64,000 nt of DNA from Ulvibacter sp. MAR_2010_11 (lineage in GTDB: Bacteria; Bacteroidota; Bacteroidia; Flavobacteriales; Flavobacteriaceae), in assembly GCF_002813135.1 (NCBI RefSeq), contig NZ_PHTY01000001.1, positions 1,917,501-1,981,500 of the forward strand, in the 5' to 3' direction. Below, in pieces: positions 1-64,000 of the stretch (its first letter is position 1; the number at the start of each line of letters is the position of its first letter). The translations under genes were made by a program, and so were the position numbers. Under the pieces are notes generated by a model. The model saw only the letters and a program-made list of their open reading frames with translations. It did no database searches and was not told the DNA's origin.

Positions 1-1353
1 GCCGGATTTTTCTTCAGACATAATTCGTCTCAAGGAGATATTGAAGGTGTCTTACTGGAAAACAAATACTACGATACCAGTCTGGATGGAAATTACACTT
101 CCCGCCAACGCGATGCTTCGTATAGCATAGACGCAGGGATAAAACACCAATTGTTCAATTGGTACGGATTGCCCGAATTTGCCGAGGAAGAATTAATTTT
201 ATTGAATGAAAGTTTAGACGTACAGCAAACTTATTTCAGTGGAAATCTGGGCGGAAGTATGCAGTTGGACGATTCGTTTTTTGAAGGAATTGCGGCAAAT
301 GTCCGATTTTTGAGCGATGCTTATGGCTCATCCGAATTCAATTTTACAGCACTACCGGAGTTTTCTTTTCCGCTAACCGAGTTTACATTGAAGATAGACG
401 GTGATGTAGATTATCTTTCGGGAAGTTTCGAGCGTAATTATTTTGCCGAAATTCCTATCGACTACAGTTTTTTAAATGTGGGCCTGGCGCCTTCGCTGGT
501 CTATGTCAATAACGATTTAACTCTATCGTTGGGTGTTGCCGGTTATGTAAGTTTGGATTCTGAAAATTCGGAAACCAACTTCTCCATTTTCCCCCGAATT
601 AATGCCTCGTATCGCTTGGTAGACGAACTATTGATTGTTTATGGTGGTGCTGAAGGCGGGGTGGAACAAAATTCGTATTACGATTTTAAAGAAGAGAATC
701 CCTATGTTTCGCCAACGCTTCAAATTATGCCTACCAATAATTTGTACAATGCTTTTGGTGGATTAAAAGGAAAACTGTCCAATTCGGTGGGATACAATGT
801 TCGCGGTTCGTATGGCAAAGCCGAAAACAGGGCCTTGTTTCAAATTAATCCCTTAAACGATGTATCTCCTTCCGAAAGTTATCAATACGGAAACTCATTT
901 AAGATAGTGTATGACGACATCAACACCCTTTCCTTTTTCGGCGAATTGAAAGTGGAAGTTTCCGAAGTCTTTTCTCTGGGAATTAACGGGGAGTATTTTT
1001 CATACAATACAACCGATCAGGCGCATGCCTGGAATTTACCCGATTTTAAAGCTACTGTCTTTTCAAACTTTAATATTACCGAAGAATTGTACGGCGGAGT
1101 CTCACTCTTTTACGTAGGCGAGCGTATGGATCAGGTGGTGGCGTATAGTCCGGATATAGATCCTTTCCCAACCGAAGTTACACTGGACGGCTACGCAGAT
1201 GTAAATGTGCATGTGGGCTATCGGGTGAACGACCGACTCTCAATTTTTGCCAAGGGAAGCAACTTATTGAGTGATAATTATCAAAAATCGTACAATTATC
1301 CGGTACAGGGAATTCAAGGTTTGTTGGGTGCAACCTATAAGTTCGACTGGTAA
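1..1353 (+). CDS. Outer-membrane beta-barrel protein, probably TonB-dependent receptor (3' part)
   Basis: The frame is open from the first base of the window, so this is the C-terminal part (about 450 residues) of a longer gene whose start lies upstream; the TTG at 151 is only an internal codon. The protein alternates short polar turns with amphipathic, aromatic-rich strands, as in a transmembrane barrel, and ends in an aromatic residue (YKFDW), the usual outer-membrane C-terminal signal. The segment near the end (GSNLLSDNYQKSYNYPVQG) resembles the last strands of TonB-dependent receptors. The plug domain and TonB box, if present, would be outside the window, so the transported substrate cannot be guessed. 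It is followed by a good terminator, so it is the last gene of its transcript. A non-TonB porin-like barrel remains possible. Confidence 0.7.
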   Translation, partial: AGFFFRHNSSQGDIEGVLLENKYYDTSLDGNYTSRQRDASYSIDAGIKHQLFNWYGLPEFAEEELILLNESLDVQQTYFSGNLGGSMQLDDSFFEGIAANVRFLSDAYGSSEFNFTALPEFSFPLTEFTLKIDGDVDYLSGSFERNYFAEIPIDYSFLNVGLAPSLVYVNNDLTLSLGVAGYVSLDSENSETNFSIFPRINASYRLVDELLIVYGGAEGGVEQNSYYDFKEENPYVSPTLQIMPTNNLYNAFGGLKGKLSNSVGYNVRGSYGKAENRALFQINPLNDVSPSESYQYGNSFKIVYDDINTLSFFGELKVEVSEVFSLGINGEYFSYNTTDQAHAWNLPDFKATVFSNFNITEELYGGVSLFYVGERMDQVVAYSPDIDPFPTEVTLDGYADVNVHVGYRVNDRLSIFAKGSNLLSDNYQKSYNYPVQGIQGLLGATYKFDW

Positions 1354-1375
1354 AATTTCAAAATATTTTATTTCT

Positions 1376-1412
1376 GAAAAGCATTCCGTAGTCTGGGATG
1401 CTTTTTCTATTT
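1376..1412 (+). terminator. Intrinsic terminator after the barrel gene
   Basis: A seven-base stem (GCATTCC at 1381-1387 pairing with GGGATGC at 1395-1401, one G-T pair) has a short loop, is preceded by A residues and followed by a T-rich tract. It separates the barrel gene from the amidohydrolase. Confidence 0.75.
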
Positions 1413-1431
1413 TTACTGAAAACCCATCCAA

Positions 1432-3066
1432 ATGAAATATCTATTTTTTCTTTTCGCATGCATCCTTTTTTCCTGTGCTCCCGATAAAATTCCTGCCGAC
1501 TTATTAGTAAAAAACGCCAATGTCTATTTGGTCGATGAAGCATTTGGCACAGCTAAGGCCTTTGTAGTAAAGGACGGCAAGATACTGGAAGTTGGTATTA
1601 AACCCGAACTGGAATTAAAATACAGTTTCACTAGTGTGTACGATGCCAAAGGAATGACGATTGTCCCGGGACTTATAGATGCGCATGCCCATTTGTTAAA
1701 TTTAGGTTTGGCGCTTCAAAATGTAGATTTGGTGGATACCGAAAGCTACGATGAAGTTTTGGAACGCGTTGTAGAATTCCAGAAGAAAAAAAATGCTTCC
1801 TTTATCATGGGTCGGGGTTGGGATCAAAACGATTGGGATGTAAAAGAGTTTCCCACAAAAAAGGAATTGGATTCATTATTTCCGGAAACTCCGGTCGCTC
1901 TAACAAGAATCGATGGTCATGCAATGATTGTGAACTCCAAAGCCTTGGAATTGGCGGGAATTACTGCACAAACAAAAGTTGCCGGAGGTGAGGTAATTTT
2001 AAAAGATGGACAACCTACCGGATTATTAGTGGATACAGCCATGAACGGAGTTAGACTGTCGTATCCAAAAATAGATAGGGAAACCATTGTAACTGCTTTA
2101 AAAGATGCAGAAAAAGTCTGTTTAGAATTAGGTCTAACAACCATAGATGAAGCAGGTACGTCGAGGGAGACTATTGAGATCATGCAGGAACTGTACGAAA
2201 AAAATGAATTATCACTTCGAATATATGCCATGGTGGGAGTGCGATCCGGTGATTTAGATTACTATTTGGAAAAAGGAATCGTTAAAACGGATCGCTTGAA
2301 TGTACGCTCAGTAAAAATATGGAGTGACGGGGCACTGGGTTCACGTGGAGCAGCTATGCGACAGGAATACAGTGATCAACCCGGGCAATTCGGACTCATG
2401 ATTACCACAGAAGCACAGTTGGATTCATTGGCCAGGGCCATTGCCGCTGCCGGCTACCAAATGAATACGCATGCCATTGGAGATTCTGCGAATGTTTCAG
2501 TGTTAAGAGTGTATTCCAATGTGCTGAAAGATGTAAAAGACCCGCGCTGGAAAGTGGAGCATGCGCAGATCGTTACCCCATCCGATTTCGATTATTTTTC
2601 AGAAAAAATACTGCCTTCCATTCAGCCCACACATGCTACCAGCGATATGTACTGGGCCGAAGATAGGGTAGGACCGGACAGAATTAAAGGGGCGTATTCA
2701 TTTAAAACACTCCTTCAGAAATCGGGAATGGTAGCATTAGGGACCGATTTCCCTGTTGAAAAGGTAAACCCCATGTATACTTTTTATGCGGCTGTAGCCC
2801 GAAAGGATTTACAACAATTTCCGGAAGATGGTTATCGTATGGAGGAGGGACTAACCCGTGAGGAAGCCTTAAAGGGAATGACCATCTGGGCCGCCTATTC
2901 AAATTTTGAAGAAAATGAAAAAGGAAGTATTGAAGTTGGAAAATTTGCCGATTTCACGGTTTTAGAACAAGATATTATGACGATGCCGTTAGATAGCATT
3001 CCAAAGCTGAAGGTAAGCGCAACCTTTATTAATGGAAAAAAGGTGTTTGAGGGGAAGAGTGAATAG
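1432..3066 (+). CDS. Amidohydrolase family lipoprotein (YtcJ-like, amidohydrolase_3)
   Basis: This 544-residue protein has a lipoprotein signal peptide (hydrophobic residues 3-13, lipobox ending at Cys15), so it is probably anchored in an envelope membrane. The metal-dependent amidohydrolase ligands are all visible: HxH in DAHAH (His85, His87), Lys295 in the KIWSDGALGS segment, His347 (THAIGD), His377 (VEHAQI) and Asp439 (TDFP). This spacing fits the YtcJ/amidohydrolase_3 branch, which hydrolyses N-acyl or cyclic amide substrates; the actual substrate is unknown. The ATG start is supported by the signal peptide directly after it. It appears to be a single-gene transcript, with terminators or low-complexity spacer on both sides. 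Confidence 0.85.
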   Translation: MKYLFFLFACILFSCAPDKIPADLLVKNANVYLVDEAFGTAKAFVVKDGKILEVGIKPELELKYSFTSVYDAKGMTIVPGLIDAHAHLLNLGLALQNVDLVDTESYDEVLERVVEFQKKKNASFIMGRGWDQNDWDVKEFPTKKELDSLFPETPVALTRIDGHAMIVNSKALELAGITAQTKVAGGEVILKDGQPTGLLVDTAMNGVRLSYPKIDRETIVTALKDAEKVCLELGLTTIDEAGTSRETIEIMQELYEKNELSLRIYAMVGVRSGDLDYYLEKGIVKTDRLNVRSVKIWSDGALGSRGAAMRQEYSDQPGQFGLMITTEAQLDSLARAIAAAGYQMNTHAIGDSANVSVLRVYSNVLKDVKDPRWKVEHAQIVTPSDFDYFSEKILPSIQPTHATSDMYWAEDRVGPDRIKGAYSFKTLLQKSGMVALGTDFPVEKVNPMYTFYAAVARKDLQQFPEDGYRMEEGLTREEALKGMTIWAAYSNFEENEKGSIEVGKFADFTVLEQDIMTMPLDSIPKLKVSATFINGKKVFEGKSE

Positions 3067-3208
3067 TGAAAAGGCAATAGCGAAAAGGGAATTGGTTATT
3101 TAAATTCCAAATTCCAACCAGTGAAGAGTGAGCAGTGAACGGTGAAGCGTGCAGGGTGAAAAGTGAGTTGTGAATTTTTTATTTTTGCTTACAGCTTATA
3201 GCCTTCAC
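3067..3208. repeat. Low-complexity GTGAA-rich spacer
   Basis: The spacer between two convergent genes is made of degenerate repeats of the type GTGAAnnGTGA, most clearly at about 3120-3175. It contains no convincing ORF. Such decayed repeat spacers occur in flavobacterial genomes, but I see no function here. Confidence 0.45.
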
Positions 3209-3991
3209 CTACTTTCCTCCCTTAGCCTGTAGATCGGCAATACACAATGGATCAAAACCGGGTACCGGTCTTCTGTTTTCCAGCAATTCTACCAATAATA
3301 AGCCGTTTGTGCTTTCAAAATACATTAAACAGTCTTCTACCATGCAATGTTTTAAATGCGCGGTGTCTTCATGACTTGTATGAATATCGTCACTTTGAAT
3401 ATTCACCAAGCCAAAAATATGCCCAAACTCATGTGTTAATGTGCTTAATTCAAGCTCGGTAAGATCAATATTGGCACTATTATTCGCCAAATCTCTAATA
3501 GTTTTTTCATAAACTACGATGGAGGTATTGCGATAGGCAGAGCCCAAAGTCACTGTGGTGCTGGTATCCCCGGCGTTAGAGCCATTGGCGAAAAAGATGT
3601 ATATAGCAATTGAATTATCCACAGTGTAAATTGTCCTGTGTTCTTCTTCGATGGCGCGAATTTCTTCAATGGTAAAGGGCGCTCCTGCGGGAGCATCAAT
3701 AAAAGTTTCATTTATACTAATTCCTTCCGGCTTATTAACTCGTTGGTTTAAAAAGTTTTGAAGCCCGACAATAGTGGCGTCGGTGGGTCTAAATCCTCCT
3801 GAATATACTATTTCTACGGTAAGTTTCGTATAGATATCTTCCGATAAAATATCCTCAGCCGAGGTTCCCAATGCTTTTCTGTTTTCTGCCTTAGGATCGG
3901 TCGTTGGATTATCTCCATCATCTTTTTTACAAGCGGCAATCGTTACAATCGCGAGTAGTATAATCAATGATTTTATATAGGGGCACTTCAT
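3209..3991 (-). CDS. Zinc metalloprotease-like lipoprotein
   Basis: The protein is 260 residues from the ATG at 3991, chosen because it puts a lipoprotein signal directly at the N-terminus (hydrophobic 8-20, Cys21 followed by KKDDGD); the longer frame up to 4036 would add 15 residues in front of the signal. It carries a zincin motif HEFGHIFGL at about 187-195 (HExxHxxG) and a downstream Met-turn-like CLMYF at 221-225, the arrangement of metzincin-type proteases. The third zinc ligand is less clear, because the residue after HExxHxxG is not an obvious His or Asp; His or Asp residues at about 202-212 could serve. Many Bacteroidota encode such short membrane metalloproteases. The substrate is unknown. 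It is divergent from the DUF2059 gene with a gap of only 46 bases, which must hold both start regions. Confidence 0.75.
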   Translation of the reverse strand: MKCPYIKSLIILLAIVTIAACKKDDGDNPTTDPKAENRKALGTSAEDILSEDIYTKLTVEIVYSGGFRPTDATIVGLQNFLNQRVNKPEGISINETFIDAPAGAPFTIEEIRAIEEEHRTIYTVDNSIAIYIFFANGSNAGDTSTTVTLGSAYRNTSIVVYEKTIRDLANNSANIDLTELELSTLTHEFGHIFGLVNIQSDDIHTSHEDTAHLKHCMVEDCLMYFESTNGLLLVELLENRRPVPGFDPLCIADLQAKGGK

Positions 3992-4037
3992 TTTATTATT
4001 ATGTATTTTTAGCAAACATAACCTATAATCGAACATT

Positions 4038-4577
4038 ATGAAAATGAGATTCTTGTTTTTAACGCTTTTTTTAGTGTTTTGTTTTTCAACTTCGGCCCAA
4101 GTTGATGCCTTTCAGGAAGAAGTTATAACATATCTCAAATCCAATGGAACTACAGATCAATACAGAGAAGCGTATGACGGTATATTTACTATCTTAAAGA
4201 AACAATTCAATTCGGCCTCCGTCCCTGATGCATTTTGGATCGATATGCAAAGTGATAAAGAAAAAAGTGTGGAAGAGGCCATTGCCTTTCTGTCATTTGC
4301 ATACAGAAAACATTTTACGCGAGAAGATATTTCAAAAATGACAACTTTTTACAACACCGAAGCAGCTCAAAAAATGCTTTCAAAGGATGCACCCCTTTCT
4401 TCGGACGAGAGCGAAGCTATAGCTGCTTTTTTTGAAAGCGATATAGCTAAGAAAATAGAAGAAAAACAAGAGGCTTTAGCTATAGATATAGCCGATATTT
4501 CGGAGCATTGGAGCAGAGATCTCTTTGCTGCTAAAATGAGCCTATTGGTAAAGGCAGGATTTACTACACAACAGTAA
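4038..4577 (+). CDS. DUF2059 domain-containing secreted protein
   Basis: This 179-residue protein has a clear signal peptide (MKMRFLFLTLFL..., cleavage near FSTSAQ at about residue 21). The rest is helical and charged, with the DUF2059 signature around residues 90-120 (MTTFYNTEAAQKML: a tract containing F/Y-N/R-TEAAQKM). DUF2059 proteins are small periplasmic proteins of unknown biochemical role. The gene starts 46 bases from the divergent metalloprotease gene, and its 3' end overlaps the convergent methyltransferase gene by 14 bases. Confidence 0.8.
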   Translation: MKMRFLFLTLFLVFCFSTSAQVDAFQEEVITYLKSNGTTDQYREAYDGIFTILKKQFNSASVPDAFWIDMQSDKEKSVEEAIAFLSFAYRKHFTREDISKMTTFYNTEAAQKMLSKDAPLSSDESEAIAAFFESDIAKKIEEKQEALAIDIADISEHWSRDLFAAKMSLLVKAGFTTQQ

Positions 4578-5268
4578 GTCTGGCGAGATAATCGAAATTT
4601 TCTCCCCGGGCTACGATTTCAAAATTTAAACTGTTGGAGAGACAAGCCTCTTCAAAAATTCGCTCATCCAAATACAACCACTCAAAAACTTCACTGCTTT
4701 CTCCCTTGTATTTCATACTAAATTCCAGTTCGCCGTAGTAGCTATCGCCGGGAATCCAGATTCCGCCGTCTTCGCCTTCATCGTACATATACTGCAAATC
4801 GCTCGAATCGATTAAAATCTGTCCGTTTACGGCTAATAACGACTTTAAATGCTGAAGGTATTTCGAAACGTTTTCCAGATTCTGAAAGATGCCCGTTCCG
4901 TTCATCAATACTAGTATGGTGTCGAAAGTTTGGTTTTTTACTTCCAGAAGCGCTTGCTTTTTTACATTTTTCACACCCCGAAGCTTACACACTTCCACAG
5001 CCCCTTCAGAAATATCGATGGACGATACCTCCAGACCCTTTTTCTGAAGATATAGCGAATGACTTCCTGCACCACAACCTACATCGAGTACCTTTCCGAA
5101 GCTAAGCTCCAACGCTTTCTGTTCCAACGCAGGCATTTCAGCAAAACCCCGAAAAAAATACGATAAGGGCAACACGTCTTCTTCACTGATATTGGTTTCA
5201 GTGATTATATCCTCGGCATTGTTTCCTTGATAATAGTCTAATAAGGCACTACCTAAAATATCTTTCAT
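4564..5268 (-). CDS. Class I SAM-dependent methyltransferase
   Basis: The protein is about 234 residues from the ATG at 5268 (MKDILGSALLDYY); a start at 5295 would add nine hydrophobic residues that do not fit the fold. The SAM-binding motif I is clear (VLDVGCGAGSHS, about residues 60-71), followed by an acidic residue at the end of beta-2 (SSIDIS) and a motif near DTILVLMNGTG (motif IV region). It should be a cytoplasmic Rossmann-fold methyltransferase; the methyl acceptor cannot be told. It overlaps the 3' end of the DUF2059 gene in convergent orientation. Confidence 0.85.
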   Translation of the reverse strand: MKDILGSALLDYYQGNNAEDIITETNISEEDVLPLSYFFRGFAEMPALEQKALELSFGKVLDVGCGAGSHSLYLQKKGLEVSSIDISEGAVEVCKLRGVKNVKKQALLEVKNQTFDTILVLMNGTGIFQNLENVSKYLQHLKSLLAVNGQILIDSSDLQYMYDEGEDGGIWIPGDSYYGELEFSMKYKGESSEVFEWLYLDERIFEEACLSNSLNFEIVARGENFDYLARLTVV

Positions 5269-5389
5269 TATAATAATATGTTTCAAACAAAGCAACGACT
5301 CAACAAATCAACAATCAACGAATTAGCGAATTAGTGAGTTTGTATACTTTTAGTATTGATTGATAATTCCTTTTGATTAATTTTGATCC

Positions 5390-5884
5390 ATGGAAAACAT
5401 CCTGAAACAGCTGCCGCAACGCGCTAAAGATACGCATAACGAGAACAAAAAGTTCTTCGCGAAGCTAAAGAAAAAACCGCCCAAGCAGTTAGACACACTT
5501 ATGGTCGAATTGCATGAAGCAGAGTTTCAACGTACCGACTGCCTTAGCTGTGCCAACTGTTGTAAAACGACCGGTCCATTGTTCACCGACAAAGACATAG
5601 AACGTATTTCGAAGCATTTCAGGCAAAAACCACAACAATTTATTGAAACCTATTTACGAGTTGACGAGGATAACGACTATGTATTGCAATCGGTTCCCTG
5701 TACCTTTTTGGGAGCCGATAATTATTGCAGCATCTACGAGGTGCGTCCCAAGGCCTGCAGAGAGTTTCCACATACCGATAGAAAGAAATTTCAGCAAATT
5801 TCCAACCTTACCTTAAAAAATGTGGCAATTTGCCCGGCCGCTTTTAATATTGTGGAAGAAATGAAGAAGCGGTTACCGCTTTAG
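5390..5884 (+). CDS. YkgJ family cysteine cluster protein
   Basis: This 164-residue protein has a cysteine cluster CLSCANCC (Cys51, 54, 57, 58) and a second group including CTFLGADNYC, YEVRPKACREFPH and a late Cys in VAICPA. This is the pattern of the CxxCxxCC zinc- or iron-chelating YkgJ/Fe-S-oxidoreductase-like family. No signal peptide is seen, so it should be cytoplasmic. The biochemical role of the family is not established. The stop codon lies only one base before the end of the convergent namZ-like gene. Confidence 0.85.
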   Translation: MENILKQLPQRAKDTHNENKKFFAKLKKKPPKQLDTLMVELHEAEFQRTDCLSCANCCKTTGPLFTDKDIERISKHFRQKPQQFIETYLRVDEDNDYVLQSVPCTFLGADNYCSIYEVRPKACREFPHTDRKKFQQISNLTLKNVAICPAAFNIVEEMKKRLPL

Positions 5885-5885
5885 A

Positions 5886-7139
5886 CTAACGCTCGTATAA
5901 CAAATATTTTTCTCGCATGGCATCGTAGGCTTTTAAATCTTTAAGCCAGGTTTTCCTGATGTCCCGAAAAGTAAACCCTTGCTCTATTTGTTGCTGCAAT
6001 ACCGCTGTTCCGGCGTGTGTGGTAAAATTTTTGGTGTTGAAAAAGTCTTCTTTCTTTTTGTAATTGTTATAAGCATCGATAATCCAGGTGAGGTCAATTC
6101 TACTCATCCTTGGGGTTTCTCTCAAGTCGATTCCGTTGCAGGTTTCACCATTGAATTTTGGGCTTTTTGAGCCGAAATTAGGCTCCGGAACATACGAATA
6201 GGGGTATTTTTCCTTCGGTAGATAGGGTGATCCCAAAATTTGAAACTGCATTTCGGTACCGCGACCGGCGTTGAGATTGGTTCCTTCCAGAAGTCCGAGA
6301 CTGGGATACAAATTTATCGACACATCGTTGGGAAGATTGGGTGAAGGCCGAACGGGTAGGGAATATGGTGTCTGATGGTTGTAATGCAACATTTTTATCA
6401 CCCTAAGTTCACATTGCATTTTATTGGCTAGCCAGCCCTGCCCGTTAATCATTTGTGCGTATTCCCCAATGGTCATCCCATGTACTAAGGGAACGGGATG
6501 CATTCCTAAAAAGCTTGTGTGCTCGGGTTCCATCATGGGGCCGTCTATATAGTGTCCGTTGGGATTGGGTCTGTCCAAGATTATCAGCGGAATTTCAGCC
6601 TTCGCACAGGCCTCCATCACATAGTGTAAGGTCGAAATATAGGTGTAAAAACGGACGCCCACATCCTGAATATCGAACACCATTACTTCAATCCCTTCAA
6701 GTTGAGAAACTGGAAGTTTTTTATTGCTTCCGTAGAGTGAAATAATTGGCAACCCGGTTTTGGTATCTACTCCGTCCTTTACAAATTCACCCGCATCGGC
6801 CGTTCCCCGAAATCCGTGTTCAGGAGCGAAAACTTTTTGTATCGAAATTCCTTCAACAACCAGGAAATCAACCAAATGAAGTCGCTTGTCTTTTTTAATG
6901 AGCATAGAAGTAGGGTTGGCGACAATTCCTACTTTTTTACCCTTCAGTAAAGGAAGATAGAGATCGGGCTGATAAGCACCTAGTGCAATTTCTTCAGAAA
7001 TAGCTGCTTTGTCAAGTGCAACCGTATCCTTTATCACAATGTCACCCGAAGCATAATTGTTACTTTCTTTATTCTGACTTCCACACGAAAAACAAGGTGC
7101 GATAAAAAATAAAACCGCAATTATTCTTATAAAAACCAC
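5886..7139 (-). CDS. namZ: DUF1343 protein, exo-beta-N-acetylmuramidase NamZ-like lipoprotein
   Basis: The DUF1343 family includes NamZ, an exo-lytic N-acetylmuramidase that removes terminal MurNAc from peptidoglycan fragments. Seen here are a conserved core with GIVANPTS, APEHGFRG, VFDIQDVGVRFYTYI, LDRPNPNG and SPNLPND, all typical of the family. The start is uncertain. A GTG at 7139 gives an N-terminus that begins directly with a lipoprotein signal (VFIRIIAVLFFIAPCFSC) and a length of about 417 residues. Longer frames open to 7268 or 7322, but would place about 40-60 residues before the signal and, in the second case, overlap the divergent permease gene. The product is likely lipidated and periplasmic, acting in cell-wall turnover. 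Confidence 0.8.
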   Translation of the reverse strand: MVFIRIIAVLFFIAPCFSCGSQNKESNNYASGDIVIKDTVALDKAAISEEIALGAYQPDLYLPLLKGKKVGIVANPTSMLIKKDKRLHLVDFLVVEGISIQKVFAPEHGFRGTADAGEFVKDGVDTKTGLPIISLYGSNKKLPVSQLEGIEVMVFDIQDVGVRFYTYISTLHYVMEACAKAEIPLIILDRPNPNGHYIDGPMMEPEHTSFLGMHPVPLVHGMTIGEYAQMINGQGWLANKMQCELRVIKMLHYNHQTPYSLPVRPSPNLPNDVSINLYPSLGLLEGTNLNAGRGTEMQFQILGSPYLPKEKYPYSYVPEPNFGSKSPKFNGETCNGIDLRETPRMSRIDLTWIIDAYNNYKKKEDFFNTKNFTTHAGTAVLQQQIEQGFTFRDIRKTWLKDLKAYDAMREKYLLYER

Positions 7140-7243
7140 CTTGCCGGTAGAGCCGCCGTAAGTAAACGGGGTTAGTTGAACCAAGGGTTTTAAATTCACT
7201 GAACCTTTCAGTTTTTTAAACTCCAGTTTCACTAAGAAAAATG

Positions 7244-7251
7244 TATTTTTG
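7244..7251 (+). promoter_or_regulatory. Putative -7 element of the permease gene
   Basis: TATTTTTG matches the Bacteroidota TAnnTTTG consensus and lies 27 bases before the GTG start of the permease gene, so transcription would start near 7258. Confidence 0.4.
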
Positions 7252-7278
7252 ACAAAAGATAATCGCATATTATAACCC

Positions 7279-8514
7279 GTGAATTTCGAATTTTTCATCG
7301 CCCGTCGCATCATTGCGTCCAAGGATTATAAAAGTAGTATTTCGGCACCAATTATAAAAATTGCCATTACTGCCATCGCGTTGGGTATTATTATGATGCT
7401 TATCTCAATAGCTACGGGCATTGGGCTTCAGAAAAAGATACGGGAAAAAGTTTCGGCCTTTAACGGCGACATCATTATTACCAATTTCGACACCAATGCG
7501 TCCGACGATTCGCAGATTCCCATTTCAAAAAATCAGGATTTTTACCCGGAATTTAAAAATGTAGAGGGGATAAAACACGTACAGATAACTGCTTCCAAAG
7601 GGGGTGTAATTCGCACCGAAACCGATTTTGAAGGCGTGGTCGTAAAAGGAGTAGGCACCGACTACGACTGGACCTATTTTAATGATTTTTTGGTAGAAGG
7701 GACCTTGCCCGATTATACCGAAGATCTTAACTCCAACATTCTAATTTCTTCCTTTCTCGCCAACCGACTGCAACTCGCCTTAGGCGATAAAATTATTACC
7801 TTCTTTTTAAACGATGATAGTACGAAAGCTCCGCGAAGCCGTGGTTTTACGATTTCAGGAATTTATAACAGCGGCTTTCAGCAGTTCGATGAGCAATTTC
7901 TCATTGCCGATATTCGGCATATTCAACGTCTTAACAATTGGGAAGAAGACCAAATTGGGGCCTTCGAATTGTTTGTATCCGATTTTGACGAGCTGGTGCC
8001 TATTGGGAATGCTGTGTATAACGAAACCTTCAGCACCTTGGATACACTTACCATTCGTGATAAATACGGATCTATTTTTGAATGGTTGGACTTGTTCGAT
8101 TTCAATATCGCGCTCATCATTGGCATCATGATTTTGGTCGCAGGCATCAACATGATTACCGCCTTGCTGGTGCTAATTTTGGAGCGTACGCAAATGATTG
8201 GGATTTTAAAAGCACTGGGAAGTAGCGATTGGAGCGTTCGGAAAGTATTTATTTACAATGCCATGTATCTTATTGGCGTGGGCCTATTCTGGGGAAATCT
8301 TATCGGAATCGGTTTACTGGTCGCCCAACAACAATTTAAGCTCTTTCCGCTGGATCCGGATACTTACTATGTCACAGAAGCCCCGGTATATCTCAATATA
8401 GGCTACATTCTCGCCTTAAATCTGGGCACGTTTCTCCTGTGTTTACTAATGCTCCTGATTCCATCGTACATCATCGCCAAAATTTCCCCGGTCAAAGCCA
8501 TTCGCTTCGATTAA
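7279..8514 (+). CDS. ABC transporter permease, FtsX/LolC-E-like
   Basis: This 411-residue inner-membrane protein starts with GTG, which places the typical N-terminal segment (FFIARRIIASK, then a transmembrane helix at about 25-50) correctly. A large periplasmic domain (about 50-265) is followed by three C-terminal helices (about 270-300, 320-350, 375-405) around the FtsX motif (LILERTQMIGILKALGSS), and the protein ends with SPVKAIRFD. This is the topology of LolC/LolE, which extract lipoproteins from the inner membrane together with the ATPase LolD; no lolD gene lies next to it. Another MacB/FtsX-type exporter is possible. Confidence 0.85.
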   Translation: MNFEFFIARRIIASKDYKSSISAPIIKIAITAIALGIIMMLISIATGIGLQKKIREKVSAFNGDIIITNFDTNASDDSQIPISKNQDFYPEFKNVEGIKHVQITASKGGVIRTETDFEGVVVKGVGTDYDWTYFNDFLVEGTLPDYTEDLNSNILISSFLANRLQLALGDKIITFFLNDDSTKAPRSRGFTISGIYNSGFQQFDEQFLIADIRHIQRLNNWEEDQIGAFELFVSDFDELVPIGNAVYNETFSTLDTLTIRDKYGSIFEWLDLFDFNIALIIGIMILVAGINMITALLVLILERTQMIGILKALGSSDWSVRKVFIYNAMYLIGVGLFWGNLIGIGLLVAQQQFKLFPLDPDTYYVTEAPVYLNIGYILALNLGTFLLCLLMLLIPSYIIAKISPVKAIRFD

Positions 8515-8584
8515 AAGGGCGTTCCCTCGGGTTGCTGAAAAGTGATTTCAGCTCCGCTCAACCACCAAGTTATTATTTTATTAG

Positions 8585-8608
8585 GTCGCTGAGCGTAGCC
8601 GAAGCGAC
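8585..8608. repeat. Short REP-like hairpin with CTGAGCGTAG core
   Basis: GTCGCT (8585-8590) pairs with AGCGAC (8603-8608) around a loop containing the core CTGAGCGTAG-N-CGAAG. The same core recurs at 22381-22395. The surrounding spacer 8515-8773 has further GTCGAAG-type fragments and no convincing gene. Confidence 0.5.
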
Positions 8609-8724
8609 ACCGGAAAGGAAGTCGAAGTCACCCATTCGCAACCCCCGGTCGCGCTTTCGGCAGTCGCTTCCCTCAATACTTCGGGAGAGCTCCAACAATG
8701 CCTCAATCCCTAACGCAAAAATCC

Positions 8725-8755
8725 TTGCAGCATACAAGCCTAAATCCTACCTTTG
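8725..8755 (+). promoter_or_regulatory. Bacteroidota-type promoter of the cysteine synthase gene
   Basis: A -33 TTG at 8725-8727 and a perfect -7 TACCTTTG at 8748-8755 are 20 bases apart, the expected spacing. The start codon at 8774 leaves a very short leader of about 12 bases. Confidence 0.6.
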
Positions 8756-8773
8756 CAGCGCTAAAAATTACAA

Positions 8774-9754
8774 ATGGAATACGCAGAAAATATATTAGGT
8801 ACTATCGGGAATACACCCTTGGTGAAAATCAACAAACTCGCCGAAGAAATTCCTGCTTTGGTCCTTGCCAAATACGAGACTTTTAACCCCGGAAATTCAA
8901 CCAAAGACCGTATGGCGGTTAAAATGATCGAAGATGCCGAAGCCGACGGACGCCTAAAACCGGGAGGAACTATTATTGAAGGCACCAGTGGAAATACCGG
9001 TATGGGATTGGCCCTGGCAGCGATTGTGAAAGGCTACAAGATGGTTTGCGTAATTAGCGACAAACAAAGCAAGGAGAAAATGGATATTCTGCGTGCTGTA
9101 GGAAGCGAAGTTGTTATTTGCCCAACCGATGTAGAACCAACCGATCCGCGCTCGTACTATTCTACCTCCAAACGTCTTGCCGAAGAAACTCCCAACAGCT
9201 GGTATGTGAATCAGTATGACAATCCCAGCAACGCCAAAGCACATTACGAAAGTACCGGTCCCGAAATCTGGAAACAAACCGACGGGAAGGTTACGCACTT
9301 TGTAGTAGGAGTAGGAACCGGCGGAACTGTGAGTGGTGTTGGAAAATACTTAAAGGAACAGAATCCCAATATAAAAATATGGGGCATCGATACCTACGGC
9401 AGTGTCTTTAAAAAATACCACGAAACAGGAATTTTCGATGAAAAGGAAATCTATCCCTACGTCACCGAAGGGATTGGAGAAGACATTCTGCCAAAAAACG
9501 TAGATTTCAGTATTATAGACGGTTTTACAAAAGTAACCGATAAGGATGCGGCGATTTACACTCAAAAGCTAGCTAAGGAAGAAGGGATGTTTTTAGGGAA
9601 TTCGGCAGGCGCGGCGATGAAAGGACTGCTTCAGTTAAAAGAACATTTTACCAAAGACGATGTAGTGGTAGTATTATTTCATGATCATGGAAGCAGATAT
9701 GTCGGGAAAATGTTTAACAACGACTGGATGAAAAAAATGGGGTATCTGGAATAA
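8774..9754 (+). CDS. cysM: PLP-dependent cysteine synthase family protein (CysM/CysK-like)
   Basis: This 326-residue fold-type II PLP enzyme is expected to make cysteine from O-acetylserine and sulfide in the cytoplasm. The PLP lysine lies in NPGNSTKDRMA (Lys44), the substrate loop is EGTSGNTG (about 69-76), the phosphate-binding loop is GVGTGGTVSG (about 178-187) and the late serine motif is GNSAGAA (about 275). The length and the lack of a C-terminal CBS domain argue for cysteine synthase rather than full cystathionine beta-synthase; a catalytic core of the latter cannot be excluded. A good promoter precedes it and a strong terminator follows, so it is probably a single-gene unit. Confidence 0.8.
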   Translation: MEYAENILGTIGNTPLVKINKLAEEIPALVLAKYETFNPGNSTKDRMAVKMIEDAEADGRLKPGGTIIEGTSGNTGMGLALAAIVKGYKMVCVISDKQSKEKMDILRAVGSEVVICPTDVEPTDPRSYYSTSKRLAEETPNSWYVNQYDNPSNAKAHYESTGPEIWKQTDGKVTHFVVGVGTGGTVSGVGKYLKEQNPNIKIWGIDTYGSVFKKYHETGIFDEKEIYPYVTEGIGEDILPKNVDFSIIDGFTKVTDKDAAIYTQKLAKEEGMFLGNSAGAAMKGLLQLKEHFTKDDVVVVLFHDHGSRYVGKMFNNDWMKKMGYLE

Positions 9755-9778
9755 GGAACTCAAAATATAATACACATA

Positions 9779-9812
9779 AATCCTGCTTTTCTAAGCAGGA
9801 TTTTTTATTTTT
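9779..9812 (+). terminator. Intrinsic terminator after cysM
   Basis: The stem TCCTGCTT (9781-9788) pairs perfectly with AAGCAGGA (9793-9800), has a four-base loop and is followed by a run of T residues. Confidence 0.85.
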
Positions 9813-9820
9813 ATAGGTAA

Positions 9821-10198
9821 ATGAAACGCAACGTCAAACAACTTTTCAGATTTTTCAGAACCAAGCCGGTTCCCGTAAATACAAACGAAATTTTGGCTTT
9901 GGAGCGGACCAAATTGGCCAACGAACGCACCTTATTGGCGTATATTAGGGCCTCCTTGTATCTATTACTTGGTGGATTGGCGCTTTTGCAGCTCAACGAC
10001 TTTCAAAATATTCATTGGTTGGGATATGTTGCCTTGGTAGTATGTGTTTTGTTTCTGGCCGTTGGTATTTTTCGCTTTATCTTACTGAATAGAAGGTTGT
10101 ACAAATGGAACCGGATATTGTTTTCCGATACTATTTCCGAATCGGTTGAACCGGAAACGGACACCCCGCAAAAAGGGAAGCCGCCCAAACCCGATTAA
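9821..10198 (+). CDS. DUF202 (YidH-like) membrane protein
   Basis: This 125-residue protein carries the DUF202 signature ERTKLANERTLLAYIRAS (about residues 29-46), followed by two membrane helices (about 47-60 and 67-90) and a charged C-terminal tail. DUF202 proteins are small inner-membrane proteins of unknown function. It begins just after the cysM terminator and lies 50 bases before the DUF2851 gene, with which it may be cotranscribed. Confidence 0.8.
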   Translation: MKRNVKQLFRFFRTKPVPVNTNEILALERTKLANERTLLAYIRASLYLLLGGLALLQLNDFQNIHWLGYVALVVCVLFLAVGIFRFILLNRRLYKWNRILFSDTISESVEPETDTPQKGKPPKPD

Positions 10199-10248
10199 GT
10201 CGCGTAAGAATCTTTTAATCCTACGAACTCCCCGTTAATTTTTTAGTT

Positions 10249-11523
10249 ATGAAAGAAGATTTCCTGCACTACGTATGGAAGTTTCAAAAATTTGACACCC
10301 GGGAGTTAAGCACTGTTCATGGTGAAACTATTAAAGTTTTAAAGCCCGGAATGCACAATTTGAATTCCGGCCCCGATTTTTTTAATGCGCAGATTGCAAT
10401 TGGTGATGTGTTGTGGAATGGTAATGTTGAAATTCATATCAACGCTTCCCATTGGTATCAGCACAGTCATGAAAGCGATCCTGCATACGATTCGGTGATT
10501 CTACATGTGGTTTGGGAGCACGACGCTGAGGTGTTTAGACAAAACAACACCGTTATTCCCACACTTCAGCTAAAAAATTGTGTAGAGAAAAGCACGCTTA
10601 CAGCCTATCATAAACTGTTTTCGAAAGAGTTGAGATGGATTAATTGTGAAAATGAATTCCCGAAAGTAGACACTTTTTTACTCCAAAACTGGTTGGAACG
10701 CTTGTATGTGGAACGTTTAGAGCTGAAGGCTCAAATAATACAAACACAATTGAAATCACTCCACAATCATTGGGAGGCTTTGCTCTTCAGGATGTTGTGT
10801 AAAAACTTCGGACTTTCAGTAAACGGCGAAGCTTTTTTAAGTTTGGCAGGCTCCATCGATTTTTCAATTATTCAAAAAGTAGCTTCAAAATCGGTTGAGC
10901 TGGAAGCATTACTTTTGGGACAGGCCGGATTGCTGGAGGGAGATTGTGCTGATGAATATTCGAGTGAGCTTCAGAGAAAATACAGGTTTCTCAAAAACAA
11001 ATTCAAGGTGTCGAATGAGGGTGTGATCGCTCCCAAATTCTTCAGACTTCGTCCTTCTAATTTTCCTACGCTTCGGTTATCGCAATTGGCTATGCTGTAT
11101 GGTAGTAGGCGCAAGCTGTTTTCAGAAATTATTTCAGCAAACAATTTGAGCGCTATTTATACCATTTTCAATATTTCGGCTTCCTCATATTGGGATACCC
11201 ATTATAATTTCGGAGTGACTTCAAAAAAAAACAGTAAGGTTCTTACCAAAAGTTGTATCGATTTGATAGTAATTAACACCATTATTCCCTTTCAATTTTG
11301 CTATGCGAACTATCTCGGCAAAAATAATTGTGAAGCAATACTGCAACTGGCATCCGAAATTGCTTCAGAAAAAAACTCGATAATCTCAAAATTTAGCACT
11401 TTGGGTTTTACATCCGGAAATGCGATGCAAAGTCAGGCACTACTTCAGCTCAAAAATAACTACTGCAATGTGAAACGTTGTTTAGAGTGTGCAGTGGGGA
11501 ACAGTATTTTAAAGGGATCTTAG
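10249..11523 (+). CDS. DUF2851 family protein
   Basis: This 424-residue protein starts MKEDFLHYVWKFQKF and contains LNSGPDFFNAQI, GNVEIHINASHWYQH and HVVWEHD, the conserved N-terminal core of DUF2851, a family found mostly in Bacteroidota. The conserved Glu/His residues in that core (EIHI, H-x-x-DPAYDSVILHVVWEHD) look like a possible nuclease-type active site, but this is only an inference. No signal peptide or membrane segment is seen. It is followed after 41 bases by the PspC-domain gene. Confidence 0.85.
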   Translation: MKEDFLHYVWKFQKFDTRELSTVHGETIKVLKPGMHNLNSGPDFFNAQIAIGDVLWNGNVEIHINASHWYQHSHESDPAYDSVILHVVWEHDAEVFRQNNTVIPTLQLKNCVEKSTLTAYHKLFSKELRWINCENEFPKVDTFLLQNWLERLYVERLELKAQIIQTQLKSLHNHWEALLFRMLCKNFGLSVNGEAFLSLAGSIDFSIIQKVASKSVELEALLLGQAGLLEGDCADEYSSELQRKYRFLKNKFKVSNEGVIAPKFFRLRPSNFPTLRLSQLAMLYGSRRKLFSEIISANNLSAIYTIFNISASSYWDTHYNFGVTSKKNSKVLTKSCIDLIVINTIIPFQFCYANYLGKNNCEAILQLASEIASEKNSIISKFSTLGFTSGNAMQSQALLQLKNNYCNVKRCLECAVGNSILKGS

Positions 11524-11564
11524 TTATATTTATAATATTCGGTTAAAAATGTTAATTTGCACCA

Positions 11565-11795
11565 ATGCTTCAATTAATCTACAAAATAAGACACTATCTG
11601 GAAAAGCGGGGTTTTTATGTGAGCTCCCGGTTGGCAGACCGTTTGGGAATGCGCGCCAAAAGTGTACGATTGTTTTTTATTTATGTGTCTTTTGCCACAA
11701 TGGGAGTGGGATTTGCCATCTATTTAACACTTGCTTTTTTGCTGAAGTTAAAAGACCTGGTGTTTACCAAGCGAACTTCAGTTTTTGACTTATGA
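11565..11795 (+). CDS. PspC domain protein
   Basis: This 76-residue protein has the PspC layout: a short basic N-terminus (YVSSRLADRLGMRAKSVRLFFIYVSF) leading into one long hydrophobic segment at about residues 38-60. PspC proteins act at the inner membrane in envelope-stress responses, though small stand-alone copies in Bacteroidota are uncharacterised. Its stop overlaps the start of the potassium channel gene (ATGA), which suggests translational coupling. Confidence 0.8.
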   Translation: MLQLIYKIRHYLEKRGFYVSSRLADRLGMRAKSVRLFFIYVSFATMGVGFAIYLTLAFLLKLKDLVFTKRTSVFDL

Positions 11796-12802
11796 ATAAA
11801 ATATTCCAATCTAAAATTTTATGGGCGTTGTTTCTGCTTATCATTGTTTTTTTGGCAGGGGTAAGTGGATATAAATTCATGTCCGGTTATACATGGATTG
11901 ATGCCTTGTACATGACGATTATTACGATCACTACAGTTGGATATGGTGAAGTAAGGCCGTTAAGTCCAATGGAAAAATTGGCGACTTCTGTTTTTATTCT
12001 TTCGAGTATCTTTATTGTTGGATACGCCATATCGGTAATTTCAGAATATATATTAAGTAGAAGTAACCTTAAAGCTTTAAAAATTAAACGTGTGCAAAAG
12101 AAAATAGATGCTTTACAAAATCATATAATAATATGTGGTTATGGAAGAAATGGTAAACAAGCCGCTCATAAATTATTAAACTACCAAAAGCCCTTTGTTA
12201 TTATTGAAAAAAATGAGGAGGTAGTGGAACGGTATTCGGATGAAAAAATGCTGTTTATTAATGGTAATGCCAATGAAGACGAAGTTTTAGAACAGGCAGG
12301 TATTGAGAGGGCCTCCAGTTTAATTTGCGCCTTACCAAGCGATGCAGATAACCTCTTTATTGTGCTTTCGGCAAGACAAATAAAAAGGGATTTAAAAATA
12401 ATAAGCCGCGCCACCGAAGAAACCAGTTATAAAAAATTAAAACTTGCAGGTGCAGACAATGTGATTATGCCCGATAGAATAGGAGGCGACCACATGGCAT
12501 CTCTGGTAGTAATTCCTGATTTGGTTGAATTTCTGGATAATTTATCGGTTTCAGGAGCGCAGGATAGCATGAATGTGGAGCAAATCTCGTTCGAGAAAAT
12601 GTGTCCCAATGGGGAGGAACAATCCATTATCCAACTGGACGTTCGAAACAAAACAGGTTGTTCCATAATTGGGTATAAATCACCGGGAGGAGAGTATATT
12701 GTAAATCCAGAACCGTCGATGGTCGTTAAAAAGAATTCGAAATTAATACTCATTGGGCGTCCAAATCAGATTGACCGATTAAAGCAATTCTATAATGTTT
12801 AA
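11792..12802 (+). CDS. Potassium channel with RCK/TrkA-N domain
   Basis: This 336-residue channel protein has two N-terminal membrane helices (about 9-28 and 62-88) around a pore loop with the K+ selectivity filter TTVGYG (residues 47-52). It then has a regulatory RCK domain starting with the nucleotide-binding motif GYGRNG (about 116-121) and a C-terminal TrkA-C-like part (VVKKNSKLILIGRP). This is the plan of MthK/Kch-type ligand-gated channels, which work as tetramers in the inner membrane. Start and stop are unambiguous, because the ATG overlaps the stop of the PspC gene. Confidence 0.9.
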   Translation: MNKIFQSKILWALFLLIIVFLAGVSGYKFMSGYTWIDALYMTIITITTVGYGEVRPLSPMEKLATSVFILSSIFIVGYAISVISEYILSRSNLKALKIKRVQKKIDALQNHIIICGYGRNGKQAAHKLLNYQKPFVIIEKNEEVVERYSDEKMLFINGNANEDEVLEQAGIERASSLICALPSDADNLFIVLSARQIKRDLKIISRATEETSYKKLKLAGADNVIMPDRIGGDHMASLVVIPDLVEFLDNLSVSGAQDSMNVEQISFEKMCPNGEEQSIIQLDVRNKTGCSIIGYKSPGGEYIVNPEPSMVVKKNSKLILIGRPNQIDRLKQFYNV

Positions 12803-12900
12803 GCTTTCGTTAACAAATAGGAGCTCAAAAATTTGAATTCGCTAGTTTTTTTTAGCATCTTGCTTAGCTGAAAAAAAATCGTTTCACTAAACCCTCAATT

Positions 12901-14601
12901 ATGAAGAAATATCTTCTCCTGTTGTTTTCTACATTAAGTCCTCTTTTAACATTTGCTCAAGAAGCAGAAGAAGTTGGAATTGATGAACAAATAAATCAGG
13001 CTTTTGCGCCTGTTTCCAATTTCTTTTCCAATGTTATATTCTTTGAAGTGTATGGAGGGACACCTTTTGTACTAATATTATTGGTGGTTAGTGCCTTGTT
13101 TTTTACAATATATTTTGGGTTTCCCAATTTTAGATATTTCTGGCGGGCAATTCAGACGGTTCGTGGAAAATATGAAGACATCGAAGCTCACGGTGCTAAA
13201 ATTCTCTACGGAGAAGGAGGCATCTCTCAGGGTATAGATCTGAACAAAGTAGATGATATTACCGAACATGTCGAGTCCCTTTCGGACGAATTAGCCATAG
13301 ATGGCGACATACGAGATACTATTAGGGATGAAAGCTCTGCCGGGGAGGTGAGTCACTTTCAAGCCTTGGCAACTGCTGTTTCAGGTACTGTAGGAAATGG
13401 TAACATCGCCGGTGTTGCGCTGGCCATTGCCCTGGGAGGACCGGGTGCAACTTTTTGGATGATTGTTTGTGGTCTTTTAGGTATGTCAACAAAATTTGTG
13501 GAATGTACCTTAGGGGTACAATATAGAGATGTTGGACCCGATGGTACTGTTTATGGAGGCCCCATGTATTACCTAAGTAAAGGTCTGAAGGAAAAAGGAT
13601 TTGCCACTTTAGGAAAGATTACTGCAGTTTTATTTGCGATCTTTTGTATTGGAGGCTCTTTTGGAGGTGGAAATGCAGCACAATCCAATCAGGCAACCAT
13701 CGTTTTGAAGGAATTATTTAACCTAGAAAGTGCAGCAGCCGGTTTTTGGATTGGAGTAGTCATTGCTATTTTGGTAGGTATTATTATTATTGGCGGTATC
13801 AAGCGTATCGCCTCCGTAACCGAAAAGGTAGTTCCCTTTATGGCAATTTTGTACGTAGTGGCGTGTTTGTATATTATTTTCAGCAATTTTGGACTGATTG
13901 ATGATGCCATTAACCTTATTTTTACTGAAGCCTTTAACCCTAAAGCAATTGGCGTGGGTGGTATTATTGGAGTATTGTTAGTAGGATTTAAACGTGCAGC
14001 TTTCTCAAACGAAGCAGGAGCAGGATCGGCTTCTATTGCTCACTCTGCGGTACGTACAAAATATTCTGCAAGCGAAGGTTTGGTTGCTCTATTGGAGCCT
14101 TTTATAGATACTGTTGTTATTTGTACCATGACAGCGCTAGTAATTATAATTTTTAACTTCGGAGGCTTTTTTGAATATGGAGATATTACCGGACAAGGAG
14201 TGGCTATTATAGATGGAGTGTCTTATGAAGGAGCCGGGATTACCTCTGTTGCTTTCGCCGAGTTTATACCCTATTCCAATATATTTTTAACAGTAGCAGT
14301 ATTCTTATTTGCGGTGTCGACAATGATTTCCTGGTCGTACTACGGCCTCCAATCATGGAAATATCTCTTCGGAAGGGGTAAAAGAGCCGATTTAGTCTAT
14401 AAGCTATTATTTTTATTGTTTGTTGTGATTGGAGCAGCTGCAAATATGAGATCGATTTGGGATTTCTCCGATGCGATGATTTTTGCAATGATCTTCCCTA
14501 ACATGGTTGGATTGTTCTTCTTATTCCCTGTAGTTAAAAAACAACTTAAGAGGTATCTGGATGCTATCAAACTGAAACGAGAAGCAATTACCGATAATTA
14601 A
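12901..14601 (+). CDS. Alanine/glycine:cation symporter (AGCS family)
   Basis: This 566-residue secondary transporter probably imports alanine or glycine with Na+. AGCS family marks are GTVGNGNIAGVALAIALGGPGATFWM (about 160-185), a KFVECTLGVQYR segment and FSNEAGAGSASIAHSA (about 370-385). Two things differ from textbook members. The protein starts with what looks like a cleavable signal peptide (MKKYLLLLFSTLSPLLTFAQ), and a hydrophilic stretch of about 60 residues (about 95-155, rich in D and E) follows the first membrane helix. Both are plausible lineage features of Bacteroidota. The gene stands alone with a 98-base upstream gap. Confidence 0.88.
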   Translation: MKKYLLLLFSTLSPLLTFAQEAEEVGIDEQINQAFAPVSNFFSNVIFFEVYGGTPFVLILLVVSALFFTIYFGFPNFRYFWRAIQTVRGKYEDIEAHGAKILYGEGGISQGIDLNKVDDITEHVESLSDELAIDGDIRDTIRDESSAGEVSHFQALATAVSGTVGNGNIAGVALAIALGGPGATFWMIVCGLLGMSTKFVECTLGVQYRDVGPDGTVYGGPMYYLSKGLKEKGFATLGKITAVLFAIFCIGGSFGGGNAAQSNQATIVLKELFNLESAAAGFWIGVVIAILVGIIIIGGIKRIASVTEKVVPFMAILYVVACLYIIFSNFGLIDDAINLIFTEAFNPKAIGVGGIIGVLLVGFKRAAFSNEAGAGSASIAHSAVRTKYSASEGLVALLEPFIDTVVICTMTALVIIIFNFGGFFEYGDITGQGVAIIDGVSYEGAGITSVAFAEFIPYSNIFLTVAVFLFAVSTMISWSYYGLQSWKYLFGRGKRADLVYKLLFLLFVVIGAAANMRSIWDFSDAMIFAMIFPNMVGLFFLFPVVKKQLKRYLDAIKLKREAITDN

Positions 14602-14639
14602 AAAACAGCAAAAGAACTCCCCGGGCTAAACGGAGAGTT

Positions 14640-15515
14640 ATGAAAAATTTTAAATCCCATCTTGTGTTTAACAAACAACAACAAGGTGGGATTTTGCTTT
14701 TAACGCTGGTAATCTTGGTGCTCTTGGGAGTGTATTTTTTCATTCCTTTTTCTGAAGATGAATTACTGGATATTTCATCTCCCGAAATTCAAGCCGTGCA
14801 AAAACAAATCGATTCGTTGCGCACAGCGGAAATTGCTTCCCGGAAGCCAAAACAATACTCTTTCAACCCTAACTTTATATCAGACTACAAGGCCTATACA
14901 TTGGGAATGTCTCCCGAAGAATTTGACAGATTGAAGCTATTTAGAGATATGGACCAATGGATAAATTCGGCTGCCGATTTTAAACGAGTCACACAGGTTT
15001 CCGATTCTTTGCTGAATGCCATTAAACCCTATTTTAAATTCCCCGATTGGGTAACCAATTCCAGAGTGCCAAGTAATTCATATAAAAAATATACTTTAGA
15101 AAAATCCTATGCACAAAAAATCGATCTAAATCTCGCCACCGAAGCCCAGCTTCAGGAAGTCCCGGGGATAGGGGAAACGTTGAGCAAACGAATTGTGGCT
15201 TTTCGATCTACATTAAACGGATTTACAAGTGATATTCAGTTATACGGAGTTTGGGGGCTGAATGGAACGGTAGTGCAACGATGTTTACAACAATTTACAG
15301 TAAAAACTCCAAAGGCTATTGAGAAGATGGATCTTAATACGGCAACGGCTTCAGATATTGCGACCATCCCGGGAGTCTCTTTTGAGTTGGCTAAACAGAT
15401 CTGGGAATATAGAACGCTTCGTGAAACCATCAACAACTTTTCAGAGTTAAGGGAAATTGAAGGAATGTCTGCTTATAAATTAGAGTTAATTCAATTATAT
15501 TTGTCCATTAAGTAA
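14640..15515 (+). CDS. Helix-hairpin-helix (ComEA-like) membrane-anchored protein
   Basis: This 291-residue protein has one N-terminal membrane anchor (about 18-37) and a mostly extracytoplasmic rest. Two ComEA-type helix-hairpin-helix DNA-binding motifs are visible: IDLNLATEAQLQEVPGIG (about 161-178) and MDLNTATASDIATIPGVS (about 231-248), with a third weaker one at the C-terminus (FSELREIEGMSAYKLE). Such proteins bind DNA non-specifically; in naturally competent bacteria ComEA pulls DNA into the periplasm. Whether this organism is competent cannot be judged here. The gene lies 38 bases after the AGCS gene and may be read through from it. Confidence 0.8.
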   Translation: MKNFKSHLVFNKQQQGGILLLTLVILVLLGVYFFIPFSEDELLDISSPEIQAVQKQIDSLRTAEIASRKPKQYSFNPNFISDYKAYTLGMSPEEFDRLKLFRDMDQWINSAADFKRVTQVSDSLLNAIKPYFKFPDWVTNSRVPSNSYKKYTLEKSYAQKIDLNLATEAQLQEVPGIGETLSKRIVAFRSTLNGFTSDIQLYGVWGLNGTVVQRCLQQFTVKTPKAIEKMDLNTATASDIATIPGVSFELAKQIWEYRTLRETINNFSELREIEGMSAYKLELIQLYLSIK

Positions 15516-15566
15516 AAAATTACTTCATTCGTAATATCCCTAATTCCATAAATGTTTATGAGCAGC

Positions 15567-16724
15567 ATGTATTTTACAGAAGAGCACGATTTTTTCAGAA
15601 AAAGCTTTCAGGATTTTTTGCAGAAAGAGGTCGTTCCACATATTGAAAAGTGGGAGAAAACCGGTCATATAGAACGATTTATCTGGAAAAAATTTGGAGA
15701 GATGGGCTACTTCGGAATCAACTACCCTGAAGCCTATGGCGGGATGCAACTCGATTTGTTTTACACCGTGATATTTTTGGAAGAATTACAAAAAGTAAAC
15801 TCCGGTGGTTTTGCTGCGGCTATGTGGGCGCATGCGTATTTAGCCATGACGCATTTAAACAAGGAAGGAAATCAAGAGCAGAAACAAAAATATCTAACGC
15901 CGAGCATCAACGGTGAAAAAATTGGATGTCTTTGTGTTACCGAACCCTTTGGCGGAAGTGATGTATCAGGGATGCGCAGTACAGCTGTAAAGAAAGGAGA
16001 TACCTATGTAATTAATGGGTCAAAGACCTTTATTACGAATGGTGTATACAGCGACTATCTAATTGTTGCTGCAAAAACAGCACCCGAACTGGGGAATAAA
16101 GGAATCAGTATTTTTGTAATAGACCGAGAAACTCCGGGTATTTCTTCAACAAAGCTTGACAAATTAGGATGGCGGGCCAGTGATACCGGCGAAATTGCAT
16201 TTGACAATGTTGTGATTCCAGCCGGAAATTTGATGGGAGAAGAGAATCAGGGTTTTCCATACATCATGCAGCATTTTGCGTTGGAACGACTTATTATGGG
16301 AATCAATGCCCATGCCCGAAGTGAATTCGCACTCGATTATACCATTCAATATATGAAAGACAGAATGGCCTTTGGGAAAAGTATCTCAAAATTTCAGGCA
16401 TTACGACACAGAGTTGCGCAGTTGAGCAGTGAGGTAGAAGTGTGTAAAACCTTCAATTATGTTACCGCCAAGCGATTAAATGATGGTGAATATGTAGTTA
16501 AGGAGGCTTCCATGTCTAAATTAATTTCGACCAAGGTTGCCGACGAGGTGATGTACGACTGCCTTCAGTTATTGGGCGGTTATGGTTATATGGAAGACTA
16601 CCCGTTGGCGCGATTATTGCGTGATAGCAGATTAGGGCCTATAGGTGGAGGTACTTCAGAGATATTACGAGAGATTATTGCGAAGATGGTGATTGACGGT
16701 AAGAAGTATAAAAAGGCTACCTAG
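15567..16724 (+). CDS. Acyl-CoA dehydrogenase
   Basis: This protein of about 385 residues is a flavoprotein of fatty- or branched-chain acyl-CoA oxidation. Domains run in the usual order: an N-terminal helical domain (to about 115), a beta domain with the first family signature (CVTEPFGGSDVSGM) and VINGSKTFITNG, and a C-terminal helical domain with LGGYGYMEDYPLARLLRDSR and the closing signature GGGTSEILREIIAK. I prefer the ATG at 15567 (MYFTEEHDFFRK) because family members begin this way; the ATG at 15552 would add five residues. Chain-length specificity is not readable. Confidence 0.88.
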   Translation: MYFTEEHDFFRKSFQDFLQKEVVPHIEKWEKTGHIERFIWKKFGEMGYFGINYPEAYGGMQLDLFYTVIFLEELQKVNSGGFAAAMWAHAYLAMTHLNKEGNQEQKQKYLTPSINGEKIGCLCVTEPFGGSDVSGMRSTAVKKGDTYVINGSKTFITNGVYSDYLIVAAKTAPELGNKGISIFVIDRETPGISSTKLDKLGWRASDTGEIAFDNVVIPAGNLMGEENQGFPYIMQHFALERLIMGINAHARSEFALDYTIQYMKDRMAFGKSISKFQALRHRVAQLSSEVEVCKTFNYVTAKRLNDGEYVVKEASMSKLISTKVADEVMYDCLQLLGGYGYMEDYPLARLLRDSRLGPIGGGTSEILREIIAKMVIDGKKYKKAT

Positions 16725-16792
16725 AGTGATACATTAAGTCTGAAGCGCAACTTCCAAATAAGAAGTGTGCGATCATTATATAACTACAATAG

Positions 16793-18211
16793 ATGAAGCA
16801 TTCTTTTTTAAAATATTTTTTCGGTTTACTTATTGGATTGAGTTGTTTAAATGCTGTTGCTCAAACAGAGTTAAAGGGTAAGATTACCGATTTCGCTACG
16901 TATGAGCCCATTGAAAGTGCCAGTATCTATATTAAAAATACTACTGTGGGTACTGTTAGCAATGTAGACGGTAAATTTGTTTTGTTAATTCCGGACGAAC
17001 GAGTGAAGGATACGTTGGTTATATCATCTATTGGATATAAAAGTTTTGTAACCGCGATATCAGATTTTGACACATCAGGGGAAATATTTTTGGAAGAGGA
17101 TATTGCATCGTTAGATGAAGTAGTCCTTATTTCAGACCCCAGACCTACGACAGGGAATGAGATTGTACTGAAGGCATTAAAAAAATTACCACAAAATTTA
17201 CCCGAACAACCCTATCTTCAAAAGGGGTTTTTACGACATAAAGAGCGCAACAAAAAAGAATACAAATGGCTTATTGAAAGTGCCCTCACATTATACGATT
17301 CCAGTTTTGCTTCGGGAGCAGAAGATAATCTTAAACTCAATATCGATGAGACAAGAAAGAGTTACGATTTGCGGGATGTAGATAGTTTGTTTGCGTTCTC
17401 TGCATACTTAAAAAGTAAAAATATAAAACCCAGAGATCTAAGTAGGAACACGGTAAAAAAGGATGCTCTAATCGAAGCGATAAAATGGAATGACGGTAGG
17501 GTAAATGGTCTGGACAATCTTTTTATGGGCAGATTAAATTTGGTGCGGAATTCTAATATGAAGAACGCACTATTTGGAGAAAACATACTGGAGAAACACC
17601 AATTTGAATTGGACACCGTACTCGTTGACGATGGCAGAAAACTCTATAAGATAAAAATCACAAAGGGAAAGGATTATATAGGTCTTAACACTAAAAACAT
17701 TTATAACGACGGCTACAACGCAAACGGCTGGCTCTATATTTATTGGGACAATTACGCTTTTAAGAAAATTGAGTATGAGCTGGTGGCGGCTTCCCCTGCC
17801 CAAAAAAGCAGAAGTAAGTCATTGTTCGATACTCAGGTAAATCACAAACTTATCATAACCTACATAGAATACGACGGTAAGATGTATCCCAACTATTTCT
17901 ATTACGAAACTCCCAAGTTAGTGAATGTAGGGGACAGGTCTTCAGACAAAGACAAAAAGGAGGAGAGTGAACTTCGTTCAGACAGAGAGCAACAATTTTA
18001 TTATACCGTTCAGGAAATTTTGTTTACCGAAATTATCCGCGATCAGGAGCTGATAGATCTGGAACTAAAAAAGGACTGGTCTGAAGATATTTTCTTGGTG
18101 AGACCTTATAACAAAGAGTTCTGGAAAAAGTACAATGTGTTATTGGAAAGTGAAGAGGAAGAGAAACTAATTCACGATTTAAGCCAGCGAGCTTCTTTGT
18201 TTAAACAGTAA
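16793..18211 (+). CDS. Carboxypeptidase-regulatory-domain outer-surface protein
   Basis: This 472-residue exported protein has a signal peptide (hydrophobic 9-20, cleavage near NAVAQ at 24) and then a CarboxypepD_reg-like beta-sandwich (about 25-110: LKGKITDFATYEPIESASIYIKNTTVGTVSN and later SSIGYKSF). The domain is common at the N-termini of Bacteroidota outer-membrane proteins. The rest (about 115-472) is charged and has no membrane strands that I can recognise. Proteins of this layout are often annotated as carboxypeptidase-like regulatory domain proteins with unknown roles at the cell envelope. Confidence 0.75.
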   Translation: MKHSFLKYFFGLLIGLSCLNAVAQTELKGKITDFATYEPIESASIYIKNTTVGTVSNVDGKFVLLIPDERVKDTLVISSIGYKSFVTAISDFDTSGEIFLEEDIASLDEVVLISDPRPTTGNEIVLKALKKLPQNLPEQPYLQKGFLRHKERNKKEYKWLIESALTLYDSSFASGAEDNLKLNIDETRKSYDLRDVDSLFAFSAYLKSKNIKPRDLSRNTVKKDALIEAIKWNDGRVNGLDNLFMGRLNLVRNSNMKNALFGENILEKHQFELDTVLVDDGRKLYKIKITKGKDYIGLNTKNIYNDGYNANGWLYIYWDNYAFKKIEYELVAASPAQKSRSKSLFDTQVNHKLIITYIEYDGKMYPNYFYYETPKLVNVGDRSSDKDKKEESELRSDREQQFYYTVQEILFTEIIRDQELIDLELKKDWSEDIFLVRPYNKEFWKKYNVLLESEEEEKLIHDLSQRASLFKQ

Positions 18212-18289
18212 AACGGATTTACGAATTGCGATTTACGATTTTCAATTAAAAAAAATTCCAAATCTTACATCTAAAATCTAAAATCTTAT

Positions 18290-18297
18290 TATCTTTG
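18290..18297 (+). promoter_or_regulatory. rpsU promoter -7 element
   Basis: TATCTTTG is a perfect match to TAnnTTTG, 29 bases before the rpsU start codon. The predicted transcript would begin near 18303, just before the strong Shine-Dalgarno sequence. Confidence 0.6.
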
Positions 18298-18310
18298 CCG
18301 TCCTAAAGAG

Positions 18311-18319
18311 AGGAGGTGA
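18311..18319 (+). promoter_or_regulatory. Strong Shine-Dalgarno sequence of rpsU
   Basis: AGGAGGTGA is fully complementary to the anti-Shine-Dalgarno end of bacterial 16S rRNA and is spaced seven bases from the ATG. This is exceptional in this window, where almost no other gene has a recognisable Shine-Dalgarno sequence. In Flavobacterium the 16S tail is known to be sequestered on the ribosome in a pocket involving bS21, and ribosomes lacking bS21 use such sites, giving autoregulation of rpsU; the same control is inferred here. Confidence 0.85.
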
Positions 18320-18326
18320 TGACCCT

Positions 18327-18521
18327 ATGTTAATAATACCAGTAAAAGACGGAGAAAATATCGACAGAGCGCTAAAGAGATTTAAGCGTAAATTTGACCG
18401 TACAGGAACAATGCGCCAGTTACGTAAGCGACAAGCTTTCAGCAAGCCTTCAGTAGAACGCAGAGCGCAAATTCAAAAAGCACAATATATTCAAGGACTA
18501 AGAGACGCAGAAGAAATCTAG
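18327..18521 (+). CDS. rpsU: 30S ribosomal protein bS21
   Basis: This 64-residue basic protein begins MLIIPVKDGENIDRALKRFK and matches bS21 in length and sequence. It sits on the 30S platform near the 3' end of 16S rRNA. In Bacteroidota it helps to bury the anti-Shine-Dalgarno tail, so its own strong Shine-Dalgarno sequence (18311-18319) is likely a feedback control. It has its own promoter and terminator, so it is a single-gene unit. Confidence 0.96.
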   Translation: MLIIPVKDGENIDRALKRFKRKFDRTGTMRQLRKRQAFSKPSVERRAQIQKAQYIQGLRDAEEI

Positions 18522-18542
18522 TATTCTGTTCCTTTCAAACAT

Positions 18543-18578
18543 AAAAATCCGTTGGAAATTTTTCTAACGGATTTTTTT
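18543..18578 (+). terminator. Intrinsic terminator after rpsU
   Basis: AAAATCCGTT (ending at 18553) pairs with AACGGATTTT (starting at 18566) and is followed by T residues. The stem is strong and has no competing structure. Confidence 0.8.
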
Positions 18579-18633
18579 ATGGGTTCAACTAGCGCAAATT
18601 TGTACCTTTAACTTTTAACCTTTAGCCTACTGC

Positions 18634-19524
18634 ATGCTTTTTAAGGAGTTCATAGATTATCTTTCTTTAGAAAAAAATTATTCGGTACACACTGTTACCG
18701 CATATAAGAGAGATTTGGAAAATTTTTTAGAATTTGCTGTTGCGGGGTACGATTACAAATCGATTAAGGAGATTAATTATTCGGTGATTAGAAGTTGGAT
18801 AGTTTCCCTGGTCGATTCGGGAATCACAAACCGAAGTATTAATCGGAAAATTTCTTCATTAAAAACCTATTACAAATTTTTGCTGAAGACCAAACAGATT
18901 GAAGTCAATCCGTTGGCGAAGCACAAGGCATTAAAAACAAGCACGAAGTTACAAGTGCCTTTTTCAGAAAAAGAAATAGAAAATGTGCTGGATTTGTTTG
19001 AAGAGGCAGAAGATTTTAAAGGAGTGCGAAATAAACTGATAGTCGAATTGTTTTATTCTACAGGAATACGTCGCGCCGAGTTGGTAAATTTGAAGTTAAA
19101 TGATGTTTCCTTAAGTCAGAATACCATCAAGGTTTTGGGAAAACGAAACAAGGAGCGCATTCTCCCTTTACTACCTTCGGTCGTAAAAACAATTGAAGTT
19201 TATTTAAAGCTTCGAAATGAGTTGAAAATTATAGTGGATACACCTTATTTATTCCTTTCAGCCAAAGGAATTAAAATATACGAAAACCTTGTTTACCGAA
19301 TTATTAATTCCTATTTTAGTAAAGCCTCAGAAAAAGTGAAAAAGAGTCCGCATATACTACGACATTCTTTTGCGACTCACCTTTTAAATGAGGGAGCAGA
19401 TTTAAACGCAGTTAAGGAACTGCTGGGGCATTCGAGTTTAGCCTCCACTCAAGTCTATACTCATAATAGTATAGCGCAATTAAAACAGGTTTATAAAAAC
19501 TCGCATCCACGTAACACGAAATAA
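18634..19524 (+). CDS. xerC: Tyrosine recombinase XerC/XerD family
   Basis: This 296-residue protein has the standard Xer length with a SAM-like N-terminal DNA-binding domain (about 1-90) and a C-terminal catalytic domain. All catalytic residues are present: Arg146 (TGIRRAEL), Lys170, His240 and Arg243 (HILRHSFATHL), His266 (LGHSS) and the nucleophile Tyr275 (TQVYTH). In flavobacteria a Xer-type gene at this place, before the hibernation factor and the tRNA-tuf cluster, is a regular chromosomal gene, so this is most likely a housekeeping chromosome-dimer recombinase and not a mark of an integrated element. XerC versus XerD cannot be settled from sequence reading alone. Confidence 0.85.
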   Translation: MLFKEFIDYLSLEKNYSVHTVTAYKRDLENFLEFAVAGYDYKSIKEINYSVIRSWIVSLVDSGITNRSINRKISSLKTYYKFLLKTKQIEVNPLAKHKALKTSTKLQVPFSEKEIENVLDLFEEAEDFKGVRNKLIVELFYSTGIRRAELVNLKLNDVSLSQNTIKVLGKRNKERILPLLPSVVKTIEVYLKLRNELKIIVDTPYLFLSAKGIKIYENLVYRIINSYFSKASEKVKKSPHILRHSFATHLLNEGADLNAVKELLGHSSLASTQVYTHNSIAQLKQVYKNSHPRNTK

Positions 19525-19547
19525 TTTTAACCGTAAATCTAATGCGT

Positions 19548-19850
19548 ATGAAAGTAAATGTGCAAACCCCGAATTTTGCGGCCGATGATAAATTGATTGG
19601 TTTCATTGAAAGAAGATTAAATAAACTGGAGCAGTTTTATGATAAAATTGTATTTGCCGATGTGTTTTTGAAAGTTCAAAAGACAAGTGAAAAGCAGAAT
19701 AAAGTAGTTGAAATTTTGGTGAGTATTCCGGGAGACGAATTGATGGTGAAAAAGGAGGCTAGAACCTTCGAAATAGGAACCGATGAATGTGTTCAATCTC
19801 TGGAAAGACAGCTTAAAAAACGCAAACAAAAACAAAGAGCTCATTTCTGA
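19548..19850 (+). CDS. hpf: Ribosome hibernation promoting factor (HPF/RaiA family)
   Basis: This protein of about 100 residues has the beta-alpha-beta-beta-beta-alpha layout of the RaiA/short HPF family (MKVNVQTPNFAADDKLIGFI, then KIVFADVFLKV, KVVEILVSIPGDELMVKK and a basic C-terminal end KKRKQKQRAHF). Such proteins bind the decoding centre of idle ribosomes. The ATG at 19548 is preferred; one codon pair upstream (19542) also reads ATG. It lies 23 bases after the recombinase gene and is probably cotranscribed with it. Confidence 0.85.
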   Translation: MKVNVQTPNFAADDKLIGFIERRLNKLEQFYDKIVFADVFLKVQKTSEKQNKVVEILVSIPGDELMVKKEARTFEIGTDECVQSLERQLKKRKQKQRAHF

Positions 19851-19892
19851 GATAATTTTTCAAAAAAAGTTTTTTAGAAAAAATAATTTATA

Positions 19893-19900
19893 TACATTTG
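19893..19900 (+). promoter_or_regulatory. Promoter -7 element of the tRNA-tuf transcript
   Basis: TACATTTG fits TAnnTTTG exactly and lies about 62 bases before tRNA-Thr. It overlaps the approach to the hairpin terminator at 19903-19928. Confidence 0.55.
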
Positions 19901-19902
19901 CA

Positions 19903-19928
19903 GTCCGTTAGAAATAGCGGACTTTTTT
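19903..19928 (+). terminator. Hairpin terminator after hpf, overlapping the tRNA promoter
   Basis: GTCCGTTA (19903-19910 region) and TAGCGGAC (up to 19922) form an eight-pair stem (one G-T pair) with a GAAA loop, followed by six T. Transcripts from upstream would end here, whereas transcripts starting near 19907 would lack the 5' arm. Confidence 0.65.
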
Positions 19929-19961
19929 ATGCTGATTTTTTTAGCTGAAAAAGCCAAAAAG

Positions 19962-20035
19962 GCCGATGTAGCTCAGCTGGCTAGAGCAGCTGATTTGTAA
20001 TCAGCAGGTCGTGGGTTCGAGTCCCTCCATCGGCT
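19962..20035 (+). tRNA. tRNA-Thr (anticodon TGT)
   Basis: The acceptor arms GCCGATG (19962-19968) and CATCGGC (20028-20034) pair fully, GTTCGAGTC forms the T loop, and the anticodon stem GCTGA/TCAGC holds loop TTTGTAA with anticodon TGT at 19996-19998. CCA is not encoded. It is the first gene of the Thr-Tyr-Gly-Thr-tuf cluster, an order also known from Escherichia coli tufB. Confidence 0.95.
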
Positions 20036-20050
20036 CTTTGAAAAAGAGAA
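20019..20050 (+). repeat. tRNA-Thr 3' end as original copy of a 32-base direct repeat
   Basis: The last bases of tRNA-Thr plus 15 bases downstream occur again, without change, at 20161-20192. This copy is the one inside the functional tRNA gene. Confidence 0.9.
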
Positions 20051-20110
20051 ATTGCTTAGGAAGATTGTATGATAACATTGGTTATTGTTTAATTGAAAAG
20101 GGACGAGAAG

Positions 20111-20160
20111 TTTATCCTGAGCGCCAGCCCGACAGAGTCATTCTGGCGGGAAGTCGAAGG
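20111..20160. repeat. REP-like palindromic element, copy 1
   Basis: This 50-base element contains inverted arms GCCAGCC and GGCGGGA around a short centre and ends GTCGAAGG. It matches 22310-22359 at 49 of 50 bases. It sits directly before the duplicated tRNA-Thr 3' end. Confidence 0.75.
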
Positions 20161-20192
20161 GAGTCCCTCCATCGGCTCTTTGAAAAAGAGAA
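20161..20192 (+). repeat. Displaced copy of the tRNA-Thr 3' end
   Basis: These 32 bases are identical to 20019-20050 and include the T-loop half and acceptor 3' arm of tRNA-Thr. There is no 5' half, so it is not a gene. It closes a 110-base insert that carries the REP-like element. Confidence 0.9.
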
Positions 20193-20216
20193 GTTCTTTG
20201 TAAAAACAATGGTTAA

Positions 20217-20298
<82 letters not shown>

Positions 20299-20367
20299 CA
20301 TAAATTTTAAAGAAGCGGACGTCAAAAGCTCGCTTTTGAAAGGCTATGTAAAAAATGTTTGTTCAGG

Positions 20368-20478
20368 GTTACCTTGAAAGGATCACGAACGACAGTGAGT
20401 AATCCTGAAAGAAACACTGAGCAAAGTTACCTTGAAAGGATCACGAACGACAGTGAGTAATCCTGAAAGAAATACTGA
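20368..20478 (+). repeat. Tandem 58-base direct repeat between tRNA genes
   Basis: Two copies start at 20368 and 20426; the first 47 bases are identical and the rest differ slightly. Each copy contains an inverted pair GGATCAC/GTAATCC-like. No coding potential is seen. It fills most of the gap between tRNA-Tyr and tRNA-Gly. Confidence 0.8.
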
Positions 20479-20552
20479 ATAGAATTATCCTATTAATGAG
20501 GTAATTCGCTTTGAAATATTGAAATACTATTCTGATTTATTCAGAAAGATAA

Positions 20553-20625
20553 GCGGGAGTAGCTCAGTTGGTAGAGCGTCAGCCTTCCAAGCTGAATGTC
20601 GCCGGTTCGAACCCGGTCTCCCGCT
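20553..20625 (+). tRNA. tRNA-Gly (anticodon TCC)
   Basis: Acceptor arms GCGGGAG (20553-20559) and CTCCCGC (20618-20624), a T loop with GGTTCGAACC, and anticodon stem TCAGC/GCTGA with loop CTTCCAA (anticodon TCC at 20586-20588). Confidence 0.95.
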
Positions 20626-20697
20626 CTAAAAAATTTACGAGCTACGATGTACGACTTTCAAATCGTAAATCTCAATATCGGCAATCGTAAATGAAAC

Positions 20698-20769
20698 GCC
20701 GGTGTAGCTCAGGGGTAGAGCGTTTCCTTGGTAAGGAAGAGGTCATGAGTTCAAATCTCATCATTGGCT
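20698..20769 (+). tRNA. tRNA-Thr (anticodon GGT)
   Basis: Acceptor arms GCCGGTG (20698-20704) and CATTGGC (20762-20768) pair with two G-T pairs. The anticodon stem holds loop TTGGTAA with anticodon GGT at 20730-20732. It lies 54 bases before tuf. Confidence 0.92.
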
Positions 20770-20823
20770 CAACACAGTACAAAATTGAACACTTTTATAT
20801 AACTAAGATTAAATTAATACAAA

Positions 20824-22011
20824 ATGGCAAAAGCAACATACGATCGGGCTAAACCTCACTTAAATGTAGGTACAATTGGGCACGTAGATCACGGGAAAAC
20901 AACTTTAACTGCTGCGATTACTAAAGTAATGGCAGATGCTGGTTATTCAGAAGCAAGATCTTTTGATCAAATTGACAACGCTCCTGAAGAAAAAGAAAGA
21001 GGTATTACAATTAACTCTTCACACGTAGAGTACCAAACAGCTAATCGTCACTACGCACACGTTGACTGTCCAGGTCACGCGGATTACGTAAAGAACATGG
21101 TTACCGGTGCTGCACAGATGGACGGAGCTATCCTTGTGGTTGCTGCTACAGATGGTCCTATGCCACAAACACGTGAGCACATCCTTCTTGGACGCCAGGT
21201 AGGTATTCCTCGTATTGTTGTATTCATGAACAAAGTGGATATGGTTGATGATGAGGAGCTTTTGGAATTGGTTGAGATGGAAATCAGAGACCTTCTTTCA
21301 TTCTACGAATATGATGGTGATAATGGTCCTGTAATCGCTGGTTCTGCACTTGGTGCATTAAACGGTGAGCAAAAATGGGTTGATACAGTATTACAATTAA
21401 TGGAAGCTGTAGATACTTGGATCGAAGAGCCTTTGCGTGAAATCGACAAGCCTTTCTTGATGCCTATCGAAGATGTATTCTCTATTACTGGACGTGGTAC
21501 AGTAGCAACAGGTCGTATTGAGACTGGTGTTGCTAACACCGGAGATCCTGTAGAGATTATTGGAATGGGAGCTGAGAAATTAACTTCAACTATTACCGGT
21601 ATCGAAATGTTCCGTCAGATCCTTGATAGAGGTGAGGCAGGAGATAACGCAGGTATCCTTTTAAGAGGTATTGAGAAAACTCAAATCTCTAGAGGTATGG
21701 TAATTGTTAAGCCGGGATCTGTAACTCCACACGCTAAGTTTAAAGCTGAGGTGTACGTTTTGAAAAAAGAAGAAGGTGGACGTCACACTCCATTTCACAA
21801 TAACTACCGTCCGCAGTTCTACGTTCGTACAACCGACGTAACAGGAAACATTAGTCTTCCTGATGGAGTTGAAATGGTAATGCCTGGTGATAACTTGACA
21901 ATCCACGTTGAATTGATCCAAAAGATCGCAATGAATGTGGGTCTTCGTTTTGCAATCCGTGAGGGTGGTAGAACAGTAGGAGCCGGTCAGGTAACTGAAA
22001 TTTTAGACTAA
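20824..22011 (+). CDS. tuf: Translation elongation factor Tu
   Basis: This 395-residue GTPase delivers aminoacyl-tRNA to the ribosome. The G motifs are all present: GHVDHGKT (19-26), the switch I end [13 protein letters not shown] and NKVD, followed by the two beta-barrel domains and the closing [17 protein letters not shown]. It lies directly downstream of four tRNA genes, an order shared with tufB operons of other phyla, and is probably read from the promoter at 19893. Codon choice is more biased than in neighbouring genes, as expected for a very highly expressed protein. Confidence 0.98.
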
Positions 22012-22037
22012 ACAAAGTCAATTAATAAAAAGGTAAA

Positions 22038-22061
22038 GGTGTTCCGATTTTTCGGAACGCC
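22038..22061 (+). terminator. Hairpin after tuf (possible terminator)
   Basis: GGTGTTCCG (22038-22046) pairs with CGGAACGCC (22053-22061) around a T-rich loop. The tail is only moderately T-rich, so termination may be partial, letting some transcription reach tRNA-Trp and secE. Confidence 0.55.
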
Positions 22062-22083
22062 TTGACTTTTATAACGGGGTTTA

Positions 22084-22103
22084 CCTGCCTGCCGGCAGGC
22101 AGG
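22084..22103. repeat. Perfect 20-base GC-rich palindrome
   Basis: The 20 bases read CCTGCCTGCC followed by its exact inverse complement. It stands in an otherwise AT-rich spacer between the tuf hairpin and tRNA-Trp. It is not followed by T residues, so it is more likely a repetitive element than a terminator. Confidence 0.7.
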
Positions 22104-22147
22104 GCTGAGCGAATAGCATAGGTTTTGTGGGTGATCCGGAAAAGTAA

Positions 22148-22220
22148 ACGGGTTTAGCTCAGTTGGTAGAGCACTGGTCTCCAAAACCAGGTGTCGTGAG
22201 TTCGAGTCTCGCAACCCGTG
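22148..22220 (+). tRNA. tRNA-Trp (anticodon CCA)
   Basis: Acceptor arms ACGGGTT and AACCCGT (ending 22219) with discriminator G, D arm GCTCAGTTGGTAGAGC, anticodon stem CTGGT/ACCAG with loop CTCCAAA (anticodon CCA), and T loop TTCGAGT. tRNA-Trp just before secE-nusG is a common bacterial order. Confidence 0.95.
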
Positions 22221-22309
22221 CAAAGAATGAAAAGTTTTGTTTGAAGCAAAGTGCTTCTGAAAAAACAAAAGCCATGAGGACGAGAACCTTCCCGACAGTT
22301 CAGGCGGGG

Positions 22310-22359
22310 TTTATCCTGAGCGCCAGCCCGACAGATTCATTCTGGCGGGAAGTCGAAGG
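22310..22359. repeat. REP-like palindromic element, copy 2
   Basis: It matches 20111-20160 at 49 of 50 bases. It is followed by AGTCTCGCAAC, an 11-base copy of the T-arm/acceptor region of the tRNA-Trp gene upstream (22206-22216 area). Both copies of the element therefore sit downstream of a tRNA gene and are followed by a fragment of that tRNA. Confidence 0.75.
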
Positions 22360-22377
22360 AAGTCTCGCAACAAGTTT

Positions 22378-22399
22378 ACACTGAGCGTAGTCGAAGTGT
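22378..22399. repeat. REP-like hairpin with CTGAGCGTAG core
   Basis: ACACT and AGTGT flank the core CTGAGCGTAG-T-CGAAG, which is also present at 8590-8604. It lies 30 bases before secE. Confidence 0.55.
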
Positions 22400-22428
22400 G
22401 CAAAATAAAGCATTAATACCTAATAGAA

Positions 22429-22617
22429 ATGGTAGATTATATTAAAGAATCTTATAGCGAACTAAAAAACCATGTAACATGGACTCCTTGGGCAGAAGCC
22501 CAACGTCTTACGGTTATTGTGGCAGTATTCTCCTTACTACTTGCTTTGGCGGTATGGGGTGTGGATACCGTATTTAGCAAGTTGATAAGCTTATATTTTG
22601 AATGGATCAAGTCGTAA
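22429..22617 (+). CDS. secE: Preprotein translocase subunit SecE
   Basis: This 62-residue protein has the single-helix SecE layout: an amphipathic N-terminal part (YIKESYSELKNHVTWTPWAEAQR) followed by one membrane helix (about 27-50). SecE clamps SecY in the Sec translocon. It stands directly before nusG, as in most bacteria, and its last codons overlap the longest possible nusG frame. Confidence 0.93.
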   Translation: MVDYIKESYSELKNHVTWTPWAEAQRLTVIVAVFSLLLALAVWGVDTVFSKLISLYFEWIKS

Positions 22618-22622
22618 ATAGA

Positions 22623-23177
22623 ATGACTGAAACAAAAAGTACAAAAAAGTGGTACGTAGTCCGTTCGGTTAGTGGGCAGGAAAACAAGATCAAGTCGTAT
22701 ATCGAAACTGAAATCAAACGATTGAGTTTAGAAGATTACATTGATCAGGTCCTGGTTCCAACCGAAAAAGTGATTCAAATTCGCAATGGGAAGAAAGTTC
22801 ATAAAGAACGTGTTTACTTTCCGGGATATATTATGATCCAAGCGAGTTTGGCGGGTGAAATTCCACACATTATAAAATCAATTAACGGGGTAATAGGCTT
22901 TTTGGGTGAAACCAAAGGCGGAGACCCTGTACCGTTGCGTCAGGCTGAGGTGAATAGAATGTTAGGAAAGGTAGATGAGTTATCTGTAAAAGATGATAAC
23001 GTAAACATCCCATTCGTAATTGGAGAAACGGTAAAAGTAATCGATGGTCCGTTTAACGGATTTAACGGCACGGTCGAAAAAATAAATGAAGAAAAGCGTA
23101 AGCTTGAGGTAATGGTGAAAATTTTCGGAAGAAAAACTCCATTAGAATTAAGCTATATGCAAGTTGAAAAAGTTTAA
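22623..23177 (+). CDS. nusG: Transcription termination/antitermination factor NusG
   Basis: This protein of about 184 residues has the NGN domain (KWYVVRSVSGQENKIKSYIE, then VYFPGYIMI) and a C-terminal KOW domain (GETVKVIDGPFNGFNGTVEKI). NusG binds the RNA polymerase clamp and links it to Rho or the ribosome. The ATG at 22623 is chosen because it starts just before the NGN domain and lies after the secE stop; the frame also opens at 22602, which would overlap secE. Confidence 0.95.
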   Translation: MTETKSTKKWYVVRSVSGQENKIKSYIETEIKRLSLEDYIDQVLVPTEKVIQIRNGKKVHKERVYFPGYIMIQASLAGEIPHIIKSINGVIGFLGETKGGDPVPLRQAEVNRMLGKVDELSVKDDNVNIPFVIGETVKVIDGPFNGFNGTVEKINEEKRKLEVMVKIFGRKTPLELSYMQVEKV

Positions 23178-23248
23178 TTGTTACACGCTATATAATAGGT
23201 AATTTCTTTGGCTTCCACTATAGAAAAAACCACATTAAAAATTAGAAA

Positions 23249-23686
23249 ATGGCAAAAGAAGTAGGTAAAGTAGTAAAGTTGCAAGTTCGTGGAGGTGCCG
23301 CTAACCCGTCGCCACCAGTTGGACCAGCTTTAGGTGCTGCCGGTGTGAACATTATGGAGTTCTGTAAGCAATTTAATGCTAGAACTCAGGACAAACAAGG
23401 AAAAGTACTTCCAGTACAGATTACGGTGTATAAAGACAAGTCTTTCGACTTTGTTATTAAGACCCCACCTGCTGCAGTACAGATTCTTGAAGCCGCCAAA
23501 GCAAAAAAAGGTTCTGGCGAGCCACACATTAATAAGGTAGCTACTATCTCTTGGGATCAGGTAAAAACGATCGCAGAAGACAAAATGCCCGATTTAAATG
23601 CATTTACCATTGAGTCTGCCATGAAAATGGTAGCAGGTACTGCGAGATCAATGGGAGTGAAAATAAAAGGTGCTGCACCTTTTTAA
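23249..23686 (+). CDS. rplK: 50S ribosomal protein uL11
   Basis: This 145-residue protein has the L11 N-terminal domain ([35 protein letters not shown], seen in two parts) and a C-terminal rRNA-binding domain ending TARSMGVKI. It forms the base of the L7/L12 stalk with 23S rRNA. It is first of the rplK-A-J-L group. Confidence 0.97.
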
Positions 23687-23707
23687 TCAAGAAAAAGAAT
23701 CTATAAA

Positions 23708-24403
23708 ATGGCAAGATTAACAAAAAAGCAAAAAGAAACGAACGCTAAAGTAGAGGCTAGAACCTATACTGTAGCTGAAGCTTCCGCTTTAATAAAGGAA
23801 ATTTCCAATGTAAATTTCGATGCCTCTGTAGACCTTGCGGTTCGTCTTAACGTAGACCCAAGGAAAGCAAACCAAATGGTTAGAGGTGTAGTAACCTTAC
23901 CACATGGTACAGGTAAAGATGTAAAGGTATTGGCTTTAGTAACTCCCGATAAGGAGGCTGAGGCTAAAGAAGCCGGAGCAGATTATGTTGGATTAGACGA
24001 GTACCTCGATAAAATTAAAGGAGGTTGGACAGATGTTGACGTAATTGTAACAATGCCAAGTGTGATGGGTAAATTAGGTCCATTAGGACGTGTATTAGGA
24101 CCTCGTGGTCTTATGCCAAACCCAAAGACTGGTACTGTAACAATGGACGTTGCTAAGGCTGTTTCTGATGTAAAAGCTGGTAAAATCGATTTTAAAGTGG
24201 ATAAGACCGGTATTGTACACGCAGCAATTGGAAAAGCATCTTTCGATGCCGAAAAAATTGCAGGAAACGCAAAAGAATTATTAACAACCCTAGTGAAACT
24301 GAAGCCTCAGGCAGCTAAAGGTGTGTATATTAAAAGTATCTATATGTCTAGTACCATGAGTCCTAGTGTGCAGATTGACACCAAAAGGTTTACTGAACAG
24401 TAA
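23708..24403 (+). CDS. rplA: 50S ribosomal protein uL1
   Basis: This 231-residue protein has the L1 signature [19 protein letters not shown] followed by [12 protein letters not shown]1 forms the mobile stalk near the E site and in many bacteria represses its own operon by binding mRNA. It lies 21 bases after rplK and 12 bases before rplJ, so the three are translated from one transcript. Confidence 0.97.
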
Positions 24404-24415
24404 AATTTAGAGATT

Positions 24416-24937
24416 ATGACAAGAGAAGAAAAATCACAAGTAATTGAAAATTTAACTGCGCAGTTGTCTGAAAATCCTATTATCTATTTAGCAGATATTT
24501 CAGGATTGGATGCAGGAAACACTTCAAATTTACGTCGTGCTTGTTTTAAGGCAGGGGTAAAACTAGAAGTTGTTAAGAACACATTACTTTCGAAAGCAAT
24601 GATAGCTTCCGATAAAGAATTCGGTGAATTAACCGGAATCCTTACTGGAAATACTTCTATTATGTTTTCTGAAACAGGTAATGCACCGGCGAAAGTTATT
24701 AAAGAATTCAGAAAAAAATCTGATAGACCTTTACTAAAAGGAGCATTTATAGAAGAAGCGATTTATGTAGGAGATGACCAATTAGATAATTTGGTGAACA
24801 TCAAGTCGAAAGAAGAGCTTATTGGAGATATTATTGGATTACTTCAGTCTCCTGCTAAAAATGTTATTTCAGCATTAAAATCTGGAGGTGGAACCATCGC
24901 AGGTATTGTAAAAACCTTGTCTGAAAGAGAAGGTTAA
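24416..24937 (+). CDS. rplJ: 50S ribosomal protein uL10
   Basis: This 173-residue protein begins MTREEKSQVIENLTAQLSEN and has the L10 core (YLADISGLDAGNTSNLRRAC, KVVKNTLL-like) plus a C-terminal helix for L7/L12 dimers. It anchors bL12 to the stalk. It lies 58 bases before rplL. Confidence 0.96.
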   Translation: MTREEKSQVIENLTAQLSENPIIYLADISGLDAGNTSNLRRACFKAGVKLEVVKNTLLSKAMIASDKEFGELTGILTGNTSIMFSETGNAPAKVIKEFRKKSDRPLLKGAFIEEAIYVGDDQLDNLVNIKSKEELIGDIIGLLQSPAKNVISALKSGGGTIAGIVKTLSEREG

Positions 24938-24995
24938 TAAATTAAGCACTAATAAAAATTATAATATAAATTCAAAATTATTAAAACGATAGAAA

Positions 24996-25373
24996 ATGGC
25001 AGATTTAAAAGATTTCGCAGAAAAATTAGTTAACTTAACAGTAAAAGAAGTTAACGAATTAGCAACTATATTAAAAGATGAGTACGGTATCGAGCCTGCT
25101 GCTGCAGCTGTAGCTGTTGCCGCTGGTGGTGCTGCTGCTGGTGGAGAAGCCGCTGAAGAAAAGTCTGAATTCGACGTAATTCTTAAAGCAGCCGGTGCAT
25201 CTAAATTGGCAGTTGTAAAACTTGTAAAAGAACTTACCGGTCTTGGTCTTAAAGAAGCTAAAGATTTAGTAGATAACGCTCCTTCACCAATGAAAGAAGG
25301 TGTGTCTAAAGACGAAGCTGAAGCCTTAAAAGCTCAGCTAGAAGAAGCTGGAGCAGAGGTTGAGCTTAAGTAA
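24996..25373 (+). CDS. rplL: 50S ribosomal protein bL12 (L7/L12)
   Basis: This 125-residue acidic protein has an N-terminal dimerisation helix pair (about 1-30), an Ala/Gly-rich hinge (about 33-55) and the globular C-terminal domain ([20 protein letters not shown], then [20 protein letters not shown]), which contacts translational GTPases. It is followed by a long hairpin before rpoB. Confidence 0.97.
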
Positions 25374-25396
25374 GCTCCCAACGTTCCAAACCTTAA

Positions 25397-25434
25397 GGTT
25401 TAGGTCTTCCGTATCGAGCGGAAAGACCTAAACC
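25397..25434 (+). promoter_or_regulatory. Long hairpin between rplL and rpoB (possible attenuator or processing site)
   Basis: GGTTTAGGTCTTCCG (25397-25411) pairs with CGGAAAGACCTAAACC (25419-25434) over 15 pairs with a single bulged A and a seven-base loop. Only a weak T stretch follows, so complete termination is unlikely. In E. coli the same gap holds an attenuator and an RNase III site, but sequence likeness to those is not claimed. Confidence 0.7.
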
Positions 25435-25508
25435 ATTTTGCGTATATAGAGGTTAATTATTTCCAGTATACGCACCTCACATTTTTTTAATTAAAATTCC
25501 GTCCATAG

Positions 25509-28500
25509 ATGTCAGCAACGCAAACTGAAAGATTGAATTTTTCCTCTGTTAAAAATAAGCCGGATTATCCGGACTTTTTGGACATCCAGATTAAATCCTT
25601 TCAGGATTTTTTCCAACTGGAAACCAAATCAGAAGAAAGAGGTAACGAAGGTCTTTATAAAACCTTCATGGAGAATTTCCCAATTACCGACACCCGCAAC
25701 CAATTTGTTTTAGAGTTTTTAGATTACTTTGTAGACCCTCCGCGATATTCCATTCAGGAATGTATTGAGCGTGGGTTAACCTACAGCGTTCCCCTAAAAG
25801 CACGTTTAAAATTATATTGTACAGACGAAGAGCACGAAGATTTTGAAACCATCGTGCAAGATGTGTATTTGGGAACCATCCCTTATATGACGCCTAGTGG
25901 TACTTTTTGTATCAACGGCGCAGAAAGAGTTGTTGTATCACAGTTACACCGTTCCCCGGGGGTTTTCTTTGGACAATCGTTCCACGCAAATGGAACAAAA
26001 TTGTATTCGGCCAGAGTTATCCCTTTTAAAGGATCCTGGATCGAATTTGCTACCGATATCAACAGCGTTATGTACGCCTATATCGATAGAAAGAAAAAAT
26101 TACCTGTAACTACACTTTTCCGTGCTATTGGATTCGAAAGAGATAAGGATATCCTTGAAATTTTCGACCTGGCCGAAGAAGTAAAAGCTTCAAAAACCGG
26201 TCTTAAAAAATACCTGGGCCGTAAACTGGCTGCTCGTGTTTTAAAGACATGGCACGAAGATTTCGTAGATGAAGATACAGGCGAGGTTGTTTCTATTGAA
26301 CGAAACGAAATAGTACTAGATCGTGATACGATTCTTGAAAAAGAACATATCGAAGAGATTCTGGATTCGGGTTCAAAAGCAATTTTGTTGCACAAGGAAG
26401 ATAATCACATGGCAGACTATGCGATTATCCATAACACCTTACAAAAAGATCCTACCAACTCCGAAAAAGAAGCGGTAGAACACATATACAGACAATTACG
26501 TAACGCCGAACCACCCGATGAAGAAACCGCTCGCGGAATCATCAATAAGTTGTTCTTTAGTGACCAACGTTATAATCTTGGTGAGGTAGGTCGTTATCGT
26601 ATGAACAAAAAACTGGGTCTTGATATCCCAATGGACAAGCAAGTTCTTACCAAAGAAGATATCATTACCATTGTAAAATACTTAATCGAGTTGATTAACT
26701 CTAAAGCAGAGATTGATGATATTGATCACTTGTCGAACCGTCGTGTTCGTACAGTAGGTGAGCAACTGTCTTCTCAGTTTGGTGTAGGTTTAGCTCGTAT
26801 GGCGCGTACCATCCGTGAAAGGATGAATGTTCGTGATAACGAAGTATTTACACCAATCGATTTGATTAATGCCAAGACATTGTCTTCGGTGATTAACTCT
26901 TTCTTTGGAACCAATCAGCTTTCTCAGTTTATGGATCAAACCAATCCTTTGGCGGAGATTACGCACAAGCGTCGTCTTTCAGCTCTAGGACCGGGAGGTC
27001 TCTCACGTGAAAGAGCAGGTTTTGAGGTTCGTGACGTTCACTATACCCACTACGGAAGATTATGTCCTATCGAAACACCAGAAGGACCAAACATTGGTTT
27101 GATTTCTTCACTATCGGTATACGCGAAAGTGAACAACTTAGGATTTATTGAAACGCCGTACCGCAAAGTTACAGATGGGAAAATAGATCTTAAAACAGAA
27201 CCAATTTACCTTTCGGCAGAAGAAGAAGAAGAAAAACTAATTGCACAGGCCAACATTCCAATTACGGAAGATGGTACAATAGATACAGATAAGGTTATTG
27301 CCCGTATGGAAGGTGACTTCCCGTTAGTGGATCCGAAAACGGTTCACTATACAGACGTTGCACCCAACCAGATTTCGTCAATTTCGGCTTCTTTGATTCC
27401 GTTCCTGGAACACGATGATGCAAACCGTGCCTTGATGGGATCTAACATGATGCGTCAGGCGGTACCTTTATTAATTGCAGATTCTCCAATTGTTGGAACC
27501 GGACTGGAACGTCAGGTTGCTTCAGATTCACGAGTATTGATTAATGCTGAAGGTGATGGAGTGGTAGAATATGTAGATGCAAATATGATCACCATCAAAT
27601 ACGACCGTACCGATACAGAACGTATGGTGAGTTTTGATGGAGATTCGAAAACCTACAACTTAGTAAAATTCAGAAAGACAAACCAAAGTACCTCTATCAA
27701 CCTGAAGCCAATCGTAAGAAAAGGTGACAGAGTTCAGAAAGGACAAGTGCTTTGCCAGGGTTATGCCACCGAAAAAGGGGAATTGGCCTTGGGAAGAAAC
27801 ATGAAAGTAGCCTTTATGCCTTGGAAAGGGTATAACTTTGAGGATGCAATCGTAATTTCTGAAAAAGTAGTTCGTGAAGATATCTTTACTTCTATCCACA
27901 TCGATGAGTATTCATTGGAAGTTCGTGACACCAAATTGGGTAACGAAGAATTGACCAATGACATTCCAAACGTTTCCGAAGAGGCTACAAAAGACCTTGA
28001 CGAGCATGGAATGATTCGTATTGGTGCCGAAGTGAAGCCGGGAGACATATTAATTGGAAAAATTACTCCTAAAGGAGAAAGTGATCCAACTCCTGAAGAG
28101 AAATTACTGCGTGCCATCTTTGGTGACAAAGCTGGTGATGTAAAAGATGCTTCTTTAAAAGCTTCTCCATCATTACGCGGAGTGGTTATCGACAAGAAGT
28201 TATTTGCACGAGCTATAAAAGATAAACGCAAACGAGCGAAGGACAAAGAGGATATTACTGCCTTGGAAGCCGAATACTACGCGAAATTTGATGCGTTGAA
28301 AGATGTGTTGGTTGAAAAGCTTTTCAACATAGTTGGTGGAAAAACAGCGCAAGGGGTCATGAATGACCTTGGAGAAGTTGTTTTCCCGAAAGGTAAAAAG
28401 TACACCTTGAAAATGCTGAATGCTGTGGATGACTATACGCATTTGGTAGGAGGTGTTTGGACGACCGATGATGAGACCAACGTGTTGGTAGCCGATTTAA

Positions 28501-29321
28501 TGCACAACTATAGAATTAAGGAAAACGATCTTCAAGGAAACTTACGTCGTGAGAAGTTTACCATCTCTGTTGGAGATGAACTTCCTTCCGGAATTTTGAA
28601 ACTTGCCAAAGTATATATCGCTAAAAAGCGTAAACTGAAAGTAGGGGATAAGATGGCGGGACGTCACGGAAACAAAGGTATTGTTGCACGTATTGTACGT
28701 GAAGAAGACATGCCGTTCCTGGAAGACGGAACTCCTGTAGATATCGTATTGAACCCACTTGGGGTACCTTCTCGTATGAACATTGGACAGATCTACGAAA
28801 CCGTTTTAGGTTGGGCAGGTCAGAAATTAGGTAGAAAGTATGCAACACCAATCTTTGATGGAGCTACTTTAGATCAAATCAATGAAATTACTGACGAGGC
28901 CGGAATTCCAAGATTCGGACATACTTATTTATACGACGGTGGAACAGGACAACGTTTCGATCAGCCTGCAACTGTTGGGGTGATTTATATGTTGAAACTG
29001 GGTCACATGGTAGACGATAAGATGCACGCACGTTCTATAGGACCTTACTCATTAATTACACAACAGCCATTGGGTGGTAAAGCTCAATTTGGAGGTCAGC
29101 GTTTTGGTGAGATGGAGGTTTGGGCTTTGGAAGCCTACGGAGCGTCGAGTACACTACGTGAAATATTGACGGTAAAATCTGATGATGTTATCGGTAGAGC
29201 GAAAACCTATGAGGCGATCGTGAAGGGTGAAACCATGCCGGAACCGGGTCTTCCAGAATCTTTCAACGTGTTAATGCACGAATTGAAAGGTCTTGGATTG
29301 GATATCAGATTAGAAGAATAG
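25509..29321 (+). CDS. rpoB: DNA-directed RNA polymerase subunit beta
   Basis: This 1270-residue protein is full length for Bacteroidota. The rifampicin region at about residues 465-500 reads [20 protein letters not shown] then [10 protein letters not shown]. The Gln, Asp, His, Arg and Ser residues whose change causes rifampicin resistance in E. coli (Q513, D516, H526, R529, S531) are all the wild-type ones. The C-terminal clamp segment with [20 protein letters not shown] is present. It is separated from rplL by 135 bases with a hairpin and from rpoC by 102 bases. Confidence 0.98.
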
Positions 29322-29327
29322 CAGAAT

Positions 29328-29349
29328 GCCTCTCCTTTTTAGGAGGGGC
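29328..29349 (+). promoter_or_regulatory. Hairpin between rpoB and rpoC
   Basis: GCCTCTCCT pairs with AGGAGGGGC (one G-T pair) around four T. A T tract is lacking after it, so it is a cotranscript hairpin and not a clear terminator. Confidence 0.55.
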
Positions 29350-29423
29350 ACTTCTTCAACTTCAACCGGAGTGAAAAAACACTCCAAAAACAAATACAAA
29401 AACAAAGCATAGTACACAGCATT

Positions 29424-32400
29424 ATGGCAAGAAATAAAGAAAACACAGTACAGAAATTCGATAAGATTTCTATTGGTTTAGCTTCTCCCGAATCCATTTT
29501 AGCGGAATCACGTGGAGAGGTGTTAAAGCCTGAAACGATAAATTACCGTACGCACAAGCCGGAGCGTGACGGACTTTTCTGTGAGCGTATTTTTGGTCCT
29601 GTAAAGGATTACGAATGTGCCTGTGGTAAATATAAGAGAATTCGCTACAAGGGTATTGTTTGTGACCGTTGTGGTGTTGAGGTAACCGAGAAGAAAGTAC
29701 GTCGTGACCGTGTGGGACACATCAATTTGGTGGTTCCTGTGGCACATATCTGGTACTTCCGTAGTTTGCCTAACAAGATTGGATACCTTCTTGGGTTACC
29801 TTCCAAGAAGCTGGATATGATTATCTATTACGAGAGATATGTTGTTATCCAACCGGGTATTGCAAAATATGAAGATGGAGAGCCTGTAAAGAAAATGGAT
29901 TTCCTTACTGAAGAAGAATATCTTACCATTTTAGATACCCTTCCGCAGGAAAATTTATACTTAGAAGAAAACGACCCTAATAAATTCATCGCTAAGATGG
30001 GTGCAGAGTGTCTAATTGATTTGTTAAACCGAATCGATCTTAACACCTTGTCGTACAATTTGCGTCATAAGGCAAATAACGAAACCTCTAAGCAACGTAA
30101 AACGGAAGCATTAAAGCGACTACAAGTTGTAGAAGCACTTCGTGATGCCAACAAGAACCGTGAAAACAAAGCGGCTTGGATGATTATGAAGGTGATTCCC
30201 GTTATTCCGCCGGAATTACGTCCGTTGGTGCCATTGGATGGTGGTCGTTTTGCAACTTCAGATCTTAACGATTTATACCGTCGTGTGATTATCCGTAACA
30301 ATCGTTTAAAGCGATTGATGGAAATTAAGGCTCCGGAAGTGATTTTACGTAACGAAAAACGTATGCTTCAGGAATCGGTAGATTCATTGTTCGATAATAC
30401 GCGTAAGTCTTCAGCAGTAAAAACTGATAGTAACCGTCCGTTGAAATCTCTTTCAGATTCCCTGAAAGGTAAGCAAGGGCGTTTCCGTCAGAACTTATTA
30501 GGAAAGCGTGTGGATTATTCGGCGCGTTCGGTAATTGTTGTGGGACCTGAATTAAAATTATTTGAATGTGGTCTTCCGAAGGATATGGCTGCCGAATTGT
30601 ACAAGCCTTTCGTAATCAGAAAACTGATTGAAAGAGGGATTGTAAAAACGGTGAAGTCGGCCAAGAAGATTATAGATAAAAAAGAACCCGTTGTATGGGA
30701 CATCCTGGAAAATGTATTGAAAGGACATCCGGTACTATTAAACCGTGCTCCTACCTTGCACCGTTTGGGTATACAAGCATTTCAGCCTAAATTAATTGAA
30801 GGGAAAGCGATTCAGTTACACCCATTGGTGTGTACTGCATTTAATGCCGATTTCGATGGAGATCAAATGGCGGTTCACCTTCCGTTAGGTCCTGAAGCTA
30901 TTTTGGAATCACAGTTATTAATGCTCGCCTCTCACAATATCTTAAACCCTGCAAACGGTTCGCCGGTGGCAGTACCTTCTCAAGATATGGTATTGGGTCT
31001 GTATTATATGACCAAACTTCGTAAATCTACTCCCGAGCATAAGGTAAAAGGAGAAGGATTGACATTTTATTCGGCCGAAGAAGCAATCATTGCATACAAT
31101 GAAAAACAGGTAGAATTGAATGCCGAAATAAAGATTAGAACAAAAGACTTTAATGAAAATGGGGAGCTTGTTAAACAAATTATCACTACTACTTTAGGTA
31201 GAGTGATTTTTAACGAGCAGGTTCCGGAAGCAGCAGGTTATATTAACGAAGTATTGACCAAGAAATCACTTCGTGATATTATTGGTGGTATTTTAGAAGT
31301 GACCAGCGTACCAACTACAGCAGCTTTCTTGGATGAAATTAAAGGCTTAGGATATAAGTTTGCCTTCGAAGGAGGATTGTCTTTCAGTTTGGGAGATATT
31401 ATTATTCCTGCCGAAAAGCAAAGTATGATCGATGATGCAAATACTCAGGTAGAAGGAATTATCGCAAACTACAACATGGGATTAATCACCAATAACGAAC
31501 GTTACAATCAGGTGATTGATATTTGGACGGCTACCAATGCCGAGTTGACTGAATTGTCTATGAAGCGTATTCGCGAAGACCAACAAGGTTTCAACTCTGT
31601 ATATATGATGCTTGACTCCGGAGCTCGTGGATCTAAAGAACAGATTCGACAGTTAACCGGAATGCGTGGATTGATGGCCAAACCTAAGAAATCGAACTCG
31701 GGTGGAGGTGAAATTATTGAAAACCCTATTCTTTCTAACTTTAAGGAAGGACTTTCAATTTTGGAATACTTTATTTCTACGCATGGTGCGCGTAAGGGTC
31801 TTGCCGATACCGCTTTGAAAACAGCGGATGCAGGATATCTAACACGTCGTTTGGTGGATGTTTCACAGGATGTAATTATTAATATTGAAGACTGTGGTAC
31901 TTTACGAGGTATCGAAGTTTCAGCATTAAAGAAAAACGAAGAGGTTGTAGAATCACTTCGTGACCGAATTGTGGGTCGTACCGCCTTAAATGATGTGTAC
32001 AATCCGTTGACCAAGGAATTGCTTGTTGCTACTGGAGATCATGTTTCTGAAGCGGTCGCAACTGCTATCGAAAATTCTCCGGTGGAGAGTATGGAAGTTC
32101 GTTCTGCATTAACTTGTGAGGCTAAAAAAGGAATTTGTGCACAATGCTACGGAAGAAACCTTGCGACCAATAAAATGGTACAAAGAGGTGAAGCTGTAGG
32201 TGTAGTTGCCGCACAGTCTATTGGAGAGCCGGGAACTCAGTTAACATTGCGTACATTCCACGTGGGAGGTATTGCGGGTAACATTTCGGAAGAAAATAAA
32301 TTGACCGTTAAATTTGACGGAGTTGCCGAAATCGAAGAATTGAAAACCGTAAAAGGTGAAGATTCCGATGGAAAATCGGTAGATATTGTGATTTCACGTA

Positions 32401-33722
32401 CTTCAGAAATAAAACTGGTAGATAAGAAAACCGGAATTGTTTTGAGTACCAGTAATATACCTTACGGATCTACTATCAATGTAAAAGACGGACAATCACT
32501 TAAAAGAGGTGATGTAGTTTGTGCATGGGATCCATATAACGGGGTTATTATTTCAGAATTTGCAGGTAAGATTAAGTACGAAAATATCGAACAAGGTATT
32601 ACCTATCAGGTTGAAATCGATGAACAAACCGGATTCCAGGAAAAAGTAATTTCAGAATCAAGAGACAAGAAGAAGATACCTACCTTACAAATTTTAGGGA
32701 AGAAGGATGAAGTAATTCGTTCGTACAACCTACCGGTAGGAGCTCACTTAATGGTGGATGATGGCGATAAGATTAAGATTGGTAAGATTTTAGTGAAGAT
32801 TCCTCGTAAGTCGGCTAAAGCCGGTGATATTACCGGAGGTCTTCCACGAGTTACCGAATTATTTGAAGCACGTAACCCATCCAATCCTGCTGTAGTAAGT
32901 GAGATTGACGGTGTTGTTTCCTTCGGAAAAATTAAGCGTGGTAACCGTGAGATTATTATCGAGTCTAAGCTGGGTGAAATCAAGAAGTATTTGGTGAAGT
33001 TGAGTAACCAGATTCTTGTTCAGGAAAACGATTACGTGAGAGCAGGTATGCCATTGTCTGATGGTTCTATCACTCCCGAAGATATTTTACGAATTAAAGG
33101 CCCATCTGCGGTACAACAATACTTGGTGAACGAAGTTCAGGAAGTATATCGTCTGCAAGGGGTGAAGATTAACGACAAGCATTTTGAGGTTGTTGTTCGT
33201 CAAATGATGCGTAAAGTACAGATTGTTGATTCCGGAGATACAACCTTCCTTGAGAACCAACTGGCACATAAAGATGATTTTATTGAAGAAAACGATAAAA
33301 TCTTCGGAATGAAAGTGGTCACCAGTGCCGGAGATTCAGAGAATATAAAAGAAGGACAAATCATCACTCCGCGTGAGTTGCGTGATGAGAATTCAATTCT
33401 GAAAAGAGCCGACAAAGCCTTAATAGAAGCGCGTGATGCCGAAACGGCAACAGCGACGCCTATATTACAAGGAATTACCAGAGCTTCGTTGCAAACCAAG
33501 TCGTTTATCTCGGCAGCTTCCTTCCAGGAAACTACTAAAGTATTGAACGAAGCAGCAGTAAGCGGTAAGGTGGACGACTTAGAAGGACTGAAGGAAAATG
33601 TAATTGTAGGTCATAGAATCCCAGCAGGAACCGGAATGCGTCGTTACGACACCATCATTGTTGGTTCTAAAGAAGAGTTGGAGCAAATGACTCGCGAGAA
33701 GCAAGAAGTTAACTATAATTAG
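29424..33722 (+). CDS. rpoC: DNA-directed RNA polymerase subunit beta'
   Basis: This 1432-residue protein has the N-terminal zinc motif ([19 protein letters not shown], about residues 71-89), the catalytic Mg-binding motif [12 protein letters not shown] (about 473-484), the trigger loop/bridge helix region ([20 protein letters not shown]) and the second zinc site with [17 protein letters not shown]. It is complete and followed by a strong terminator, which ends the secE-rpoC transcription block. Confidence 0.98.
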
Positions 33723-33813
33723 TGAGCGCACCATGATTTAAAACCTTTTCAGGTTTAAAAAATGGTTGCAGCGAACTATCCTGCCGAAAGGCCGGATCTT
33801 TGAAATTATAAAA

Positions 33814-33848
33814 GAAAAGAATCCCGTGACATAACGGGATTCTTTTTT
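33814..33848 (+). terminator. Intrinsic terminator after rpoC
   Basis: AAAGAATCCCGT pairs with ACGGGATTCTTT around a short loop and is followed by T residues. It closes the rpoBC transcript. Confidence 0.88.
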
Positions 33849-33905
33849 TAAATTGATTAGTATTAACAAGTCTTCCGCCTTAGCGGAAGTGTAAACACGT
33901 TTACA

Positions 33906-34232
33906 ATGGCAGATGTAAAAAAACCAAAACAGCAGCCTCAACAGGGGCAGATTAATATAGAATTGGATGAAACTGTAGCGCAAGGGATCTATAGCAACCT
34001 CGCTATTATAAATCATTCTGTATCCGAATTTGTAATCGACTATGTTACCATCATGCCCGGTGTACCAAAGAGTAAGGTAAAGTCGAGAATTATATTGACC
34101 CCGCAACATGCCAAGCGATTTTTAAAGGCGTTAGGAGATAATGTAAAACGATTTGAGAATGCCCATGGTGAAATTAAAGATTACCAACAGCCTCCCATTC
34201 CCATAAACTTTGGGCCAACCGGAGAAGCATAA
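33906..34232 (+). CDS. DUF3467 domain-containing protein
   Basis: This 108-residue protein has a Gln/Pro-rich start (KKPKQQPQQGQ) and the DUF3467 core (INIELDETVAQGIYSNLAII, EFVIDYVTIMPG, SRIILTPQHAKRFLKALGDN). It has no signal peptide and is predicted to be cytoplasmic. The family is small, mostly in Bacteroidota and relatives, and has no established function. In flavobacteria it is usually found just after rpoC, which hints at a link with transcription or simply conserved synteny. Confidence 0.85.
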   Translation: MADVKKPKQQPQQGQINIELDETVAQGIYSNLAIINHSVSEFVIDYVTIMPGVPKSKVKSRIILTPQHAKRFLKALGDNVKRFENAHGEIKDYQQPPIPINFGPTGEA

Positions 34233-34264
34233 AAAAAGCCTTGCAAATTGCAAGGCTTTTTTAA
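34231..34264. terminator. Bidirectional terminator between DUF3467 and the convergent surface-protein gene
   Basis: AAAGCCTTGCAA pairs with TTGCAAGGCTTT, with A residues before and T residues after, so it can stop transcription in both directions. Confidence 0.88.
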
Positions 34265-34286
34265 TTATAAAACTTTAAAAAGGGGC

Positions 34287-34874
34287 TTAGTTATAACTTT
34301 GCATAATAATCCACTTTTGGCGGGCACCATCATATACAATTTGAATCATTGTGTAAACTTTCCCTTTATTGTTATTATTTTCCTCAAAGCGATTCATGGC
34401 TAACGAACCTGAATCGTTGGTTTTAAGATCTATTTTATCATCTTGAGGATAAAGCCAGATACTTTGTCCGTCATAGCCGGCCTTTATGCCTGTTAATACC
34501 GTTTCGCCCGATGTATTAAAGATTCTAATGATCGATTTACCTTCGTTTGCCTCTCCTTCACCTATTAATAAATCGGTATTGTGATTAGTCTTTACTGAAA
34601 AGGTGACTGCGCCGAAGCTGTAATCAACACCGGACTTGGTTTCTAGGACATTATTTGTTAAAACTAAACGGGAACCAAGCGATACTTCCCGAAGCGTTCC
34701 ATTGGAATCAAATCCGCTGATTTTAGTAGATGTAACTGTAGGCGCAGATGTATTTGTTACCCGAAGTGTGCCATTGATGTGTAGCGTTTCTTGGGGATTT
34801 GTTGTTCCTATTCCAACCTGTCCAAATCCAATAATGCTTAAGAGCATGAAAGCGGGGGCTAATAATTTTTTCAT
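34287..34874 (-). CDS. Secreted protein with VGIGTTNPQETLH repeat-type N-terminus
   Basis: This 195-residue protein has a signal peptide (MKKLLAPAFMLLSIIGFGQ) followed at once by VGIGTTNPQETLHINGTLRV. This motif is frequent at the mature N-terminus of Bacteroidota surface proteins that resemble phage tail-fibre heads. The rest is beta-rich, with a C-terminal segment (SIWLYPQDDKIDL to MIQIVYDGARQKWIIMQSYN). No enzyme motif is seen. A paralogous N-terminus occurs in the gene at 36508. The function is unknown; a fibre or carbohydrate-binding surface role is only a guess. Confidence 0.6.
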   Translation of the reverse strand: MKKLLAPAFMLLSIIGFGQVGIGTTNPQETLHINGTLRVTNTSAPTVTSTKISGFDSNGTLREVSLGSRLVLTNNVLETKSGVDYSFGAVTFSVKTNHNTDLLIGEGEANEGKSIIRIFNTSGETVLTGIKAGYDGQSIWLYPQDDKIDLKTNDSGSLAMNRFEENNNNKGKVYTMIQIVYDGARQKWIIMQSYN

Positions 34875-35318
34875 AAGTAGTAAATTGGGGATTCACTTTA
34901 TTATTAATATGTTCTTTCGAACGCGGTAAATGTAGGAATAAATATCACTATTAAATGATGGTATTGGCCTGTAGAACAGGAATCTATGTATAAATTAGTT
35001 GAGATGAATAGAAATATCGATGAAATGCAGCATAAAATTAAACTTTAACATAATTGTTCATCTATAACATTCCTACAAAAAGGATAAATAGTAGTGTAAT
35101 ATTAAAGACTAAGCGCAAATAAAAGCCTTTGAATTGTAATATTTTAACGCTGTAGTAACATTTAAATGTGCACTTAAACGATTAAAAATTAGATTATAAC
35201 GAAAAAACAGATAACCGTGTAGGAAAAACCAACAACTCAATTACCTTTGGTTCAAATCACAAGTGCCCCCGTTAATTTTTTAGAATTAATTCTTGTGAAG
35301 AAATGCAAAAACCTACTT
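34875..35318. other. AT-rich regulatory gap upstream of the surface-protein gene
   Basis: These 444 bases hold no convincing gene. At 35069-35081 the string ATTCCTACAAAAA occurs, which is also found in the control regions of both adhesin operons (38977 and 55391). AATATTTTAACGCT near 35143 resembles AATATTTTACGCT near 55442. A -7 element lies at 35242-35249. Confidence 0.5.
35242..35249 (+). promoter_or_regulatory. Putative -7 element of the 35.3 kb surface-protein gene
   Basis: TACCTTTG is a perfect TAnnTTTG match about 70 bases before the preferred ATG at 35319, giving a leader of about 60 bases and ruling out the earlier in-frame start at 35247. Confidence 0.5.
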
Positions 35319-36464
35319 ATGAAAAATACTGTTCCTGCACTTCAGTGTAAAACATCTTTTTTGAAGTTTTCGATTTTCATTTTCTCGATCTTCATCCAGA
35401 TGAGTTTTGCGCAAACTCAGAAGCCTTCAGTTCAAACCGGGGTTACCTTTCAATGGTCGGATATTCAGCCAAATCCGAATTTACCGGCTACTATAAATTC
35501 TATCACAATTGACGGAATTGTTTATCAGGCATTTGCAGCTCCCACAACCTATGCTATGACCAGAGTAGGACCTAACGGCCATAATGCGAATAGAATAATC
35601 AGGAATGGAACTATCGTAAATAATAGTAGCAATAATGCCAATTGGAACAACGATGCGATTACTGCTTTTCGCGCGAAAAATTTAAATCATTATTTTCTTT
35701 CCGACTCTAATGGACGCAATATTTGCGGCAATTTTGGTGCAATAGCAACGACCGATGCACAAGTTCAATCCCTTTATTATTCACCGGGAATTCCTTCAAA
35801 CGCCGGTGGATTGATCGCGATTACTGAAAGAAATGCAAATAACTGCTACTATATTTCGGTGTATGGAAGGCCTGTTGGGGGAGGTCCGGAACAGTTCTTA
35901 GGCGATACTTTTGTTAGACCGAATACTACTCAATGGGGGCCCTTATTTAATGCACCCCCTGCAGGAGTAGACTATTGGAATTCGGGTAGAGTTTTAGAGA
36001 ATAACGGAACCATAGGAATCGCTATATTTAAATTGGATGATCTGGCTCCAACAGGTTCTATAATCACAAGATTTGAATTGGTCGCTTCTACAGCCGATCA
36101 CGGAGATGGAAAGGCATTTATAATTCAAAAATACGCAACACCAATACTAGAAAAAGCATGTCTGGATACCGAGTTTCAAGGGACTCTGGTAACAAATAAT
36201 ATTCCAGCGGGTTCAACATTTTCTTTGGTTTCCGGGCCAACACCAGCGGGTCAATCTTTTACATTCAACGCAAATGGCAGCTACTCTTATACACCCGAAT
36301 TAGGTTTTTTAGGAGATGTTGTTTTTGAATATCAAGTGTGTTTACCGTTTCCAAATACTACTACCTGCGATACATCAACCGCAACCATATCATATATACC
36401 ATGGTCTGATGAGTACTGTAGTTGCTCATCAGGAAATGCTGATGGCCCACTATTGCAAAATTAA
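35319..36464 (+). CDS. Secreted surface protein with C-terminal Ig-like (Big_9-type) domain
   Basis: This protein is about 381 residues from the ATG at 35319 (MKNTVPALQCK), which gives a signal peptide ending at SFAQ (about residue 32); the frame is open from 35247 but that start lies on the predicted promoter. The N-terminal half (about 33-285) is unrecognised, beta-rich and contains many Asn and Gly residues. The last 90 residues form an Ig/cadherin-like module (LDTEFQGTLVTNN, FNANGSYSYTPELGFLGDVVFEYQVC) similar to the modules in the adhesin at 55970. It ends SCSSGNADGPLLQN, with no type B sorting domain that I can see. The role is unknown. Confidence 0.6.
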   Translation: MKNTVPALQCKTSFLKFSIFIFSIFIQMSFAQTQKPSVQTGVTFQWSDIQPNPNLPATINSITIDGIVYQAFAAPTTYAMTRVGPNGHNANRIIRNGTIVNNSSNNANWNNDAITAFRAKNLNHYFLSDSNGRNICGNFGAIATTDAQVQSLYYSPGIPSNAGGLIAITERNANNCYYISVYGRPVGGGPEQFLGDTFVRPNTTQWGPLFNAPPAGVDYWNSGRVLENNGTIGIAIFKLDDLAPTGSIITRFELVASTADHGDGKAFIIQKYATPILEKACLDTEFQGTLVTNNIPAGSTFSLVSGPTPAGQSFTFNANGSYSYTPELGFLGDVVFEYQVCLPFPNTTTCDTSTATISYIPWSDEYCSCSSGNADGPLLQN

Positions 36465-36507
36465 TTTAGAATACGAATAAGATATTAATTATACTAAATA
36501 TCCGATT

Positions 36508-37212
36508 ATGAAAAATATAACTACACTTATCACACTTTTACTTTTTACAGCGTTTGCGGTTAGTGCGCAAGTAGGGATTGGTACAACAAATCCTCAGGAA
36601 ACATTACATGTATCCGGAAATGAAAGCACCATACGTATAGAGGGTTTAAACAGCGAGAACAACAATAAAAACCTGGGAGGAGCATCACAATATAATGTTA
36701 TGGTCGATGCAGCCGGAAATCTGACATTGGGAAATGTATCCGGTGAAATTTCTTCAGAATCTAACGTAGCCACACCGGTTGTAATTCAAACAACTGCAAG
36801 TTCCGGATTAAATTCGACCGAATTGTATACAAAGAGTTTTACACTAACACAAAGGGCATTGGTTGTTATAACTTACTATATATCTGTAGATTTTAAAAGC
36901 TATGATGGTGCCACCAACATAGCCGATGGAAGAGCCAAAATAGCGCACAATTATTTCTATATAGGGAATGGAACAACAGCCAATACATCAAAGGCTTACG
37001 GTATGACCAGCTCGGTTTATTCGAATTCTAATTGTGATACGGCAACAGGATATGTATACAACTCGCGTTCAACCACGATTTCATTGGCACCCGGAACTTA
37101 CAGTGTACACCTTAATGGTGCTGTATTTGGAGGTGATTTAACCCCTGATGCGGCTTTTAGAGCAACCTTCGGAGATCTCGACAGGCTAGATATTGAAGCG
37201 ATATATCTATAA
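36508..37212 (+). CDS. Secreted protein with VGIGTTNPQETLH N-terminus
   Basis: This 234-residue protein has a signal peptide (MKNITTLITLLLFTAFAVSA, cleavage before QVGIGTTNPQE). The mature N-terminus shares QVGIGTTNPQETLH with the protein at 34287. The C-terminal half (about 110-234) has aromatic, hydrophobic beta strands (ALVVITYYISVDF, SRSTTISLAPGTYSVHLNGAVFGGD) like a jelly-roll. It lies 43 bases after the 35.3 kb surface gene on the same strand, so the two may be cotranscribed. No catalytic motif is seen; the function is unknown. Confidence 0.6.
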   Translation: MKNITTLITLLLFTAFAVSAQVGIGTTNPQETLHVSGNESTIRIEGLNSENNNKNLGGASQYNVMVDAAGNLTLGNVSGEISSESNVATPVVIQTTASSGLNSTELYTKSFTLTQRALVVITYYISVDFKSYDGATNIADGRAKIAHNYFYIGNGTTANTSKAYGMTSSVYSNSNCDTATGYVYNSRSTTISLAPGTYSVHLNGAVFGGDLTPDAAFRATFGDLDRLDIEAIYL

Positions 37213-37226
37213 AGACTTATAGGGTT

Positions 37227-38825
37227 CTATTTTATCTTTTCGAATTCACTCACAAAATGCAATTTTACATTCGGATATTTAGATTGTGTCATTTGTAGTG
37301 TAAAAGCCGAGTCAGCAAAGAACACTAATTGTCCTCGCTTATCGACGGCTAAAAATTTTGCCTTGACTCGTTTAAAATCGGCAAATTCCTCACTCTTTGG
37401 ATTCATGGCTTCCACCCAACAGGCTTTATGCACGTTTAGGTTTTCGTAGCGACAGGTAGCGCCGTATTCATGCTCAAGACGGTACTGAATTACTTCAAAT
37501 TGGAGTGCTCCCACAGTTCCAATTACCTTTCTTCCGTTAAGCTCCAGCGTAAATAATTGTGCTACCCCTTCGTCCATTAACTGGTCAATTCCTTTTTCCA
37601 GCTGTTTACTCTTCATAGGATCGGCATTGTTGATATATTTAAAGTGTTCCGGCGAAAAACTAGGAACCCCTTTGTAGTGCATTTCTTCGCCTTCGGTTAA
37701 AGTATCACCAATTTTAAAGTTCCCGGTATCGTGTAAACCTACTATGTCACCGGGATAGGAAATATCTACAATTTGTTTTTTTTCAGCAAAGAAGGCATTA
37801 GGACTGGAAAATTTTAGTTTTTTGTTATGCCGAACATGGAGGTAGGGAGTATTTCTTTCGAATGTCCCCGAAACAATTTTTACAAATGCCAAGCGGTCGC
37901 GATGCTTGGGATCCATATTTGCATGAATTTTAAATACAAATCCTGAAAATTCTTTTTCTTCAGGTTTTACCAGGCGGGTATCACTGGCTTTAGGACGCGG
38001 TTTAGGGGCGATTTCAACAAAGCAATCCAATAACTCCCGTACCCCGAAATTATTCAATGCCGATCCAAAAAAGACCGGCTGTAACGTTCCTTCGAGGTAT
38101 TCGTCGCGATTAAAGTCGGGATAAACTTCATACACCAATTCCAGCTCCTCCCGAAGGATTTCTGAAGCTTTGTGACTTATAATTTTTTCGAGATCGGGAT
38201 GATTTACATCTGCAATTTCAATAGTTTCCTCAATATTCTTGCGGCTATCACCACTAAACAGATTTACATTTTTCTCCCAAATATTGTAGATTCCTTTAAA
38301 ATCGTATCCCATTCCTATAGGAAAACTTAAAGGCGTCACCCGAAGATTCAATTTTTGTTCAATTTCATCCAACAATTCAAAAGCATCTTTACCTTCTCTA
38401 TCCAATTTATTAATAAACACGATCATGGGTATATTCCGCATACGACAAACTTCCACTAGTTTTTCGGTTTGCTCTTCAACCCCCTTTGCTACATCAATAA
38501 CAACTATAACACTATCCACGGCCGTTAGTGTACGGAAGGTATCTTCAGCAAAGTCCTTGTGTCCCGGTGTATCGAGTATGTTTATCTTAATTCCTTCATA
38601 TTCAAAGGCCAGCACGGAAGTAGCGACAGAGATACCTCTTTGTCTTTCAATTTCCATAAAATCACTGGTAGCACCCTTTTTAATTTTATTACTTTTTACG
38701 GCACCAGCTTCCTGAATTGCACCTCCAAAAAGCAATAATTTTTCGGTTAAAGTGGTTTTTCCGGCATCGGGATGAGAGATAATTCCGAAGGTTCTTCGGC
38801 GGTCAATTTCGCGTTTCAATTGCAT
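37227..38825 (-). CDS. prfC: Peptide chain release factor 3
   Basis: This 532-residue GTPase recycles release factors RF1/RF2. It has the P-loop ISHPDAGKTTLTEKLL (about 16-31), the DTPGHKDF and NKLDR G motifs and the RF3-type C-terminal domains, with a length typical for RF3 (about 530) rather than EF-G (about 700). It faces away from the adhesin operon, so the 340-base gap at 38826-39165 carries the control elements of the adhesin genes. Confidence 0.93.
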   Translation of the reverse strand: MQLKREIDRRRTFGIISHPDAGKTTLTEKLLLFGGAIQEAGAVKSNKIKKGATSDFMEIERQRGISVATSVLAFEYEGIKINILDTPGHKDFAEDTFRTLTAVDSVIVVIDVAKGVEEQTEKLVEVCRMRNIPMIVFINKLDREGKDAFELLDEIEQKLNLRVTPLSFPIGMGYDFKGIYNIWEKNVNLFSGDSRKNIEETIEIADVNHPDLEKIISHKASEILREELELVYEVYPDFNRDEYLEGTLQPVFFGSALNNFGVRELLDCFVEIAPKPRPKASDTRLVKPEEKEFSGFVFKIHANMDPKHRDRLAFVKIVSGTFERNTPYLHVRHNKKLKFSSPNAFFAEKKQIVDISYPGDIVGLHDTGNFKIGDTLTEGEEMHYKGVPSFSPEHFKYINNADPMKSKQLEKGIDQLMDEGVAQLFTLELNGRKVIGTVGALQFEVIQYRLEHEYGATCRYENLNVHKACWVEAMNPKSEEFADFKRVKAKFLAVDKRGQLVFFADSAFTLQMTQSKYPNVKLHFVSEFEKIK

Positions 38826-38951
38826 CTATTATTGTAATAATTTTACGCAAAGATACGGGTTGTTTTTAGGGTATCAAAGCCCAATTATTGACAGTTGAAA
38901 TTAAATTTATTCTTACAAAAAAAATAACGTAAAAGCCTTGTTAATAAGGCA

Positions 38952-38989
38952 TATACGTAGAAACACGTATATACTTTTCCTACAAAAAA
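38952..38989 (+). promoter_or_regulatory. Upstream control box of adhesin operon 1
   Basis: It contains TATACGTA and ACACGTATATA, which form an imperfect inverted repeat ATACGT/ACGTAT separated by six bases, followed by TTTTCCTACAAAAAA. The same order of blocks occurs at 55366-55403 before the second adhesin operon. It is probably a binding site for a dimeric regulator. Confidence 0.6.
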
Positions 38990-39042
38990 CCTAGATAAAA
39001 AGCAAAATTTAACGTAGTTCAGCGATTTTTTATTACAGTTGG

Positions 39043-39098
39043 ACTAATAGTTGAATTTTTGTAAGACTTTAACATTTTTTCCTACGTATATTTGATAT
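39043..39098 (+). promoter_or_regulatory. Promoter block of adhesin operon 1
   Basis: These 56 bases match 55457-55512 at 55 positions. The block starts ACTAATAGTTGA, contains TTTTTGTAAG and ends with the -7 element TATATTTG at 39087-39094. Transcription should start near 39101. Confidence 0.75.
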
Positions 39099-39165
39099 GA
39101 AATACACAAAATCAGTGCTGTTGGGGCATTCGTTTTTTACATTGATACACATAAAAAATATAGAT

Positions 39166-39684
39166 ATGAAAGTTTCCAAATCTGTTTCCTCTCGAGGTAT
39201 GTCAAAACTATTTTTCACATCGGTCCTCATGACTTTTTTAGTTTGTATGTTCTCCTTGCAAAGTTTTGCCCAAAACTGTAACTCAAAAATGGTTGTCTCT
39301 CACGATAGAGATTTACAATCGGCCATAGTGAGTCAGCCTGCTAAATTTCAAATGGAGCTTACTAATAATTCAGCGACTACACAAACATATACAATGGAGT
39401 ACGTCAATTCGGCGAAGACTTTTACCTATGAGGGTAAAGCTCCTTCACGGTTAAGTGCTAACAATAACTTAAATACAACCATTTCCTATAATGGTTCTGT
39501 AGTGAACAGTATAAGCGTACCTCCACATTCGACAGTTTCATTTCACGCAATTGTATCAATTCCGGAAGGGACTCCAATAAATAAGTGGGGTGTCATCGAA
39601 TTAAAAGCAAAAAACAGCAAATGCTCCGAAGGGACTCTTTCATCTCTTTTAAAGGTGTTGAGCAGGGATCCATCTGAAAACTAA
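39166..39684 (+). CDS. Small secreted protein leading adhesin operon 1
   Basis: This protein is 172 residues from the ATG at 39166; the frame is open from 39097, but that ATG is at or before the predicted transcription start, so it is unlikely to be used. A long signal peptide (hydrophobic part about 16-31) ends near SFAQ. The mature part (about 140 residues) is beta-rich, with a Cys near each end (QNCNSK and SKCSEG), and resembles an immunoglobulin/fibronectin-like sandwich (VSQPAKFQMELTNNSATTQ, SVPPHSTVSFHAIVSIPEGT). I do not recognise the family. It lies 59 bases before the giant adhesin gene and is probably a subunit or helper of that adhesin. Confidence 0.6.
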   Translation: MKVSKSVSSRGMSKLFFTSVLMTFLVCMFSLQSFAQNCNSKMVVSHDRDLQSAIVSQPAKFQMELTNNSATTQTYTMEYVNSAKTFTYEGKAPSRLSANNNLNTTISYNGSVVNSISVPPHSTVSFHAIVSIPEGTPINKWGVIELKAKNSKCSEGTLSSLLKVLSRDPSEN

Positions 39685-39743
39685 TATTAGGACTTGGTCC
39701 AAAAGGATAAGACTTACTAGGTTTCAACCTAAAAACTCATTTT

Positions 39744-42700
39744 ATGAAAAAGCAACTACCTTCCAAAATTAATAATTACATAAAAGCAGTTTTTTTACTA
39801 CTTGCTTTTTTTGTATTTAACACTGCACCGCTTTTTGCCCAGACTATAACACTAAACAAGACTGCGGTAGCAAGTAATGTTTGTAATCAATTCGATATTT
39901 CCTTGACGGTTACCGGGAATCCACCTCCACTAGCACAGGATGTGATTCTTGTAATTGACCGGTCCGGAAGTATGGGAGGAGATCCTATTATGCACGCGAA
40001 AAACGCGGCGGTCTCTTTCGTCAATAATATATTCGCACCGGCGAACAACCCTACAGGAAATAATAGAGTGGGGATTGTCTCTTATTCCACTTCAGGAACA
40101 CTTGAAATTGGTTTGCGAAACTCAACATTTCAAGCTGCAATTATAGCTGAAATCAATAGTCTGGTAGCTTCCGGTGGAACAAACATTGCAAGTGCCATGG
40201 ATGTTGCCGACAATGAGATGACAGCCAATGGAGTTTTTAATTGCGCTACAGGTAGAAGTATTTTGCTTTTAACCGATGGTGTTACTAACAGAAGATTAAA
40301 CGGAAGTACTTGTAGCGGAACCCCTTCGCCACCATTCCCGGCTGGGAATTCTGCATGTATGGATGATGCTATTAGTGAAGGGCAAGGAGCACAAACTACC
40401 CCCATAGGAAATCCTTCAGTAATATATAATCAAAAAATATTCTCGGTTGGACTTTTTGGAGATATCTCCGGAAATGCTCAAGCAGCTGCAACTTATACAC
40501 TGGATCAAATTCAGAACGGGGGCCTTTTCACAACCGAAGCAGCGGCCGATTTAACCGGAATTTATAATACTATTCTAGGACAATTAGCACTGGCAGCAAA
40601 GGACGCCATTGTAACAGATGCATTAGGAACTGGATTCCAAATGGTATCCGGTACGCTTAGCGACCCTGTAAATGCATCATACAATAGCGGTACTAATACC
40701 ATTACCTGGGATCTAGGCGATGTTTCTAATGAGACACGAACACTTACATATCGTATTGCAGCGGTTGGAATGCAAGGTTGTGGAATACAAAATTCCGGAT
40801 CGAGTCAAATGTCATTCATTAATGCTTCCTGTAATCCGCAAGTACTACCATTTCCTAACCCACAGATTTGTGTGCCGTGTCCGATTATTTCAGACCCAGT
40901 TATAGATCAGGTAGATTGTACAAAGACTATAAATTATTCGGCTTCATTTAATCCGGGAGACTGTACACCTTTCTCAGTAGGATTTGTTTGGGAATTCTTC
41001 CTTAATAACACTTCTGTTGGTACTGTTTCAGGGAATACTATAGGAGATCTCTCAGGAGCTTTTACGTATACGGGAGCTAATCCGTTTCAAGGAGACTTCA
41101 GAGCCGAACTAACCTATAATGGTACTTATAATAATAATTGTAATCTACCTCCGGTGACTGTAGATTCTGATATTCAAATTTATTTACCACCTAATGCACC
41201 GGTGAGTGGCGGAAATCAAACGGCTTGTGCGGCTACACCAATTCAAACATTAACTGCTGTCGCTACTGTTTTGCCAAACCAAAGTGTTGTCTGGTATGAT
41301 ATGGCAAATGGCGGGAATGTTGTTTCTCCTACCTTAAACACTATAGGTAGTATTACATATTGGGCTGAAACAGTTGATAATACCAGTGGATGTTCAAGTT
41401 TATCTAGAACTCCGGTATCATTAACTCTGTATAATTGTGCAATTAATATTGAAAAAACTGCGAGTCCTAACGACCCTGCAAATTGTAACCCAATTGCTCC
41501 GGGACAACCCATAAATTATACATTTACCGTTACTAACATTGGAAACGTTGCAATTACCAATGTGGAAGTAAATGACCCATTAATCGATCCGGTAAATCCT
41601 ATTCCCGGTCCGGCAAGTGGAGATACCAATAATAATAATGCATTAGACCTTAATGAAGTTTGGACTTACAATGCATCTTATATAGTACAGCAATCTGATA
41701 TTATAACCGGTCAGGTAGTAAATACTGCCGATGTGGACGGGACTGTAACAGGTTCTTCTTCCTCTTATAATGTTCATGACGAAGATTCTGAAACCGTGAT
41801 TTTATGTCAAAATGCTGAAATTTCCATAACGAAAGCAAGTACGAGTGCTACAGGTAATTGTATCAATTTTACTGAAAATGATATCATAAGTTACACATTC
41901 GTCGTAACCAATGAAGGTGATGTTGATATTTCAAATGTTGTAGTAACAGATCCAATTTTGGGTGGTGTTATTGCAGGCCCTGCTAGTGGTGATACTAACA
42001 ATAATGGAGTGCTGAATGTTGGTGAAGTATGGAATTATGCCGCAAATTATTCAGTTACTCAATTGGATATTGATAATGGTTCGGTTGTAAACACTTCCGA
42101 GGTAAATGGTACAACAGCTTTAGGTCCGGTAAATGATCCTAGTAATCAAGTTACCGTATTAATTTGTCAAACTCCGGACATCGCCATTGTAAAAACAAAC
42201 GATCAAATACCCGGTCAAAACAACTGTGTTGATTTGTCAGAGGGTGATACTGTGACCTATACTTTTACAGTAACCAACGAAGGAAACCTATCCATTGACA
42301 ATGTGGTTGTAACAGATCCACTGGTTGGACTATCTGTTATTGCCGGTCCAACGGGTGATACAGGAGCCGACGGCATCTTAGGCTTAACAGAGGTTTGGAC
42401 TTATACCGCTACTTATGTGGTAACTCAAGATGATGTTGATGCAGGTCAGATAACCAATCAGGCGACAGTCAATGGACTGGCAATGAACCCTGCGGACACT
42501 CCGGTGAGTGATCTATCAGGATCTACTACCACTACGGACGATGCGACGGTGATTGTAATTTGTCAAACTCCGGACATCGCTATTGTAAAAACAAACGATC
42601 AAATACCCGGTCAAAACAACTGTGTTGATTTGTCAGAGGGTGATACTGTGACCTATACTTTTACAGTAACCAACGAAGGAAACCTATCCATTGACAATGT

Positions 42701-45700
42701 GGTTGTAACAGATCCACTGGTTGGACTATCTGTTATTGCCGGTCCAACGGGTGATACAGGAGCCGACGGCATCTTAGGCTTAACAGAGGTTTGGACTTAT
42801 ACTGCAACTTATGTGGTAACTCAAGATGATGTTGATGCAGGTCAGATAACCAATCAGGCGACAGTCAATGGACTGGCAATGAACCCTGCGGACACTCCGG
42901 TGAGTGATCTATCAGGATCTACTACCACTACGGACGATGCGACGGTGATTGTAATTTGTCAAACTCCGGACATCGCTATTGTAAAAACAAACGATCAAAT
43001 ACCCGGTCAAAACAACTGTGTTGATTTGTCAGAGGGTGATACTGTGACCTATACCTTTACAGTAACCAACGAAGGAAACCTATCCATTGACAATGTGGTT
43101 GTAACAGATCCACTGGTTGGACTATCTGTTATTGCCGGTCCAACGGGTGATACAGGAGCCGACGGCATCTTAGGCTTAACAGAGGTTTGGACTTATACCG
43201 CTACTTATGTGGTAACACAGGATGATGTTGATGCAGGTCAGATAACCAATCAGGCGACAGTCAATGGACTGGCAATGAACCCTGCGAACACTCCGGTGAG
43301 TGATCTATCAGGATCTACTACCACTACGGACGATGCAACGGTGATTGTAATTTGTCAAACTCCGGACATCGCTATTGTAAAAACAAACGATCAAATACCC
43401 GGTCAAAACAACTGTGTTGATTTGTCAGAGGGTGATACTGTGACCTATACTTTTACAGTAACCAACGAAGGAAACCTATCCATTGACAATGTGGTTGTAA
43501 CAGATCCACTGGTTGGACTATCTGTTATTGCCGGTCCAACGGGTGATACAGGAGCCGACGGCATCTTAGGCTTAACAGAGGTTTGGACTTATACCGCTAC
43601 TTATGTGGTAACACAGGATGATGTTGATGCAGGTCAGATAACCAATCAGGCGACAGTCAATGGACTGGCAATGAACCCTGCGGACACTCCGGTGAGTGAT
43701 CTATCAGGATCTACTACCACTACGGACGATGCGACGGTGATTGTAATTTGTCAAACTCCGGACATCGCTATTGTAAAAACAAACGATCAAATACCCGGTC
43801 AAAACAACTGTGTTGATTTGTCAGAGGGTGATACTGTGACCTATACCTTTACAGTAACCAACGAAGGAAACCTATCCATTGACAATGTGGTTGTAACAGA
43901 TCCACTGGTTGGACTATCTGTTATTGCCGGTCCAACGGGTGATACAGGAGCCGACGGAATCTTAGGCTTAACAGAGGTTTGGACTTATACTGCAACTTAT
44001 GTGGTAACTCAGGATGATGTTGATGCAGGTCAGATAACCAATCAGGCGACAGTCAATGGACTGGCAATGAACCCTGCGGACACTCCGGTGAGTGATCTAT
44101 CAGGATCTACTACCACTACGGACGATGCGACGGTGATTGTAATTTGTCAAACTCCGGACATCGCTATTGTAAAAACAAACGATCAAATACCCGGTCAAAA
44201 CAACTGTGTTGACTTGTCAGAGGGTGATACTGTGACCTATACCTTTACAGTAACCAACGAAGGAAACCTATCCATTGACAATGTGGTTGTAACAGATCCG
44301 CTGGTTGGACTATCTGTTATTGCCGGTCCAACGGGTGATACTGGAGCCGACGGAATCTTAGGCTTAACAGAGGTTTGGACCTATACAGCTACTTATGTGG
44401 TAACACAGGATGATGTTGATGCAGGTCAGATAACCAATCAGGCGACAGTCAATGGACTGGCAATGAACCCTGCGGACACTCCGGTGAGTGATCTATCAGG
44501 ATCTACTACCACTACGGACGATGCGACGGTGATTGTAATTTGTCAAACTCCGGACATCGCTATTGTAAAAACAAACGATCAAATACCCGGTCAAAACAAC
44601 TGTGTTGACTTGTCAGAGGGTGATACTGTGACCTATACCTTTACAGTAACCAACGAAGGAAACCTATCCATTGACAATGTGGTTGTAACAGATCCGCTGG
44701 TTGGACTATCTGTTATTGCCGGTCCAACGGGTGATACAGGAGCCGACGGCATCTTAGGCTTAACAGAGGTTTGGACCTATACCGCTACTTATGTGGTAAC
44801 ACAGGATGATGTTGATGCAGGTCAGATAACCAATCAGGCGACAGTCAATGGACTGGCAATGAACCCTGCGAACACTCCGGTGAGTGATCTATCAGGATCT
44901 ACTACCACTACGGACGATGCAACGGTGATTGTAATTTGTCAAACTCCGGACATCGCTATTGTAAAAACAAACGATCAAATACCCGGTCAAAACAACTGTG
45001 TTGACTTGTCAGAGGGTGATACTGTGACCTATACCTTTACAGTAACCAACGAAGGAAACCTATCCATTGACAATGTGGTTGTAACAGATCCACTGGTTGG
45101 ACTATCTGTTATTGCCGGTCCAACGGGTGATACAGGAGCCGACGGCATCTTAGGCTTAACAGAGGTTTGGACCTATACTGCAACTTATGTGGTAACACAG
45201 GATGATGTTGATGCAGGTCAGATAACCAATCAGGCGACAGTCAATGGACTGGCAATGAACCCTGCGAACACTCCGGTGAGTGATCTATCAGGATCTACTA
45301 CCACTACGGACGATGCAACGGTGATTGTAATTTGTCAAACTCCGGACATCGCTATTGTAAAAACAAACGATCAAATACCCGGTCAAAACAACTGTGTTGA
45401 TTTGTCAGAGGGTGATACTGTTACTTATACCTTTACAGTAACCAACGAAGGAAATCTATCCATTGACAATGTGGTTGTAACAGATCCACTGGTTGGACTA
45501 TCTGTTATTGCCGGTCCAACGGGTGATACAGGAGCCGACGGAATCTTAGGCTTAACAGAGGTTTGGACTTATACTGCAACTTATGTGGTAACTCAGGATG
45601 ATGTTGATGCAGGTCAGATAACCAATCAGGCGACAGTCAATGGACTGGCAATGAACCCTGCGGACACTCCGGTGAGTGATCTATCAGGATCTACTACCAC

Positions 45701-48700
45701 TACGGACGATGCGACGGTGATTGTAATTTGTCAAACTCCGGACATCGCTATTGTAAAAACAAACGATCAAATACCCGGTCAAAACAACTGTGTTGACTTG
45801 TCAGAGGGTGATACTGTGACCTATACCTTTACAGTAACCAACGAAGGAAACCTATCCATTGACAATGTGGTTGTAACAGATCCGCTGGTTGGACTATCTG
45901 TTATTGCCGGTCCAACGGGTGATACAGGAGCCGACGGCATCTTAGGCTTAACAGAGGTTTGGACCTATACCGCTACTTATGTGGTAACACAGGATGATGT
46001 TGATGCAGGTCAGATAACCAATCAGGCGACAGTCAATGGACTGGCAATGAATCCTGCGGACACTCCGGTGAGTGATCTATCAGGATCTACTACCACTACG
46101 GACGATGCAACGGTGATTGTAATTTGTCAAACTCCGGACATCGCTATTGTAAAAACAAACGATCAAATACCCGGTCAAAACAACTGTGTTGACTTATCAG
46201 AGGGTGATACTGTGACTTATACCTTTACAGTAACCAACGAAGGAAACCTATCCATTGACAATGTGGTTGTAACAGATCCACTGGTTGGACTATCTGTTAT
46301 TGCCGGTCCAACGGGTGATACTGGAGCCGACGGAATCTTAGGCTTAACAGAGGTTTGGACCTATACAGCTACTTATGTGGTAACACAGGATGATGTTGAT
46401 GCAGGTCAGATAACCAATCAGGCGACAGTCAATGGACTGGCAATGAATCCTGCGAACACTCCGGTGAGTGATCTATCAGGATCTACTACCACTACGGACG
46501 ATGCAACGGTGATTGTAATTTGTCAAACTCCGGACATCGCAATAGTTAAGACACATAATCAGACGCCAACAGGTGGTAATAATTGTATAGATTTAAGTGT
46601 TGGACAAGATATATCATATACTTTCACAGTGACCAACGAGGGCAATCTATCGATTGATAATGTGGTTGTAACCGATCCGTTACCTGGATTATCTGCGATA
46701 ACTTTTATTGGAGGAGATGCCGATAATGATCAAGTTTTAGATTTAAATGAAATATGGACATATAATGCGGTATACACTGTTACTCAGGATGATATAGATT
46801 TAGGTAGTATTACAAATCAAGCTACCGTTAACGGTACGGCAATGAACCCTGCGAACACTCCGGTGAGTGATATTTCTGGAAGCACGGTAACAACCGATGA
46901 TCCTACGGTAATAATAATATGTCAGAACCCTGCAATTGCAATTGTAAAAGAGGCGAGTTATGACGACGGAGGCGATTGTTCTGATCCTGGAGAATTGATT
47001 AACTATACATTCACAGTGACCAATGAAGGTAATGTGAGTCTATCAAATATTGTAGTAACCGATCCATTATTAGGTGGCGTAGTTGCTGGTCCCGATTCAG
47101 GAGATACCGACAACGACGGAGAATTGGATGTAACTGAGGTGTGGATTTACACAGGAAGTTATGCCATCACTCAGGATGACATTGACAATGGAGAGGTAAT
47201 CAACCAGGCTACTGTTACAGGTATTGCACCGGATCAGTCTCAGGTAAGTGATCTTTCAGGATCTACTACCACTACGGATGATGAAACCACTACAACACTA
47301 TGTCAGGAACCAATTATTGCAATTGTAAAAGAGGCGAGTTATGACGATGGTGGCGATTGTTCCGATCCTGGAGAATTGATTAACTATACATTCACAGTAA
47401 CCAATGAAGGTAATGTGAGTCTATCGAATATTGTAGTAACCGATCCATTATTAGGTGGCGTAGTTGCCGGTCCCGATTCAGGAGATACCGACAATGACGG
47501 AGAATTGGATGTAACCGAGGTGTGGATTTACACAGGAAGTTATGCCATCACTCAGGATGACATCGACAATGGAGAGGTAATCAACCAGGCGACTGTTACA
47601 GGTATTGCACCGGATCAGTCTCAGGTAAGTGATCTTTCAGGATCTACTACCGCTACGGATGATGAAACCACTACAACACTATGTCAGGAACCAATTATTG
47701 CAATTGTAAAAGAGGCGAGTTATGACGATGGTGGCGATTGTTCCGATCCGGGAGAATTGATTAACTATACATTCACAGTAACCAATGAAGGTAATGTGAG
47801 TTTATCGAATATTGTAGTAACCGATCCATTATTAGGTGGCGTAGTTGCCGGTCCCGATTCAGGAGATACCGACAATGACGGAGAATTGGATGTAACCGAG
47901 GTGTGGATTTACACAGGAAGTTATGCCATCACTCAGGATGACATCGACAATGGAGAGGTAATCAACCAGGCTACTGTTACAGGTATTGCACCGGATCAGT
48001 CTCAGGTAAGTGATCTTTCAGGATCTACTACCACTACGGATGATGAAACCACTACAACACTATGTCAGGAACCAATTATTGCAATTGTAAAAGAGGCGAG
48101 CTATGACGACGGTGGCGATTGTTCCGATCCGGGAGAATTGATTAACTATACATTCACAGTGACCAATGAAGGTAATGTGAGTTTATCGAATATTGTAGTA
48201 ACCGATCCATTATTAGGTGGCGTAGTTGCCGGTCCCGATTCAGGAGATACCGACAATGACGGAGAATTGGATGTAACCGAGGTGTGGATTTACACAGGAA
48301 GTTATGCCATCACTCAGGATGACATCGACAATGGAGAGGTAATCAACCAGGCGACTGTTACAGGTATTGCACCGGATCAGTCTCAGGTAAGTGATCTTTC
48401 AGGATCTACTACCACTACGGATGATGAAACCACTACAACACTATGTCAGGAACCAATTATTGCAATTGTAAAAGAGGCGAGCTATGACGACGGTGGCGAT
48501 TGTTCCGATCCGGGAGAATTGATTAACTATACATTCACAGTGACCAATGAAGGTAATGTGAGTTTATCGAATATTGTAGTAACCGATCCATTATTAGGTG
48601 GCGTAGTTGCCGGTCCCGATTCAGGAGATACCGACAATGACGGAGAATTGGATGTAACTGAGGTGTGGATTTACACAGGAAGTTATGCCATCACTCAGGA

Positions 48701-51700
48701 TGACATCGACAATGGAGAGGTAATCAACCAGGCGACTGTTACAGGTATTGCACCGGATCAGTCTCAGGTAAGTGATCTTTCAGGATCTACTACCACTACG
48801 GATGATGAAACTACTACAACACTATGTCAGGAACCAATTATTGCAATTGTAAAAGAGGCGAGTTATGACGATGGTGGCGATTGTTCCGATCCGGGAGAAT
48901 TGATTAACTATACATTCACAGTAACCAATGAAGGTAATGTGAGTCTATCGAATATTGTAGTAACCGATCCATTATTAGGTGGCGTAGTTGCCGGTCCCGA
49001 TTCAGGAGATACCGACAATGACGGAGAATTGGATGTAACCGAGGTGTGGATTTACACAGGAAGTTATGCCATCACTCAGGATGACATCGACAATGGAGAG
49101 GTAATCAACCAGGCGACTGTTACAGGTATTGCACCGGATCAGTCTCAGGTAAGTGATCTTTCAGGTTCTACTACCACTACGGATGATGAAACTACTACAA
49201 CACTATGTCAGGAACCAATTATTGCAATTGTAAAAGAGGCGAGCTATGACGACGGTGGCGATTGTTCCGATCCGGGAGAATTGATTAACTATACATTCAC
49301 AGTGACCAATGAAGGTAATGTGAGTTTATCGAATATTGTAGTAACCGATCCATTATTAGGTGGCGTAGTTGCCGGTCCCGATTCAGGAGATACCGACAAT
49401 GACGGAGAATTGGATGTAACCGAGGTGTGGATTTACACAGGAAGTTATGCCATCACTCAGGATGACATCGACAATGGAGAGGTAATCAACCAGGCTACTG
49501 TTACAGGTATTGCACCGGATCAGTCTCAGGTAAGTGATCTTTCAGGATCTACTACCACTACGGATGATGAAACCACTACAACACTATGTCAGGAACCAAT
49601 TATTGCAATTGTAAAAGAGGCGAGCTATGACGACGGTGGCGATTGTTCCGATCCGGGAGAATTGATTAACTATACATTCACAGTGACCAATGAAGGTAAT
49701 GTGAGTTTATCGAATATTGTAGTAACCGATCCATTATTAGGTGGCGTAGTTGCCGGTCCCGATTCAGGAGATACCGACAATGACGGAGAATTGGATGTAA
49801 CTGAGGTGTGGATTTACACAGGAAGTTATGCCATCACTCAGGATGACATCGACAATGGAGAGGTAATCAACCAGGCGACTGTTACAGGTATTGCACCGGA
49901 TCAGTCTCAGGTAAGTGATCTTTCAGGATCTACTACCACTACGGATGATGAAACTACTACAACACTATGTCAGGAACCAATTATTGCAATTGTAAAAGAG
50001 GCGAGTTATGACGATGGTGGCGATTGTTCCGATCCGGGAGAATTGATTAACTATACATTCACAGTAACCAATGAAGGTAATGTGAGTCTATCGAATATTG
50101 TAGTAACCGATCCATTATTAGGTGGCGTAGTTGCCGGTCCCGATTCAGGAGATACCGACAATGACGGAGAATTGGATGTAACCGAGGTGTGGATTTACAC
50201 AGGAAGTTATGCCATCACTCAGGATGACATCGACAATGGAGAGGTAATCAACCAGGCGACTGTTACAGGTATTGCACCGGATCAGTCTCAGGTAAGTGAT
50301 CTTTCAGGTTCTACTACCACTACGGATGATGAAACTACTACAACACTATGTCAGAATCCAGCTATTGCGATTATTAAAACCGGATTATTTGTAGATGTAG
50401 ACGGTGATAAGTGTGCAGATGTAGGGGAATTAATAGACTACACGTTTACAGTAACTAATGAAGGCAATGTAAGCTTATCCAGCATCGAAGTGAATGACCC
50501 ACTATTAGGTGGTCAATTACCGGGTCCTGATTCAGGAGATACAGATAACGATGGAGAATTGGATGTAACTGAAACTTGGATTTACACGGGAAGTTATGCT
50601 ATCACTCAGATTGATATTGATAATGGAGAAGTTGTAAATCAGGCAGTGGCAAAAGGTGCTAGTCCTTTAGGAGTGACAGTTTCAGATCTTTCAGATGACA
50701 ATAGTATTCTTGAAGACGATCCAACGGTAACAGACATTTGTCAGGAACCTGTGATTGCTATTATAAAAACAGGATTATTTATAGATGAAGATGGCGATAA
50801 GTGTGCCGATGTAGGTGAAATGATCGATTATACTTTCACAGTAACTAACCTCGGAAACGTAAGCCTATCAAATATAGTGGTGGATGATCCATTATTAGGA
50901 GGCCCAATAGCCGGTCCTGATTCAGGAGATACCGACAATGACGGAGAATTGGATGTAACTGAAACGTGGATTTACACTGCAAGTTATGCCATTACTCAGG
51001 TCGATATAGACGCAGGACAAGTGATTAATCAGGCTACCGCGACAGGTACAGCACCGGATCAAAGTACCGTAAGTGACCTATCTGATAATGATAGTGAATT
51101 TGAAGACGATCCTACCGAAACAGATCTTTGTCAGGAGCCTGTAATTGCAATTATTAAAGTTGGAGTATTTAATGACGAAAACGGAAATGGTTGTGCGGAT
51201 GAAGGCGAATCAATTGACTATACATTCACTGTGACAAACGAAGGAAATGTTAGTTTGACTAATATCATAGTTGATGATCCATTACTAGGAGGGCCAATTG
51301 CCGGACCTGATAGTGGTGATACCGATAACAACGGTGAATTAGGAGAAACCGAAGCTTGGATTTATTCCGGCACCTATATCATTAGCCAGTCAGATATTGA
51401 CAATGGAAATGTTACCAACCAGGCCACTGCTTCAGGTACTGCCGATGGTGTCACTGTAACAGATTTATCAGATCCAAATAGCGTTAATGGTGATAGTCCT
51501 ACGATTACAGACTTGTGTCAAGATCCATCAATGTCTGTTACTAAGTCAGGAGTTTTCAACGACGACAATGGTGATCAAATACCACAACCGGGAGAGACCA
51601 TTAGTTATTTCTTTTCGGTTACCAACACAGGTAATGTTACCTTGTATAACATCACCCTGAGTGATGAGTTACCGGGTATTGTACTGGAAGGTGGTCCTAT

Positions 51701-52256
51701 TGCACAATTGGATCCGGGTGAGGTTGACGACAGCACGTTCACTGCTACCTATGCCATTACAGAGGCTGATATTGCCGCAGGCGAGGTAATCAACCAGGCC
51801 ATTGGAACGGGAGAGACTATAGGCGGCGACGAGGTAAGTGATACCTCCGATGATCCAAATGATTTGACCAATGTTGATCCAGATGGCGATGGTGAGCCTG
51901 ATGATCCTACAGTTACGGTAATACCGAATGTATTACCTGCTAATTTTGAGATTTTCAATGGTGTTACCCCAGATGGTGATGGCTTGAATGATTACTTCCA
52001 GATAGATGGAATAGAGGATTATCCTATCAACAATGTTAAGATCTTCAATCGTTGGGGAGTACTTGTATGGGAGACCGATGGTTACGGAGTAAATGGTAAT
52101 GTCTTTAGAGGTGTTTCCAGTGGTAGATCTACCGTTAGAGAGTCTAAGGAGTTGCCAACGGGTACGTACTTCTATATTTTGACCTTCCCTGGTGGTAACC
52201 CTGGTGATAATCCGGGTGAGACTAATTATTCAGGATACTTATATATAAATAGATAG
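39744..52256 (+). CDS. Giant T9SS-exported adhesin with VWA domain and about 27 DUF11-like modules
   Basis: This 4170-residue protein has a signal peptide (to about 33) and a von Willebrand A domain (about 65-300) with an intact MIDAS (Asp72-x-Ser74-x-Ser76 in DRSGSMGG, and DGVTNRR later). A Cys-rich Ig-like zone (about 380-560) follows. Then come about 27 modules with the core [21 protein letters not shown] and a late T/YxITQDDIDxGxIxNQAxV. The C-terminus is a type B gliding-motility sorting domain ([18 protein letters not shown], about 4070-4090; [12 protein letters not shown]; the end YSGYLYINR), the signal for export and anchoring by the type IX secretion system. The VWA and the Ca-like motifs fit metal-dependent adhesion. 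PorP/SprF and OmpA genes follow in the same orientation. Confidence 0.85.
42171..46526 (+). repeat. Tandem array of 11 near-identical 396-bp units (type A)
   Basis: Unit starts are 42171, 42567, 42963, 43359, 43755, 44151, 44547, 44943, 45339, 45735 and 46131; a twelfth, diverged unit begins at 46527. Each unit encodes 132 residues starting [15 protein letters not shown]. Units differ mostly by silent changes (for example ACC/ACT, GGC/GGA, GAT/GAC) and by one residue, D or N, in NPADTP/NPANTP. Silent variants recur in non-neighbouring units, which shows shuffling by recombination. Confidence 0.95.
46938..50348 (+). repeat. Tandem array of 9 near-identical 381-bp units (type B)
   Basis: Unit starts are 46938, 47319, 47700, 48081, 48462, 48843, 49224, 49605 and 49986. 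Each unit encodes 127 residues, including [31 protein letters not shown] and [18 protein letters not shown]. Units 4-6 and 7-9 share the same order of silent variants, which points to duplication of a three-unit block. After the array come three diverged modules and a last one. Confidence 0.95.
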
Positions 52257-52270
52257 CAAATCAAAAAACT

Positions 52271-52293
52271 CCCGGGAGGGGCAACCTCCCGGG
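52271..52293 (+). promoter_or_regulatory. GC-rich hairpin between adhesin and PorP/SprF genes
   Basis: CCCGGGAGG (52271-52279) pairs perfectly with CCTCCCGGG (52285-52293), with a five-base loop. No T tract follows and the next ATG is 19 bases away, so it is more likely an RNA-stability or translation element than a terminator. Confidence 0.6.
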
Positions 52294-52311
52294 GTTATAA
52301 AATATGTAACG

Positions 52312-53265
52312 ATGAAACACAGTTATTTTACACTCATAGTTTTGATTTTACTCGGTATTTTTTCGAGTAATGCTCAGCAGGATCCTCAGTACACCCAGTA
52401 TATGTACAATACTCAGGTTGTTAACCCTGCGTATGCGGGTTCTCGGGAGGCTTTAAGTTTTGGATTGTTGTACCGTACCCAGTGGGTTGGTTTTGAGGGG
52501 GCTCCTAAGACGGGTACCTTCACGGTAAATTCTCCCATCGGGAGTTTAGACAACATGGGCTTGGGTCTGTCTATTGTACGGGATGAAATTGGTCCTTCGA
52601 TTGAGTCGAATGTGAATATTGATTATTCCTATAGTATCAACACCTCGGATGAGGGTAAGGTTTCCTTTGGATTGAAGGCGGGGTTGGATATTTTGGATGT
52701 TGATTTCACCAAGCTTAATATCGCCGATCAGGGTGATGTTTTCGAGAACAATATCGACAATAAGCTTCAGCCTCAGATAGGAGCGGGAGTGTATTACAAT
52801 ACGGAGAAGTTTTATGCCGGATTATCGGTACCCAACTTTTTAACCACCAAGCATTTTGACAAGTCTACCTTGGAGGATATTCAAAATGGTGGTTTTAATG
52901 GATCAGTGACAGCAGCAGAGCGTTTGCATTATTTTTTAATAGCGGGTTATGTCTTTGATGTGAGTGAGAATTTAAAGTTTAAGCCTGCAACCTTGGTAAA
53001 GGCTGTAAGTGGATCTCCCTTACAGTGGGATGTTTCTGCCAACTTTCTTTTGTATGAGAAGGTGACCTTGGGAGCTGCCTACAGATGGAGTGCTGCCATG
53101 AGTGCTTTGGTTGGCTTTCAGGCTACCGATGAGATTTTTATTGGCTTTGGCTACGACTATCAGACTACCGACATAGAATCCTATAGTGATGGTTCTTATG
53201 AGATTATGTTACGCTTTGATTTATTCAAGAAACCGGAACGTGTGTTAACACCACGATTCTTTTAA
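52312..53265 (+). CDS. PorP/SprF family type IX secretion membrane protein
   Basis: This 317-residue protein has a signal peptide (cleaved near SSNAQ at about 21) and then the family hallmark QDPQYTQYMYNTQVVNPAYAGSREALS, with the typical YRTQWVGFEGAPKT and a C-terminal barrel that ends VLTPRFF. PorP/SprF proteins are outer-membrane barrels that serve the export and surface attachment of T9SS type B substrates, notably SprB-like adhesins. Its position directly after the giant gene, in the same orientation, suggests it is dedicated to that adhesin. It is 14 bases before the OmpA gene. Confidence 0.92.
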   Translation: MKHSYFTLIVLILLGIFSSNAQQDPQYTQYMYNTQVVNPAYAGSREALSFGLLYRTQWVGFEGAPKTGTFTVNSPIGSLDNMGLGLSIVRDEIGPSIESNVNIDYSYSINTSDEGKVSFGLKAGLDILDVDFTKLNIADQGDVFENNIDNKLQPQIGAGVYYNTEKFYAGLSVPNFLTTKHFDKSTLEDIQNGGFNGSVTAAERLHYFLIAGYVFDVSENLKFKPATLVKAVSGSPLQWDVSANFLLYEKVTLGAAYRWSAAMSALVGFQATDEIFIGFGYDYQTTDIESYSDGSYEIMLRFDLFKKPERVLTPRFF

Positions 53266-53279
53266 AAAACATTTGGGGC

Positions 53280-55187
53280 ATGAAGACATTTTTACAAAAA
53301 GTATTTCTTTTAGCACTAGTACTGTTAGGTACTAGTGTCTCTTTTTCTCAGAAAAAGCAAGTTGAAAAGGCAAACAAGGAATTTGACAAGTATGCATATA
53401 TAGATGCTCGGGATATTTATCTCAAAGTAGTAGAGGACGGTTATACCTCTGCCCAGATCTATAAGAACTTAGGAGATACCTATTATTGGAACAGCGACTA
53501 CGACAATGCTGCCAAATGGTATTCCAGGTTAATTTCGGAGTTTCCACAGGAAACCGAGGTTAACTATTATTACCGTGCTGCTCAGAGTCAGAAGAGTTTG
53601 GGCAATGCCGATAAGTCCAAGGAATATATGGATATGTATATTTCCAAGGGCGGTGATCCGGGGATTGTACGCGCTACGGCTACGGACTTTTTGGAATACG
53701 AGGTAGTGTTGGAGAAGGTCTCTGTCAATACGGCGTATTCCGATTTTGGACCTGCCTATTATATGGACAAGCTGGTGTATGCCTCTTCCTCTAATACTTC
53801 GGAGGGCAGCAAGATCGCTCAGTGGAACGAGCAGCCTTTTTTAGATTTGTATGAGGCCGATATGGACGGTGAGGGGAAACTCTCCAATGCGAGTTCATTG
53901 AGTGGAGATGTCAATACTCCGTATCACGAATCGACCCCTACCTTTACCAAGGACGGGAACACCATTTATTTTACACGTAACAATTATATAGACGGCAAGA
54001 AGGGCAAGGATAAGAACAAGACCATTCGATTAAAGCTGTATAAAGCCACCAAGAGTGGTGATAACTATTGGACCAATGTTGTAGAGCTACCCTTTAACTC
54101 TAAGGAATACTCTGTGGCACACCCTGCTCTTAGTTTGGATGAGAAGCGTTTGTATTTTTCATCAGACATGCCGGGTACCATTGGCATGAGTGATTTATGG
54201 TATGTTGATATTTTAGATAATGATAGCTATGGAGAGCCTGTTAACCTGGGAACATCGATCAATACCGAAGCCAGAGAGTCGTTTCCTTTTATCAGTGAGA
54301 AGAACAATTTGTATTTCTCCAGTGATGGTAGAGGGGGATTAGGAGGTTACGATATTTTCAGTACCCCGTTGAACCCTCAGGGCAGACCCGGGAAGATTAC
54401 CAACTTAGGCGAGCCTGCCAATAGCAGTCAGGATGACTTTGGCTTTATTATCAAAGAAGAGAAACGCATGGGTTATATGTCTTCCAACCGAGAAGGCGCC
54501 AAGGGCAGTATCGACGATGAGATTTACCTTGTACAAGAAAAATGTGAGATTGTGATTACCGGAACGGTATTCGACCAGGACAGTAAGGAATTACTGCCGG
54601 GAGCAGAGGTATTACTATTGGATAGTAACAACAAGATAGTAGACAGCCAAATAGTGGGAGAGACGGCTTCCTATAGCTTTAATGCCGACTGTGAGAAGCA
54701 GTATTCAGTGAGAGGTAGCAAGACTCAGTATGCACCCTATGAGAAGGTCTTACAGACACCCGATAAGAGTGGCACGGTGGAGATACCCATTCCGTTGAAA
54801 CTGGTAGACCCATGTCCGCCAAACGATTTGGGATGTCGACTGAAATTACAGCCTATCTATTTTGATTTCGATCGTTATAACATTCGTCCCGATGCGGCCA
54901 TTGAATTGGCTAAGATATTGGCCGCTATGCGACAGTATCCTGAGCTTATCATCCATATCGAGTCGCATACCGACTCACGCGGTAACGACAAGTACAACGA
55001 GTCGTTGTCTGACAAACGAGCACAATCCACCTTACAATGGTTGGTAGACAAGGGCATTGCCAAGAGCAGGCTAACTGCAAAGGGTTATGGCGAATATAAA
55101 TTGACCAACAAGTGTGACGATGGCGTGGAATGTACCGAAGAGGAACATCAGTTAAACCGTCGTTCGATGTTTATCATACAGAATTAG
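53280..55187 (+). CDS. OmpA family protein with TPR/PD40 repeats (PorE-like)
   Basis: This 635-residue envelope protein has a signal peptide (to about 24), a TPR-like helical part (about 25-135), a beta-propeller of PD40/WD40-like repeats (about 155-425, with LYFSSDMPGTIGMSDLWYV and YFSSDGRGGLGGYDIF), a CarboxypepD_reg-like domain (about 430-515) and a C-terminal OmpA peptidoglycan-binding domain (about 520-630, HIESHTDSRGNDKYNESLSDKRA and GYGE). This domain order is that of PorE/SprE-type partners which couple T9SS complexes to peptidoglycan. PorP/SprF plus OmpA pairs after giant adhesins are a standard flavobacterial arrangement. It ends with a strong terminator. Confidence 0.88.
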   Translation: MKTFLQKVFLLALVLLGTSVSFSQKKQVEKANKEFDKYAYIDARDIYLKVVEDGYTSAQIYKNLGDTYYWNSDYDNAAKWYSRLISEFPQETEVNYYYRAAQSQKSLGNADKSKEYMDMYISKGGDPGIVRATATDFLEYEVVLEKVSVNTAYSDFGPAYYMDKLVYASSSNTSEGSKIAQWNEQPFLDLYEADMDGEGKLSNASSLSGDVNTPYHESTPTFTKDGNTIYFTRNNYIDGKKGKDKNKTIRLKLYKATKSGDNYWTNVVELPFNSKEYSVAHPALSLDEKRLYFSSDMPGTIGMSDLWYVDILDNDSYGEPVNLGTSINTEARESFPFISEKNNLYFSSDGRGGLGGYDIFSTPLNPQGRPGKITNLGEPANSSQDDFGFIIKEEKRMGYMSSNREGAKGSIDDEIYLVQEKCEIVITGTVFDQDSKELLPGAEVLLLDSNNKIVDSQIVGETASYSFNADCEKQYSVRGSKTQYAPYEKVLQTPDKSGTVEIPIPLKLVDPCPPNDLGCRLKLQPIYFDFDRYNIRPDAAIELAKILAAMRQYPELIIHIESHTDSRGNDKYNESLSDKRAQSTLQWLVDKGIAKSRLTAKGYGEYKLTNKCDDGVECTEEEHQLNRRSMFIIQN

Positions 55188-55207
55188 ACTAACCAATTTT
55201 TTCAACC

Positions 55208-55250
55208 TTTAAAAGCGTTCATTCTTACATTGAACGCTTTTTGTTTTTTT
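55208..55250 (+). terminator. Terminator of adhesin operon 1
   Basis: AAAGCGTTCA pairs with TGAACGCTTT and is followed by a long T-rich tract. Confidence 0.88.
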
Positions 55251-55365
55251 TGTTTATTTTGTTTTTTTTCAGTCATGAACTTAAATTGTCGTCGATTCAG
55301 TTTTTTTAACATTTAAAAAACCATTCTTACAAATATCCTTGCTATTAGCCTAATTGTGACGCTAG

Positions 55366-55403
55366 TATACGTATAAACACGTAGTTGTATTTCCTACAAA
55401 AAA
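55366..55403 (+). promoter_or_regulatory. Upstream control box of adhesin operon 2
   Basis: It has the same order of elements as 38952-38989: TATACGTA, A-rich spacer, CACGTA, then TTTCCTACAAAAAA. Confidence 0.6.
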
Positions 55404-55456
55404 AATAGTTAATAACTTCAATATTGTGTTGTTCAACGAGAATATTTTACGCTTCA

Positions 55457-55512
55457 ACTAATAGTTGACTTTTTGTAAGACTTTAACATTTTTTCCTACG
55501 TATATTTGATAT
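55457..55512 (+). promoter_or_regulatory. Promoter block of adhesin operon 2
   Basis: It is 55 of 56 bases identical to 39043-39098, including the -7 element TATATTTG at 55501-55508. Confidence 0.75.
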
Positions 55513-55649
55513 TGAGAAGCTGTTTCTGCTTTTCATGCCCTACATAAATCTTAAGTGACCTACCCACTTATTTCTATCGTATAACGAACTAATGCGTTTA
55601 CTGCGCACTAGGTTTATTTTTTTAATTGAATAATTAAAAATTAAGTTAT

Positions 55650-55964
55650 ATGCGAAATATTACCTCACTTTATTCGTATCAGAAAATAATAACCACCTTC
55701 GGTGTTTTTGCGTTTTTCTTTTCACTCGTATTAGTTTATGGATTTTCTCCAAAGAGTGCTAACGATAATTATATGAAATATCCTTTATTGGATGTTGATC
55801 TGGAGTGTTACGAGGAAATACCTGCTTGCGGGCCTCTTCCTGCCAAAGAAGCATCATACATTTTCAAAGAAAATGCCGCACCGATGCAGAATATTTATTT
55901 TCCTGCATTCTCCTTAATTATAGAAATGGGGCACGATTTCCGTCAAAAAAATAATAAAATTTAG
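55650..55964 (+). CDS. Small exported protein leading adhesin operon 2
   Basis: This 104-residue protein has a hydrophobic signal segment (about 12-31, ending LVLVYGFS) and a mature part of about 70 residues containing two Cys ([12 protein letters not shown]) and a Pro-rich segment. Its N-terminus (MRNIT..., then LVYG) resembles that of the giant protein which starts five bases after its stop (MQNIT..., then MLVYG). I do not recognise a family. It takes the place that the small secreted gene at 39166 has in operon 1, though their sequences are not alike. It may be a truncated relative of the adhesin N-terminus or an independent helper. Confidence 0.55.
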
Positions 55965-55969
55965 AACGT

Positions 55970-58900
55970 ATGCAAAACATTACTTATTCTATCCTGCATA
56001 AGAGATTTTTTAAATATGTAAGTATTCTTACATTTATATTCTCTTCGATGTTAGTTTATGGACAGGATCCATTGCCAACAATAGTTCCAAATACAAATAG
56101 AGGTTTGCCTTTTTTGTATGCATTACCCGATAATGGGAATGATCTTTTTTCTGTGGCGCCAGACCCTACCTCTGACCCATTGCCAACTCCGGCTATCCAA
56201 TCTACGGATAGAACCTTTAATGGAGAAGGCTCCGGATTTAGAGCAAGTAACAGAAGGGTGTATGCATTTGCGAACGATCACGATTTATATGAAGTGAACC
56301 CTGCGAATGGGAATTCGACATTAAAGGTGGACAATATGTTTACCGGCGTTGTTCAGGGTGTAGAATTTTACTTGAATAATGTCACGGGAGCTGAAGTGAT
56401 GTTCGTTATTGTTGATCCAAGCGGTGATGGCACTGGTGGTACAAAGTTGTATGCCTATAACCCAAATAATAATTGGGCGTCTTATGCGGGTTATCCAAAA
56501 ACATTATCGGGAGCCATTAATAAGGCTGACGGAATTGCATGGAATCCTGTAAATGGGGACTTTTATGTTCAAAATGATGATGAAGTAGATTTTTATTTTA
56601 TAAACGTTACCAACGGTAATACAACCTTTGCGTTTAGCACAGAGTTCGAAATTGATGGCGAAGGAATTGGTTTTGCCGCCGATGGAAAATTATATATTGA
56701 AGACGAAGGAGATAATTTAACAGGAGGAGACAGACGTATTTACGAAGTAAATTTATCGAATGGTGACTTAACCGCAGTAGCTAAATTAGGTGGTAGTTCA
56801 GACGTTGAAGGAATTATGGGCAACGTAGGTGTGAGAGATGATGGAGGAGATATTCCTAACTCTTACGGTTGGGCAGCGCACCAATTACCGGTATTACAAT
56901 CGGACCCTATTACTATTTACCTGGGGACTGTAGCGCCGGATTCTGAAGATCCTTTTACTACTGTAAACGGAGGCTTTGGAGATGATGCTACCGGTATAGA
57001 CGATGAAGACGGTGTGAAATTAAATGGTGACTTACTCGACAATAAGCAACTTAATGCAGGTTCTGCATATACGTTAACTGTTAAGACAAATGGTAACGGT
57101 GTTTTAAGTGCCTGGATAGATTGGAATGGTGATGGTGATTTCGACAGCAACGAAAAAGTGGCAAACAATATAGCACCGTCTGGCAATAACATTAATTTAA
57201 ACATAAATGTACCCAGTAGTGCAGCAATGGGTGTTACCTATGCGCGATTCAGATATTCATCTCAACACAATCTTGCGGCTAGTTATAGTGAGGCCCCTGA
57301 TGGGGAAGTTGAAGATTATAAAATTAGTATTGTAAATACGCCAATTGCTAGAGAATGCGGTTGTGCGCCGTTTTATAATAATTCGAATTTTGTAAACCCC
57401 GTGAAAATTGCCGGATCCAACCTTCAGGTAGGAGCAGTTTACAGATTCTCAAATGTATTCCCTGGTAATCCACATGGCAATGTGCTAGATGCGCTGGTAA
57501 AAATTGAAGCCTTTAACAATGGAGCTTCATTATTAGATATCGATGTTACAGGAACAGGACTTAACGAGGCTTTTCAACCCAGAATCAATAGCACAAATGG
57601 GAATGATCAAAGTGTTGAGTTTAGTGTCACCTTTGTAACCGGAGGTGGAAACTACGGAGATGAAGTTGTCATCTCATTCTTCGGAACACCTTTAGATATT
57701 GATGGTGATGGAAACAGTACACGTGAATATGCAGAAATTAGTCTGCCTGATGCTTACTTCTTAGCTTCGAATCCAAAAATCGATATTTCGAGAGGAGCAA
57801 CCTATGTAAGAGGTGAAGCCAGAAATACAGAAACCGCTCCTGGTGGTGATGTTTCTCTGGATCCAAGATGGACCTATAGTAATTATTTCGAAAACAAATC
57901 ATCCTTACGTTATAAGATAGGGAAGATTGACGGCAATGATGATCGATATTATTCATTAGATATGGATAATGCGAATTACAACGATCCCAATTCGGTTTTA
58001 ATTACCTATCCTGTTATCTGCGGAAAAGTGACCGACCAAGGTGGTGATCCTTTAGTGGGGGTTGAAATAGATGTCACCGGTTCAGACGGAAGCTCTCAAA
58101 CCGTAACTACCGGAGCAAATGGTAGCTATAAAGCTGTTGCGGCAATTCCTGAAGCATTGGTAGATGTTACCTATGAAATTCGTGAGAACGATCTTCCCGG
58201 ATACGAATCAATTTCGGATGTTGACGGTGCTAACGATAATTTAATTACGCGTGTAATTAATTTAATGTCTACCTGCGGAAATGATTTCGTCGATGGAGTA
58301 GACACGCCCGATGGATGGAACTTTGAGTGTGGTGACGATAAGGTGGTCGATGAATACGGATATAACGCAAATTGTAATTTAACTACAGTTGCTTCAATAC
58401 CTAACCCGGCCAACGTATACCAATACGTAGTTGAAATTGTATACAAAGGATCAAATCCTGGTCAGAGTATTACGTTTACAGATTCTTCAAACAATAGTCA
58501 AACACTCTATAGATCAGTACCGGTTGGTACCAGTTCAAATATTTGGGTGTATAGAGGACTATTTACCGGAAATACAAGCACAATTACGTATACCAATAAT
58601 TCTAGTAAATGCCAATTGCAATCTCTGGTGGTGTATGCCTTCAGAAATGTGCCGGATGCATCTTCTAGCTCAGGTGTATTTACAAGTAGAAGCGGGGTTA
58701 ATGATGTTCAAACCATCACTATTGACATTCCTGCATTTACAGGACCAAGAAATTTAACTATTGAAGCTCCGATTTCCGAATTAACAGCTGATGGAAGATA
58801 TCTGTTGTTAAAAGCTGAATCGGGTGGTGTTTCCGATCAAGTATTCATATATGGACCTGATGCATCACTACCGGGAGGTACTTGCTGTCTAGCCATACCT

Positions 58901-61900
58901 ACGCTTACGCTGAATGCAGTTCCGGGTGCAGCAACGCAGGTTGTAATCACCGTGGATACCCGAAATAATCAAAACGGACAAACTGTAAATGGTCAGTCTT
59001 GGGTTATTGCAAGTGGTGTTAATGTAGATGGTGATTGTTACGAAGAATTAGAATTAGTTCTGGAGTCTAAAACAAATATATTGTGTAATGGCGCAAGTAC
59101 AGGTTCTATTACCGTAATGGCTACAGGAGGCGTACCTCCTTATATGTACAGCCTTAACGGTGGAACACCTCAAGCGTCTCCTACCTTTAATAATTTACCG
59201 GCAGGAGTATATACAATTGGCGTAACAGACACTCTTGGAAATTCAGATTCTATAAGTGTTACGCTTACACAGCCGGAACCATTGAGCATACAAATTACTA
59301 AAATCAATGCGACGGCAACTGGAGGTTGTCTCAACGGACAAGCGACGGCGAATCCTTCGGGAGGCGTAGGTCCTTATACCTATCAGTGGAGTGCTAGTGC
59401 CGGAAGTCAGACTACACAAACTGCAATTAACTTAGCAGCCGGAACACACACTGTTGTGGTAACCGATGCCAATGGTTGTACGCTTCAGCAAGGAGTTGTA
59501 ATAGATTGTGTTCCAAACTGCGATGCTACTATTAATGTGGACAATGTTACTCACGTACTTTGTACAGGAGATATGACCGGAAGTGCTACAGTTAGTGCAA
59601 GCTCTGTGTTAAATCCCGGTGCTACTTTTACCTTTACATGGAATACAGTGCCCGTACAAGTTGATGCCGGTGTTACCTCTAGTACTGTTTCAGGATTAGG
59701 CGCAGGTGTGTATACTGTAAGTGTAACTATAGACGGTACCTTGTGTCAACCGGTACAACAAAGTGTAACAATTACACAGCCTTCTAATGCTTTGAACGTG
59801 ACAGCTACCTCGACCGATGAAACCGGACCAACAACCGGTGACGGAACGGCTACCGCTAATCCAACAGGAGGGACACCACCGTATACATATGTATGGAGTC
59901 CCGGAGGGCAAACAACACAAACAATTACCGGACTTAGTGCCGGAACATATACTGTAACTGTAACCGACGCTAATGGTTGTACAGCTACTGCTTCAACCAT
60001 TGTAAACCCTGGATCATGTAGAGATTTGGCAGCCAATGCTTCTTCAACACCGGTTTCATGTAATGGTGGTAATAATGGTACAGCGACAGTTGGAGTAACA
60101 GGTGGTTTAGGACCATTTAGTTATTCATGGAGTCCGGGTGGTCAGACTACTCAGACAATTACAGGATTAACAGCAGGAGCATATACTGTTACAGTAACCG
60201 ATCAATCAACGCTTTGTACAGCTTCTTCTACAACGACCGTTAATCAACCGGGAGCATTAAGCTCGGGAATTGCGGTTACGAATGTAGCGTGTTTCGGAGA
60301 GAATACGGGATCCTTAGATCTTACAGTAACAGGAGGAACTCCGCCTTATTCCTTCCTATGGAGTCCGGGTGGTGAAACAACCGAAGACTTATTCAACTTA
60401 GTGGCCGGAACGTATTCAGTCCTAATTACCGATGCCAATGGTTGTACCAAAACCGATAGTGCTACAGTAATGCAGCCTTCAGCAGAATTATCGCTAAACA
60501 TTATTTCTCAAACCGATATATTATGTAGTGCACCTAGCTCCGTGACAGTTGAAGCCGCAGGAGGAACACCTCCTTATCTATATGCTTTAGATGGTGGCGC
60601 ACCACAAGCTTCAGGAACTTTTACAAATCTGTCGCAAGGAATTCACAGTATTGTAGTTGTCGACGCAAACGGATGTGATGCTTCAGTTCAGGTTACAATT
60701 CTGAAAAATTGTACAGTGGCAGTTGATGATATCAACGACACATTCGTAAATATCCCTGTAGATGGAAACGTTCTTACAAACGACTTCGATTTGGAAGGCG
60801 ATACTCAAACAGTAACTACTACAACTGTAACTACAGTTCAAGGGGTAATTGTGAATATCGATCCTGTTACGGGAGCTTATACTTATACACCACCAGTTGA
60901 CTATATTGGCGAGGATACTTTTGAATATACTATTTGTGACGACGGAAACCCACAAGCTTGTGATAGCGCAGTGGTTTATATTGAAGTTGAACCAACAGAT
61001 TCCTCAGACAATGATCCACCGGTTGCAAATGCCGATACAAATACAACTCAGGTAAATGTACCGGTAGATGGAAATGTATTGCCGAACGATTACGATCCGG
61101 ACGGAGATCCAATTGTAGTAACAGCAAATACAAACCCTGCCAATGGTAGCGTAGTAATAAATCCTGATGGAAGTTATACATATACGCCTAATCCGAATTA
61201 TGTGGGTCAGGATACATTCCAATATACAATTTGTGATAACGGGACACCGCCACTTTGTGATACTGCAACGGTAACAATCCAAATTTTGGATACTACAGAC
61301 AATATTACAACTGCGGTTGATGATTCATACTTTACGCAAAGAAATACACCTATAAGCGCAAATGTATTGGATAACGATACAGATCCTGAAGGTGACAATC
61401 AAACTGTAGATATTGCTATCAGTCCTTCAAATGGGCCAAGTAATGGTACAGTGGTATTAAATGCCGATGGTACCTTTACGTATACACCTGATCCTGGATA
61501 TTTTGGACCAGACAGTTTTGTGTACTCAATCTTTGACGATGGTACTCCTGTGGCAACCGATTCTGCTACTGTAACCATATTAGTAAGTGCGTTTGTAAAC
61601 ACAACAGTTGCGGTCGACGATATCAATGATACGTTTGTAAATATTCCTGTAAGTGGAAATGTGCTTACCAACGATTTCGATTTGGAAGGGGATACCCAAA
61701 CAGTTACTACAACGACGGTAACTACAGTACAGGGAGTAATTGTGAATATTGACCCTGTTACAGGTGCTTATACCTATACTCCTCCACTTGATTATATTGG
61801 GGAAGATAGCTTCGAATATACTATTTGTGACGACGGAAGCCCTCAAGCTTGTGATAGTGCGGTAGTTTATATTGAAGTGGAGCCTATAGATACTTCAGAC

Positions 61901-64000
61901 AATGATCCTCCGGTTGCAAATGCCGATACAAACACCACTCAGGTAGATGTACCTGTAGATGGAAATGTATTGCCGAACGATTACGATCCCGATGGTGACC
62001 CAATTGTTGTAACAGCAAATACAAACCCTGCCAATGGTAGTGTGGTAGTAAATCCTGACGGAAGCTATACCTATACTCCGAACCCCGGATTTGTTGGCCA
62101 AGATATATTCCAATACACAATTTGTGATAACGGAACTCCTGCGCTTTGCGATACTGCAACGGTTACGATTCAGGTGTTAGATACTACAGACAATATTACG
62201 ACTGCGGTTGATGACTCTTATTATACCACAGTTGGTATAGTTATAAATGGAAATGTATTGGACAACGATACAGATCCTGAAGGTGACAATCAAACTGTAG
62301 ACATTGCTATTAGTCCGGCTAACGGACCAAGTAATGGCACAGTTGTATTAAATGCCGATGGTACCTTTACATATACGCCAAACCCTGGATATTTTGGACC
62401 CGATAGTTTTGTATACTCAATCTTTGATGATGGTACTCCTGTCGCAACCGATTCTGCTACAGTTACAATCTTGGTTGGAATTATAGGTAACAAGATTCTG
62501 GCAATTGACGATATCAACGACACCTATATGAACCTTCCTGTAAGTGGAAGTGTGGCTACCAACGATGAGAATGCTGACGGTCCTGCGGGCACTGAAGTAT
62601 TCACTCTGGTAAGTGGTCCTTCAAACGGCGCGTTGGTATTCAATCCTGACGGAACCTATACCTATACTCCGGGATTAGACTTTACAGGTGAAGATACTTT
62701 TGAGTATCAGATCTGTGACGGTGGAAACCCAATAGCATGTGATACTGCTACGGTTTATATTGAAGTATTGCCAATAGGCAGTCCGGACAATGAACCGCCG
62801 GTAGCTAATGCCGATACCAATACTACAGAGGTAGATACTCCTGTAAGTGGTAATGTGATGGTGAACGACTTCGATCCTGATGGTGACCCAATTACAGTAA
62901 CCGGAAATACAAACCCTGTAAATGGAACTGTTGTAGTAAATCCTGATGGAAGCTATACCTATACTCCGAACCCAGGTTTTGTAGGAGAAGATACTTTTGA
63001 ATATACTATCTGTGATGATGGAGCACCAATTCCACCACCACTTTGTGATACGGCTACAGTAACCATTCAGGTAATACCAAATAATGGAAACATTACTGTT
63101 GCCAATGATGATGCCTATAACGGCTTTATCGATATGCCAATTAGTGGAAACGTATTGGATAACGATAACGATCCGGAAGGCGATACTCAAATGGTAGATA
63201 CTACGCTCACTCCTGTGAGTGGACCAAGTAATGGTACTTTGACCATCAATGCCGATGGTACTTTTACCTATACTCCGAATGCCGGCTTTACGGGCACAGA
63301 TCAGTTTGTGTATGCAATCTTTGATAATGGAGCACCTGTTGCGACCGATCAAGCTACTGTATACTTAACTGTTGGAGATCCTGGTAATACTATTTTAGCA
63401 ATTGACGATATCAATGATACTTTCGTGAATCTACCTGTGAGTGGTGATGTTGGAACAAACGACGATAATTTAGATGGTCCTGCTGGTACCGAGGTATTCA
63501 CATTGGTAAGCGGTCCTTCAAACGGTGCGTTGGTATTCAACCCTGATGGAACGTATACCTATACTCCTGGATTGGATTATGTGGGTGAAGATTCATTTGA
63601 ATATCAAATCTGTGACGGTGGAAACCCAATTGCATGTGATACTGCCACGGTTACAATCGAAATTGTTGACGATCCTGTAATTGGAAATGATCCTCCAATC
63701 GCAAACAACGATACAAATGTAACGGAAGTAGATACTCCTGTAAGTGGAAATGTAATCGTTAATGATTACGACTTAGATGGTGACCCAATTACGGTTACAG
63801 CAAATACAAACCCTGTAAATGGAACTGTTGTAGTGAATCCTGACGGAACCTACACTTATACACCAAACCCGGGATTTGTAGGAGAAGATACCTTCGAATA
63901 TACTATCTGTGATAATGGAACTCCGGCTCTTTGTGATACGGCCACGGTGACCATTTATATTATCGTGGATAATAATAACATAACCGTTGCAAACGATGAT
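55970..64000 (+). CDS. Giant SprB-like surface protein, 3' end outside the window
   Basis: The frame is open from the ATG at 55970 to the last base, at least 2677 residues. Order of parts: a signal peptide (to about 32, ending VYGQ); a propeller-like region (about 60-320); a module with [10 protein letters not shown] and the GEVEDY motif (about 300-452); an SdrD_B/CarboxypepD-like domain (about 680-760, [20 protein letters not shown]); an unrecognised part; seven SprB-like repeats (about 1028-1580); then Ig/cadherin-like modules to the window end. SprB repeats are known from the gliding adhesin of Flavobacterium johnsoniae, so a T9SS-exported surface filament or adhesin is likely. A sorting domain and a PorP/SprF gene are expected further downstream but cannot be seen. 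Confidence 0.85.
59053..60715 (+). repeat. Seven SprB-like repeats in the giant surface gene
   Basis: Each unit encodes about 75-85 residues with the pattern C-x-G-x-x-x-G, then [20 protein letters not shown], [16 protein letters not shown] and a final QP. The DNA copies are clearly diverged, unlike the arrays in the 39744 gene. Confidence 0.8.
60719..64000 (+). repeat. Ig/cadherin-like repeats arranged as a three-domain super-repeat
   Basis: Modules of about 97-100 residues end in a pattern like [36 protein letters not shown]. They come in the fixed order A-B-C. Module A starts at 60719, 61610, 62501 and 63398, so the super-repeat is 891, 891 and 897 bp long. The first two A modules share one subtype ([10 protein letters not shown]) and the last two another ([16 protein letters not shown]). 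Confidence 0.85.

Follow-up and report, generated by a model that had tools for sequence, protein, structure and literature searches.

Little is known about how type IX-secreted (T9SS) adhesins are controlled in Flavobacteriaceae or about regulation by small RNAs (sRNAs) in this family. Among the closest described systems, Fjoh_3952, Fjoh_3951 and Fjoh_3950 form an operon for a type B adhesin, a PorP/SprF protein and PorE that serves as an analogue for static anchoring (PMC12618676), and remFG-sprCDBF of Flavobacterium joins a giant T9SS adhesin to an SprF shuttle under complex promoter control (PMC9723704). Flavobacterial sigma-A promoters carry a -7 element of consensus TAnnTTTG, and SM6 ECF promoters with a CGT box drive T9SS genes in F. 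psychrophilum (PMC9723704). LytTR regulators bind two 9-bp direct repeats that are 11-13 bp apart and lie immediately upstream of the promoter (PMC6193735), and the multicopy sRNA LhrC, itself under an envelope-stress two-component system, hinders translation of the surface adhesin mRNA lapB (PMC4132741).

The two giant-adhesin operons in the 64-kb stretch of DNA analysed here (the window; Table 1) have the gene order and domains of the Fjoh_3952-3950 type, with a type B C-terminal domain, a PorP/SprF shuttle and a PorE-like anchor; they differ from it in being present as two copies with identical export genes and in sharing a common control region, which we did not find described for the Fjoh operons (PMC12618676). 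They resemble remFG-sprCDBF in their giant adhesin, their SprF shuttle and their complex promoter control, whereas the promoters there are of the sigma-54 and SM5 types and here a TAnnTTTG promoter goes together with a module of 142 bp, a gene for a PorE-like protein and a predicted pairing site in the leader (PMC9723704). Both giants score above the TIGR04131 cut-off for the type B sorting domain and match CHU_C, and a PorP/SprF gene lies directly downstream of each (PF11751, TIGR03519). The PorE-like protein matches NF052230 (T9SS_PorE) over its full length at 297 bits, against a cut-off of 600. A reading made from the sequence alone had assigned each operon a small exported protein and a giant, and had placed PorP/SprF and OmpA genes in operon 1 only, whereas such a pair follows both giants, that of operon 2 lying just beyond the window end. 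No Pfam family was found for the 104-aa small protein of operon 2. Five tRNA genes lie at window positions 19962-22220.

Table 1. Features of the two adhesin operons, their control regions and the associated RNA loci. Positions refer to the window unless preceded by G000:C1.
Feature	Position	Strand	Basis
Small exported protein, operon 1 (probable start 39166)	39166-39684	+	ORF; homologues in many block operons
Giant adhesin 1, 4170 aa: VWA, DUF11/DUF7507 repeats, T9SS type B C-terminal domain	39744-52256	+	Pfam, TIGR04131
PorP/SprF shuttle, operon 1	52312-53265	+	PF11751, TIGR03519
PorE-like protein (TPR, PD40, CarboxypepD_reg, OmpA), operon 1	53280-55187	+	full-length NF052230/NF053607 matches below cut-offs
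Small protein, operon 2, 104 aa	55650-55964	+	ORF
Giant adhesin 2, 3901 aa in all: GEVED, SprB, Big_9/cadherin repeats, type B C-terminal domain	55970-64000, continues past window end	+	
Tail module, 99-100% identical to operon 2	51501-55187; counterpart window-equivalent 66920-70606 (G000:C1:1984420-1988106)	+	
Control region, operon 1, full conserved module	38953-39094	+	profile R3 match, 100.3 bits
Control region, operon 2	55367-55508	+	profile R3 match, 100.7 bits
Palindrome TACGT-N6-ACGTA (16/18 bp; extended form ATACGT-N6-ACGTAT), CRP-like half-site spacing	38954-38969	.	strongest palindrome of module
TTCCTACAAAA box, upstream copy; inverted partner TTTTTTGTAAGA	38977-38987	+	invariant in 18-sequence alignment, partly by selection, since the pattern that gathered many sequences contained this box
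Direct repeat GTAGTTCAGCGA / ACAGTTGGACTA, period 21 bp, LytTR-like spacing	39014-39046	+	offset-21 self-similarity among best of 7,260 window pairs
TTTTTGTAAGAC box, inverted copy of TCCTACAAAAA box	39056-39067	+	top inverted self-similarity
56-bp block, copy 1	39043-39098	+	sequence match
56-bp block, copy 2	55457-55512	+	sequence match
-7 box TATATTTG, sigma-A type TAnnTTTG, operon 1	39087-39094	+	sequence; flavobacterial consensus (PMC9723704)
-7 box TATATTTG, operon 2; leader without GTTGGGGC	55501-55508	+	sequence
Leader hairpin AGTGC-TGTTGGG-GCATT, GTTGGGGC at 39120-39127, complementary to sRNA-A loop	39114-39130	+	complementarity, covariation
67-aa lipoprotein gene near clpX (L195/L303)	G000:C1:1560211-1560411	-	GTTGGGGC leader
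Candidate sRNAs, tandem pair	G000:C1 about 2254291-2254386 and 2254532-2254618	opposite to ECF sigma gene	covariation

By analogy with the Fjoh operons, the PorE-like partner suggests that both adhesins are statically anchored and do not serve gliding; gliding sprB operons are marked by the absence of a PorE gene, and both operons here have a PorE-like gene. The proposal that the twin operons form a single switchable surface-filament system thus finds no support, and we found no invertible or phase-variable element.

The sequence-only reading had drawn attention to a 56-bp block before each operon, differing at one position and ending in a perfect -7 element. Comparison of the two sites confirmed the single mismatch, and both copies do carry TATATTTG at their 3' end; no match of this kind is expected by chance (0 in 100 dinucleotide shuffles), and the 64-kb window holds no third copy. 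The accompanying statement that the surrounding spacers have diverged needs amending upstream, where 147 bp (38952-39098 and 55366-55512) align at 80% identity. The 56-bp block is the 3' end of a larger, almost gap-free control region of about 142 bp. Inside this module the strongest features are two pairs of boxes, one direct (TTTTTCCTAC) and one inverted (TCCTACAAAAAA/TTTTTTGTAAGA), together with a palindrome and a direct repeat at offset 21 (GTTCAACGA/GTTCAACTA); inverted TCCTACAAAA boxes are present as well. The TAnnTTTG box occurs in both copies and is conserved across the alignment. Upstream of it, the 21-bp period of the repeat fits the 11-13-bp spacing of LytTR-regulated promoters, and the sequence and position of the repeat differ from those of known LytTR sites (PMC6193735); the spacing possibly reflects a LytTR-type regulator and is a lead, not proof. 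We rejected a sigma-54 promoter in the leader (GG-N10-GC), whose spacing was inconsistent on inspection, and a divergent promoter at the upstream boxes, where no -7 box was seen.

Significant matches to the block occur at only two places in the whole 3.03-Mb Altibacter-group genome, and a more sensitive profile search returned exactly two module matches at E<=0.01; BLAST matches at E>0.1 elsewhere were mostly chance, with the exception of a cluster beside an ECF sigma gene. Across 397 family genomes, a sample that includes those used for building the profile, about 33 carry the module at E<1e-7. DNA and pattern searches, the chance level of the latter being set by matches to a reversed control pattern, found it in Altibacter, Aequorivita, Planktosalinus, Cochleicola, Aureitalea, Marixanthomonas, Halomarinibacterium, Ulvibacter and other genera; eight family-wide pattern matches (L084, L087, L088, L090, L092, L095-L097) had none of the other boxes and were discarded. 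The length from the upstream palindrome to the -7 box is nearly constant in 39 sequences, a regularity imposed in part by the search pattern. Twenty-two of the 36 blocks read stand before genes for homologues of proteins encoded in the window operons, and further blocks precede giants with SprB, Big_9 or CHU_C domains, the first genes being unclassified in a few cases and one contig ending before any gene; for some blocks, genes followed further downstream have the same C-terminus or export genes as the window operons. Comparison thereby establishes the module and its operon specificity: in every classifiable case it stands before giant type IX-secreted adhesin operons. Common control that goes beyond the -7 element, as had been proposed for the two operons, is strongly supported by a module that is unique in the genome to these sites, keeps its spacing over many genera and precedes adhesin operons only, wherever checked; the searches of this and related genomes did not find it before many unrelated genes.

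The weak block matches beside the ECF sigma gene located a pair of candidate sRNAs adjoining that gene, whose loops both read GCCCCAA and whose promoters both carry boxes similar to those of the adhesin module. In the stem of sRNA-B, 9 of 10 pairs show compensatory changes, 95.8% of cells are paired (74.8% when shuffled) and the GCCCCAA loop is invariant (17/17); in sRNA-A, 11 of 25 pairs show compensatory changes. At E<=0.01, 84 of the 397 family genomes have a match to sRNA-B, and in about 43 of these it reaches E<1e-4. Comparison likewise establishes this sRNA family, which appears to be previously undescribed and apparently is not in Rfam: the sRNA loci searched gave no match above the gathering threshold, and a search of the window gave tRNAs only. 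In reverse orientation, the adhesin block profile also matches an sRNA-A promoter region weakly, at 16.3 bits (L023:2200-2279, minus strand). A profile R2 match in an Aequorivita genome (L302) had no matching loop and was taken as false.

The sRNA-A loop is complementary to a hairpin in the operon-1 leader whose stem covaries across genomes. Folding energy of the leader is not better than that of shuffles in most genomes, so that covariation alone supports the hairpin, and its stem is too short for an intrinsic terminator. Of 38 copies of GTTGGGGC in the genome, 35 fall within ORFs; the three outside genes lie in the operon-1 leader, in sRNA-A (as the complement) and in the leader of a small lipoprotein gene. 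GTTGGGG leaders accompany the sRNA-A loop GCCCCAACT in 16 of 20 genomes, as opposed to 0 of 11 with altered loops, both traits having been defined after the data were seen. When leaders and sRNAs were permuted 20,000 times, none of the permutations was as high as the cognate pairings on run length and two were as low in duplex energy; when the comparison is restricted to genomes with the canonical loop, the flanks match no better than chance, 4589 of 20,000 permutations doing as well. Leader and loop are concordant in 29 of 32 cases on a weak tree built from one short protein (0 of 5000 in simulation), and well-supported branches hold only two independent pairs, never discordant. Two congeners of genus g180 show matched substitutions, GTTGGGGC occurring with GCCCCAAC and GTTAGGGC with GTCCTAAC (G197 and G377), and for G197 the leader had served to predict the sRNA loop ahead of its retrieval. 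In single lineages the complementary stretch is as long as 12-15 bp; in the window genome the operon-1 match to sRNA-A is only 8 bp (shuffle p=0.03). This correlation of loop and leader is established by comparison, and from it we infer that sRNA-A pairs with the operon-1 leader in vivo.

The pairing site itself shifts between operons: it is found in operon 1 and not in operon 2 of the window genome, in operon 2 in the genus of G239 and G406, and in both operons of A. lentus. Three genomes (G235, G251, G353), and in part a fourth (G399), have the block and intact sRNAs with no matching adhesin leader. The G235 and G251 leaders (L265, L276) form a hairpin with GTGCCCCCG instead of GTTGGGGC, and their GCCCCCG is complementary to CGGGGGC in the sRNA-A terminator loop. 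In two genomes whose sRNA-A loop has diverged (L226 and L215, from G320 and G445), the adhesin leader matches over 8 bp (GATAGTCT), possibly another co-change.

A second predicted target is the mRNA for the 67-aa lipoprotein, which places a TTGGGGC hairpin over its start codon. Homologues, some of them weak, were found in 20 of 22 genomes searched, and in 16 of 21 loci read a TGGGGC loop occurs at the start codon, which lies in or next to the hairpin. Its promoter holds a repeat similar to that of the adhesin module with a 20-bp period, and no convincing Pfam family was found for the protein. In one genome (L309, G325) a C-rich CTACCCCCGC replaces the G-run of the lipoprotein leader and matches the G-rich sRNA-A terminator loop.

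These same hairpins could be read otherwise: an RNA-binding protein or some other RNA might recognise the TTGGGGC leaders, and what we call the sRNA locus might be the leader of the ECF sigma mRNA with same-sense hairpins. On the ECF strand, hairpin loops do show same-sense CAGTTGGGGC and TTTGGGGC, as in the adhesin and lipoprotein leaders, and the matched substitutions would fit as well, since same-sense motifs would change together. The excess of G.U over A.C pairs in sRNA-B (29:2) fixes the transcribed strand, and together with the long T-runs after the sRNA hairpins and the conserved -7 boxes it points to a transcript opposite to the ECF gene; we regard this alternative as unlikely, although it survives best of those considered.

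How the two operons came to be so similar bears on another alternative. Their last 3.7 kb are 99.3% identical. Over the 2,876 bp of the two export genes, identity between operons is 100% in the window genome and also in A. lentus, but only 77.7% between the two species; identity within each genome with such divergence between species is most simply read as concerted evolution, and the export tails are apparently kept matched by gene conversion. In A. lentus the 56-bp copies of the two operons differ from each other at 8 positions, and in another congener at 11. Their near-identity is, on this comparison, special to the window genome, and what is conserved is the set of internal elements, not the whole 56-mer. 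In the window genome the two copies are closer to each other (1 difference) than to their orthologues (3-7), so local gene conversion may have contributed. The block might then be the mere core promoter of a duplicated operon, made nearly identical by recent gene conversion and in need of no special regulator, as the homogenised tails and the closeness of the two copies would allow. The upstream half of the module, however, is orthologue-like and not homogenised between operons, and the elements are kept over many genera at fixed spacing and extend far beyond a -7/-33 promoter, which leaves this reading a little less probable than the last.

Least probable is that the repeat and boxes are read by an alternative sigma factor of the ECF class, possibly the product of the gene beside the sRNAs, and not by an activator of a sigma-A promoter: the sRNA locus does adjoin an ECF sigma gene, but ECF promoters are not known to need 140 bp of fixed upstream sequence. 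TACGTA does resemble the CGT box of SM6 ECF promoters (PMC9723704), yet Aequorivita replaces CGT (CTGTATATTTG) and keeps TAnnTTTG.

The best explanation, and one we hold to be likely, is a regulated sigma-A adhesin promoter of about 142 bp taken together with an sRNA layer acting on the RNA. This promoter would be reserved for operons that encode giant type IX-secreted adhesins together with PorP/PorE, the block forming its promoter-proximal end. A putative regulator, possibly of LytTR type, would bind the 21-bp-period direct repeat and the TCCTACAAAA boxes that flank it; a need for an activator is suggested by the poor -33 region. In the second layer, two tandem trans-encoded sRNAs would expose GCCCCAA loops, and the loop of sRNA-A would pair with the loops of two hairpins, one close to the 5' end of the operon-1 mRNA and one over the lipoprotein start codon. 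Its effect would probably be to repress translation or mRNA stability, activation being only somewhat less likely. As operon 2 shares the promoter and is without the pairing site, the sRNA should distinguish the twin adhesins. More tentatively, and with less than even confidence, we suggest a two-layer selector in which the module turns on both adhesins and the co-evolving sRNA loop picks the mRNA that is translated, a choice rewired between lineages. The sRNA is not essential to the module, since Aequorivita has kept the block and its sRNA locus is missing. Where that locus is missing, Aequorivita leaders (L267, L271 and others) have a different conserved leader, GAAATGTTCAATTATTGCATTATC.

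If true, this arrangement would provide a conserved promoter module, an sRNA family apparently outside Rfam with targets backed by matched trans changes in loop and leader, and an example of sRNA-target co-evolution over many genera; the identical shuttle-anchor tails would offer a clear case of apparent gene conversion matching a secretion module behind divergent adhesin bodies. Among known sRNAs, the candidates can be set beside sX13 of Xanthomonas, whose stem-loops have C-rich apical loops and which represses mRNAs with GGGG near the translation start (PMC3771888): they too are structured RNAs with C-rich apical loops, and a G-run in the target leader is complementary to the loop. sX13 differs in being proteobacterial, with no sequence kinship found (no Rfam match here), and in having a large dispersed regulon, whereas few conserved targets are predicted here and their motifs change with the loop (PMC3771888). 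By this analogy, the candidates would work like C-rich-loop sRNAs such as sX13, and we do not claim membership of a common family. LhrC and lapB of Listeria, from their description, likewise pair a multicopy sRNA with a surface adhesin mRNA, but the LhrC sites are CU-rich and the adhesin is of another kind (PMC4132741). A further known sRNA for comparison is Rfp18 of F. psychrophilum, described as a flavobacterial sRNA with a predicted adhesin target (PMC9723704), as is proposed for the sRNA pair reported here.
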